NCBI GenBank assembly: GCA_022829145.1
Contig: CM040764.1
Location: forward strand, 7,487,144 to 7,551,143
Length of the DNA: 64,000 nucleotides
Direction: 5' to 3'
Source: Albula goreensis
Lineage: Eukaryota; Chordata; Actinopteri; Albuliformes; Albulidae
The position numbers were made by a program, and so were the translations under genes. The number at the start of each line of letters is the position of its first letter. Position 1 is the first letter of the stretch. This document shows positions 1-64,000 of this stretch, in pieces. The notes under the pieces were generated by a model. The model made no database searches. It worked only from the letters and a program-made list of their open reading frames with translations, and was not told where the DNA came from.

Positions 1-523
1 AGGTGGTGGAATGGAGTGAGAGACTGAAGGCAAAGGAGCTCAGCCCCAGCCACAGAGATACAGACAGCAGCAGAGAGAAAGTGCTGAATCAAAAACCAGA
101 GAGAGAAACAAAACACCATGCCAAAAAAAGAAGAAGAGAGTGAAGATGAAGAGATGGGCTCCTCAAAGCGCTTGATTTTTACAAAACTTGTTTCGTTTTG
201 CCCCACAGCTAAAAGGAAAAAGAAAACAAAATACGCCACGCCGGCATCTCTACAGAAGGCCTTTTTCAGCACAAACATTGACTGTCTTTCACTCAGATTC
301 CCAGTTGTTTGCAAATGAAAGACGGCTGAGAGACATTTGAAGTAATCCTAGGCTAAGATCGCAGGGGCTTTTTCAGGATTGGCCAGGCTAGTCCGAGGGG
401 TTAGCCGAGGACAGCTATCTTCATGCTAAAGTGTGCCCCACCTCAACAAGCTCAACTTTTCCCAATTTCGTTCTGTCACTTCAGAAAAAAAGGGAGCAAG
501 CAACTGGGCATTGCATCTGCAGA

Positions 524-566
524 GGAGGGGGGGGTGGGGGGGGGATGGGGGGTTGGTATGGGGATG
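524..566 (+). other. G-quadruplex-prone G-rich tract
   Basis: Runs of 4 to 10 G separated by single T or A (GGGGTGGGGG, GGATGGGGGG), then GGTTGG. More than four G-tracts of at least three on the plus strand. Confidence 0.6.
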
Positions 567-2263
567 GTGGATAGACAGTCTCACATCAGACCGCGAAAAA
601 TGATGGAGCCCCATGGTGCAGTCGGCAAACCGTTGCCAAGCTAAAATAGCTGAACAAAATGCCCCAGGTATCTTTTTGTTCCATCTCAGCAGAGCTGATG
701 TTAAAGGACACTTAGGGCTGTTTCCTGAAAAAACATCCTCTTTTTATCACCAAATTTGGAACACCCAATCGACCTGTGTTTCCAGGCCTATCCGCTTGCC
801 AAAACGTCAATGCAATTTATCGAAACTGCTATATAAGCATTCTTTAAGTTTTTCAAAATAAGTTTCTGAAAAAGTTAGCTTGGCATAGTCTGCACTAAGC
901 ATACATTAAGCTTTACAGTGCATGCTTGGTACATACCAGTAATCCAGTCACTAGATTTCATTTAAATGGGAGTTAATTTGTTCATTTGACTGGTGATAAA
1001 TTAGGCTTAGGATTTAGAGGTATTTAACCCATGTGTTTTGTTAAACAATTTGGAATGCATTTTCATGTTTGTAGGCCAGTCCCATTGCTGCAACATTCAT
1101 GCTGTGCTAATTTTCCCTATTTATCACTAAAATTTAAAACACTTTTGGAAGTCAAAGTAGCCAGACTCAATCCCTTCGGTCACTTGCTTTCTCAATGAAA
1201 ACCCAGAGCCCTTTTACGATGTTCATTTTTTAGACAATCATAAAATATATTTCAGCACCTGAAAATATTTGCTATACAGAGTACAAGAAAACCTGCACTG
1301 TGAATGCAATTCATGGATTGAAATGAACACATCCCCTTCAAAGCACAATATGTAACATTGAAGAACAACTAAATTTAGATTTGCTTTGAACTAAATATAT
1401 AATTATATGGGAAGATGTGATTTGAGGGGATTTGACATGTTATAGATCAAATGTGAGCAGACGGCAATATCACTTACATGAGAGCTTTGTGATGTGATGC
1501 TTCAAGTGCAAACACATAAAACCGAGCTAGAGGTCAAATTCCCACTGGGATTGTTCCCCGCTGAGGTAAACGGTACAGACAGCTCTTTCTATAATAATAT
1601 ACCTGTGGACCAAATAAGACACCTTCAGACCTCCAGAAGACAATTAATTATTGGCTGTGGTCCCAGAAAGTCACATCATATTGTAATGTCTGTGTATTGT
1701 TCTTAGTCGACGTGTTTACGTGCACGTATGCAAGAAAGCTTTCTTAAGCCTTTGCTTTGCGACAACCAAGCTATCACCAATTTAGGGAATTTGAAACGCC
1801 AACTTCAAAGTGTTATAAAACACCTTTCTCGGTTTATTGAATGTCATTGGGCTTTTGCAACACCAATGACAGTTTCAAAAGCTCTTATGAGGTTCTGGTG
1901 ATATAACCTGCAGGCGGTCTAATGCAGCTTAACAGCAAAATGTTCAGCAGTGCATTCTGGGATATGTGCATTTTTTTGAGCCATGCAGAGTTCCCTTGGA
2001 ATCTTCAACAGCAAATACCCAAACTGACATTTTAGTCAGCATTTTTATGAAAGTGATTTTTTTCTATTTCGGTAAAAAAGAGTGCTATGACACTGTGATT
2101 GAAGTTCTTTATTATATTATATGATTATTATATTGTATATCCACCTAAGGTCCTGGAGGGCAAGGGGGTGGGAAGGGAGTTGTGGGTGTGTGGAGCCTAT
2201 CCCAGCATACCTTGGGAGACTGGCAGGAAGACACCCTGGACAGACTGTAAGGCCATCACTGTT

Positions 2264-2285
2264 CTCTCTCTCTCTCTCTCTCTCT
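2264..2285 (+). repeat. (CT)n microsatellite
   Basis: Uninterrupted CT repeat of 22 bp. Confidence 0.9.
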
Positions 2286-4889
2286 GTCACACACACTCAC
2301 GCACTTATGGGCAAAAAGATTTTTTTTTAAATTAACACTTCAGTGTGCGAGTTTCAAAAGCAACTCGAGAGATCTTACAGATTTTGAAAGCAGTGGAATA
2401 GTTTGTGACTGAATCTCTGGTATGTCAGTTTCAGAAACAACAAAATGATTTAATGAGACAAGGGAAACAATACAGAAAACAAGATAAAAATTGCATCAGA
2501 AAAAACAGACAGTGGCTGCAAGCTGAAGCCCAATGACAACAGGATATTTCCAAAAAACACAAAACAATAGACTCAAAAATGTTTTCAGAACTGAATTTTC
2601 ACCTCCGTTACACGGTCTTAACAAAACCTGTACATTGTGAGCTTCACACAGCTAAAACTTAGTGCAGGACTACCAACAGGAAATCCTTCAACCCAAGGGC
2701 AATAAGCAGTCAAACATAACCTAATTTAATGAGCACAATCCTGGATTTATGAGAAGTGAAAGAAAGTGCTATGGTCAGATGAGTGGCCTTTCACTCTTCT
2801 TTCCTACGCGATTAGGTTTTTGTTTGGAGGACCAAAAGGAACCCCTTAACCCACTTGTTCCCAACTGTTAACTTTGGTGAATTAAATTTGGCCAGCCATC
2901 TCATGAGTCATTGGGTCTGATTATCATTCTTCATGGTAAAGTAACAGCCAGGAAATAGCTGCCCATTGTCAGTGACCAGGACCCTATAGTGCAAGTATTG
3001 TTTCCACAGACTACCATCATGTTCATTTTTTAATAGTGCGATGGTGTGATTTTTCCATATGAAAAGTCACTTGCCTATGAACCCTTTTAATTCATTGGGT
3101 GCATCTTGGTTAATGGGATGTTTCACACACCCTGTGGGCTTTTCATAAAGTGCAAGAAACCTCAGTCAAATCTAAATATGAGGGCACATTTATGGTACCT
3201 TTTTTGCAGCGTACATTTATACCAATTGCTTTAGCAAGAGGAGATTTTGGCATGTGTCCACAGGCTCCGGTCATGTGACCCCACCCTGGCTCTGCTACAG
3301 AGTAGTTTGGCAGAGGCACTGAAGTGGCCTGAATTAGGATCCAAATCTCCAATTGCATGATCACTGAGCAGAGAACAATCCAAGTTATGGGGCAGCATCA
3401 GAAACAGCCAGTGATTATAAATGTGTAGTTCAGTTTAATTATTTATTAAAAAACGATTCACAAATACAGCTTGTGGAAAAAGCCCCGTCCGGCAGCCTTC
3501 AGACAGAAAATGAACTAAAATCGCATGGTGCTGTCAGTGGGGAGGAATACACAAATGCGCAGTGGTTCCGTGGCACATAGTTTAGCATGCTGTCACACAG
3601 TTGGATGTTGCTGCTCCTGCCTAGCTGTTACTCTTGGTGTCACAACTTTGAACCCGGTAAAAAAAAATGCTCACAGCTGGTCGGAATCGTAAAACAGCGG
3701 CTCACTGAGAGATACAGCCGGTGCTATCTCTTGCTGTTTGCTGCACTTAAACATTAACCTCTGCTATGTCTTTCCCCGAAAACAACGCTGTACACCCCTT
3801 TCCCTTGGATCAAGATCCATTTTCCTGCCTTCTTTGTTAAAGTGTCTGTCTTCTGAAAGTGACTCTGAAAGGGACTACCCCTTAGATCACGGGCCGTCAA
3901 AATGCTCATGTGAGTTTATCTTTATACGCGAGGCTGTAATGCTCTGGGTGTGCAGAGATAGCGATGAGAAGGTCCTCGCTAGCACTAAGTCAGCTCCACG
4001 ACCGCCCCGGATCCACTTCGCTGAATAGCCTTGCGACTGATTTACGGAACTGCTCCCTGGGAAGATGTATCACCCACCAATCGATCCCGCTCAGTGACAC
4101 CCGCCCCCCAAATCCAAACACCCCCCTCCACGCTCACCCCCATGCTCTAAACAAAACCCTGAGCTTAAGAGTTCTTTACCATTGCAGAGAAATTACCCAC
4201 AAGAGGGCACATACAAAAGTAACCTCATAAAAAAATCTGTAAATGTGTCTCTGCATGAAAAACATAGAATGTGTGTGAAAATCATCCATTTTTTTAAGAA
4301 AAACCTGTAAAAACTGATGAAGATGAGCCTTAGCCAGACTGTACTCAGAAGGTCCTGCTCCATCTCAGTTTACAGGTCAGTCAACACAGCTGTCAGTGGC
4401 GTAGATCTTAGCATGTAGCCAGCAGTTACAGCAGGCAAACCCACAAATACTGTACCATGGTATGGGAAGTGTGTATGTTCTCAGAGTCTGTTTCTTACCA
4501 GGTTTATGAGTTCCTTTCAAACAAAATGAGAGGAGGTGGAGATATGGTACCTGGCACAGATGACCTCAGAGATAACTGCTGCTGGCCAAATTGAATATTT
4601 ATGGGAGTGTAGCCTGGATGAATGGGTTTGCATGAGTCATATGTCAAATGGCAGTATCTTCCAAAGTTTCATTAGTCATCAGTCTTATTTCTCAATAGAG
4701 GAGCAGCATTTTGGATGACATGGTCGTTGTCAAAGGCCTGAGAGCTCACTGCCTCCAATTGAAATATGATACAGTATTTTATGAAATCCATGTAAGATCT
4801 TGGTTTATCTAAAACATGTTTGCTTCTGCCTATAACCACATATTTTATTTTTGTCTATCTGTTCTTGCCATCTCCACATAAGCCCAAAC

Positions 4890-5050
4890 ATGATAACCTT
4901 GCACACATGCATGAACATACAAACAAATGCACATACAAACTCAAACACAAACATGCAAGCATGAGTACACATGTACAAAAAGACAACACTTACATGCATG
5001 CATGTACACACACACATATATGCAAGCACGCACATACGCACACACAAATA
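4890..5050 (+). repeat. Degenerate CA/ACAT-rich simple sequence
   Basis: Cryptic simple repeat of ACATGCA, ACAAAC and CACACAT words. The open frames across it on both strands come from composition alone. Confidence 0.75.
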
Positions 5051-5352
5051 CTTGACAGCGCTCTCTACATGCTCACAGTAAACAGCCAGTAAAATAGGTC
5101 TGCTGTTTTGCAATTTGAATGCTGACCTAGAAATTATGCATACAGCATCCATTAGATTCTATAGCACTCTGGTGCACTTAAGGCTGATATCTCTGCAAAT
5201 GGAAATGATACTGTGATCAGGATTGAGCCTGTATGTTTGCATGGGGGAATCGCGTATCTATATAGCCCAGTGTTTCCCAAATGGGTGAGACAGATGGACC
5301 TCCATCAGGGGTCACTTTTGCCAGAAGGGCAGATGAGTGAGGGAGTTGGAGC

Positions 5353-5377
5353 GTGTGTGTGTGTGTGTGTGTGTGTG
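5353..5377 (+). repeat. (GT)n microsatellite
   Basis: Uninterrupted GT repeat of 25 bp. Confidence 0.9.
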
Positions 5378-6337
5378 GTGGTAGGGGTATGGTTAGGAAC
5401 AATCAAGCTCATAAAATTAGCGATTCGACGTGAATGGCAACAAAGCAGATTTGTGGGTATAATTCCTGAGCCGACCGGAGCCGCGCTTGAAGAACGTTGG
5501 ACCTTGAGGAATTGTGGGAACAGGCACGCAGGCGTAAAATCCATACTGCCTCAAATCTTGACGCTCCCAAATTGAATTTCCTCTAAATCTTGGCTTAATG
5601 CTTAGTCTAGCAAACTCTATTTCATGCTCCGCTGGCTCCTAAGGGTGTTTTCTGTAATTCGCTAAGATATATCTTAAACATAAACGGTGTAAGTACAGTA
5701 GGCGCAAGCAGCAAATAGGGGCTGAGATAATGGGAGTTATCTGCTATATCATCGCTTCTTGCTGCTCCAACAGTTTAATGGTGCGGGCTCACAATATAAA
5801 GCGGGACAATACCGACGCGCATGGCTCTGTCCAAATGTAAGCCCCCCTTGATCCCCAGCCACTCCCTTGACATATAACTTCATCATAAAACAAGATTGAA
5901 TTCTGGGTAATCCATTCAAAAAGCATGAACTACTATTATCCTCTTATTAGTAGTAGATAAAGGGGGCCATGTATCGTTGTGTCGAAATAGCCTGATTTTG
6001 ATTATTCATTTAGAATTTTGTGGGGGGTATCAGATTTGGTTTATTGCATGAGATGGAAAGCTCAGTTGCTATCTGTCATAAAAAAAAAAACTGTTGTTCA
6101 AAAAAAATCACCAAGTTTCAATAGAACCCAGAGGCAAGGTTTGGCTTTGTCAATACCAATCCACCAATCCCTACGAGCCATGGTTTGACAAATAGATGAC
6201 ATTAATCAGGCTCTTGTCCCTCACAAAGAGATATCTGGTTGCCATTTTGTTAGCAGTCATCAGAAAAAGCAATCATTGAGCCGAAGGGGTCTGAGTGAAA
6301 AACTGGAGACCTCTCTCAGTGAAAATAAATGAAGCAA

Positions 6338-6375
6338 ATGTTCAATAATGCAGGTTCAAGTACATTATTGAACAT
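6338..6375. repeat. Perfect 13-bp inverted repeat with 12-nt loop
   Basis: ATGTTCAATAATG (6338-6350) and CATTATTGAACAT (6363-6375) are exact reverse complements separated by CAGGTTCAAGTA. Confidence 0.75.
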
Positions 6376-6759
6376 ATACCAATTAGAATTCTCCAGGCAG
6401 ACTTTAGGAGGCCTTCGTGGATCTTTGCTTGAGCGATGCTCAATAGGAGGAAGGCAAATGAGTTACTTTTGTGAAATATTATAGTATTTAACTGCACTTG
6501 GCAGGTTTTTGCATAGTGATTAGACAGCCAGAAAATGTTTAGGCAGCCTTTACAGAATATACAACTCTGTAGACAGTTTCATACGCTGCTTAACCAAGTG
6601 TGAAATGGCTTTGGCTAAGTGAGGTGGCTGACCATTAATACTGATAAAGGAGTGGGCGCTGTCGAGGTGCACTGGAAGTTCAACGTGAGAACCTGATTTA
6701 TGTCACCTTCAGCGAAGGTTTGGGCATAGTGTTAATCAAGGAAGTCGGAGCATGAAAAT

Positions 6760-6942
6760 GCACACGCGTGCACATATGTGCTCGCACATGCTAGCGCAGA
6801 CACATGCACGCTAAAGTACACTTATACACAGTTAATCCAACATGTATAAATCCATGTGCTCGAAGAGATACACACACACAAGATCACACACATATACACA
6901 AACAAGAACATGTACATCCTCTTTCACTGTCTGCATCTACTG

Positions 6943-6977
<35 letters not shown>

Positions 6978-7255
6978 ACATGTACTCATACGGGAGCAAA
7001 TAGATACATATCATTTATTTCTCTGTGTCTGTACATGTAGGTATATCTCTCTCTGCCTGCTCACTTTTTCCTCTGAATAAATTCATACACACACACACAC
7101 ACACACACGCACTCACATAAACTCACACAGAGAAAGTGATAATATGTATGCGCTTGATCCCGTATTGCTCCTGCGAGAGTTTGTGAGTCTGTGAAAGAAA
7201 TAGTGAGCAGTGGATCTCACTATTTCTCTCTCGGACTCACACACTCTCACACGCA

Positions 7256-7310
<55 letters not shown>

Positions 7311-7325
7311 ATGCGCACACACACA
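6760..7325 (+). repeat. CA-rich simple-sequence cluster with three (CA)n cores
   Basis: Cores at 6945-6974, 7087-7108 and 7259-7306 (48 bp) are set in degenerate CACA/CATA sequence. The hairpin at 7173-7250 lies between the last two cores. Confidence 0.9.
7173..7250. repeat. 35-bp-arm hairpin with 8-nt loop
   Basis: Arms 7173-7207 and 7216-7250 are reverse complements at 30 of 35 positions; one of the five mismatches is a G-U pair in RNA. The loop is CAGTGGAT. The 15 bp next to the loop include the perfect block AAATAGTGAG/CTCACTATTT. It sits between two (CA)n tracts. Could be a miRNA-precursor-like hairpin or a small palindromic element. Confidence 0.75.
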
Positions 7326-8884
7326 CCTCCTGGTGTTGCTCTCTCAGACACACTTCAAAGCTGAGCAGGGGCAGATAGGATGCCGGATGTGTCTAGTGGG
7401 GTCTTTAGTAATACATTTCGGAGCAGGCATTCCCATTGGTGCACTGCTGAAAGCAGAGGGACGGTAATCACAGTAAGTGCTGCGAATGGACAGGACGGCT
7501 GCACCAGGCAACCTGCGCACTCAGTAATCTTGGAGGAGAAGAAAAAGTTTACAAGCTGTTTATCTTCTGCTTTGAAGTTCCCGAAAGTTACTCTGAAGTG
7601 AAGCGCCAGCAATTTCTCCCCTTCAGTGTAACCAAGTTACTTAAAGTGCAATCAGCTCTTTAGCCTTTAAATTCAACAATACAACAGAAAACATTTTTTT
7701 TTGTTGCCACTATTTTAGAAATACATTTTAAACACATGTTTTAATATGTATCATAAAACGATGCCGCTGGGGAGAACGCAGGCGCTTTAATGTTTAAAGG
7801 CTTTAATATTTTATGAGAGGAAAATGTTCTTGGCTCGCCGCATGGTTCCGTTTCCTTATGCCTCCGTGTTGTTGTTGTGAAGAAGAGGCTCTGGGTGAAG
7901 CGTTTTGAACTGCGGCTCTCACATGACTGAGAATGCCATATTGGCAGTGTCTCCTGAATGCGGCTTCACGCTGGCACATTGACTGGGGGTGGCGGGGTTG
8001 TGACCCGGTCGCAGTGATGTCATGACGCCTGGCGCTTGTGATGTCTAAGAGACAGAGTCGGCGAACGATGAAAGAGGCAATGAACCAAAGAGGAAGATTC
8101 TCTTCCTGAAGTACCCTTTGGCTCTTAAAATGCTTTTTCCATTAAAAAATAAATAAAAATATGTAATCTCTTTTTTCAATTGTGATTCAGTTGCATTGTT
8201 GCAGAAATAAAGGATTAACGTCTTATTAAATTTTCGAAGACTTGAAATCCTCTTCAAGAGGTTTAGCACTAATGCCAAAGCAGAGCAATGATTTCATTTA
8301 ACAAATCTCTAAATCACAAAAAATAACATGCAAGCCCATGCTACTGTTTAGCCTAAAAACATAATTGCATTTTAAGGTGAATAATTTTAATGAGAGAATA
8401 ATTTTATTTGTTACAGTATATTTACCCCAGAATTAATTCTGCCAAACAGAATGCAAGTGATGATGAGGACATTTGTCATTTACAATACTTTAAAATTACA
8501 TTTTTTGAACAGATCAAATTGCAAATGAATATCTTTAAAGGGAACCATAGGAAGTGTAAGTGAAGCATAGCAAAAGTCCTCAGTTGGATCTACTTATCAA
8601 ATAGTTAATCACCTGCTCAGAGCATACGTCTATATTTTCGTGTCAAAGTTTTTCCTGGGCTCCATGTTACCATAGAGACCATCTAGTCCTCTTGTCAGGG
8701 CTGTGACATCATTATGGATATCATTTAAGGCTTGACATATATGCTTGTCTGGGATCGAGTGTGCATTTACTCTAGGAAGAGTGAAAAATGGTCTGTTCTC
8801 CCCACCCCCCAAACCCATGATAGATGCTTGACAGCTCATCCTGTTGTTCCCCCTCCCCAATCTGCCTGTCAGCTAAAAAAAAAC
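7326..8884. other. Non-coding stretch
   Basis: 7770-8060 is moderately CpG-rich with no repeat, possibly regulatory. 8130-8620 is AT-rich. No exon recognised. Confidence 0.45.
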
Positions 8885-9240
8885 ACCCCATACAAATCCC
8901 CATCAAATTAGCGGTCAGGGGGCGCTGCCGTATGCTGCCCTTTGGAATGATTGACAAATGGGTGTGATATCGCAACAAAGGCAGGGGGTCAGGGGCTGCC
9001 GGGGACCGCGTCAGCATCTGCAGCGGCAGAGCCACCAGCCCCGATTTGATACATGGCGCAGACGCCGTTTGGCTGACTCCATTTTTTCATTTGACTGCCA
9101 GGGTTAAAGATACCAGCAATTATTTGGTAATTACTCAAACGTGACAGTGTTAGGGATGGCCGCTCTGGTGAAAGGGACTTAATTGAGATGTTTGAGAGGA
9201 AAACCATTTTTCATCAGGGAGAGGAATTTCCACATCATTA
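8885..9240. promoter_or_regulatory. Candidate conserved non-coding element
   Basis: High-complexity block with no repeats or microsatellites. It contains TGATTGACA (8948-8956), the composite site of TALE homeoproteins (PBX/MEIS), plus AATTATTTGGTAATTACTCA and AGGGACTTAATTGAGATG with homeodomain cores. Called on motif density and appearance only; no cross-species alignment was possible. Confidence 0.3.
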
Positions 9241-9747
9241 GATGTTGAGTGTGAAGATTTAAATGGGTGCCTTTCTTGTTCCTAGTTCTAGCTTTGGTGC
9301 TAACTGACTCTTGTGTCTACAGATGTAGCCTAAAAGTGATTGCCTCATAATTGAAAAAACTTAGATAATATGCACTAAATCACTCTGGGAGCGTTCTGCT
9401 CCATCATAGATAATTTTACAAGAATCTAGTTTTGTCTTCTACTAATTAATTTAGCCATTTCAGTCATATCTCTCGTCAAATGGACATAATGAGAATACCC
9501 TTGTGAATACCAATGACTTGAACAAAAGAACCCTCTGTTTTCTTTGCATTTGAATTGCTGTTAATTTAGCAGTTTTCGTCCGTTTACACACTGCTTGAGA
9601 CACAATGACCAAAACCATAAACTCATACGTCAAACCCCGATATCAGTAAAAATACAAACACATGTTCTGCTTTTCTCTCAGGTCAAAATTCTCAACGACT
9701 CTTTCTGTAAAACAGTTCACACACTTGTCCACATATGACTTGGTCCT

Positions 9748-9799
9748 CATAATTCAATAACTCATATGATATTTCATAATTCAATAATGCATAGGATAT
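9748..9799 (+). repeat. 27-bp tandem duplication
   Basis: CATAATTCAATAACTCATAT at 9748 is followed by a near copy at 9775 (CATAATTCAATAATGCATAG). Confidence 0.65.
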
Positions 9800-11260
9800 C
9801 AATGTTGATTCTACAATGAATGGAGATGCTTCTCTTGCTGCTTAGCCAGGAAGAGCGTCACTTCTGAAAATCACATTTGAATGACTATCCTTGGGTCAAA
9901 CAGAATCTGAGACAATGCACACTACATTTTTATGCTTATTTTACTTTGACATTTTACATGTAATTCTCTCATTGCATGTCAACAGTCAACACTGTGCATA
10001 CATATTGGCATTTGTTGAAATATTGAGTATTTTTGAAAAAAAAAAAAAAGAATTACTTTTATCATGTTTGTGTGTTTGTTTTATATTTTATTAAACAATG
10101 TACATATACACAAGGCTATTGAACATGAGCTGTGTACCACTGAAAATACAAAATGTAATAATGTCTGCCGATAAGACTATCATAGTAGTATTTTACATAC
10201 AGTACATCAGTGTCCACTTGGTTCACATGGCATTAAGGTTAACACACTTAACATTCTCTTATTCATTTGATGTGTCACTTTTACCCAAAAATTCATTTCA
10301 GTCATGGTTTTGAATGAAATTGAATTTTGCCAACATTTTTTCAGATTTGCCATCAAAGTTCAAGGCATTGAGGGTTGTATAAAAAAAAAAAACTACACTC
10401 AACTGCCTCTCAAATTTTCTCATACAGACTAGAACTTGTGTCTGATATTGTATAAGCAACACAATGTCTCTGTTGAAGTAAATGTTAAACAAAAGGGTGT
10501 TTTGGACTTCACAATTCTTTTTTAACATTGTTCTTGCCTCGCCAAAGTCCCTTAGCTAAGATGTCATTTCACCTCTGTTCGCTCTAACAGCGATGCATTT
10601 AGTTCTAGCCTGAGGCGCAAGCAACTTAAACACCTTGGACACGGGCGTAATTCCTATGTCCCACCTGAGACTTTAAACCCGGAGCCCCGTGGCTACACAG
10701 CCAGTCAATTTCCCTTACATCTATTCCACATTGCTGCACACATGAGTTTTTGAATACCTTGCTAGGCTGTGAAGGTACTGCCTTGCCTCCACAAGGGCAA
10801 TCTTTTGTGAATAACACAGGAGATGCATTTTTTTTCCTTAGCAACCACAGATGTGCTTCTGTCAGCTTCCCAACACCTACCGCCACCCCTACCCCCTCCT
10901 CCTTTATCTCCCTACACACCAAGAGGTGAAAATACAGAATCTGTAAGCAAAGCCCGTGAGATTCATTTGTAAAACACATATAATGTATTGATTTGTTTTC
11001 TTCAGCCTGGTATTGTTAGCCTGCTATATGCTCTTCATAACCTTAATGCTGTAAATGGTGGTTGTCACCACAAAACAGTTGCTGAGTGCCATTTCTTTGG
11101 TCTGTGATGTCTTCATTTTGGCTCCCATGTGTGAGTGCTATTGGGATGGATGTGCAAGCGGAATAATCTAACGAGCCCTATTCAGCGTGTGCCAGAGCAC
11201 AGGCTGTGTGTGTAGGGGAATAATCTAAGGAGTCTTTTTTTATGTACATCAGAACAGGAT

Positions 11261-11283
11261 GTGTGTGTGTGTGTGTGTGTGTG
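11261..11283 (+). repeat. (GT)n microsatellite
   Basis: Uninterrupted GT repeat of 23 bp. Confidence 0.9.
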
Positions 11284-11384
11284 AGCAGGTGTGATGTTTA
11301 CATCACCTCCCTTGACCCCACACCGGCCCCCAGTGTACCTGCATGGTGAACCTTTAAATCACCTGTCTGCTTTTGCAGGGCTTA

Positions 11385-11620
11385 GCTGCTCCTTACTCTC
11401 CTGAACATTTATTGCTCATCAGAGATACCCTTGGAATGAGTGATTACCTCATTAGCGGGCCATTCACTCGATAAATAAAACGAGCAAGTTTAACATCTTG
11501 CTCACAAACCATTACCGATATGATTATTTTATACCAATCATGATCATCTCATAAACGAGAATCACAATCACCATTAAGAAAATTAGAGGGCCACACCAGA
11601 ATGGATAGAACTGCCAATCA
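11385..11620. promoter_or_regulatory. Candidate conserved non-coding element
   Basis: Repeat-free block dense in short developmental-factor-like words: GAGTGATTACCTCATTAGCG, CGATAAATAAAACGAG, CCATTACCGATATGATTATT, ACCAATCATGATCATC. The look is that of deeply conserved vertebrate enhancers; unproven. Confidence 0.3.
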
Positions 11621-13697
11621 AATGTTCCATATGCTATCTTTGTGTGTTCTGCTTCAGACTAAAGGCCAAATTATGGTGATTACGTGTGTTTAGAAGGTCA
11701 CAGAGGCCACAGTAACGAACCACTTGAACATGTTGGTTCACCTCAATTCCATCATTAAGGCTTTTGTCACATAAATCTCTAGTTCTCAATCCTATCCTTT
11801 TTTTTAAACTGGCTTTTATTCAGTCAGTTTGATGAATAAGGTACAAGATAAAGGTTGCTAAAAGCACATATCCAAGGGCTGTTATTTAATGGTAATGCAA
11901 TGCAGGTTTGGCTAATCACCACTGTTCCATTTATCGTTGCACCTGGCTTACTTTGTTCACCTGCAGGTCTATTAAACAACATGTAGAAATGACAACAACT
12001 AAAAAAATCAACCTTCTGACAGCTTGGAGAAAGGATTCTAAATCAGTTCTCAGAAATGAAACAGGGTGAACATGGGTGAACCAGCAATAAAGCAAAATTC
12101 TAGGAAAGCCCTGCCCCAACTGGTCTTCGAAATCTTTTTTGTTTTTAAATCTCTGAGTAATCCCTATAAAGATCAGAGATTCTCTAAATAATACACAACT
12201 TCAGACATGAGGTCTTGACACAGCTGTTGTTTGAACCAAAATAATCAGCAGGGTTGGAACATGATGAACCTTAAAAGCCCAACAGGAAGGGCATGTTCAC
12301 CCTGATTGGCTCAAAGGAGAATGCACTGACAACTGCTCTCAGCCACTTAGGAGCCAGTCCCCACCCAGCAGACCACCGATGATCCTGATAATCCTCCAAT
12401 CACCAGACTGAGCTGGAGGGGTTCGAACAAACTGAAAACGAAGTTGAGGAAAAAAATCCTTGAAAAGAGGCAAAATGCACAAAAAGAAATGACCGACTAG
12501 CGGCATGGAATGTGTGACCGCTGCAAATATACAATAAAAATCATTTTCTCATAGCACGTTACATAAACTGTAATATAAAGCATTCGTTGTCTCACAAGCT
12601 TACTGATTAAAATGACCTTAAATGAATATGAAATATTCATTTGCGGTAACATGAATATCAGTTTCTGATGGTGGCATTAAGAAGGCAAATCATCCTTCTT
12701 TTAAAATTAAAAGTGTCAAATTAAAATTATTAACAGCTCTTCAAGCTGCAGGCATTGAAATTAAGGTCACAAAAAAAAAACTATTATACACAAGGATACT
12801 CCAGGATTAGGGTTGAGACTCTCTGGCCTAAATGATTGAGAGAATTTAAAAAATTTAAAGGAATTGTAAATGGCCTTCAATAAAGGTGGGTCGAGAGAAA
12901 AACGTTCAATGATGAAACATGTTATCTGAATTCCAAGTTAAGTGACAATTAACGTTACAGGCATTTAGGAGAGAGAGAGTTACAACATGAAGGAAGGAAA
13001 TTGTTTAGATCAGGGGTGACATGGAAAAAAACCTTCGAGGAGTGAAGTTGTGGTCCTAGGGACCAGAAATGAGAACAATGTAGGATTCTCCTGGGGCCTT
13101 TTTGATTAACCTGTCAAAGAAATCAATTACTGACTAAGTAACAAACAATTCAATACAAATCACTATTCATTATCAAAGATTATTTTGGGGGCTCTTCTGG
13201 AACAATATAAATCATTTCTTTTTTCCTTCAATGTTGATGTTTCTTCATTTTTCTGTTGAAAACGAGTCTCTTATCTTACTCCATTTCCCAAAATGCAAAA
13301 GGAGACTGGTATTATTCTCCTGTTTACTTTAGTGGATATGAATTTGAATTCCACACAGGAAAGCAGAAACAAGATTACTGTACATGCAATATAACATGCA
13401 TTACAGTTCAGCTGAGTGCTTTGATGCTGTACGCATGCATTTAGATGATCAAGCCCATTGTTTTCAAAGAATGACCCACGACACAGTTTGCTAATGTAAT
13501 TTGTGTAAAGAGGGAAGTGGAGCAATTCTAACCCTGCATTACATGCGGGAGATCAATCATAATCCTGCCACTGACAATGGCTTTCTGTCATTTTGATGGC
13601 AGATGACATCATGCTAACATGAATAGCAGTGCAGTCACATGACAGATTAAAATCCACATGAAATTGAGTGGCCCATAATGGAGACTATTGCTAAGGC

Positions 13698-13750
13698 CAT
13701 GCTGCATCCAGTTTTACTAGAGATACATGCTGCATCTAGTTTTACTTAGT
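13698..13750 (+). repeat. 28-bp tandem duplication
   Basis: CATGCTGCATCCAGTTTTAC at 13698 is repeated at 13726 with one change in the shared part. Confidence 0.7.
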
Positions 13751-14815
13751 GATTTTCTTTAAACAATACTCAACAAAACAAGAAGCAGCGAGTGCAAATA
13801 GAAAATAGGACTTTATAGAAATAGCTGTAAAAGCAATGCACATTATTTGTGCAGCCACTTGAAAGACAGCTGGGTGACATTTATCTAATGTAATGTAATG
13901 TAATTTATAAAATATGCAAGGATGTATGCCATATTGAGAGGTATTAGGAGGAATTACATTTGAATTTGTCAGCTATAACACTAATGTTTTTCAACCTCAC
14001 CTGGAATACTGGTTCAGGGGAAGAGGTCTTTGCTGCCCACTCCTCTCGGCTGTGTACAGGACAGTGCAGAAGGTAGACAGACATCATGCAACATGTGCTT
14101 TCAAAAAAGTAAAGATTTGCTCCATCCCTTCAGACCTACATCTCTCCTCCACCCTCCTCTCCATCAAAACCCTTCAAACGTCAGTTAAAAAAAAGCAAAC
14201 ACCTACGTTCGTTTGCAGTCTGAAGTCGAGCACGAAATTTAACGTTGATTGAATCTGGCTCCGCTGGGATGGAATTAGTTCTGCTGAGGAGGACGTATCG
14301 ATTGGTTACTGTTACAAAGGGAATGTTTTTGGGTATGCCCTCTCAATACACCTTCCCCTGGGCCATTTAAAGAAGAGATTTTTACCGGAAAAATCCTGCA
14401 ATACATCTTCATTGATTGCTGTTCAACAAAGGTGTTTGTGCGTCTCCCAATGTGTACAAATGAGCACATAAACATTCTTCCATATTGTCTTATAGAGGTA
14501 ATCGAAGTTACAAAAGCAGGCTAAACCTCAAGACTGTATTAGCTATGAAGAACTAAACCTTTTGATCGTCTATACTGTCTATAACAGATGGGTAGACTTG
14601 GACCCAATCAAATTTTCTTGGGCATGTACAAGTCAGTCAACACAGACATTATTATTTAGGGGTATAAGCCATTTGGAACATATTTAAAAGTACACATTTG
14701 CTTGTCTCTGATAAGATACAAAAAAATACTCAAAGAAATGTATCTAAAGTATGTTTTGACTGAATTGCATTAAAAGGCCTGAAAGAGACAAAGTTTGATT
14801 GACTAAGTTCGATTC

Positions 14816-14838
14816 CCCCACCCCCACCCCCACCCACC
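14816..14838 (-). other. G-quadruplex-prone tract (C-rich on plus)
   Basis: CCCCCACCCCCACCCCCACC on the plus strand gives regular G5 tracts with single-base loops on the minus strand. Confidence 0.65.
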
Positions 14839-16199
14839 TCCTTACTTCCAGACATTGCCAGACTGTTTACCTTCATGTTTTCTCTCACGGAATCAGCTGT
14901 ATAATGCTTTTCTATATGGATCCATCAAAAGTCCATCCCATAATTTAATTTTGTGTCATGGTAACTGCATGTTCCCCCTACCTGAACTCACCTTTACCTG
15001 TTTAAACCTACAGATGACAGCAAAAACAACTGCTCGATTAACACCCTACCAGTCCATTAGAGAGGTTGATGGTCATTAGTAATCAATCCAGGTCCCCTCT
15101 CATCTCAAAGAAACATCCATACACAGCTGTGGGCTTTTCTTTCCAGGAAGTGAGTGGATTAATGAAAGGAAGGAAAAGCTGACAACAGAGACGGATCTCA
15201 CGCAGCTCGTGGCAACCGCTTGACCCAAAATCAGCTCCATATTCATCCTCTCAGCTGTCTGTCAGGTTTTATGTGTCACTGTTTTCATGAACTTTACTGC
15301 CTGTTTGCTTATGAAAAGAGCTTAGGTGACATTTGTGTTTTTTTTTGGGGCACATGGGCAGGTTATCTGCAGGCTTTTTTCCAGGAGGTCCAACATTCTC
15401 TCTGTTTCTAACCTGACTGTTATTGACTTGGGTGTAAAGTAAATTCTACCATGCGTCAATAAGATAGACTTTTAATAGTAGTGCGTGTTTGTGCGTCTGA
15501 GAGCGTGTGTCCGTTTGGGAACAAAGCACAGCAGTCCCTTTCAACAATGGTATGGCGTCAGAGAAGTTTCCGGGGGCCGGGGAGAAATATCAATCAATAT
15601 CACTGGTAGCATTATCGCTGTCTAATATCACAATATAGTCTGTCTCTCAGTTTTCCATAGGCAGACTCAAGGTCACTACAGGACAATGCACAACAATATA
15701 TCAATATATTCGACATCAACTCCCTCATTGATTTCAATACAAAGGCTTGGAGAACATACAACAGTAGCTTCTGCTGAAGAATCATTCATTTTAACTGAAT
15801 TACCTTCCTGCTATTCTATAAATCCTGCATTCATGGTTGGGTAGTTTTCACTGCAGCTTTGCGTGTTCTTTTCTTGCAGTCTAATTTGAGATCCTGCAGT
15901 TCAGCTCCAATCCACTATGTGTCTCTAAAGCAGGCCTGTGTGGGTATATAATAAGATAATTGGACACAATGAAATGGTAAATACATCCTTAATTGTGATA
16001 ATTGCATACTGGGTGTCTTTTTCAATGAGGAGGCTATATCAGCTTTGGATACTTCTTGGAACCTGAATTATATGTTCAGATATCGAGCTGCAGGAAATTT
16101 GTATCATATTTTGTTCTTAAGTTTGTTTCCATTCAGTCATGATTGAATAGGGATATGAGAATGGTTTATCGATGAGGACTAAAGTGCCTGCAAATCTGG

Positions 16200-16570
16200 G
16201 GCATGGCAGAGACAATGAACACAACCCAGCTGAGCGAGCTTAAAAACATAATCGAGGCAGAATTATTGGGAGTTCCAGCAATCAGCACCCATTCTCACCC
16301 CGCCGTGATCAATCGAAACATGAAAGCAGCTCACAAAAGGATGAGTGGTAATTCAGCCCCCTTCGAGCAGGGGCCCTGCTGTCCGAGCCCGACGGCACAA
16401 TCATATCAAAATGTCATCCGATCCACGGAACGACCCTCCGGAGTGATTTGCTCTTCTTCTACCCGCCACATGCCATGGAGTCTGTCGGCGTGACATATTA
16501 GTGCTTTGAGGTTTGATGAGGCGCACAAACGCGAGTGAAAGACCGCCCGCACCTCCAGTGTGATTTACCC
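16200..16570. promoter_or_regulatory. Candidate conserved non-coding element
   Basis: Repeat-free, GC-balanced block with clustered CpGs (CGATCCACGG, CCTCCGGAGTG, CCGCCCGC) and AT-rich homeobox-like words (AGAATTATTGGG). A 96-codon open frame (16203-16493) crosses it but matches nothing I know and has no splice context. Regulatory reading preferred. Confidence 0.25.
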
Positions 16571-17099
16571 TCCCGCGAGCTGGTTCTTTTTGACAAGTAT
16601 TGACAAAAAAATATTTTTTTCTCATGAATGATCATATACGTTTATACACAGTTTTTTTTTTTATCTGTTTACTGCCCCAGTGCACTGTGGGAGATTACCT
16701 AGTGAAAGCCCATTCACCATTATGGATCTCAGATTTGGTTGATTGTGATGGAGGTGGGATGGGGGTGGGGGGTCAGGCTGACATACGTTTTCGTGAATGT
16801 GGCAGGGGATGTTTCAGTTGAGTAGGGATGAGGCAATAGACAGAGATGCCTGCTGTATATCACTCCAATTACATCCAATGGCCATGAGCCTCCATTAAGA
16901 GAAAAATTGGAGTGGTAATGCTTGAAGATATAAGGTTTTACCCTGAGTCCCTAAAGAGGCAGTCTGGGTCTAAACAAATGACACTCAGTCATGATGCTTC
17001 TTGCTGTTTTTATGGGCCCAAATCTACATTAGTGCTCTTAGCAGGTGATGAGAGAAGCACTACTCAGCCTCGTATGATGGCACAGTGAGGAACAACACC
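16571..17099. other. Non-coding stretch
   Basis: Unique sequence with the G-rich run at 16750. Nothing else recognised. Confidence 0.5.
16750..16773 (+). other. G-rich tract, possible G-quadruplex
   Basis: GGAGGTGGGATGGGGGTGGG: G2, G2, G3, G5 and G6 tracts. Confidence 0.45.
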
Positions 17100-17450
17100 A
17101 CACAGAGCTGAGATCAGATCGACACGCGACTCTGCCATTTATTTCCTCTTTAACAGGCGTGATAACTGACGAATCCATCATCCTTATCGAATCTGCAACT
17201 CGGGCAGCGAGAGAGCGATACGAGAGGCCTCCAGCGATGTAGAGCTCGGCAGATAAAGGCAGGCGAAACATGCAAGGCAACTTTGCCAGGAGTCATTACA
17301 TTAATTTCTCCGGTTCCGTTGGCATGATGTGCGGTAAGCTAAGAGCTACGTTTCAAGAAGCGCTCACATTACAACCATCCCTTGGAGATGCAGATCGCAG
17401 CTGTGATAGTAATGGCTAGTGGCTCGTGCCTCCAGGCTTCTCCTCCAGCC
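17100..17450. promoter_or_regulatory. Candidate conserved non-coding element
   Basis: Repeat-free block with clustered CpG and AT words: GGCGTGATAACTGACGAATC, AGCGAGAGAGCGATACGAG, GTCATTACATTAATTTCTCC, CATGATGTGCGG. Called on appearance only. Confidence 0.25.
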
Positions 17451-20400
17451 TGGAAGACTTTCGAGTGGAATGTGTGAATGAAGCCAGTGTTAAATGAAAC
17501 AGAGCCGTGGAGGGCCTCAGGCCCTGCTGGCTTTCAGTGCTACTCAGCAATAATTGATCTGTTCCAGTAAATAAATTATTTGTTCTTGTATTTGTGAATG
17601 TTAGTGAATGATAATATCTGTTCTTAAAGTTTGTCTTGGGGACCATGATTGATCAGTATTTGCAACTGACCCTGATCTCAGATCAGCCTTCCAGCTGTAC
17701 AGTGATACCCTGGGTACAACAGCCACCAACAACCAACCTGCCTCAGAAACCAACCTGCCTTTTTTCAGACAGTCAAAAACATGTGATTTATGATCTACAG
17801 AAATGTAAGCAATGTGTCCGTTAAAGGCTAAATAAATGTAAATAGCTTTGCAGAAATACCTAACTGATTGTACACTTGAGTATCTTATTGGTCCAATTTG
17901 AAAACAATTGAGGACAAAATTAGCTCCAGAGGGACCCTATATGTAAGAGCTGAAACAGAAATGAAATTACAGCAGCAATGCGGCTAAGTGCCTCGGCCAA
18001 TTTCAATGAACGGTTTGCTTCAATGATCCATGACCCACAGAGCACTGGATACTTGAAGTTCCTGATGTACATTTTTTGAGACTGGGCCCATTTTCCTAAA
18101 AGACAGGACTCAACTCAAAAATGTCTGCCTTCTATAATATGGTAAAACGCTCATGAAAATACCATGTTGATTGGCTGTACTTTTGTTTCATCTTCATCTT
18201 TTGATCACAAAACCAAATGTCAAATCTAATCCAAATCTAAATTTCAACTGTACGCTGACACTCAAACACACACACACACATACACACCATATATACACTT
18301 AGATATGTATATAATTGACACAGGCAGTGTTAGCATACAGTACAGTATAGTGGTATAGTGTAGTGCATAGTATGAAGTTTGAATAAAAGACTGAGTACCC
18401 CTTGTGGAGAAAGCCATTCATTTCCCTGTTAATCCTTGCAGAAACTCTGCTGGACTGAGCTTGTAGCAGTGGCTGGAATATGTAATGCATATCTGCTGGA
18501 GTTACGACTCGTGTGGAGGGCCGTGGAGGAGATGGGTTTTTATCATATGCAAATGTCAGTCTGGCATCCGCGCGCTGAGTGGGGGCATCTGTTATGACGC
18601 TCCTCCTCATCCTCTCAAACTGAAGCTGAATACACGCACAACGACGAGAGCTGGATCTATATCTCCATCCAGCCCACACATAATTTATGTTATGTGTATG
18701 TATGACTTCTTTGGTTACAGTGAATACAAATGATGCTGGAACATTTTTGCAAACTGTCTTTTTTCTCCACTATACACCAGACAATTACAGGTTCATGTAC
18801 AGACACACATTTCTCTGTACAGAAATATTGTAGGGATGAGTTTGTTTGTATGTTTGCATGTTTGTGTGTAGCATGTTCATATGCATGCATTTGCTGATAT
18901 GCATTTTTATTTTCACTATTTTCACTTTCCATGTATGCATGTTTGTGTGCATAACACATTCTGGCATATACATGTGTATCTGTGATTGTGTGCGCATACT
19001 TCTCTCTCACATGTGTGCATGTGGGGTTGTTTGCATTCTTCTACAGATTCATAAATATGGTGTGTATTGTGTGTGCATTCACACATACATGTTTTCTGTT
19101 TACTCTAGCCTTAATGCTGTCAAAAACCTTTGTGTAAATTGTGATCAGCTGTTTTCGAACCATAGTAAACAATGGGTTATTGTCTGTCAGGAGACATTGT
19201 AACATTCTGTAATTAATGGCTGATTTTTCAGGGGGGGGAATGGGGGGCAGAGCTGCTGAGGTCGGGCTGCTCTCTGTTAGCTTTTCTAGTGGCTGCAGAA
19301 ATGGAAATCGCAGCCACAGGAGTGACCTTCTGCTTTCACAAAGGTGGAGGCCTGTCACCACCTCCTGCTTTCAAAACGTTTTCTCGTCTGCATATAAACT
19401 ATGTAAAGCAGTTTGCTCACGAGAAAAAAATTGAGGAAACGTACAATTTGGTATTGTGGTTTGGTGTCACACAACAGTTTTTTATTGCAATGGGATGTTG
19501 GGTAAAATAAAATAAAAAATAGTCAAGTAATTAAATATCGAATTTTACCTTGTTTGAAGAAAACTTATTTAAGATCGGTATTTTGCAAAACTTTTTGAGG
19601 GAGAGTTCTCCCTGACATTCTGAAACATTTACATTCAGTAAGCAATTTTTCTGTGTTGATACAGAATAAACTTTTTCATAAAAATTGGATATCATTAACA
19701 GATGGAAAAATTCTACAAAGAATTCCAGCAAAGCTACCCCCACACACACACACATACCCCCACCCTTCCCTCTTTCAGTGTGGACTTGATTGAATCTGCC
19801 AAAGAGCATTAGCGAGGGGAAATCATTAGCCATATTTACACTTTGATATTTCAAAAGATTGCCCTGTCCCTTTCATATTTCCCCTTCCAATCAAAACATT
19901 AAAGGGATCAAAAGGCAGCGGTTACCTAAAAGGGAGACATCTGTTGAGTTCATTCGAAAATGCTTGGAGCTCTAGCCTTTCTTCGGGCCTACTTCCTGCT
20001 GAGTTGGGCTTAACCTGCATAGCTGTGTTCCAGCGCTAGTTCAGAACTGTCCTGGGTGACTGGTACCAGCTTTTTTTGAGGTCCAGGAGTGAGCCAGCGA
20101 ATACCAAGTGAACCAGATGGTATGTTCCTTTTACTGATATAAATATTAAGAACAGAGCAAAAATAAATGTGAAACATTTGAACAGGTTCATGTTTCACTT
20201 AATTAAAATGCTAATATAATTACGATTCCAATATTGCTTGTGTACTAATTAATTTGATTTCCTCATCTTTTTTTTTTTAATCGGGAGGGCAGTCCAACCA
20301 ATATGTTATATATTTAAATCAAAATGTAGATTGGTCCCCAGTTATAAAAATAATTGGTAGTCAACAATAAATTGTAGTTTAAGGGCTTATAGTAGTTTAA

Positions 20401-23201
20401 CATCTGATGGTGTAGGCAACTAAGACATGAGGCTAGAGTCAACGAAATGCACTTATGGGTCTTAAGGACACATACTTTTGCATGTTACTGTGGTGATAAG
20501 GCATTTCGGACTGTGGGGAAAGGGGGAAAATGAATGAACACTCAATTTGTTAAGTGCGTGGTGGGGGTCGTCTGGTGGAGCTTGGAGCGAAGGCACATAT
20601 CTTTGGTGCAGTGGCAGCTGGGAGTTGGAGTCCCAGCTGTTCCTCTACCAGCAATGGCTGGAGGTCTACGTTGGTGCTGCAGCCACTGGCACAGTTAATA
20701 GTTAATAAAGGGGTCTGCTAACCGGCTAATCTCATTAGTTTCATTGACTGGGCAAGCATTAAGCACCTGCAGGTTTATGAACCAAACATATGGTGACTAC
20801 ATATCCCTTTGATGGAATGGGTAGTACATGACAAGTGCTACATTTTTGGCATGGAAAATGAGGAAGCCACATAAATTGGAGGGATTGCTTGTGTGCCTAC
20901 TTCCTCCTGAATCTGTGGGGGGGTATACACAGGCTGATCCAATGTGGAAAAAAACAACTGTCAAACAAATGATCTCAAAAACTGAAAAAAATACTTAGCT
21001 AATATTTAATTAAACATGCCAATGTCATCCTGGGTAGCAGAAGGTGCAAAGACCATGTCTGTCCATACCGCCAGAGAGCTACAGAGATCAGTGCCTGGTT
21101 TTAAGTGTACAAAATGTTATCATTTGTTTTGTCACTATTTTATCTGTGAAACAACATTTTCGCTTTATCCTACTGAATTTTGACCTTATCAACTCGAGTG
21201 GGGAATGTGTTTATTTGTACAGAAACTGAATTTCTTATTCTTTCCTCACAGACTGCATTCTGTCAAAGCTGTCTTGCAGACCCCCAGAAAGAAGTTGTTG
21301 TAACTCAGAGGAATCAGTTTTGAGTATAAACTCATGGCACAACCACAGGAATGGACTATATTATTTTCAATAATTGATACATCACTTCTCTGAAAATCGT
21401 GATTTGTGTGAAAGCTGTGTCAGTCAGTGTAAAAGTTTATTTTACTGCAGTTTGGGATATAGCTACTACTGCCATGTAACTATTGCGGTCTACTTGCACA
21501 AAACTGACACCACAAAGTTTTAAAATTGACACAGCAGCAATTACTCAAGATATTATGCTACACTTTGGCTACTGCACCACGAGTTTGTACCATTAAAATA
21601 TAACCATGGGACTTGTCTACATGTTGAAACTTGTACCCATGTTTCACCTGTAAAAACATGTGAAAGGGCAGAATTTCCAGACACACAAGTTTCTGGATAT
21701 GCCTTAAAGCACTCAGGTCAATCCAGTAATGTGCTTTTCATGAACAAAGACAAACATGTACTGAAATAGCTTGTTTGTTCATTACATTTAGAGACATATC
21801 ATGATGTGAAGAAAATCTTTACCTCCATCTATTGCTGCTGCCATAAGAAGGACCATAACAGAGACAAGTTTTATGAGTTCTGTGTTATCCTTGATATTTT
21901 TCACTGCAATTCTTATACCATGTGTTTTTAGGAATTACGTTGTAGATTCTGTGAAGTTATTGAATATAATCAGAAATCATGGATTGCATTTGTAAGAATC
22001 ATAGCACTGGTTACTGGTATAAAGCTGTTTTTAATGTGAGATGCATTTTATTTCCATAGATGAATATGTATTTTATTAAGGGGCAGGTCAGAAAATGCAT
22101 AAATTGGAGCACAAGCCAAAAAGGGCATTGCTTCTGCAAAACAGATGATACATTTTAGCCCTAAAGCATTTAATGTCAAAGCACATTGTGGATGAGATTC
22201 AATCAAAATGCACTTACCCTTTTTAAGACAAAACACACTGCATTACAGCATACATTTCTGTGAATATTTTCTCCTTTATTTGCGACAAGCAAACATGACC
22301 TTTGGAATGTATTCTTTTCATTCTAAAATAGCATAGCGTATGGCCTTAAGAAGATGTTAAGAAGTCAGTTTTGATTGAATTGCATATCCAGCGAATGATT
22401 TTTGGTTGCCAGAGCATTCTCAGATTATTCGCATGAATGTTTGCAGGACATAAGTCATGTCATGTTGATATTTATTTACCTGGAATCTTTTCCCATGACT
22501 TGTTCAGAACAATGCAATGTTGGCAACCAAAACTCGTGAGAATGGAAGCGCCTTTGATTGAATCCCGGTGAAAATCTTGAGCTGTAATTGCATAAAAAAA
22601 CTGAGGCTCTAACAAGGTGATTCCTGACCTTGTACTGACATCCATTCTAAAATGCAGGTGGACATTTTTTCTGCTCCGTATTAATGTGTACACTTATTTC
22701 TGGGAGTCTTGCATTAAGGGCTGGAGATAAATCACATTTTCACGCACTTATTAATGGCAGAACATTTGTGCTTTGAGTACGATCTATTTAACAATGCCAC
22801 ACAGTGCAGAATCTCAGGCTAGAGGCTCACTGAACAACAGAAATATTTATAAGTATCCAAAACCTGATAAGTTGCCAAGGGCCCCTCTGCAATAAACTGA
22901 AAAAGGCTTTTAGAAAATTCGCATTCAGCCGGCGTGCGATTTGGGGGGTCAGCGCTTGATAAAGTTGGCCAGTCGTATAGATGATTTTAATGGATTTGTT
23001 TTATGGTCGCTTTTAAAGATTGTTTTGTTTTTTTTTCACTGTTGTTGTTTTACTCCGCTAATTAGGATAAATTAAAACAAATCAGCTTTTCGGAGCAAGC
23101 CTCACAAAATTTGCATAATGACTGCTGTTTTTATAGCCTCTGTACTTAAATTCCCCTTATGGTGAGTTTGGGTTTTTAAGATATACACATATCCAGTCTC
23201 A

Positions 23202-23204
<3 letters not shown>
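17451..23204. other. Non-coding stretch
   Basis: No exon recognised. Includes a TG-rich tract (18780-19110), a G8/G6 run (19230-19249) and a possible SINE-tail scrap near 17815-17845. 22925-23010 (GCCGGCGTGCGATTTGGGG, CGTATAGATGATTTTAATGG) again looks enhancer-like. Confidence 0.45.
18780..19110 (+). repeat. Degenerate TG/ATG-rich simple sequence
   Basis: Words such as TGTTTGTATGT, CATGTTTGTGTG and ATGCATGC recur without a fixed period. It resembles the reverse complement of the tract at 4890-5050. Confidence 0.7.
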
Positions 23205-23264
<60 letters not shown>

Positions 23265-23363
23265 CCAACTTCACACACTTTCCCAGACAGATCCAGTCTC
23301 ACACACACACAGATACATTTACATTTATTAACATTTATGTACACACACACACACACACACACA
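23205..23363 (+). repeat. Compound (CA)n microsatellite
   Basis: Cores at 23205-23263 (59 bp) and 23341-23363, with TTTACATTTATTAACATTTA between them that may be a SINE-tail scrap. Confidence 0.9.
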
Positions 23364-24708
23364 AACAGGCTCATTTATTCACATACACACATGCATATTT
23401 CTGCACACACACCCCGACACACACATTAGCCTGAATAATTAGGCCCAAACCGAGAGTGCTGAAACCTCCCAGGCCCCACAGTGCATTCATATGCAAATGC
23501 CACTGACCTGGGGTCCGAGTCAGGCCGTTCCACCATCTGCCAGCAGCCATCCAGTCCCCGGGGGGGCTGACATCATCACCGAGCGCCACTGTCTCCTGAC
23601 GTCAACTCTCCTCTGACACCCCTGCATGCCCCCACTGACCACAAACAGCAGACTGAGGATGAAATGTAAGTCGAGAGTAAAGAATTACAGGCCACTCACA
23701 AAGATTATTCAAAGGCTGCTGGCACCAATGCTTAAATGACGGAAATTGAGCTGTGTTTGCTCTGAGCAACGATAAGAAACACCACGCTCAGCAGATATTT
23801 TGACAATTTAGCCTAAAGATGCAGAACAATCTGGAATTTTGGAAGAGGTTGCAAGACAGAGATAGATAATAGTCCGGACCCAGTCAAATGCACTTAGTCT
23901 CTTTAAAGGGATTCTCAGACATTTTGGCAGTTATGCCCTTTTGTCCCATTGGTGCCATTTTACGTCTTTTTGTGCTCTGCGGTGATATCATCTGAAAAGT
24001 TCGCTCGACCATACTTATTAGTGCAATGAATTAAAGCTTTAATCAAAAGCAAGGAAATCAATCAAATGAGAGGAATGCATCATGGGAGGTGTAGTTTTAG
24101 TCATGGTCAAATGGAATATACTAATTTATTTTAAAAAGTTGAAAAATGGATCCCCATTGAATGGATGTATAGTGTAAACCCTTAAAGTGACTGCGGTTGT
24201 TTTTTATTGAGCAGCATATGCTTCGAAAGAGAATAAGTAAGTTTGATTGAATGATACTGACAGTGAGTGATGGATCCATTTTACATCTGAGTTCAAATGA
24301 TGAGCCAATATCGTCTGAGTGACCTGAATTCTAATTTCATATTTCTTTGTATTCAGTGTTGTAGTGGATGTTGTTAAATGTCACACAGGGTTGATTCATT
24401 CTGTCCAGGCGCTTAGTGTCTGTACTGTCCCTTCAATCAGGACCGTCTATCGGCCCCTTTCATGTGGCTCCGTCACTGTCGCCGTTCTGGAGGATATCTT
24501 TTCACTGACTGTCTGTCCATCACAGACGGAGACCGCATGACGCCAGTCTGTGCTTTGTGTCAGAAAACACGCCGTCAAACATCAGAGATGCGGGAACGCT
24601 CGGGGGAAAATAAATTATCACATTCAAGGGGAGTCTGAGTTTTAAGAGTTGAGTTGTGAAGGACAGAAATAATGATTTTCCTATTTTGTATTCATCTGTC
24701 CCTTGTGC

Positions 24709-24725
24709 TCTCTCTCTCTCTCTCG

Positions 24726-24791
<66 letters not shown>

Positions 24792-24836
24792 CTCTCTCTC
24801 TCTCATTCTCACTCATTCTGTCTCTCTCAGTCTCTC
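24709..24836 (+). repeat. (CT)n microsatellite, about 128 bp, interrupted
   Basis: Long CT repeat with a few CAG, CG and CATT interruptions. It generates Leu-Ser repeat open frames that are not genes. Strong polypurine/polypyrimidine asymmetry, capable of triplex (H-DNA) formation. Confidence 0.9.
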
Positions 24837-25239
24837 TTGTGCAATTTTGTTCAGCAGGGCAGAAAGGTTGTGGGTTATCGATTATTAAAATTCTTTTAAG
24901 TGAGGGACAGCATGTCGATTGAAAAAGGGCCCTTCTTCTGTACGCAGGTGAGAGAAAATGTGGCCACTGTAAATAAATATCCAATGAGTATCGCATAAAT
25001 AATTAGCAGTCATTCACAATCTCTTCCACTTTTTAATGTTGCAGCATGCAACAGGGAGAAGGCAGGTTTGTCTTCAAACAAGATGAGTTTTTTTTTGCCC
25101 TCAGTGTGTAGCACCTTAGCCTGGAGGCTTTGCTTGCATGTACCTGAAGCCCTGCAGGTCAGCAACCTGGAAGAAAGTGTATAGCTGGTATTCACTGGAG
25201 GTTTTGCTTAGAAATCCCAAAAACACAGTCCTCTCTGCA

Positions 25240-25466
25240 CACAAGCACACACACGCACAGACAGACATACAGATGCACATACAACCCCCTCTCACATGCA
25301 TACGAATGCCACATGCACACACGTGCATGCGCTTGCATATACACAAATGAACACAAACACAGTCTCACGTCAAGACACAAGAGTGATGTGTGAACAGTCA
25401 TCGCTCATACATGCACACACCCACACACGCACGCACGCACACACTCACACACACACACACACACAG
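25240..25466 (+). repeat. Degenerate CA-rich tract ending in (CA)n
   Basis: Cryptic CACA/CATA sequence with GTGCATGCGC runs, ending in a CA core at 25446-25466. Confidence 0.85.
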
Positions 25467-26476
25467 GTTTCAGCATTCGTTTTTCCAGTAATTAATGCAA
25501 TGCTCATCAGAATGTACGTTTTGAACCTGCTGCATCGATCTCCTCTGCCCACAGTTACTGACAGCCTCACTTGCCTTTTTTGAGTGGCAGCGGTGGCTGG
25601 GATCTACCGACTGGAGTATTGTAGACGGCGGCCTAACTCTGAATACTTCTACATATTTGATATGACTCGAGTCCACGCCGTAGGCACCTCTACTGTGACT
25701 GGGAATGGAAGCTTGACTCCTTTGAATTAGTGTAATGTGATTAATAAATAAACCTGGACAAGTTTTCCCCCGCTCTCTGACCGAGGCTTTTGTTTACTGA
25801 ATCCGTGAAACAACCTGAGAGAGGACACATGGCGTACGAGGTGAGCCACAGTCGACAGGCGAAATTATCAGGGAAGCAAACAGCCATACCACTTGAAGGC
25901 TCTTGCAATTAAGATATGCATAAACCAAATCAGAAGACTCAAGTGGTTCATTTGTGTGGAGCTGAACAAGGAGTGCGAAGATGGTACCAAGAACAAAACA
26001 ACCCACATAAAACAGTTTGTGATCAGTCTCTTGTTACCGTTGTTTGGACTTGCAGTATGCTAATGCAAGAGAAATGGCTACTGCATGTATTTGCTCCATC
26101 CACACACAGCTCCGGCTCATTTCACTAATTAATTTATGTCCTTCATGCAGGACACAAGCTAATCAGTGAAATCAGGTGATGTAGTGCAAGGCTGGACCTA
26201 ATGAGTACAGGGCCCTTTGGGCATGGGGTTGAATCACAGTAAAGTCTGATGCTGAAGTCTGGATCTGGCACTTCTCTCAAACTATTGTCTTGCTTATACA
26301 GTTATACAGCTATGTCAGAAATATGAACAAAACAGGGCAAAAAATATTGACAAAACAGGATGGGTAAATGATTTTCTCACGAGCATCTAAAACTCTGAAT
26401 GACGAGTTGTCTCTGGTGTGAATGGACACTTGCTCTTACTGAGAGGGCTGATGAGTGAAGGGGGCGGGGCATTTAA

Positions 26477-26650
26477 GACTGTGGTCCAATCCATTAAATC
26501 ATCAGCTTTGGGACATGTGACTGTTCACCAATCAAACAGAGGCATACACTGACATACTTGTGTTTAATTGGTGGGGCTTCACATGTTTCTGACTGATGAT
26601 TACAGGTGAAGTTCACAAGGCCAGAAGATTTAACAGACTGGACCGCAGTC
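26477..26650. repeat. 174-bp imperfect inverted repeat (fold-back, MITE-like)
   Basis: The outer arms GACTGTGGTCC (26477-26487) and GGACCGCAGTC (26640-26650) pair, and the outer 24 nt match at 20 positions. Inner blocks also pair in nested order: ATCATCAG with CTGATGAT, ACATGTGA with TCACATGT, and CACCAATCAAAC with GTTTAATTGGTG, around a loop of about 24 nt. The right arm has about 24 nt extra. No clear target-site duplication. Layout fits a fold-back or MITE-type element. Confidence 0.7.
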
Positions 26651-26832
26651 CTGCTGAGAAACCGGGGTCCTAGTGTCCCACCTCTCATGCCACAGTATAG
26701 TTGAATGGCATCTTACTCGGGCTGGACCACAGCAGGGCCTCTCTGCCTCTTCAAGACAGGGATTGTGGCTCATCTCTTTTCCCTTGTTCCTTTAAGCAGA
26801 GTGTTTTCCAAACCCAGTCAGTTATTTAGAGC

Positions 26833-27219
26833 GTGGGTGTGCCGTTTCCAATCTTCTGCATCCTAGGCGGCACTTGTGCCTCTGATCTCAAACCAGCAGG
26901 GCAGCAACGATTACTTTCCCGCCCACCAGGAAGCAGTCTTCCTGGAGCCGTCTCCAGCAGGTGCAGAAGAGACCTATTCGCGTCTTTCCCTCGCCCCGCC
27001 CCTCGCTCTCACGGCGACCCCTTTAATCATCTCGCCCACGTGTCCATGCAAGACCTCTTCATTGACACGGTCCACGCGGGATCCTCGCGGAGCAGCAGTT
27101 TCGCACATGGATTCCACAGCGTGACCGAAACCTCCGGCAGCATTGAGTCTGTCACCGAAAACAGAATCAGTGCCTATGAAGACAGAAATACTTTACCTTT
27201 GTGTAAACACCTGCACTGA
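26833..27219 (+). other. GC-rich block with a 128-codon open frame, status unknown
   Basis: An open frame (MGVPFPIFCILGGTCASDL..) spans a block with CCCACGTG (E-box), CTCACGGCGACCCC and many CpGs. A second frame of 82 codons overlaps at 26876-27124. No domain recognised and no Kozak or splice support. GC-rich sequence lengthens chance frames, so a regulatory element or non-coding exon is at least as likely. Confidence 0.2.
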
Positions 27220-27454
27220 AGGTGGAATCTGTTCCAAAACCTGCACTAAATAATGCATGCAGTTATAGAGCCAGCAACGAGGAATCAATTAGTGTTGATA
27301 TCTGCCAGATAAACCCACGGAAGACGGAATCAATGCAAAAACCTGAACTGAAACTCATTGACAACACCTGCACCAAAACCTGTATCCGTGCCAATACCTA
27401 CCAATACTGCACTTTGTCCCCTCATTAGTCTGAGACATTCTACACAATATCCAT

Positions 27455-27580
27455 TGATACATTTGGATATTTGGGTTGAGTACGTTGCTCAAGGATACAA
27501 CAGTTGCGCCTTTCCTTAAAACTGAACCTTCAGTTTTGGGGTTTCAAGCCCAGGTATCTTACAATTACACTACACTGTTG
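27455..27580 (-). mobile_element. tRNA-derived SINE relic
   Basis: The plus strand has GTACGTTGCTCAAGGATACA, GGGGTTTCAAGCCCAGG (inverted B box) and ACAATTACACTACACTG (inverted A box). This is the minus-strand layout of the same SINE class as the copy at 50880. Heavily mutated and lacking a clear tail. Confidence 0.5.
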
Positions 27581-28257
27581 TCCTTATTGTTTTGTTTATT
27601 CCTCATAATAAGTTCAGAAACAAAATCTGCAACTTCTCCAGGGCTGGCCACCACTTTGGTCCGACAGTCCCAGAAAGTTCAATCTCATCTAGCCTTCCCA
27701 TGCCAAAGTTCAGCCTGAGTTAAAACACCTCTTATTGTGCTGCACCAAGCCTGGCTGAGTTCCTCTCTGCTCCACACTGTGTACCAAAGCACTGGACACA
27801 TAAATGCCCAAATGATGGCTCTGATTTAAAGAGGAGCAGAGAGGCACGTGTCCTCTATTGCTGCGTTTTTTGGCTTCTTCCTTTCATGGCAACGCTAGGC
27901 CTCGAAAGCACATCCTCGCGATGGTAAATTGAGAAACTCCACTGTGGAAAAGTTATCACAGGTCTATAACAGCAATCTGTGTGTACAGAAACAACAAAGT
28001 CATCGAGGTGCATCCCCACTGCCCAAGGTTATGACAAGAGAGGATAAAAGCGTGGGATAAAAGCACGGCCGCATTGCCTCGTCATCTCGATGCTACAGAG
28101 ACGCTACGGTGCGCCTCCTGTGCACTTCTGTGAGTTTCTCCCGTGGAGATTAATCACACCTGTGCCTCTTGCTGACAACGGAGTTTACGAGAGCGGATAA
28201 AAAGAGAGAGGAAAAGATTCCGAATCCCCGCGTTTCAGCTTCAAGCTTATTTATGTG

Positions 28258-28280
28258 TGTGTTTATTTATTTATTTAGTC
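28258..28280 (+). repeat. (ATTT)n microsatellite
   Basis: About five ATTT units. Confidence 0.7.
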
Positions 28281-28489
28281 ATTTACTCACTTATCTGTTT
28301 TCGCTGAGGATTTTTCCTGGGGCCTGTGATCCACTTGCAGGAGGGACTCAGGCTGTGGGCGCGTATCTGGGTCAGACCTCCGGCAGGAGCTGCGCCGCTG
28401 GTGTTCAGGGACGTTACCTCCCCTCATTCATCGCACCCTGAAGGTCCTCTGTTCACCAGCGGAGGCTGTGCAGACATGAACACATGAAC

Positions 28490-28640
28490 ACCATTGCACG
28501 CATACATACAAGTACACACATATGCATGGACGCAAATGCACATGTTTCTTCATACATACATACACATGTATGTACAAAATGAATGCACAAGAACAGAGCC
28601 CAAACACATGATGTATGTGCGTACACACACGTGTGTGAGC
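28490..28640 (+). repeat. Degenerate CATA/CACA-rich simple sequence
   Basis: Includes TACATACATACACATGTATG and the palindrome CACACACGTGTGTG. Open frames here are compositional. Confidence 0.75.
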
Positions 28641-29865
28641 AAACCACCTCTGGTACACCATGTGGGAAGGCAGAAGCCGCAGAGCTGGTCACTGACGTGT
28701 GAACATGCCCTGGAGGTACTTCCCTCAGTCACACCTGAGCATTAATCTTCCCATTACAGAATCCAGCCCCCTCCCCCACAGGATAATGCACTGATGAAGA
28801 GATACGACATAGCTGCACAGAGCACCAGACACACAGGAAAAGAATCTCAGTCAAACCAATGTGGGCAGAATCACAGCCTACAGGTTTACCTGGCACCTCA
28901 AAATAGAGGTCATGTGATCATGGCGAGACAGGTGAAACCCACACAGAGATACACTTCCTCTGACAATAAATGCACACAAATTCATCTGGCAGTCTTCAAA
29001 AAAATAAAATCACTGCTCAGACTTTTTTTTTTTTAACCACACCTGCGGACACATAAAAACAACCAATTTTATTGGGTGAAGCACACACTCCGTCCCACTG
29101 GTTGCTCTATTTGTAGCTGCCAGCCATCACCAGAGAGAAACTAAGCAACTCCCAGGTTTATATAAATATAGTCTGTACAGCATGTCAGTCTTAAATAATT
29201 GCTGTTTCCTAAAGCACCCTACTTGCCAGAGAGGCCATGCTGCAGTATGGGGTGAAGGTAGTCATTCAGAATAAGTGATACTCACTTCTTAATGATTCCA
29301 AGGTGAAGACTGCATCCATGCCACACTTATTTCGCGCCATTCCCATGCAACTGCTACAGCTCTGCTTCATGCCAATGAAGCCGTGTTGTTGTAAAGCTGT
29401 CTTAAATATCTGCTCGAGTCCTGACATTGGTTTGAAAATAGATTTGCACAAAGACAGTGAAAGAATGAGTTTGTAAGTTTCCATGACAGTGAAAATTTGA
29501 GTATTTGGCCATAAAAGTACATATTAACACATTCCTCCTAAAATTGTTTCCCATGTGCCATGAACTGAGCACTTTTATATAATACTGATGTGACGTAGCT
29601 ATCCTGTGTGCAAAGTTACAGAGAAAATGAGGGGCGCTACTTTTCCGGGTAATTCCATAAACTTCTATATCACTGCTCTGTGCCTCCATTTCATCAGTAT
29701 TTTTTCAAGCAAAAGTTTGGCTGGAGGGGTCTATAAGAACAAGAACAGGTCATTCCCAGTACACCTCTTAAAGTGTCTGTAAAAATCCCCGAAAGCCCAT
29801 CAATGTCAGCCACACAGTCTGAGTTAGAGAGAGAGAAAGAGATTTTAGAGATCATTATTATCGTT

Positions 29866-29925
29866 ATTGTTAATTTTTTATTTAACCAGATAGGTCAACT
29901 GAGAACAGAGTTCTCTTTTGTGGTG
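29866..29925. mobile_element. Short relic of a fish interspersed repeat
   Basis: TTTTATTTAACCAGATAGGT followed by CAACTGAGAACAGAGTTCTC resembles the common fish repeat TTTATTTAACCAGGTAGGCC..GAGAACAAGTTCTC. Only about 55 bp are recognisable. Confidence 0.45.
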
Positions 29926-32222
29926 ACTCCTTTGAAATTCAAAGAGAGGAGGTATTGCACAGCCAATAACATTTAAGGGATGCGCAGGCCCTGCCATTGT
30001 TTAAAAATAAGCCACTTTGCAGTTTTCTTTGGCACCATAACTTCCCTGTCAAAATTAATATTCATACATCCATACTTCCCCTCATGGTTAATTCCTTTCA
30101 GAACTTCCCATCACTGGCTATATTGTTGTACTTAGTGTTAAATCTTCAGAACAAAATTAAGAATGTAGGAAACCTTTGGTGGGAAAGAACATCCACATAA
30201 ACACATACAGTTGAGGACTGGGTAGTCAAACATGGCTGCCACAAAACTATACATAAAAAATAAGGAACAAGGTTAAGTCTAACGATCCTGACCAACTCTC
30301 TGGACCAGTTATGAGTTAATCATCAGAAGTACAGATTGTACATTTTGAAGCTTAAGTAAGGAATTTAATTGACCCTTTGTATTCTGGCCAAAAAAGAGAA
30401 AGAGAGAGAGGATGAATGAAAAAGGAGAAAGAGAAAGGAAAGAATTGTGAGAATTTGGACAAATTGATTCTTTAGGGTGAATCATTTATCAGCCTGTTCA
30501 ACATTAGGGAGTTCAGTCTCTTAAAATAAATGAAGTAAATCTGTAACAATGAAAAAGCTCTTTCTCTGGTAAAGAAATACTCTCTCTGCAATTGATCAAG
30601 AAACAGAGGGAAAGACACAGTTCACTGAAAGAATGTACAGTGTTATAATACACCTTTGCCCTGTGCAACTGATGGCATTTTAGTTAGACTGTTACACATT
30701 TAATTATTATTATGATTTTTATTATAATTATTGCTCTTGTTATGCAGTAATACATTTATAATACATGTATTAATAAATATACTCCATATGTGCATGCATA
30801 TGAATATGCAAAATTACATTTTTAGAAGTAAATATAGCATTAAATTACCCTAACTCATGCCTTCTAGGATAAGATTTAAGATTAAGACAGAGCAGATTAA
30901 GATTCCTGCATGAATACTTCATGAAGTTATGTATTAGTAATGGCAATAATTTTAATAATTTATAGCTTGAGCAGCCACCAAAGACTGCCTGGCTGACCTT
31001 CTTATCAAAAAGATGACATATTTTGGCAGCAGCTCAAACTGTATGCAGTATTTTATATAAATTATTAACAATTACATATATACCTTTGCCAATTGTGTAA
31101 ATGCAACCATGTGCATGTTTATTAATGCTGTAGCAATCTGTGAAGTAATTACTGCAGTCACAGAACCATGACCCTATGTGTGAATCAGAACGTATTGTTT
31201 CTTTCTGAAGCACTTGTGATACACACGTGATAAAATGGTGAATGCGTTTATTTATCAACAGTTAACATCATGGTGGTGAATGTAAGTCTATTCTGGAGCA
31301 TTAGATAAAAATAATGAATGTTTAGGTTGCATAAAGTTATAGGAACATAAGAACTTCTGAGAACATTCGCGAGTTTATCGCACACTAAATAATTTGCGCT
31401 TTGAGGTTTGATATATGAACTTGGCTTGTCTGTTCAGACACTTACCCTTCCACTTTGTTTCTCTGTTTTGCAACTCAAGATGGCGACTGAGGATGGAGTG
31501 GAGATGAGTGAATGCTATCAGGAATTAAATAAGAGGAGAAAAAAGAGAAGCATAAATATGACGAATGAATGAATTGAGTAAGTTATGGCAGATATAGTTT
31601 CTGGTAGCACAGTCATTTTAGTTTGGATTTTCATTGTCACTTGCAAAATGTCTCTTCCCTGTAGATTGTTTTCTGTGTATATTTTCAATAATCTTACAGC
31701 CTCCTACTCGTCTGTAGTCTGTCTGAGATTCATTTTTGTGAATAGAAACAAATATTTCAGGCTGCTACTCAGACTGGCCTCATACAGAAAAGGAGTGAAA
31801 TCGATAAAAGTCTCTTTTTTCCAGCTTATTCCTTATGTGTGATGGTTTCTGCTCCTTCTGTTATTCTACCCAAAGTGCTTTTTGTCAATGTCCTCTGTGT
31901 GACCTGAGGTGAAGTCCACTGTAGACAGTTTGTGTGATGGCTTGAGGAGAGCCGCTTCCTCCACAGAACCCAGCGTGCATAAATGGGGACATTCTCTGAC
32001 ATTAAGAGTTCCTGCCTTCAAAGAGTGAGGGGCAATGCTGCAGACTCTCCAGTGTTGTGAGAGGAGAGAATAAAGACGACTTGAAGTGCTGTGAAAGGAA
32101 GGAAGTGAAAAGATGGGGAACAATCTCCCAATGGTGATTAAAATGACCTCTCTACACCCGCGGCGTGTCTGTCGTTGTTCGTACATGTGCATGCTTTTCC
32201 CTGTGATCGTGTGTGAGCATGA

Positions 32223-32369
32223 GTGTGTGTATTTATCCCCACAGTGGTGTGTGTGTATGCATCTCCCCATAGTGGTTTGTGTGTATGAATATCTTCATAT
32301 TGGTCTGGTCTCTGTGTGTGTGAATGTCCCCATACTGGTCTGTGTGTGTCAGTGTCTCCATATTAGTTT
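32223..32369 (+). repeat. Minisatellite of about 30 bp, five units
   Basis: Units start at 32223, 32248, 32279, 32314 and 32342. Each has the form GTGTGTGTATGxAT, then a CTCCCCATA-like core, then TTGGTCTG-like, 25-35 nt long. The plus strand is open across the array (32113-32544), so the repeat shows up as a roughly 10-residue periodic peptide (VCVNVPILVC, VCMHLPIVVC). The repeat itself explains the open frame; I do not call it a gene. Confidence 0.7.
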
Positions 32370-32519
32370 GTATGCGTATGTATGTGTTCTTCTGCTGGAG
32401 ATAGTGTTGAGGGGTTACCCCACTGGGGGATTACACCATTACCTGCCCCCTGTGAAATATCAGAATATGGGGGTAAAGGGGTGCTGTCTGCAGTCACACA
32501 TCAGAGGTACACATCAATC

Positions 32520-32770
32520 TGTCCCTTCATTAAGAGCTGTCTAATTCTCTCAGCGCGGCGGCAGGCAGATGAATCCTTCATTATTGATCAAACCCAGCGT
32601 CTCCTGCTGCTGCCCCCGGCGGGCCCGCCACTCTTCCTCTCCCAGGAAGTCCCCCCCTTCACAGCCCTCGGTTCAAACGGGAAAGAGCGCCCCAGGACGG
32701 CAGCTGGCTCCCACGGTTACACTGCCGACCAAAAAAAAAGTGAAAAAGGTGCATCTGCCGCTCTGAAATC
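32520..32770. promoter_or_regulatory. Candidate regulatory block, GC-rich
   Basis: Contains CTCAGCGCGGCGGCAGGC, CTTCATTATTGATCAAACCC and CCCCGGCGGGCCCGCC. CpG-dense and repeat-free, next to AT-rich surroundings. Unproven. Confidence 0.25.
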
Positions 32771-33321
32771 TCAGGTGTAAGCAGTGAAACTGCAGCTCCC
32801 CCTCACCCCTTACTTTCACACAGTTACGTATGTTTACACCTGTACGTCTTCCCAAGAGTTCCTGTAAAGGGGTAGCTATTGTGTCTTAATTTCACACAGC
32901 AAACAGCGCTTCCTTTTTAATGAATGATGTAATGCGTGGAACACGTCAAACCTTTCAGTATCCATAATGGATGTTGAGACAGCTTGCGTCATTATTCCCA
33001 TTTGCTGAAGGCGTTTGGGACTGTGTATGTAGTGTTAATGAATGTGTTGGTTCTCATTTATACAGGTGCTAATACATGTGTCAATAACCCAAAATTGCTT
33101 TTTCAAGGCCAGTATACGCCTTTTCCTGGTCATGTTTACAGTCTATTTTTTTGCAAAATTATAAGCAAAGGACTATCTCTCTCTCTCTTCCTCATATTTT
33201 TCAATCTCAACATGTTTACTGGCAGGAAGTAAACAGATGATCAAATGGTAGTTTACATAGATTCTCAGATAAATAAATAGATGTAATAAATCTACAAAAA
33301 TGTAGGATACTAATACAAGTA

Positions 33322-33415
33322 CTATTATTTCCACGACTATTATTTCTACTACTATTACTAATAATTGCAATGATGATGATGATGGCAGTAATGATGATTT
33401 TATTCATATTGGTGA
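33322..33415 (+). repeat. Trinucleotide-rich tract (ACT/ATT then GAT)
   Basis: ACTATTATTTCTACTACTAT is followed by ATGATGATGATGATGGC. Interrupted triplet repeats. Confidence 0.75.
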
Positions 33416-33479
33416 TGAAACTGAAACACAATCTATCTACCACAAGGTGCATAGGGCAGAATTTATTGAGACATCACAT

Positions 33480-33960
33480 GACATTTGGGGGTCTCTGTCT
33501 CTCTCTGTCTCTTCCCTTCTAATGACAGATCTGAGCTCTTTGTTTTCCCTCACGAGCGACCTTGGGAGATTTCATCACATTTTGAGTTCTTTTTATCAGT
33601 GTTTTGGCCAAACAGATAAACAGGAGCCCTCGGATAGATCAGCCCCATGCACTCTCTTTATCTGAGGTGTGGAAAACAAATAAAAGCCAGCATCAGCTGT
33701 CAACACCCACACCCTTGTCCGCTATATGCGAGGACACATCAGACCGCCACCTTTGCCAGGGTTACACGCGACATCTGCGCCGATTGGATCTTTCACTGGC
33801 TGGAATGAAGTCAATTGACTATGGACAGGCTGTCTGCGAGAAATCTGTAGAGATAATTAATCATGCGGTGCTAGTTTCTGACAAGAAATTAATGAAGCTT
33901 GCATAATACCAGTTACCTCATTACATCTATAATCCATTCTAGATACCGCACATTACATGG
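33480..33960. promoter_or_regulatory. Candidate conserved non-coding element
   Basis: After a short CT run the block holds CCAAACAGATAAACAGG, GACAATTGAC-like words, GAGATAATTAATCATGCGG and AGAAATTAATGAAGCTTGC. Repeat-free with several homeodomain and forkhead-like cores. Called on motif density only. Confidence 0.3.
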
Positions 33961-34289
33961 GCGGACAGAGCAGGCTGCCACAGCGCTGGATGTAGTACAA
34001 AAAGTTTCAATGAATGCAACATTGTGATATGAGATCACAGTTATGATGTGATTTGACGATATCACGATGCCTTTCTTCTTGATGCCAAGAGTCTTACATT
34101 TTACTGAGGACAGAATTTGGTGTCACCACGCAAAAAAATATCTTTAAGTACGATTTGCATGTGAACCCCAAGAATTTTTCACTGCTCTAATTCTCCCACG
34201 GCCAAAGCCCCAACCCCCACCGGTTTTGCACAAGGGCTCGTGAAAACGCGTTTGTCTTTCCCCTGTTGTATGCTACATTCAGAGATGCT

Positions 34290-34480
34290 CTGTGGGATTT
34301 TGACACCCTGCTGATTAGAGAGAATGCGCTAGTCCCCGACTAATGAATTGTCATTACTATTAAATGATGTTTGTTAATTATGACCTACTTTTCTGCCCAG
34401 TGATTAGCTCCCCAGTTCACAATCCACCGAGATGATTATACAGCCGGTACAATTAGAGCAGTAGTTAGTTCTGTACTTGT
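34290..34480. promoter_or_regulatory. Candidate conserved non-coding element
   Basis: Dense, non-overlapping homeodomain cores: CTGATTAGAG, GACTAATGAATTGTCATTAC, TTGTTAATTATGACC (TAATTA at 34375-34380), CAGTGATTAGCTCC, GAGATGATTATACAG. One of the most enhancer-like stretches in the window; no alignment available. Confidence 0.35.
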
Positions 34481-37400
34481 TTTACTTGGGGGCACCAGAA
34501 TGGTAAGTTTCTGCATATGGCTCACTGCTGCCCCCTGATGGCAAACCAAAAACATTTTAAAAAAGCAGTTGGTTCATTTCAGGCAACCTTTGCAATTACT
34601 CAAACAGAAACACAATTTTTCTTTATCTAAAATAACTCAGCACCATGACTTTAATTTCACATGTATCTTGAAAGTTGGTGTTTATTTCGAAGCACTGTCT
34701 TGTGTCCACCCGTTGTTGCTTTAGCAATTTCCTCATTGTTAAATTGTGGACTGGAGGTGAACAAAGTTATTGTAATTATATAAACTAGCATTACTGAATT
34801 TAAACAATGCCTCAAGTGGAACTGTGGATGTTTGTTGTTCATTCAGACTGACAAATGAAAACATTCCTCCATCGCACTATTTTTCCAATTACCAAAATTA
34901 ACTTCCCACACTGTATTTCTGCAAAACATAGTTTTTACACAAATAAGGATTAACTTTGCGGAAGTACAAATGCAGTATTTACGCGTAATCAAATTAGACA
35001 AGTACAAACATAGCAGCAAGTGGTAATTAACAGTGCAAGCCTTCTAAACGGTCACGATTGAAGACGAGAGTAATAGAGTACTGTCTTGCAAGTTTAGGGT
35101 CTTTAAAGTTTGATGAAGTCCATGTTTCTCTCTTCTGCTTCAGCTCCTTGCTGCTCTTCCATTTTGCAGACAGTGAATATTGAAAGGCTTTTGGTGGCCA
35201 TGTTTTTATCCAATTATTTTCTCGCTCATGTATTTCAGTACACATGTATTTCATAACACTGTTACCAAGTTTAAGAATAATCAGCTGAAGGATGACTGAA
35301 GAATCTGCATACATATGTTATCATTTGTGGTATTGGTTGATTTGCATGGAGCACATGTAGCAGAGTTACTCTTTAAGAATATTGTCAGAGACAAGTAAAC
35401 ACTTATGAAAGACTGGTAAAAACATGCTGAGAACAAGTTTTCATGTCATATACTTGTGGTTCACCAGACGATTTCTAATGGTTTTGTATTTAAAAATGAA
35501 TGTAAATGCCAAATATTGAACTGTTTGTGGCAGCCATGTTTACGATATCCAGTCATGTTCAAACATTTACATCATAGCGCTGTGTTGAAGTGAACTAAGT
35601 TTGAGACTTGTCAGGGAATGGTATAATCTACCTGTGTACCAGTTCTCATGTCCATCAGAGTTAAGGTTCATGGCAGTAAGATTTTTTTTGTTGTTCACAA
35701 AATTCAAAATGGTGTAACTTTTTGCTTTATTGGCTGTTTTGTTCATTCTGGAAAGACCAATGTGACAGTAATTATAGTAATAAACAAAAAGCACAACAAT
35801 GAGCGTTTAGTCTCCTCCAGGGGCTTGCACCCAAATGAAGTATTTGCATTTTCCGTGTATCTCTGGAGCAGACAGTGTTGTAACCTGAAGTGGAGATACT
35901 GCACCCTCCAGTGTCTTTACAATGTTACTGCATACAATTATTTGGACTCATCTTTGGACAAACTCACAATTTCTAATGACAAGTTTTAAGTAGGTAGATT
36001 AATAAATTCACGAATAGATTAAAACACAGACTTTTTCAGATAGGATCCTATAAATAATCACATGAATAAGGGAATTATGTTATGGCTTGAGTGATATAGG
36101 GAAAAGTGCTCTTTGGAGAGCGAGGAAACATCCAAAAAAACAATTGGGAAAATGTTCTGAAAACACTGAGTCTTTATTAGTCAGCTACAGCACGGAAAAG
36201 CCAAAACAGCTAAAGGGACACCCTGCATAGAAACTGTACCCACTGTCCTAATGTTATTTAAACATGAATATGAATAGATGTGCAGAAGCATTGCACCTAC
36301 CAGATGTGCTTTTTTTTAAAAAAAAAAACAGAAGTATTATTTGTGGTTTGTTAAGATTTATATTTATTTCCTGTCTCTAACAATCAGAAAGAAGGGTGTA
36401 ATCCTACTCTGCTTGGAAAAGAGAAGAATCAGTGAAATTCACAACAGCTGCACTCAGTGACACTCATCAACAGCCAGTCTCTGAGGCAATGATCAACAGC
36501 GGATCCACACTGCCTCACGAACAACTACGGAATCAAAGCGATTTTGAACTCAATTGCTTGGAAACCTTGAGTGAAGTGAAAATAATGCAACACAAACTGA
36601 TGTGGGCTACAGGTTGGAGTGTCAATTACTGTGTTTTTAAGTTTGCTACACAAACAGGAGACTCACAAAATGCTATCCGAATGGTCAATGAAAATTATCC
36701 AATGGACACAATGAGGCTGGACATGGTGAACCAGACTCTTTTAAAGTTAGTCTTGTGAAAGCTATCGCCCAGCAACCAGAGGAGGGATGGCATGCTTAAG
36801 TAGCTGTTACCATAGGCATCATTTATGCTGAGGACGCTGGGGATATGTCTCCACCACTTTTTGTCAAGGCCCATTTCGTCCCAGTGAAGTGAACACGTCG
36901 AACCTGTCGTTGTCCCCAGCACTTTTCAGAACAAACTGACGCCCACGGCTATGACAGAGGATTTTTTAACTGAAGGCCACAGTATGTCCAGGGCTAAATG
37001 AAGACATTGATTTTAGTGTAAATTTGATTCTTGCAAATGTTCCAATCAACTTGCACACACATTCAAGTGTCCATTTTTTGTGTTTGTGTTGACATGTCCA
37101 AGTTGCTACCTACTTAACAAAAAAACAATTTGTATTTTTCTTTATAACTGTGTCAGTATTTGTTTTTGTGGTTTTGCACCTTTCTTTAGGCAATTTCTTG
37201 ACAACCAAACAAGCTGAATCATTTGGCTGTAGCAGTTTTGATTTATTACACTCAAATCTGTTCTGCATTATACACCATAAGGAAGGCAACAAGTCACAAC
37301 CTGTTGGTACAATTTTACCCCTTTGCCATACATAAACCAACTGAAAGACTTCTTACACTTTTCCATAAGAGGAAGTGCTGTGGAACTCTACAGTATCAAT

Positions 37401-37684
37401 AGTTTTCATTACCTGATAAAATCTGGGATTGAATTTGCTAAGAAGGTGAGCCAGCCCTGTGTGCTAGCTTCTGCTTTTCATACAGGTTGTTCCGGCTGCT
37501 AGTGAACAGAAGGTTTTACCTTCCAGGTGTTTTCTCTTTTTGATCAGTAGCCATCACAATTTAGTGTTAAATTTTAAAATTGAATAACAGGCTGGACATG
37601 ATGTATCATTCCCTATTCAACCCCTGTTCCCAAATCAATACCTGATATCAAATCGTTTTTTCAAGGTAACACAAGCGTGTGGTG
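34481..37684. other. Non-coding stretch downstream of scramblase copy A
   Basis: AT-rich unique sequence. A T8/A10 junction at 36310-36329. A 108-codon frame at 36432-36758 has no recognised domain. No exon called. Confidence 0.45.
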
Positions 37685-38324
37685 GCTACGTGGACCTCAA
37701 AATTCTGATTTAAACTCCGAGGGACTGTCATAGCAAAACTATCCTTAAATGATGGAGAACAGTCGAAGTTGTCTTTGTCTTGTTTAATATTGAATTATGG
37801 GAGAAGCAGTACATTCAGCATTGCATCAGCTTTCTCCAAAGAATACAGAGGACAGACAGTGCCTTTCTTACACAGTCAAAGTCTGGGCGAGGCATCGCTG
37901 GTTTAACTTTCTCTGATTGTTCTAGGGGAATCATCCGAAGATAACTTCTTCTCCTGAAAGATGTCTGCCACCTGTTGCTAGGGGTTACAGCTCCACATGG
38001 CAGATAATGACAACTGTGGATTGTGCTCTCAAGTTACAAAAGACAAAGAGCCAGGCTCCACCATTCAAGGTCGGCACATATGATAAGGGTCTGAGATGCT
38101 TCTTCCCACCAGCTTACATTCTCACAAAAAAAGTTTTACATGATTCCAGAACAGAATACTCATTATATGGAATTATAGAAAAAAACATGAACAGAATGAT
38201 AACACCAGTGTATAATAATACATGGATATTAGATAATTACTTGTAATAGGTTAATAGCACCAGCATACATTTGAATACTCAGTGGAAGGTCAGGGGTTAA
38301 TAGCAGCCTGAAGGGGTATGGTGT

Positions 38325-38351
38325 CACACACACACACACACACACACACAC
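38325..38351 (+). repeat. (CA)n microsatellite downstream of scramblase copy A
   Basis: 27-bp CA core, about 400 bp past the copy A stop codon, in the block absent from unit B. May lie in the 3' UTR. Confidence 0.9.
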
Positions 38352-38756
38352 GGATGTAGAACCTCTCACTTACTTCCTACAAGCAAAAGCCTCTTGGCAT
38401 AGTTTACACAGACATGCAGAGTCTGTGAACAATGTACACAGAACAGTGATTTATAATGTTGAATAACACATGAATATAAGTAAAATCATTATGTGTGTGA
38501 CCAAAACAAATAAGTAGTTCAGTACATGTATATGGATAATTCAGATTAATGACTTTTAGCGACAATTAATATAAATATCATATTTCATACATAAGTAATA
38601 CAAATTTCCATTACAGGACCTCTTAGAAACAGCATACGTTAATACAAATGACACAACGTGTAAGGTAAGAAATACAACTTCATGTGTTCAAATGAATTCA
38701 GTGCTTGCTGAGATACTTACAGCATTCTTGGGACTCAGGCTGTAGTTGTATCACTT

Positions 38757-41486
38757 TTAATGCTCAAAGAACATGAAATCCTAAACAGAGTAAAACATCA
38801 TTAGAGCAACAGATTTCAGGATCCATGTGTTAAAATTCAGATCATTTCAAAGGGGTTTGGCATGCTTTCAGACATCGCCGTAACTGGTTGTGACTGAAAA
38901 AAAAAATTGCTTTCAGGCTCAGTAGATCATATTACTTGTGTGAAAGTTATACATTTGCATGGCCTCCTCCCACTATTTTGCTTACAAATGTAGGAACACC
39001 TAATTTGCATCTTTCCATTTAACTCCTATCTGTGTCATCTTATAGGCTGAACTGTAGAACTGTATTGAGCCTTCAGCCAATCACAGAGTGACAAGGTTGT
39101 TCCCATACTCTTGCTTGGTTGTTCTTTTAGAGAACCACAGCATTCTTCAGTATTACTGCAAATGCACTCTTTGGTCACTTTCTGGTCAGCGCTGCTCTCA
39201 GCTCTTAAGAGCCTGTGTTCTCTGACATTGTAAGTAGTTCTGGTTAAGGGTGCCTGCTGAAACGGAGGTGAGGGCACAACCGCTGTCAGAAGTTCACTTA
39301 CGATGAGGAAGCAGGCTCCTAGCATGACAGCTTTGATTTTAACATCCAGGTCTGTGGGAAAGTTGATGCCGAAGCTGTCCGTGTCGATGCAGGCCCCTCT
39401 CGGGTTTCCAATCCAATGCCTGGTGATCCTGCCCACATCGGCCTCTCTCAAATCCTTGACCTGGAAGTGAAATTGCTCTCGGGAATTCTTGTAGAACCAC
39501 ACAATTTTCAGAAAATGTAATATTTGCACACTTCTAGCTGTCACACAGTCTATACTGCAGGCAGATAAATTCCTTTCGTGTTGCTTTTACTGCTCATTTG
39601 TAGCTGACAGCTAGTTTCAATGGGTGAGAATTTCACAAATCCAGTTTACAAAAACTTTTCAAACTTTACAAAATGTATTTTCATGTACTTTCTATACATT
39701 CCAATAGCTTATTTCATTCAAATTTGTCATATTGTCTTCATGTCTTGTGTTATACCTCAAAGTTGACATCAGAGAGGCATTTGGAGCAACAAAAAGTCCC
39801 CGCGATCTTTAAAACTGGCTCCCTCCTCTCATTCTGAATGGTGAATTTAGAAGTGACAGGGTGCCAGTTTTGAATGACGTATCCAATAGGGTTCCCAGGT
39901 GGAGACTGGACTTCCAACTGTATATACAAAGAGCGAAAACAGGAATAGGTCATCGTTCATTAGTCAAAATACATGGCAGAAACACTAATTAAGTCAGATG
40001 AAGTGCAGTACCTCCTGCAGGCAGCAGGGGCAGCAGCAGCAGCCGCACCTGAGCGGCCGCGTAATGGTGATGACCTCCTGGCCCAGGTTATCCTGAATGT
40101 GCAGGACGAAGGAACGCCTTGGCCCGCAGCACTGCCGGTTGCAGTGGCCGTTCTCCTCCTTGGCATAGTACACCTGCTGCCCGTCGCTGTTCTTGATGAT
40201 GTACTTGTTGGTTGCCTCAAAGTTTAGCAAAACTGTGGGGGTGAGTGACATCACTCATGTCAGAGGGACTCATTAGTCACTTGAATTAACACTGTCACAT
40301 GCTGATATCCAAAAAGGAATGGGTTTGCAGAATCGTGTAGTGGTTTGGTGCCCAGAATAACACATTTTTTAAAATCATAATTTCAACAAACCTGGTATTA
40401 AATTGATTCAGGCAGTGAGACTGAGCCCATGTTATTGTCATTACCTTCAGCGAGATCCACATGCTGGTTAACAAGCAGCTGATTTATCTTTAAAGAAACA
40501 GAAGTACATTTGTTTTAACACTGGTATAAGACAAAACACACCTCTAATTCAGTGTAAACACACACACACAATATCATGTTGGAACATTTCTGGGGCCTTT
40601 TCAAATGTAAACAGCAATGAGTAAAAAGTCAAATATAATCTGCAGAATATTTCTTCACATTTAAAGAAAACTCAGGTTGAATTTGGGTGTTTAGCTGACT
40701 AGCGAGGGCCATTCGGTGAGCAAACATTGAGTTTGGTGGCTGTTTTCCTGCACAGATAAATATTTCTGCGTGAGATTTGCTGTTGTACAGCCTAGAAGCC
40801 TGAAATACAATCTGTAGTTAGATGGCTGTAGATACGCACAGGTATACAAACAAGCCCCATTGCAACGAGGGAAAAGTCACCTGAGTCAGGTACTCTAGTC
40901 CCGGGGGACAGCCGGGAACCCTCTGTGGTGTGGGCATCATGGCGGGCACCTGTGGGGGCACGTAACCTGAGGGAGAGCCGAGCTGCTAGTCAAAATGTGA
41001 CACGCTCCTTCATATCCAGCCTTTTTCATCTCAAGGCACAGTTTGGAGCTTCATTTTGAAAGCCCATACTTGTGGCATAATGACACCAACAAAGGCACCA
41101 TAATACAAAGCAATTAGTGTATCACATATTTGAAAACCTATCTTTGAGTGATACCTGTGACAGGGATGCCTGTGTCCATTTTATAGCAGTGTGGAATGTC
41201 ATCACTGCAGTAAAGCAACTGTCATGTAACATGTAAAAGTACTGTTGCATTTTTCCTTCACGTACCTGGTGGCACGGGGACAGCAGAGGCTGCAGGAGGA
41301 GGGTAGGCCGCTTTCATGCCAGGCTGCTGGCTAATGGCATATTCTGCAGGAAAAAAATGGTTCTTTATACTCTACCTATGGATATGTGATAGCATACATG
41401 ATGAGGACTGTGTTAAATGCTTAGATTTTGGTTTGGTGATGGCAGGAGTGGGTTCCTTCCTGATTGAACCTACCTGGTGTTGCCAT
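38757..41486 (-). CDS. plscr: Phospholipid scramblase, tandem copy A (8 coding exons, 261 aa)
   Basis: Coding exons in transcript order: 41474-41486, 41266-41343, 40881-40966, 40445-40487, 40012-40232, 39756-39917, 39302-39460, 38757-38780. Every junction is GT-AG and the phases join to a 261-codon frame. The start is the ATG at 41484-41486 (context CCACCATGG); its exon begins after an acceptor at 41520-41521. Visible landmarks: proline-rich N-terminus (residues 1-59) with PPGY at 29-32; scramblase core from about 60; Cys cluster CGCCCCPCC at 136-144, the palmitoylation site in the family; Asp-rich loop DTDSFGINFPTD at 227-238, matching the family's calcium-binding segment; hydrophobic helix [10 protein letters not shown] running into DFMFFEH at the C-terminus. 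The family mediates calcium-dependent lipid movement between membrane leaflets; human PLSCR1 is also interferon-induced and nuclear. At 261 aa it is shorter than the roughly 320 aa of human PLSCR1. Exons 6-7 depart from family consensus more than copy B does. Orthology to a particular numbered PLSCR is not settled. Confidence 0.93.
39035..39301 (-). other. Read-through open frame after exon 7 of scramblase copy A (possible alternative C-terminus)
   Basis: The exon 7 frame stays open for 88 codons past its GTAAGT donor before a stop at 39035. The canonical splice goes instead to the small last exon at 38757-38780, which encodes the family's usual DFMFFE ending, so this stretch is normally intron. 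If the intron were retained, the protein would gain a Cys-containing tail (motif [12 protein letters not shown]) in place of DFMFFEH. I saw no AATAAA just beyond the stop. It is recorded because the same frame is open in copy B. Probably a by-product of shared ancestry rather than a coding exon. Confidence 0.3.
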
Positions 41487-41863
41487 GGTGGCGTCAGCAG
41501 GACGTTTTACTCAGCAAATCTAAAAAGTAATGCAGACAAACCGGGTATGTCATTTTCCATTTTCCACAGATAACATTCATTGTGTGATAGCATGACCAGA
41601 AAAGAATATTGACCCTATATTGCTGGATGTAGACAGAATTTTACCAGAGAAACAGAAAAATACGATTCAGAAATAAACACTAATAACACTAGATAAGGGG
41701 AAACCACAGAAGATATAACACAAGTTAGCCCTGTTCTATGCAAGGCAGTGTGAAGTTATCTGAAACTTGCATGTTAAGTTGAATTGTTTCAGTTAAGATG
41801 ATGTACACACTGAAAAGTCACAAATTCCTTGTGATGTAAATGTATAGCCTAGATATTATGAGA

Positions 41864-43399
41864 ACAAACCAGCTTTAGCATTAGAACAATATCATTTCCT
41901 TAAAAAATACATAGGCACTCTATTTACTGTACCCACTTCAAAAAACCCCCCACTTATCTGTTAATTATTGTTGCCTGTCAGTGCCAAGCGAGACATGTTC
42001 AACAACGGATAGACACTAGAATTTACAGTATGTGTCTTATTGATCAGTTAAGGCTAATTGTTGTGGAAACACAGGTTTATAATGTTAAATTATCTTCGAC
42101 TGAAGGCAATATCAGCAATACACTACCAGACACCGAATGTCACAAGTGACATCATCCATAATTTTAAGCAAGTCTGTCATTGGAAAATTTCACACACATT
42201 GGCACTGAAGAGAAACATCTCACCTGGTGAGCCCAGAACAGGGGAGGCATGATCTTTACCTTTAAATCTATCATTACTTTCAACCTGTTCCCATTTATCC
42301 TCTTTGATTAACAGCAAAACAAATTAATAGAGAAATCAACTCCAGCTGACTTACAAAAGGGTAAGTGGTTAACAATTTCATTTTGTGATAGAATTGCTCT
42401 TCTTGGCAAACTAGTGTTACATTTGTTCTTGATTTTTTTTTTAATCTGTCAGCAACTGTACTCTTCTCTCTCCAAACCTAAATAATATTGTTACCTTAAA
42501 AGGTACCTCAAAAATTCTCCAGTTTTTACTCATGAAACATCAGTTTTTGCGCTAATCTTTATTGTGCGTCGCACCCAAAGCTGATGTACTACACAGATAA
42601 AATGTCTTGTTTCATACAAGCGTATTTTCTAATTAAATGATAAGTACTTCTCTTTGTGTTCTGTAACACAAGAAAGCAACAAAGTGAAACAGTTGACAGA
42701 AAGCTTCGGGATTACTTCTCTGTTATAATTCATATAACTGCCATCCCAGTTATTCAATCTCATGTTGTAGCTTTCGCCATCGTACACATTTCAGCCTGTG
42801 CTGTTTCCTGTGCATTTAAATGGTAGAATCTTACAGATGAGGATCACAAATCATTATTCCCTTACTTCAGAAGGAGAATACTATTACTCATAAATTATAA
42901 CACTATGTGAGTATAACAACTGCTATAAATAACAAATGCTAGTGAAGAAACAAATGCTAGTGAAGAAAAATAATCCTACGACAAAATTAAACTAGAGACC
43001 ATTTAGTTCAGCTGGTGTTGATTAACGAAGCTAAACAGCACCTCAAATTGTGTAAAGCATCATGGTGTTTTCTTCTACTGTAAATTTAAATTGACATTTA
43101 TTTTGTTTTATTTCTGTGTTTATGTACTGTTTTTTCTGTTTTTGATGTAGGCTAAAGCACTTTGGTCAAATTCAACTTGGCTCATTGTTTTTAAAACAGT
43201 AAGGCATTATACAGTCCATTCACTTATTTCATGCTTACTTTAAACATAAAGTGCAACCATTCTTTACAAATAAAATCTTTTGACCACTTTTATCGAATAA
43301 AACTATCAACAACAATCGCCCAATAACCTAGATGGTGAGTAGGGAAGACTAGAACTGAATGATTAAATAATCTTGGCCCACCATATTAAGAGCAATGCA
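41864..43399. other. Upstream flank or first intron of scramblase copy A
   Basis: AT-rich unique sequence beyond the end of the duplicated unit, with the 18-bp duplication at 42931. No exon recognised. Confidence 0.5.
42931..42969 (+). repeat. 18-bp tandem duplication
   Basis: ACAAATGCTAGTGAAGAAA occurs twice in succession. Confidence 0.7.
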
Positions 43400-43885
43400 T
43401 TGTTCAGTTCAATAAATCCAGTTCTGCTCTCTTTCTCAGACTGCCATTATGAATATACCGCACACAGACAGCAATCAGTTCCTTCTTCAACAGGTCTTCG
43501 TCAGCTAAAATCGCACGGTAGGTGTCAGTCTGCTCACGCTTTGATTTTTCGGAGAAGCAGCAATGCTGCCATTTCAGAGAGATCATTTTGCACGTCAGGG
43601 CTCATCATTTTAGCATTACTTGGGAGCTCATTAAGGCGGTTTTTTCATCTCGGGGTCACGTGCACAAATCAGCTCAAATAATTCAAGGAAGATCCCTCTG
43701 TTCAGTGTATCCGCGTCTTCCCTGTGACCATGTGCAGCTATGCATTGCTTTGCACAGAATAGCAGGATGTCAGTTATAAATTTGACATGTGCCCGGTTTC
43801 TTGCAATAAAATCAGCAACTTGCTTGTGTTTGTCTTTTGTGACCTGCTGCATGATGTCACCTTTCCCAGCCCTTTCCATGTCCAT
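43400..43885 (-). pseudogene. DUF4371 / ZMYM-like (hAT-type) transposase relic
   Basis: The minus strand codes HKQVADFIARNRAHVKFITD and HREDADTLNRGIFLELFELI, then after a one-base frameshift near 43635 NELPSNAKMMSPDVQNDL. An in-frame stop follows, and after another frame change come YRAILADEDLLKKELIAVCV and RYIHNGSLRKRA. These match the DUF4371 region of domesticated and mobile hAT-like proteins (ZMYM family, TTF-type). Only about 160 codons remain, and the frame is broken at least twice. No terminal inverted repeats were located around it. Confidence 0.75.
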
Positions 43886-44417
43886 AAAACCCTAGTGCCT
43901 GGCCACAGCAGCAACATGAGCTTAACTTGTGTGGGAGTTTAAATTAAAGAAACTTATCACATAACTTCTTCCATGATTTACATCTTTTGTACTTTTATAT
44001 TTAATGCCTTACATTTATTTATAACACAAATCCTCAGCAGAAACAGAGTCTTTGGAGATAAGTTTTCTTACATTCCCATGGGAACAGGGCCTCTGTTCAC
44101 ATACTAATTGGATACACTGACCTACAGAAGCTTAGGGAGTGAGGGTCGATGATGTGGGTTTGGGAGCTTTTTGATCTCAGCAATTGAGTAGAGAGGACTG
44201 TCGTGGAAAATTACGACAAACGGTATATTGTTTTGTCAGATGTCAGGTGTAAATCATAAATCTAATTAATTATTGGCTCCGGGTGTAGCAGTTATTATGG
44301 GAACCAGAAGGGACGTAGAAATAACGGTGTATTGAAAAACAGTTGTAAAGCTGAAGGAGGGGTTTGAGTTTAAGCTATAAAAGAGAGTGCATTCAGAGAG
44401 TGCCTCGGTGAGTGATT

Positions 44418-44500
<83 letters not shown>

Positions 44501-47133
44501 TAAGAATGATTGGAGAGCACAACTGGGAGAGTGATTGGGAAATTACTGCTCTGTGCGCAGACCAGCCCGATTTACTTTATGCTCTTTGTTGCATATACAA
44601 TAAACCCACTTCCATCAGACTTCTCAGGTAAGGTTTGTTTATTTGGGAATTGGTGAACAAAGTGTGGAGGGGGCACTCAACCCATCTGGCCCAGGCTGAG
44701 ATTGTTTCTCCCACACTGCCCTCGTTTTTGATACAAAACTGATCAAGATGCCCCCAGTCTCTCAGTCCTGCTTGGCTAAATCAGTTTTCCTTGACATTAA
44801 TGCTTGAGTGGCGAAAAGGGTGTAGTCCAGTCAATCTGTGGTTTGACCCAGGGAAAATTTCAATAGTAATCATTCAAGGTTTTATGTTTTCCCTAGGGAC
44901 ATCCACATAACATATTAAAAGTATACCATTATGTACTTAGTGGATCAAGGTAAATTCAGGGGTTGAAATTTGGGGCCTTCATGTCACAGTGTCACACGAA
45001 GAACTGCGCATCTCTGCTTCTGAACACGCTATTTTTATCTAATTTATGTCTATACATTGGTTTTCTAGGCTGTTCTTTCACATACAACCACCAGATATGA
45101 CCTGTTCTGAATGTATATGTACACTTTGGGGGTACCCTTACCCCAAAATTACTTTTTTCTGAATCCAAACAAAGTCAATCAAACTACGTCATAAACCATT
45201 TATTATCAGTGAATTTTCTGCACGTACAAATTTGTCTTAGTATATTGTTTTTCCATGAAAACCATGATGCATGTCAGCACACAGACTGAAACCTTAAATG
45301 AGACCAAGCTTGAAACATGCTTTGACTGTAAGTCTGCATGTAATCTTCAGTCCATGTACTCAGGTTTTGACCATTCATTAACATGTTTATTTTGATATAA
45401 ATGGTGTCTTACTGTAAAACCTTTGTCAATATCATATCAGCATACTAGATGCATGCTCTGTGGAAGACCATGAATTTGTATAATAATTAATATTTTAATA
45501 TGTAATTCATATTTTGATGTGAATTTACATAAACTGTACCTTAGAAGTTGGATATGGTGCAGCAATCTATAACCATTCTTGTGGTAACATTTGAAAACAA
45601 ACACACAGCTGGACAGAAGAACATTGCAGTCTCAGGATGTTAAAGAAATTGATAACCATGACCACAAACACTGCTTAAGGAACCAGAAGTCATCTCCCTT
45701 ATAGTTGCCCTCTCACAATGTGTGCTTAGCCTCTAAAAGATACATGTATTTCCCCAACACCATATGCTAACAGATTATAATAGTCTTTTTATGTTTCACA
45801 TGCTCACTATTAGAACTATCAGAGAGTAATGGACCTTGAGGAAAAGTAGCTCAAACATCACTGGAGTCTCCTTTCCATTACAAATGTTTGTTGGAGCACG
45901 TAAGGTGTGGGGCATTATTCCCCTTTGTACTGCTTCATCATGCTTCAGTTCCTCTCATTGTGTATCTCTGACATTTTTAATGTGCCACATGAGAGGAAGG
46001 AAAATTAATTCCCCTTGTGTCGTAATTGATGACAGGGTGTAATATCAACTTGATGAAAAGGCAACTTCCCCCAAAGTTTGTGTACCTGATGTACATAAAA
46101 TTCCCATTAGCACTATCAGCACATTGCAAAGCTTGATCAATTAACAATACTCACACAACTAAATAGCACAGTGAATACAAAATACAAAGTTGGAAAGTTT
46201 GGAAAAGAGTGTTATTTATACATTTAATATCCTCTTCAGAGCACTTAAAAAGCCTTTATTAAGGTGTGAATTATGTGCAATGGATAATAGCAGTTATAAA
46301 ATATGATAAAGGGAGAGGGGGACTTTAAATAACCACATATATAATTTTTTTATTGTTTCTACTGTTTCATATGATGTTTTACATTAATGATTACACTGTC
46401 CTATAGGAGAAGTAATCAGTCATCTCCTAGGGAACAGGTTCTTGTATCATATTCAGATGACCCTTTAATATGTAATAATCTTTATGGTATATACTCTTTC
46501 CAAACACCATACATTTTCTTCAAACCAGTTTTTAGCATTCAGCCTGTTGAAACAGCCTGTATAGTCTGTGCATTTTATGGAGCAGTGAGCTGCACCCATT
46601 TAGATGGCCGTGGGATTACTGATCTGCCTTTCCTCTCTTTGTCACAGTAAATATGCTTTCAGCCAGCTAATGTTCCTGAAAGGAAGCTGGAGAATTCATT
46701 CCTACTTCATGTCATTGAAATGTGTCTCAGTCTTTAGGAGCCTAAATGGCTCTTTCCATCATCTCTCCTCTGGTTCCCATTGGTACTTTGACCTTGTTTC
46801 AGCCAGCAGAGTATATGGAGAGCATCAAACACAATATGCTTTTAAATTTGGGAGAGTGTACTGCTACCATGGGAAGCACTGTCCATTGCCAGCATCTGGA
46901 ATAAAATAGATTTTGTCTGTAATGGCAATTAAATGTATATAATGCACAATTATTTTATAGCTAAGCTGCATTGTTAAAATATATTGCGGTGCAGTCCAAA
47001 ACCCAAAAGTCTCCTCCAGCCTCTAGGCTGTGCTTTTAATTAATATGTGGCCTAACTGAAAGCAAGTGCTTGCACCTGGTTTGATGAGCAATCACCCTCA
47101 GGTGAGCCTGTCTGTAATAACGGAAGATTTGGC
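43886..47133. other. Probable intronic sequence of scramblase copy A
   Basis: Holds the 80-bp (GT)n. Otherwise AT-rich unique DNA without recognised genes. Confidence 0.45.
44420..44499 (+). repeat. (GT)n microsatellite, 80 bp perfect
   Basis: Uninterrupted GT repeat, the longest pure one in the window. It falls inside the inferred first intron of copy A. Confidence 0.95.
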
Positions 47134-47490
47134 AAAAAAAAAAAAAAAAAAATACAATTTCTCCTGGATTCAGTCCTTTTTTTAGTTGACTGGACTCGGG
47201 GCAAAACACAGCGTCCAGTTACACCCTCGCCAATTGTGCCGGTCATATCATTGAGCAGAAAAACTCCTGCCCTTTCCACTAGCTGTAAGGTGGCTGGGAA
47301 ATCATGCACTTTTGGCTGGTTTGCAGGTTCGCCAACCGTGGAAATATCAGAGGACTAGCTCTACCACTGGAACGACGGAAGATGTGCAGCCTCGGAGCTG
47401 CACTTGTTTTGGGCAAAGATGATGCAGAAACGGCTTTTGCATGCCTTGTGTCCGGCTGGTTGTCAATGGGGTTTTTTTTTTTTTTTTTTT
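47134..47490. repeat. A19 and T19 runs in opposite orientation
   Basis: A19 at 47134-47152 and T19 at 47472-47490 flank about 320 bp of higher-complexity sequence that I could not identify. The runs could pair, or could be tails of two oppositely oriented retro-inserts. Confidence 0.6.
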
Positions 47491-47669
47491 GAAAGAAGAA
47501 ATTTAACACGGAGCTCAGTTTAATTTTGAACAAATAAATGAAAGAAACAAAGCTACGAGTGAGAATACTAATCTCGCCAGCTCGCTGGGGTCACACACAT
47601 TTAAAGAATTGTGCACACTCAAAAAAGAAAAAAAGGTAGGCTGTAAATGAGACCGCGGATATTATTTGA

Positions 47670-47745
47670 TTTTTGGGCGTGCCAGCTGCCCCTTTGGGTG
47701 GCATAGGCACACCCTGGCACACCCGTGGCTACGCCGGTGATGCCA
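47670..47745 (-). mobile_element. Possible end of a DNA transposon
   Basis: On the minus strand CACCGGCGTAGCCACGGGTG is followed by TGCCAGGGTGTGCCTATGCC. This resembles the termini of fish hAT-like elements beginning CAGTGGCGTAGCCA. No matching inverted end was found, and any link to the transposase relic at 43400-43885 is unproven. Confidence 0.35.
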
Positions 47746-47879
47746 ACTCCTGCAACTGTATCCCAAACTAACTAAATGCTAAGACAAATATTTGATCCTA
47801 TTTGTACTTTATATTTTCTGTTTCTATTCTAACTTTAAAAACAATACACAAGTGCCACTCGGCTAAGACAAACACTTAC

Positions 47880-48060
47880 CTTTGTGAATTCGAGTTGCAC
47901 AATATGAAACGAGTTGGCACAGTGTCCTATGCGCTTTTCCGAGGACTGTCCTCTGACAACACTGCCCGTTTCCGAGTACGGCGGTGATGCCAAACACTGA
48001 ACATAGATTCCTCGAAGTGACGTAGTCTATGGAGGGAAGTCCGAAGTGCTGCTCGAGATT
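47880..48060 (-). promoter_or_regulatory. Candidate non-coding first exon and promoter of scramblase copy A
   Basis: On the minus strand a strong donor, CACAAAG|GTAAGTG, ends an exon-like CpG-rich stretch at 47880. Copy A's first coding exon begins with an acceptor at 41520-41521, so a non-coding upstream exon is required; this is the best one I found. About ten CpGs fall within 150 bp. Just upstream lie a CRE-like TGACGTAG (48018-48025, plus strand) and a palindromic TTCCTCGAA (48008-48016) that fits the STAT/GAS pattern TTCNNNGAA. The exon would carry a short upstream open frame of about 25 codons. Intron 1 would be about 6.4 kb. No transcript evidence; either motif could occur by chance. 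Confidence 0.45.
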
Positions 48061-48257
48061 TCTATTGTTTGAGTAGCTACAAACAAAATGGTGCAGAAAG
48101 AGGTTTGTGCATGAAAAGTGACAGTAAAATACCTGGGAAAAACAAGGTATTTGTTTGCTGCTACTGTCCCATTTTTACACAAGCAGTGTTTTGTATGTCA
48201 TTTTCATTCTGAAGTAAATCATGGGAAGTATGTGTGAATTGAGGTTGGTACTGTGAG

Positions 48258-48345
48258 TCAGTGGTTAGCACAGTGGTCTCACACCAAGAGGGAGTCCGGT
48301 TGAGTCCCACAACGGCCAGGTTCGCCCTATGTACAGTTCTCCCGA
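48258..48345 (+). mobile_element. tRNA-like fish interspersed repeat, degenerate
   Basis: Contains GTCAGTGGTTAGCACAGTGG (A-box-like), CTCACACCAAGAGGGAGTCC and GGTTGAGTCCCAC (B-box-like), then CTATGTACAGTTCTCCCG. This order resembles the widespread teleost repeat beginning GTGGTTAGCACTGT..CTCACAGCAAGAAGG. Recognised from memory of the family. Confidence 0.6.
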
Positions 48346-48979
48346 TTTTCTCAAGAAGGTCAGTCCATTCTTCAAATCTCTCTCTTTCTATTTGTACAGT
48401 ATATAAATAACCATTACATGACTGACATTACAGTTATGAAGGTGATGCTTTATTTTCATGTCGTCATTCACAAATTAAAATCAACCCTAAAATATCTAAA
48501 CGTTCACTGCAGTTGCACTGTGGAGTGAATTTTCTGTCAAATGAATCTGAAGAATCCCATTTTCATGCACTGTACAGTAATTCCTTGAGCCTGGGGAACA
48601 TTATTGTTTGCATTTACATTCAAAAGTAATGTAATACATTGTATATCACATAATTTGTGTTTTAATATGTACTCACTTTTGTTGAATCAGATTGTCATAA
48701 CCATATTGCTCAAAAAAATCTGAAACACATAAAGAAATGTATAACCATATAACAACATTCAATGTACCTCCTGTGTATTTTCTATCATCTTTGGCATTTT
48801 TCAGAACTATTAAATATGGACTATGTCTGAATAACTTTTTTACCTTTACTTTTATTAAATGAACATTACTTTGTATCAGAGTTGCACAGTTATACACAAT
48901 AATAATCAATCGCATACATTATGTTTACCAAAAGTCCAAAATTTATTGTTTGTCTGAATGTCTCTTTCCTGGGTTCCAT

Positions 48980-49405
48980 AAGTGGTCAATTTCTATCAAT
49001 ATCTATGTCATTTTTCTTGGACCAGTCTTAATGCAAATGTAAATCTCTCCATACTGTATAATATGTTGTTAACAATGTCCATCCATTGGGTCATTGTAGG
49101 AGGCTGTCAAGAAAGCCATCTCATTGTGATGGCTTTTTACTTGCAGATAACAGGAAATTCAACAAGTTTTTTCATAAGTATTCAACTCACCAGGCAGATC
49201 ACAGATGCAGGGAAGCAATAGACAGATCAAAACCCATTATCTCATTGATTGAGGTACCCACATCCTCCCCATATGGCTGGATTAAAGCACATGGCCATAA
49301 AACATGCACATGGTCGACCATTACCAGCCCATACTGCCTCCAGCAGGGGTGTGGCACATTGACTTTTATGTGCATTAATGTTAATTGATACGAAAATACA
49401 TTCAT
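48980..49405 (-). mobile_element. L1 (LINE-1) ORF2 C-terminal remnant
   Basis: The minus strand reads HPCWRQYGLVMVDHVHVLWP at about 49300-49370 and then KKAITMRWLS, PPTMTQWMDIV and MERFTFALRLVQEK at about 48990-49140. This matches the end of L1 ORF2: the Cys/His segment, then the 'KKAITRKWL..PPT..QWMDIV..ME..TF.LRL' block. Several stops interrupt it. It is the part that should follow the remnant at 52150-53700 on the same strand, so the two may be one copy split by later insertions. Confidence 0.7.
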
Positions 49406-49450
49406 GTTTACCCCTCCGTATTTGTTCTGTATAGTTGTCAGTTATTTCCC

Positions 49451-49835
49451 AACCTGGCAAACCTAGGACTATGGAATTGCCAGTCAGCAGCCCAGAAAGC
49501 TGGCTTCATCACAGCCTATGCCGAGATACAGCCATTTCAGTTCCTGGCTTTAACAGAGACCTGGATATCACCGCTTGGATGTTGTATTATGTTTGTTACT
49601 TTATTATAAATTGTATAAATTATTGTTTATAAATTTAATAGTTGGCTATGTAGGCCTACAATGTTTATTGGCTGTGCTATGTTTATTACTTTGACTGTTT
49701 CATAGACTTTATTTTTAGCTTTGAACTGCAGAAGCAATGCTCAAATGATGCAATTTCTTTCCTGTATTAATGCTGACTGGATGCACTCCTTGCACGCTGC
49801 TTTGAATAAAAGCGTCCGCAAAATGAATTAATACA
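49451..49835 (+). mobile_element. L2/CR1-type LINE, internally deleted (endonuclease piece joined to 3' tail)
   Basis: The plus strand encodes LGLWNCQSAAQKAGFITAY and then FQFLALTETWISP up to about 49573, a conserved stretch of the apurinic-type endonuclease of fish L2-like LINEs (the TETW motif). Directly afterwards comes AT-rich 3'-UTR-like sequence, and the copy ends with CTTTGAATAAAAGCGTCCGC at about 49799-49818, the L2-type tail. The rest of the endonuclease and the whole reverse transcriptase are missing, so the copy is dead. Confidence 0.7.
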
Positions 49836-49864
49836 AGTGTAAATGACTCTCTGCTATTGTTGTA

Positions 49865-50010
49865 TCCGTCTGCCATGCGCGCGCTGTGGATTGGCTGCAG
49901 GTGTAATTCGGGAGCTCGCGCCGGGCTCTTCAGTTGGCTGTTGGTAGCAGTGAGGAGACCGCTGAAGTACCACTCCAGGTCACCGCTGAAACTACCTTTC
50001 TTGTTTCAGG
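49865..50010. promoter_or_regulatory. CpG-rich promoter-like patch of unknown target
   Basis: About ten CpGs in 140 bp (GCGCGCGC, CTCGCGCCGGG) stand out from CpG-poor surroundings. A GGATTGGCTG stretch gives a CCAAT box on the minus strand. The plus strand has a pyrimidine tract and TTTCAG|GTATGA at 50004-50013, readable as either a splice donor or an acceptor. It sits between an L2 remnant and a (CA)n. No coding exon was recognised downstream on either strand. It could be the promoter of a non-coding RNA, an alternative scramblase promoter, or part of a mobile element. Confidence 0.35.
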
Positions 50011-50208
50011 TATGAACTGTCATATAATCACTCCCAAACGTTACAATGGTATTCTGTTATCATAACTGAAACGTTGAAATGCCTTATAAATGTCTGTTTA
50101 TGTTTTATGAATAATTTGTTATTAGCTAGCATCCTCGCGGTTGCGTTAGCCATTTGCTAGTTCGAGTAAAATGTAACATAGCTCGACTTCCATCATACTC
50201 AGGTAAAT

Positions 50209-50210
<2 letters not shown>

Positions 50211-50253
<43 letters not shown>

Positions 50254-50270
50254 AATATATGTATATATAT
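50211..50270 (+). repeat. (CA)n followed by (TA)n microsatellite
   Basis: CA core 50211-50243, then an AT-rich ATATATAT tail to about 50270. Confidence 0.9.
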
Positions 50271-50879
50271 TTGATACATTTGTAAGCATAAACAAATAAT
50301 AGGTGCATATTTTGTAGCAGTTTGAGCTACACTGAATTTGGTCCTTCGAACGAGTGACCGCTTAATGATTCAGCTGCAGAGTGTTACGTCACCATACTAT
50401 CAGTGACAGGTCCTTCGGATGTGATGTACAATGTAAATAAGGAAGCAAATGTAGAGTGAATCATTTCTATCAGATGTCTGTAGTTGCAAATGTGATATGC
50501 TTGAATTGAAGTGTAATAATTATTTTTAAATTTAAGATGATAATAATGTAGGAAGATAGAATAATATATTTGGATATATTTCGAGATTTAAATGATAGTG
50601 TTCCTGTTAGTTTGTGATTGTCTATGAGAAGTCATTACACTCAGTGTGCATTTAGTAATCACTTTGGTCATGGAGTTACCAAATTCCTCCAGCAAAATTC
50701 CCCCCACAGCCTCGAATTAGTAGAGCTAATTTGATTCTTACAGATATTCCCCCATGTCTCATCGGTAATTTCAATTGGCAGCTTTTTTTTTTTTTTTTGT
50801 TAATTACAAGAAAAACAAATACCAAAAACCTAACACAAATAAGCCATAGAATAGTAATGAAAACATACACATAACATAT

Positions 50880-51078
50880 GGGGCAGCCTATAGCCTAGTG
50901 GCTAAGGTAAATGACTGGGACCCCTGAGGTTGGTGGTTCAAGTCCCAGTCCAGCCACAGCAAGAACACCATTGCTGTTGGGCCCCTGAGCAAGGCCCCCA
51001 TTGTTCCCAGCCTAATCAACTGTAAGTTGCTTTGGATAAAAGCATCAGCTAAATGACAGTAATGTAATGTAACATAAT
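50880..51078 (+). mobile_element. tRNA-derived SINE, near full length
   Basis: The head has pol III promoter boxes: A box TAGCCTAGTGGCTAAGG (50891-50907) and B box GGTTCAAGTCC (50935-50945). The body includes TTGGGCCCCTGAGCAAGGCC. The tail GCTTTGGATAAAAGCATCAG (51029-51048) is the L2-type 3' end used by the partner LINE, and it finishes in ATGTA repeats. A short TAACATA on both sides may be a target-site duplication. The best-preserved mobile element in the window. Confidence 0.85.
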
Positions 51079-52149
51079 ATTTGAAGGGGAAAAGGAAGGA
51101 AAAAAACACAAATATATATATAATACATATAATCAAAAGGTTTAAGTCAAGGCTTACATACAAGGAACAAGACCACAGAAGCCCTTCTCCCATTCCTTTC
51201 TTCAAAAACTGAGAACCATTTTACATTCCATTACTTGTGTTACATTTTTCATTACATCATTGACCATTATACCTTCTAGTGCAATTGTCAAAACTTGTGA
51301 TATACATATTAACATTAAATATAATTCTGCCCTACAGGCACCTGGACACAGCCAGCCAGACATGCGCCACCATTCCCAGATGGCCAGCCCTGCACAGGCA
51401 CAGACACCCCCGGCCAGAGCCACCAGCACACACCCCAGCCGCACAACCACTACACCACTGGGAATCACAGAACCGGAGGACAGGCCAGAACAGAGCAAAG
51501 GGAGGTGCCAACACTCAAGTTCACTGCAGCTTTCTATGCCCCCAGCAAGTGCCATCATTGTCACCATAAAGGTTGGTAGTCCACAACTTGACCAAAGTTC
51601 TGATGTGCAGTGAGGAAGAAGAAACAGGATGGGACACACAGTACCCCCCTAAAGTCTCATGAGCACAGTGCAGTCCTAGGCATTCCTGAAGTACCCATCA
51701 GAGGTACAACATCCCTGAATATTCTCCATGGCTAGTCATGCAGGCATAGCTCAGTCTAGATCTCTGGAGCAACCAGTCTCCTTTCTCATTGGGCCCCCCC
51801 AAGACCCTGTGTCTCAGGGATAGGCACCAGCTACATGGCCGCACATGGACTGTCAGCCCTGCCGGAGGGCACCCCCATCCACACCAGACCAACCAACCAA
51901 CCTGTAGTCAGCTGATTATATTTTTTGTATGGAGCAAAGGAATCCGTACTTTTTAGTAAAGATGTCATGTGACATTATTTTTCCATTTTCATCTATTAAA
52001 TCGTTCAAAAGTAAATGTCATGATAACATACTTGCTGCCATAGAAATGCTTGTTTTTTTATTATGATATTCAAGTTAAATCTAATTATTTATTGTAAAAT
52101 GTCTTCAGTATGACCTAGGGGGTGGTACTGGGAGCTCAACCAAGCCTAT
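51079..52149. other. Unassigned sequence between SINE and L1 remnant
   Basis: A 117-codon plus-strand frame (51260-51613) follows an acceptor-like CTGCCCTACAG at about 51331-51341. It is rich in Pro, Ser, Thr and Gln (AQAQTPPARATSTHPSRTTT) and resembles nothing I know. Probably part of an unnamed mobile element rather than a gene, given its retroelement surroundings. Confidence 0.3.
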
Positions 52150-53700
52150 ATGTACACCTTCAGAAAGACAGATACATCAGGGACTTCCTCAGTAAATATT
52201 GGGATATGGGATGGTTTTAAACAAATAAATTGAAAGAGCTGGCATTTAAATATGTGATGAGATATTCTTAGTAGTCTGTGAGAGAACCAATCCAGGTTGT
52301 GATACAGATTTTGAATCACTGATGCCTTCAATGATAAAATGAATGCTTTTATATTTAATAGTTTTAACCTACCATTCTCATAGTTATTGTATAAATATTT
52401 CCTTTTTTATTTTTTCTGGTTTGTTATTCCATATGAATTTAAATATTGTTCATATAGTTTGAAAGCAGAATCTGATAGTGAGGGTATGGTCATGAGTAAG
52501 TATGTAAATTGAGACACAATTAAAGAATTGACCAGTTCAACTTTCACGAATGGTGTTAGGTGTTGCCATCTCCAGGGTAGCAGAATTTTATCTATTTTAC
52601 TAAACTTTAATTTGACATTTGTATTCACGAGTTCATTCATTTCCTTTGGTATATGAAATGTAAGGACATTCACCGGCCCATCTGCCCATTGCATTGGAAA
52701 GATGCAAGGCAAATTAAACAATGTATCTTTTAAGGAACCTTAGCAGGTTGCACTTTTCATAATTAGATTTTAAGCCTGAGTAGTTTGAGAAACTGGCTCT
52801 GAAGAGAGGATAATTGAGGATTCAATGGGAAATTTGTATCATTTGCATACATTGATACTTCAGATTTCAGTCCTTTAATTTTCAGTCCTGTTATATTATC
52901 ATTGGCTCTGATTTTTATACCCAGTATTTTTATTGCTATTATATATAGATATGGAGATAATGTGCATCCTTCTTTAACCCCTCTAAACAGCTGTATACAT
53001 CTGAAAAATATCCATTGTTAATACTTTTGACATATATATTTATAATCTATCATCTTTTTTTAAAGACCTCCTTAATATTTGGTAAAAAATTTCATGATAT
53101 ATGAATACAATATGTCTTCCTTGAAGGAAGTATTTTAAATAAGAATGATTCAGTTTGCCCAAAGCATTGTAAAAAAGTTTTTAAGACATATATATTTATA
53201 ATCTATCATCTTTTTTAAAAAGACCTCTTAATATCTTAATATTTGCTGGTGTTTTATCTGTGTTTTATTTAAAAATTAAACCAGGCTTTTTTTTGTAGTT
53301 TTATCATTCAAATATTCTATAATTTATTATTTCACCATTCAGGTCATTTGTTTGATCATTAATTTCTTTTAGTGTTTTCTCTTTGTTTATAAGAGGAGAA
53401 TTTAATAGCATGTCCTCTGAATGCCATTGAAAAAGAGTTAACATTGGATTTGCAGATCCAATGTTATAGTGAAACAATTGAGTTATAAACTCTTTTGTTT
53501 GTGTTACAAATATGTTGTCCTATAAAAGACTTTGGTTAAACTTCAAATACTGCAGACCCATAGGAGTTTAATTTAGTGCCAGGTGTAAAGTGATAAGATG
53601 GTGATCTTTGACCATGTCTTATGGAAGCTTCAGCACGTTTTGCATGAAATTCCTGACAAGCCTTTGTGGCAACCACAGATCCTCCTTATTGGTATTGATG
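52150..53700 (-). mobile_element. L1 (LINE-1) ORF2 remnant: end of endonuclease, reverse transcriptase, downstream part
   Basis: Reading the minus strand with frame changes gives the order expected of fish L1 ORF2. An endonuclease end (KDHHLITLHLALN) and linker (GLQYLKFNQSLL) lie at about 53530-53690. The RT motif EGCTLSPYLYIIAIKIL lies at about 52922-52975, the active-site box YANDT at about 52835-52849, and the post-RT region (KIDKILLPWRWQHLTPFVKV, LVNSLIVSQFTYLLMTIPSL) at about 52407-52620. A C-terminal segment continues to about 52150. Stops and frameshifts are frequent and the catalytic YADD box is YAND, so it is dead. Confidence 0.8.
53029..53246 (+). repeat. Direct repeat of about 50 bp, 156 bp apart, inside the L1 remnant
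   Basis: GACATATATATTTATAATCT then ATCATCTTTTTT..AAAGACCTC..TTAATATTTG starts at 53029 and again at 53185, with few changes. A local duplication that postdates the L1 insertion. Confidence 0.7.
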
Positions 53701-53812
53701 ACAAAAATCTGTTATCGGTTAGGCCCTGATTGAAATATCATGTGTTTTGGTGACACTGAGTAAATTCAAGGTGATTATACCCTTAAGTACAATATTCATA
53801 TTTTCATCAGTA

Positions 53813-53818
53813 TTTATT
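53813..53818 (-). terminator. Candidate poly(A) signal AATAAA for scramblase copy B
   Basis: On the minus strand AATAAA lies about 430 nt past the copy B stop codon (54250-54252), a reasonable 3' UTR length. It is a six-base motif with no transcript support. For copy A I found no AATAAA near its stop; an ATTAAA overlaps the stop codon itself (38756-38761) and another lies at about 37783-37788. Confidence 0.35.
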
Positions 53819-54249
53819 CATACAGTAGACCTACTAGAGTACTGACAGTGTAATAAGTTCAACAATACAATGTTCATAAAAAAAAGAAAGAATATATAAA
53901 TCTAAATCAAAGATAATATTCACATATGTCAGGAGTTCTCTGAACGTTACATATTTAAAGTTGAATAATGTCCATAGAACATAGCATTTCCAGTTATATA
54001 CTGTGAAGATTGATTCCCACAGGTAAGCCTTAATTATAAGCAGAGGGAACAGCCCGTATCCCCCAGCTGCGTGGACCTGGAACGAGGCAAACACAAAATT
54101 CTGATTTAAACTCCAAGGGACCTCTTAAGAACAGCATATGCTATATAAATGACACCATGAAAACTAAGTAATACAACTTCATGTGATCAAATGAATTCAG
54201 TGCTTGCTGAGGTACTTACAGTGTCCTGGTGGCTCAGGCTATAGTCATA

Positions 54250-57200
54250 TCACTTTGAATGCTCAAAGAACATGAAATCCTAAACAGAGTAAAACATCAT
54301 TAGAGCAACAGATTTCAGGATCCATGTGTTAAAATTCAGATCATTTCAAAGGGGTTTGGCATGCTTTCAGACATCGCCGTAACTGGTTGTGACTGGTGTT
54401 GTGGTCATGTGATGGCATACTTTACTGACTTATTGGTCTTTCAGTGAGAATTGGTGACATGAGTATGGGGATAACCATGTCACTCTGTGACAGACTGAAG
54501 TCTCTGTAAAATAATATTACAGGCGAGCAGAACCATGCAGGAGAAGGAGGTCTCTCATTTGCCAATATAAGGCAGCCAAGAACTAACCAAGAGTTTGATC
54601 ATTGCTCGTGTGATGCTGGAATTTCTTAAGTCACCCCTATTTCACATAAATAAAATGGCAATGTTAGACAAGCAATATTTATGTAATATTTTTACTTCTG
54701 AAAATCCAAAAAGATTGACATGAGCGAAAAATACCTGTTCTCTATGTTTTAATGGTTCTTTGCTACAACGTCTTCTTGCTACAGTTATTCCTGTCATCTT
54801 ATCGATTGTGTGTCCGCTTCTCATTCATACAAAAATGCAGACACATAATTACCTTTCCCAAAAATTGCTTACAGGCTCAGTAAATCATATTACTTGTGTG
54901 AAAGTTATACATTCGCATGGCCTTCTCCCACTATTTTGCTTACAAATGTAGGAATACCTAATTTGCATCTTTCCATTTTAACTCCTATCTGTGTCATCTT
55001 ATAGACTGAACTGTAGAACTGTATTGAGCTTTCAGCCAATCACAGAGTGACAAGGTTGTTCCCATACTCTTGCTTTGTCTTGCATCCTTGCTTTGTCTTA
55101 GTTGTTCTTTAAGAGAACCACAGCATTCTTCAGTATTACTGCAAATGCACTCTTTGGTCACTTTCTGGTCAGCGCTGCTCTCAGCTCTTAAGAGCCTGTG
55201 TTCTCTGACATTGTAAGTAGTTCTGGTTAAGGGTGCCTGCTGAAACGGAGGTGAGGGCACAACCGCTGTCAGAAGTGCACTTACGATGAGGAAGCAGGCT
55301 CCTAGCATGACAGCTTTGATTTTAACATCCAAGTCCATGGGAAAGTTGATGCCAAAGTTGTCCGCATCGGTGTAGGCCTCTCTCAGTACACCCATCCACT
55401 GTTTGGAGATCCTGCCGACATTAGCCGTCTCAGACAAATCCTTGACCTGGAAGGGAAAACATGTAGGGCTCGGATATAAAATGCGCTTGTGGGATAAACA
55501 ACCAAACAGAAATGGACTGTTCCAGGCAGGTTTGAATTTCAAATGCATAACAACCTGATTTTAGATACCATTTAATGCTTTGTGAATGGAACAATGTCAA
55601 TTACTGCTTCTTTACATAAAAAGAACACCATTACTTTAAAGTTAACTGGCATACAAACTTCATTAGAGCTAATCTTTAATGTTTAATTTACGTAACACTA
55701 ACAGTCTTTAATAATATATTCCAATAGTTTATTTCATTCATTTGTCGTATTGTCTTCATGTCTTGTGTTATACCTCAAAGTTGACATCAGAGCAGCATTT
55801 GCAGCTACAAAAAGGCCCCTCGATCTTTAAAACTGGCTCCCTCCTCTCATTCTGAATGGTGAATTTAGGAAGGAAAGGGTGCCAGTTTTGAATGACGTAT
55901 CCAATAGGGTTGCCAGGTGGAGACTGGACTTCCAACTGTATATACAAAGAGCGAAAACAGGAATAGGTCATCGTTCATTAGTGACACAAAATACATGGCA
56001 GAAACACGAATACAAATAGTTAAGGCAATGTCTCACCCAAGATGTAACATCTCCTTAAAAATAGTAAACATCCCCCTCTGGAACATTTATAATTAGAAAA
56101 AAAGCTTTTCAACGGTTTCTTTGTGACAACAATAGTTCAAGCTCACAATTCTGTCCACAGAGCTGTAAGAAAATGAAGGGGATTCATTCTTCTTTCTTTA
56201 TAATTGTGCAACTTAACTCCAGTGCACCACCAAGTCCTTTCATTTGTCATGACACAGATGGAAGGATTTAAGTCAGATGAAGTGCAGTACCTCCTGCAGG
56301 CAGCAGGGGCAGCAGCAATAGCCGCACCTGAGCGGCCGCGTAATGGTGATGACCTCCTGGCCCAGGTTGTCCTGAATGTGCAGGACGAAGGAACGGTTGG
56401 GCCCACAGCACTGCCGGTTGCAGCAGTCGTTCTCCTCCTTTGCATAGTACACCTGCTGCCCGACGCTGTTCTTGATGATGTACCTGTTGTTCGTCTCCCA
56501 GCCAAGCACAACTGTGGGGGTGCGTGACATCACTCATGTCAGAGGGACTCATCAGTCACTTGAATTAACACTGTCACATGCTGATCGTGTAGTGGTTTGG
56601 TGCCCAGAATAACACATTTTTTAAAATCATAATTTCAACAAACCTGGTATTAAATTCATTCAGGCAGTGAGACTGAGCCCATGTTATTGTCATTACCTTC
56701 AGCGAGCTCCACTTGCTGATGAACAAGCAGCTGGTTAATCTGTGAGAAACGGAAGTACATTTGTTTTAACACTGGTATAAGACAATAACACACCTCTAAT
56801 TCAGTGTGAACACACACACACACAATATCATGTTGGGACTCTTCATATCCATTTCCACTTCTCAGAGGGCTGAACTCTCAATCTAGCTATTCTAACAAGC
56901 TGGGAACACACCCACTCCTGTCTGTTTTTATGATGTGGTGTTTCACACTCAAACTTCCTGTTTTGATGGAATTGCTTGCAAAGAATTTCCATTTCTGGGG
57001 CCTTTTTAAATGTAAACAGCAATGAGTAAAAAGTCAAATATAATCTGCAGAATATTTCTTAACATTTAAAGAAAACTCAGGTTGAATTTGGGTGTTTAGC
57101 TGACTAGCGAGGGCCATTCGGTGAGCAAACATTGAGTTTGGTGGCTGTTTTCCTGCACAGATAAATATTTCTGCGTGAGATTTGCTGTTGTACAGCCTAG

Positions 57201-59395
57201 AAGCCTGAAATACAATCTGTAGTTAGATGGCTGTAGATACGCACAGGTATACAAACAAGCCCCATTGCAACGAGGGAAAAGTCACCTGAGTCAGGTACTC
57301 TAGTCCCGGGGGACAGCCGGGAACCCTCTGTGGTGTGGGCATCATGGCGGGCACCTGTGGGGGCACGTAACCTGAGGGAGAGCCGAGCTGCTAGTCAAAA
57401 TGTGACACGCTCCTTCATATCCAGCCTTTTTCATCTCAAGGCACAGTTTGGAGCTTCATTTTGAAAGCCCATACTTGTGGCATAATGACACCAACAAAGG
57501 CACCATAATACAAAGCAATTAGTGTATCACATATTTGAAAACCCATCTTTGTGTGATACCTGTGACAGGGATGCCTGTGTCCATTTTATAGCAGTGTGGA
57601 ATGTCATCACTGCAGTAAAGCAACTTTCGTGTTGCATGTAAAAGTACTGTTGCATTTTTCTTTCACGTACCTGGTGGCACGGGGACAGCAGAGGCTGCAG
57701 GAGGAGGGTAGGCCGCTTTCATGCCAGGCTGCTGGCTAATGGCATATTCTGCAGGAAAAAAATGGTTCTTTATACTCTACCTATGGATATGTGATAGCAT
57801 ACATGATGAGGACTGTGTTAAAAACTTAGATTTTAGTTTCCCTGATGTAGGGAAAACATTTAAATCGTAATTCTAAGAACAGGAATAATTTTTGTGAGGA
57901 CTCATTTTATATTTACATTGTGTGTGTGTGTGTGTGTGTGTGTGTGCACGCGCGCGTCTGTATAGTTCATCTTCTCACTACACAAATTTGGATGGAATGA
58001 GCTGAAACCCTATGGCTACCAAGGCAAAAAAAACAACAAATTAGGCCAAAAGCTAAAGATCACGAGTCACAATATTTTTTTAATTATCTGCACAATGGAC
58101 AGAGAAAGACACTGTGCTCAGCAAATTTTTGTGAAAAGAAAACAATAGTTGTTTACCATGAGAGATTACATTGTGATATTTCTTCAAAAGAAAGTGTGTT
58201 TCAGTGTAAATCAAAGTAATGAACCTTTTAGAATAAGGGGTTGATTTTGTTTTAACAGTTTGAGACGTTTTATATGATAATGTTATTATTAGAATACCTT
58301 TATAATACCTAGCCCGATCCTTTCCAGCTCTTCAACTCCTCTATATGTTGATTAGCAGAACTTGTTCATTAACATTGCAAATACTCCAATTAATTGCAGC
58401 AGCTTTGTAACACTGTTACTGTCTCCAAGAGTCAGTAGTATCCTTTTCTGTGGGAATGCTGATCTTATTCATTAGTTCAAAGAACATCCCCAAAATTAGA
58501 TTGTGCTTAAGCTCAACTTTAAGGGGCTATCATATGGAACTGATGATAATCAAGATGAAAATGACAATGCAAAGAATTTCAACAAACCACAATAATAACG
58601 TGAAAATATAGCCCTGAGCACCGACTCTTGGTGCATATAAAACATTAAGGGCCAGAATTCTGTGTTGGTGAAGGGAGACATGAGTGGTAGGTTTACCACT
58701 TCATCCAAATAAGTGGAACAAAGTATATTTTTCACTGTACCTTACCATTGTGCAATATTTGAATGTAATTTCTCTCTTGCGTGATCATGAATGTTGAAAA
58801 GTGAATTTTGGTTGATGAGCAAAGAACATTGCTTACAAGTTACAAGTTGACATTATATTACAACAGAGACGGTGAGGTTATCTAAACCCTGACCTCAAAT
58901 TCTTATCTAATCAAATCTTTTCGAGCCCTTTAATTACTCAATATGTTTTAATCTCAGCAGAATTTGTTCATTAGCATAGTTAATCATACTAGGCTTTTGC
59001 TACACTGTTACTTTGTCCAGGAGTCAACATTATCCTTATCTGTACCGCTGTTAAACAATTTAAATGCACTTAACACTTATCTGGATAAGTGTATCCTCTT
59101 AGTGACTGGAAGGTAATGCCCACTGCATTCATTGAAACAATGAATCAACAACTGAAATGGGGATTCAGTGTCCATGATGAGTAATCCACAAATCACAAGT
59201 AAGCATTCTCCCTTACTCTGGGACTTCATGGTAGTGAAATCTGACTCATCATTAAACCGTGACTGTACAGCATGGATACGCTGTTCTATGAACGATCCAT
59301 TAGTGAAACTGAACTCTACAGGTGGACTACAGTTTCCCAGTTTGGTGATGGCAGGAGTGGGTTCCTTCCTGATTGAACCTACCTGGTGTTGCCAT
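54250..59395 (-). CDS. plscr: Phospholipid scramblase, tandem copy B (8 coding exons, 264 aa)
   Basis: Coding exons in transcript order: 59383-59395, 57671-57748, 57286-57371, 56697-56739, 56291-56511, 55774-55935, 55285-55446, 54250-54279. All introns are GT-AG and the sum is 795 nt including the stop. The ATG at 59393-59395 has context CCACTATGG, one base weaker than copy A. Exons 1-3 code for the same residues as A. Family landmarks: PPGY at 29-32, CGYCCCPCC at 136-144 (Tyr where A has Cys138), [12 protein letters not shown] at 228-239 (closer to the family's calcium loop than in A), [10 protein letters not shown] at 212-221 (position of the nuclear-import segment of PLSCR1), then [10 protein letters not shown] and DFMFFEHSK. 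Exon 7 has one more codon than in A, and the last exon has two more because the TAA of A is TCA here. B looks like the canonical copy. It lies about 12.8 kb upstream of A in transcript direction, same strand, head to tail. Confidence 0.93.
54994..55284 (-). other. Read-through open frame after exon 7 of scramblase copy B (possible alternative C-terminus)
   Basis: This is the counterpart of the copy A read-through frame: 96 codons open past the GTAAGT donor. It is nearly identical to A, but a 24-nt insertion (near 55070-55095, resembling a local duplication of a TTGCTTTGTCTT unit) adds eight codons without breaking the frame. The tail keeps [12 protein letters not shown]. Canonical splicing skips it to reach the last exon at 54250-54279. 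Confidence 0.3.
57919..57956 (+). repeat. (TG)n then CG alternating tract in intron 1 of copy B
   Basis: TG core 57919-57946 runs straight into CACGCGCGCG, giving 38 bp of alternating purine-pyrimidine sequence. Absent from copy A. Confidence 0.9.
58315..59055 (+). repeat. Diverged tandem repeat, period about 600 bp, in intron 1 of scramblase copy B
   Basis: Segments at about 58318-58465 and 58915-59055 share CTxTATATGTT-like, AGCAGAACTTGTTCATTA, ACACTGTTACT and a GAGTCA..TATCCTT..TCTGT ending. The copies differ at perhaps a fifth to a quarter of positions, so the duplication is old. It lies inside the block that copy A lacks. Confidence 0.55.
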
Positions 59396-61978
59396 AGTGG
59401 CGTCAGCAGGAAGTTTTACTCAGCAAATCTAAAAAGTAATGTAGACAAACCAGTATGTCAGGTTTTCCATTTTCCACAGATAGCATTCATTGTGTGATAG
59501 CATGACCAGAAAAAAATATTAACCCTATATTGCTGGATGTAGACAGAATGTGTACCAGAGAAACAGAAAAATTCAATTCAGAAATAAACACTAATAACAC
59601 TAGATAAGGGGAAAACACAGAAGATATAACACAAGTTAGCCCTGTTCTATGCAAGGCAGTGTGAAGTTATCTGAAACTTGCATGTTAAGTTGAATTGTTA
59701 AGATGAAGGACGCACTGAACAGTCAAAAAATTCCTTGTATGTACAGCCTGAATATTATGAGGGTGAACGGTGAGGTTTGTTCTTCTCGTTTTGAGTTCAC
59801 CAGCCCCCATTGATTCATCCTGACATTTCAGAAGAGACACAACTTTCCTCGCCAGCAATATAAACAAATGGACATGCTCTTTTCTGTGGAAAAAAAATCA
59901 AAATGGTCTGAAATATTAAAGCATTTTCAATGAGATGAGGAATTTCCTTTGAAATCAGTAAGGTGAAAGGGTTAAATCCTTACATTCGACAGCAACACAG
60001 AGACTTTGCTTGTTTTCCGGAAAAAAAAAATTAACTTATGCAACAGAAAACATTCCATCATGAAATCTTCAGCTCTCTGAAATCACATGCTTAAGTTTTG
60101 CAACAGAGCAACACTGTGTCATAGTGAGAACAAAATGATTTACATCATGATGATTTGTAGGTGACAATCAGTTGTGACTATGCAAGTTAATTCCCTCACA
60201 TTCTCCGCATTTTTCTTTTAAGACCACATCTTGTGCATCTTGTACTTGCAGTTGACATCAGTGCAGTCAGTGCGAATTTGCATTAATGGAGTTTACATAC
60301 TCATTTACTGCCTGTCAATAAACCACATGTAAATACCAACACTGCTGATTTGTGAGTGATGCCTTTTGTTTTGCGCATCATCACAATCTCAGACATATCT
60401 GGTATAATAGTGTCCAAGAAAAAAGGGAGGGGGAAATAAGGGAATTTTCTGGGGCTTTTGTGCATGTAGTTCTCACTATGTATATGCAAAATATTAAGGT
60501 CACAACATCATTTACATCTCCTGTTTTTTTTTCCGCTTTGCCTATGGGGGTACCTTCAATTTTTTTAGTCAATGTAATGTACTCATTTTGGAACCTTGAT
60601 TATTCCACTGATGAAAAGACAATGAATCCATGAAATATTTAGCATTAAAATCATGGTTCATATGGTTTTACACACTGTTGATACACATGGATTTTTTCTC
60701 CAGTTACAAGAATGCCAAATGCATGACTACTGATAAATTTTTTTTGTGGTTTTTACAAGTTAATTTTTGCAGACAGGAAAGATGATTTCTTTTTTCTGGC
60801 AATTGAAATCGTGTCCAGAATCCAAATCAGTGAGCGAATAATGACTCATTGTGATCAATGACCAAGAATCAATGATTAAATTATGCTGTTGGTATTGAGA
60901 ATTGGATTAAAAAGTATCTATCCCAAATATCAACATGGAACCATCAACAGCAAAGTATTTAACTTTGCTGTTAAAGTTATTGTACACTATGTACATATCT
61001 AAGCTACGTACATATTTTGTGACTCTCTTGATGTAGAATGAATGATGGCTTGATACTGTATCAAGTGCCAACCTTTAGAGAACTCATTTGAGATACTTAA
61101 TGTCAGTTAGCCACACATATTTTTTGCAAATGTTTACAAGAGAAGTTAAATGTAATTTCTCATCATAATTCATACATTGGCAGTCTTGCTAGTCGTGGCT
61201 ATATGTGAACTTTTGTATCAAACTTTATATGAAGAGATGGGGATAAACATGCAGGAACCAAATACATGAGGTTTTTATGTCTCGCATACTGGCATCGTAA
61301 TGTGGGGAGTTGGCAAAACCACCCTTCTATTGATAGTGGCATAATTTATGACTCTAACAAAAAGTCTTGTTTCGGTGTTAGTCATACATTGTTTCCTTGT
61401 CGGAGTTCTTGGCTGTTCCAAAGGAGGCAGGGGGCTTTCTTTGTTCCGGTTGTCTCTGGTTTCCATAATGCACAGCATTTTTCGGAACTGAGATTTAAAG
61501 GGGAAGTACTTGCCCCTTTCTTTTGAGTTCAAACAAAGCTGTATTTTTCCTTAGCTTCCAGTGCATGTTGATGTGGGCCTTACCGTGGGCTGTCAGACTT
61601 GTAGGGCTTACAGATAGTTGCAGGGTTCTTCCCACAGTGCATCACTCTCTTTGTGGTGCCTTGTGGATTGACATACGTCTCTGAGCCTGAAGACTCTGTC
61701 GTCTCAGCTCCATTCTATAATTTTTAACGGCCAAGTGTGACAAAGCTAGGATGGGGGTCAGAGGGAGAGAGAAAGCCTGCTAGGTATTTCCCTTTATCAG
61801 GACTGGCTTAAGGGCTTAATTGCAGCCGGGATTGCTGTCCGGTGTCACTTGCAATGTCTTTGACATTTCTTGTGGAATGTGTGAAAATGTAGTTCCACTT
61901 TGCATATATATTATGTATGGGTTCCAACCATCTTAAATTTGCCACAAGTCAGTGTAAAAGCCCTGGGAAAAATCCCAA

Positions 61979-62018
61979 ATTTGTTAAAAACTAAACACAT
62001 TTGTTAAAAACTAAACAA
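61979..62018 (+). repeat. 20-bp perfect-core tandem duplication
   Basis: TTTGTTAAAAACTAAACA occurs twice in succession. Confidence 0.7.
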
Positions 62019-62256
62019 GCATATATAAACAGTCTTTAAAAATGTAATTACAATGGTAATTTTTCCCGTTTTGGTACACTTTCCACGAGACAGGCAAAAA
62101 GACTCTGCGTCCCTGTTATAAGCTTTCCTACCTGTCAAGCCCGCAACTGAGGCCAGCAAACTAAACTATTTCCAAGTTCTTGACACCCAGCTCTGCGCAT
62201 GTCATAGTGCAAATGCTCCACTTCTACAGCAATTTTGTTAATTGCCAAGTACAATA

Positions 62257-62355
62257 AATTGCTTCACTTTGTGTCAAATAACTGAATAACATACAGTGAG
62301 TGCTCAATTGCTACACTTTGTCAAATAACTGAAAAATATACAGTGTTCCATTGCC
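62257..62355 (+). repeat. 49-bp tandem duplication plus partial third unit
   Basis: The units at 62257 and 62306 share AATTGCTxCACTTTG, TCAAATAACTGAA and ATACAGTG. A third partial unit starts at about 62350 (ATTGCCAACACTTT). Confidence 0.65.
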
Positions 62356-62489
62356 AACACTTTTTATCACAGAACATTAAAATAATTATAAAAAACATTT
62401 TGTGCCCCCCCCCCCATGTTTAATTGAAACATATTCCATTGAGTTTGAATTTCATTTATTAAAAGGTAACACTGTAACTTATATTGTCT

Positions 62490-62493
<4 letters not shown>

Positions 62494-62527
<34 letters not shown>
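62494..62527 (+). repeat. Poly(A) run of 34
   Basis: Uninterrupted A tract. The sequence just before it (AACTTATATTGTCTAATT) is not a recognised retroelement end. Confidence 0.9.
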
Positions 62528-62534
<7 letters not shown>

Positions 62535-64000
62535 TTTTTCACTCATCCTGTTATACAGTCATTAAGTTTCATATTAATTATATTATGATTTTCTACGATG
62601 AATACAAAAATAGTACATTTATAAAAATGATTTTATAAAATTATTATTTTTTGGGTCTCTCTCACCTTCATTCTGCAGTCTCTGAAGTTATGTTGCTATG
62701 ATACTGTAGGTCTCAGGACTAATAATCACCTTCCACTTCTGCCTTTGTTTTATTATTCATCTTACTTTATTTTGTCAATATTTTATATAGTGTTATTTTC
62801 CACTTCTGCCTTCAAGAGAAGTATTTAATTTCTAGTTAAGCGTATGAATGAAAGCTAATGAATGAAATCTACGGTGGATTGGGGGTAACGCGCACGATAG
62901 AACATTTCCAGACATTTATGTCCAGCACATATTGAGGATTCAAGTCTTTCGACGTTTGTAAACATCGTAACACTGGGTTGTCATTAATGTACCAAATAAC
63001 GATCAACATGTTGCTTTAGCTTAAATTAATTTAAATAATTAATACGTGTTAATTGGGACATGCATAATATAATAGAGTTGATACTGTTTGCAAGAGGTAG
63101 AGCTTTCTAAAAGCCAGCTAGCTAATTATCTGATCTCCAAGTCCATAGTCCAGTCAATTTGGCCTGGACTGGCGAGCCAACATTAGTGAACGTGGATAGC
63201 CAACGAACTGTGTCAGTAACCTAGCCAAATTATGCTGGTTCCATTGATGAGGGAAAGTGATCGTGTTGTACTGAACCGATTGTAATCACTTGGGTTTACT
63301 GGTCGAAGAAGCCTATCTACCAAGTTAGCTAGATAAAGACACTGTTGCAAAACATAACTTTTTATTTCTCAGGTGTCAGATCGTTAGGCTTCAGTACTTC
63401 TGTAGACTACAGTGATCACTTGCGCGGCTATGGAAGACTGTTGTAAAGCCACCTTTTCTGTCCGCTGCCGTGGAAGACAGCGAGTTGACACTCATCCATG
63501 TTCCAATGTAAATTAGTAAAATAATTCAGCAGTAACACGAAAACGTCGTTCCTGCAATTTAAGTGAAACGCGTCACGGACAATTGAAGCTAGAGACAAAG
63601 TCAAGAATCAGTTCCCTGTGGCGTTTCACATCGACAAATGTTAAGAAGACTTGGTTGCCTCCAAGGCAAGACATGCATCGCAAGGATGGAGGTGTGCCGC
63701 ACGCACCGCGGATGCATTCTATCATGGAGCACGTCTGACAGACCGCTCTGTTATAGGTATAGGTGTATGTAAGGGGTCCGTTGTCAATGTGTTTGTGAAA
63801 GAACGAGAGCGGGGCAATTTTACTCATTGTAAATAGTACTTTAGGGGGGCCAGGCTTGTCACGGGGCTTTGTAACCCCCCAAGAACCTCCACTGTGTGTA
63901 AGTCGAGCTTATCTTTCCATAAGGGCAGGGCAGTTTGATACGCTTGAGAAATAAAGCTATGGGCTACAGCATTCGTTTGTCACGTGGGATGGTCCCCGAG

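Follow-up and report, generated by a model that had tools for sequence, protein, structure and literature searches.

In snake venom toxin paralogues, exons evolve faster than introns, a pattern attributed mainly to positive selection. In the L and M opsin genes of gibbons, exon divergence at both synonymous and nonsynonymous sites exceeds that of introns; nonsynonymous divergence is lower than, or not significantly above, synonymous divergence, and gene conversion occurs mostly in introns (PMC3213168). For the bovine CEACAM32/CEACAM1 pair, the leader exon and introns show conversion and the domain-coding exon does not, with selection proposed as the filter (PMC7042247). In the copepod Tigriopus, islands of high divergence persist in the GOT1p1/GOT1p2 genes despite conversion, yielding a mosaic pair (PMC3728101).

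Here, we describe a tandem pair of scramblase genes, A and B, from the fish Albula goreensis. By its sequence, the pair matches the opsin/CEACAM32 type of pattern, here in a scramblase family. A/B resembles the L/M opsins in being a tandem pair whose exon synonymous and nonsynonymous divergence both exceed intron divergence, CEACAM32 in the homogenisation of introns and the N-terminal exons (1-3) but not of domain exons, and GOT1p1/GOT1p2 in being a mosaic pair with divergence islands. The systems also differ. The opsin case draws on five species, GENECONV, trees and polymorphism, whereas A/B comes from one genome, and in A/B, unlike the opsins, one copy carries nearly all of the protein change (PMC3213168); CEACAM32 belongs to an immunoglobulin-like receptor family in which several paralogues convert one another (PMC7042247); and GOT1p1/GOT1p2 is an enzyme gene pair documented across populations (PMC3728101). 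Venom toxins and A/B share exons that are more diverged than introns, but dN/dS is below 1 overall in A/B. Literature searches on plscr gene conversion and on positive selection in fish scramblases, covering titles and the starts of abstracts, with most subscription journals outside their scope, returned nothing about this pair, and none was found that joined exons and introns, gene conversion, an immune gene, tandem duplicates and fish.

A tandem pair within a scramblase cluster

The window is the whole stretch of DNA analysed, 64,000 nucleotides in length, and positions refer to its first base. The original prediction placed the pair at 38757..59395, and both ends were correct: position 38757 is the final base of the A stop codon (exon 8), and the coding sequence of B starts, in exon 1, at 59395.

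38757..41486, minus strand: copy A, scramblase gene, 261 amino acids; eight coding exons; Pfam Scramblase 272.6 bits
41474-41486, 41266-41343, 40881-40966, 40445-40487, minus strand: copy A coding exons 1-4
40012-40232, 39756-39917, 39302-39460, 38757-38780, minus strand: copy A coding exons 5-8
54250..59395, minus strand: copy B, scramblase gene, 264 amino acids; eight coding exons; Pfam Scramblase 315.7 bits
59383-59395, 57671-57748, 57286-57371, 56697-56739, minus strand: copy B coding exons 1-4
56291-56511, 55774-55935, 55285-55446, 54250-54279, minus strand: copy B coding exons 5-8

The Scramblase domain (PF03803) is full-length in both copies (profile positions 1-220 of 221), and both scores exceed the curated cut-off of 25.4. 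Reading frames are intact, with no stops, and every internal splice border is GT-AG. A solved-structure search with B gave seven matches, with E no lower than 0.38 and no scramblase among the names of the matched structures. The original prediction had allowed for a mis-assembly of haplotypes. We consider an assembly artefact or a duplicated haplotype extremely unlikely, since A and B lie on the same contig with 12.8 kb between the genes, similarity between the two units stops at both sides of each, frames are coherent, and intron lengths are unequal (130 vs 1634, 94 vs 355 and 521 vs 1005, A vs B), with extra sequence in introns 1, 3, 5 and 7 of B.

The cluster comprises at least three genes (A, B and C). 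Copy C is an older tandem copy, whose exons 5-7 are open and lie 3.6-5.1 kb past the window end.

L009:3701-5235 (C24:7554701-7556217), minus strand: copy C exons 5-7; exons 5 and 6 at 66-77% DNA identity to A/B

Relative to C, divergence of A/B follows the usual order, with exons 5 and 6 alignable at the DNA level and introns unalignable; exon 7 of C has no DNA match to A/B and is 51-64% identical at the protein level. Further scramblase exons occur at one locus each on contigs C6, C2 and C13. On the same contig as the pair, 5.8 Mb away, a distant scramblase-like exon (L015, C24:13303000-13309500) has 32-36% protein identity.

Two other features of the region were observed. Open frames at 52407-53017 (minus strand), between A and B, resemble by eye what we take to be a broken LINE-type reverse transcriptase. 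The 10-mer GAAACAGAAA lies at matching places upstream of the A and B start codons (41649-41658 and 59560-59569); we presume it to be an interferon-response-like (IRF-like) motif. The window contains 11 IRF-like 10-mer sites, with 4.5 expected from shuffles.

Exons 4-7 are more diverged than introns

Exons 4-7 of A and B differ at 65/585 sites, more than four times the divergence of the introns (32/1255 aligned sites in introns 3-7; Fisher p=2.9e-13). The original prediction had made this claim from counts taken by eye, and recounting reproduced them: 0/177 nt in exons 1-3, 7/299 in intron 2, 3/185 in intron 4, and the values for exons 4 and 5 listed below.

40445..40487, minus strand: A exon 4, spared island; 6/43 differences from B 56697-56739
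40012..40232, minus strand: A exon 5, spared island; 22/221 differences (7 synonymous, 15 nonsynonymous)
39756..39917, minus strand: A exon 6; 11/162 differences (10 nonsynonymous, in two small islands, and 1 synonymous)
39302..39460, minus strand: A exon 7, most diverged island; 26/159 differences plus one codon lost in A
38781..39301, minus strand: A intron 7, homogenised; 12/512 aligned differences; B has ~460 extra bases

The predicted total for exon 6, with about 10 amino-acid-changing differences, agrees with the recount, as does that for exon 7 (about 26/159 plus one codon) under the best gap placement; MAFFT's first placement gives 28. We computed dN, dS and omega with the best placement, and the run-permutation, mask-rotation, gap, fourfold-site, proximity-test and stop-simulation figures below carry the less good one. 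In A, the final bases ahead of the donor site are identical to B in both exon 5 (27 bases) and exon 7 (29 bases). For intron 7, low divergence had been noted at the start only (~5/264), and it extends to the entire intron.

All alignable introns together differ at 42/1685 sites (2.5%). Intron 6 contributes 10/78 differences, mainly at the ragged edges of a non-aligning core, and without it the figure is 32/1607 (2.0%). The noncoding DNA upstream of exon 1 is intermediate, with 17/308 differences after trimming of a ragged end (30/364 as first aligned). No shift in the transition/transversion ratio was seen between exons and introns (p=0.51).

Silent sites and the 3' noncoding stretch diverge together

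The excess in exons 4-7 extends to silent sites. Nonsynonymous sites differ at 45.5/461 (dN 0.11) and synonymous sites at 19.5/124, or 16% (dS 0.18), giving a pairwise dN/dS of 0.60. A noncoding stretch beyond the coding region provides a control.

38616..38756, minus strand: A noncoding stretch past the stop codon, spared; 21/138 (15%) differences from B

With the synonymous count rounded to 20/124 for these comparisons, synonymous divergence is similar to that of the 3' noncoding stretch (p=0.87), and both exceed introns 3-7 (p=3e-9 and p=4e-9, respectively). The original prediction had staked its case on intron divergence staying below exon synonymous divergence, and the values are 2.5% and 16%. 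Third positions of codons with identical amino acids agree: 14/156 differ in exons 4-7, compared to 36/1666 intron sites (p=4e-5), with 0/55 in exons 1-3. Fourfold sites differ at 7/59 (p=0.001 against introns). Since silent sites are not intron-like, the odd part of the pair is the introns and 5' exons, rather than exons 4-7. The synonymous and 3' noncoding divergence also speaks strongly against a scenario with introns as the clock and positive selection as the only cause.

Low intron divergence could in principle reflect constraint. No intron matches (E<=0.01) beyond A and B were found in seven loci, including those of the other paralogues, and the rest of the window; long-term intron constraint is therefore not indicated, and we rejected constrained introns as an explanation.

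A mosaic of identity tracts

The similarity between A and B is distributed in tracts, among them a long homogenised block.

40585..41434, minus strand: A homogenised block, including most of introns 1 and 3, intron 2 and exons 2-3; 98.6% identity over 850 bases to B 56990-57839

Within it, a run of 482 bases (A 40657-41138) is identical between the copies. The five longest identity runs (482, 165, 161, 138 and 103 bases) reach the floor of a permutation test (p=2e-4), and when the exon mask was rotated along the alignment, the observed exon count was reached in 49/2973 rotations. Silent differences cluster beyond chance, both across all silent sites (p=1e-4, the floor) and in introns alone (p=0.001). 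Synonymous differences were not significantly nearer to nonsynonymous ones than chance (p=0.10). Identical runs span exon-intron borders where the proteins agree, i.e., at exons 1-3, the ends of exons 5 and 7, and the common coding part of exon 8. Tracts are unequal in divergence, which suggests several events of different age.

Some intron segments are present in one copy or alignable in neither.

56012..56267, minus strand: B intron 5 stretch missing from A

A genome search with 55990-56280, a piece of B intron 5, matched only itself, in a search that skips very common words; this favours loss from A over insertion of a repeat in B. The middle of intron 6 (A 39477-39690, 214 bases; B 55463-55711, 249 bases) does not align, although both flanks do, and its alignment is no better than that of the best shuffles. 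Two repeats were also observed: a stretch of intron 7 in both copies (39067-39113 and 54458-54504) recurs in reverse at 55031-55072, in the extra part of B intron 7 (83% over 42-47 bases), and the extra part of B intron 1 contains two imperfect direct copies (58317-58451 and 58915-59043; 70%).

Protein change is concentrated in copy A

We performed branch analysis on exons 5-7 (182 codons), with C and the paralogues on C6, C2 and C13 as outgroups; these are near saturation for polarising changes, with third positions 46-51% apart. The A branch has a dN of 0.096, compared with 0.008 for the B branch, meaning that protein changes fall almost wholly on A; symmetric ageing of the two proteins is thereby ruled out. 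In dS, the two branches do not differ significantly (p=0.26). Third-position distances to the four outgroup paralogues are 0.475-0.508 for A and 0.462-0.505 for B, with B slightly nearer in all four. A single omega for all branches is rejected (p=1e-5), with estimates of 0.69 for A, 0.17 for B and 0.12 for the background; omega=1 on A is not rejected (p=0.37).

Positive selection on A is possible. A dN/dS above 1 was not found over the gene (0.60 pairwise, exons 4-7) or on the A branch; exon 6 alone gives 2.71, a value resting on one synonymous difference. Our own implementation of the branch-site test, applied to the A branch over 182 codons, gives p=0.005, with omega 6 for 17% of codons. When the 12 codons with at least two A-B differences are dropped, p becomes 1 (170 codons) and omega on A falls to 0.37, although the filter also costs power. 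The potential of multinucleotide changes to mislead tests of the branch-site type is a subject of published work.

Other features bear on whether A has drifted freely. Of 17 small gaps in alignable blocks, exons 4-7 contain just one, which preserves the frame; the other 16, some at ragged edges, are elsewhere. If gaps accompanied substitutions in these exons as often as they do elsewhere (16 gaps, 94 substitutions), ~11 would be expected in them. In simulations of neutral drift, the probability of no stop is 0.12-0.22, such that a stop-free A is not significant by itself.

Possible mechanisms

Four points are direct observations: exons 4-7 diverge more than introns, silent sites share in this contrast, differences are clustered, and protein change is one-sided. 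The explanation we favor, and consider probable, is that A and B are an older tandem pair in which conversion homogenised introns and 5' exons, sparing exons 4-7 and the 3' end. The divergence of ~15-18% seen at synonymous sites in exons 4-7 and in the noncoding DNA past the stop codon would reflect the true age of the pair. Introns, the N-terminal exons (1-3) and the ends of some exons would have been transferred repeatedly between the copies by interlocus gene conversion, making the identical runs, and the converted parts now differ by ~0-5%. Conversions over the variable parts of exons 4-7 would have been lost by selection that keeps the A and B proteins apart; we infer that the exons were spared in this way, the simplest filter being selection to maintain two distinct proteins. 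B would be near the ancestral sequence and under strong constraint, with A having taken nearly all amino-acid changes. Of the two explanations in the original prediction, the one combining conversion with diversifying selection is thus partly upheld: homogenised introns with exon differences kept is the best-supported reading, and diversifying selection is not established, given a dN/dS of 0.60, an omega on A of 0.69 and a branch-site signal carried by 12 multi-hit codons. Several observations sit less well with conversion and spared exons: (i) exon 6 has one synonymous difference in 33.7 sites, with ~5 expected at the rate of exons 4-7; (ii) the 3' noncoding stretch is spared though beyond direct selection on the protein; (iii) the upstream noncoding DNA is intermediate; (iv) islands kept for their protein sequence predict closeness of synonymous to nonsynonymous differences, which the proximity test did not detect at significance; and (v) the middle of intron 6 is unalignable. 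The conversion reading draws on one genome rather than on trees across species. A bolder version, tentative and in our judgment improbable as a whole, has A as a neofunctionalised scramblase with positive selection on short exon islands, exon 7 above all, while conversion from B refreshes the rest; a pathogen-driven arms race would then play out in islands ranging in size from a few codons to several tens.

The other explanation originally proposed, import of exon tracts from another paralogue, would make the duplication recent (~2%), with exons 4-7 and the 3' end of A overwritten by a more diverged paralogue that is now lost or unassembled. It would account for protein differences lying nearly all on A and for islands bounded by exons. 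Bearing on the donor is a single search, for Scramblase domains across the 932-Mb genome (208 contigs): all 19 candidates were scored, and none is closer to A than B is. One of these 19 matches is weak, and the others are three exons from each of six loci (A, B, C and those on C6, C2 and C13). At the 59 differing sites in exons 5-7, outgroups match B at 32-33 and A at 9-13; since they side with B over A, none of the C, C6, C2 and C13 paralogues would be the donor. At third positions, A and B lie at similar distances from the four other paralogues. With a dS of only 0.18, the introns of a donor ought to be alignable, and exon-bounded tracts would need a further cause. Import would call for a larger number of events, with multiple independent tracts that stop close to exon borders, and for a donor that has since disappeared; we regard it as unlikely. 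Even less likely, in our view, is a weaker form of the conversion reading that needs only strictly one-way transfer from A to B under purifying selection on B, by which exon tracts are purged, intron tracts pass, and A drifts without adaptive change. The omega values of the two branches fit such drift, with neutrality of A not rejected, and a stop-free A is compatible with the simulations. It is harder to reconcile with the scarcity of small gaps in exons 4-7 (one, in frame, compared with 16 outside them) and with A's retention of its internal splice borders and 272.6-bit domain match, and strict directionality is an added assumption. In a further scenario, the duplication is recent, introns give its true age, and adaptive change in the A protein has been very rapid; support comes from the 10 nonsynonymous and one synonymous differences of exon 6 and from the branch-site result. 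Synonymous and 3' noncoding divergence six to eight times that of introns counts against this scenario, and the branch-site signal disappears without the multi-hit codons, though their removal also removes power. We consider it very unlikely.

Implications

The A/B pair offers a clean example from nature of introns and exons whose apparent ages are six- to eightfold apart within one gene pair, and dating its duplication by introns or by whole-gene identity would mislead. The diverged stretch of exon 7 corresponds, by human landmarks, to what we assume are the nuclear-localisation and calcium-binding segments. More broadly, the spared islands point to residues where the two scramblases may differ in function. 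Human PLSCR1, a member of the same protein family, restricts a coronavirus (PMC11486371), and in light of this the spared islands are candidates for functional tests.
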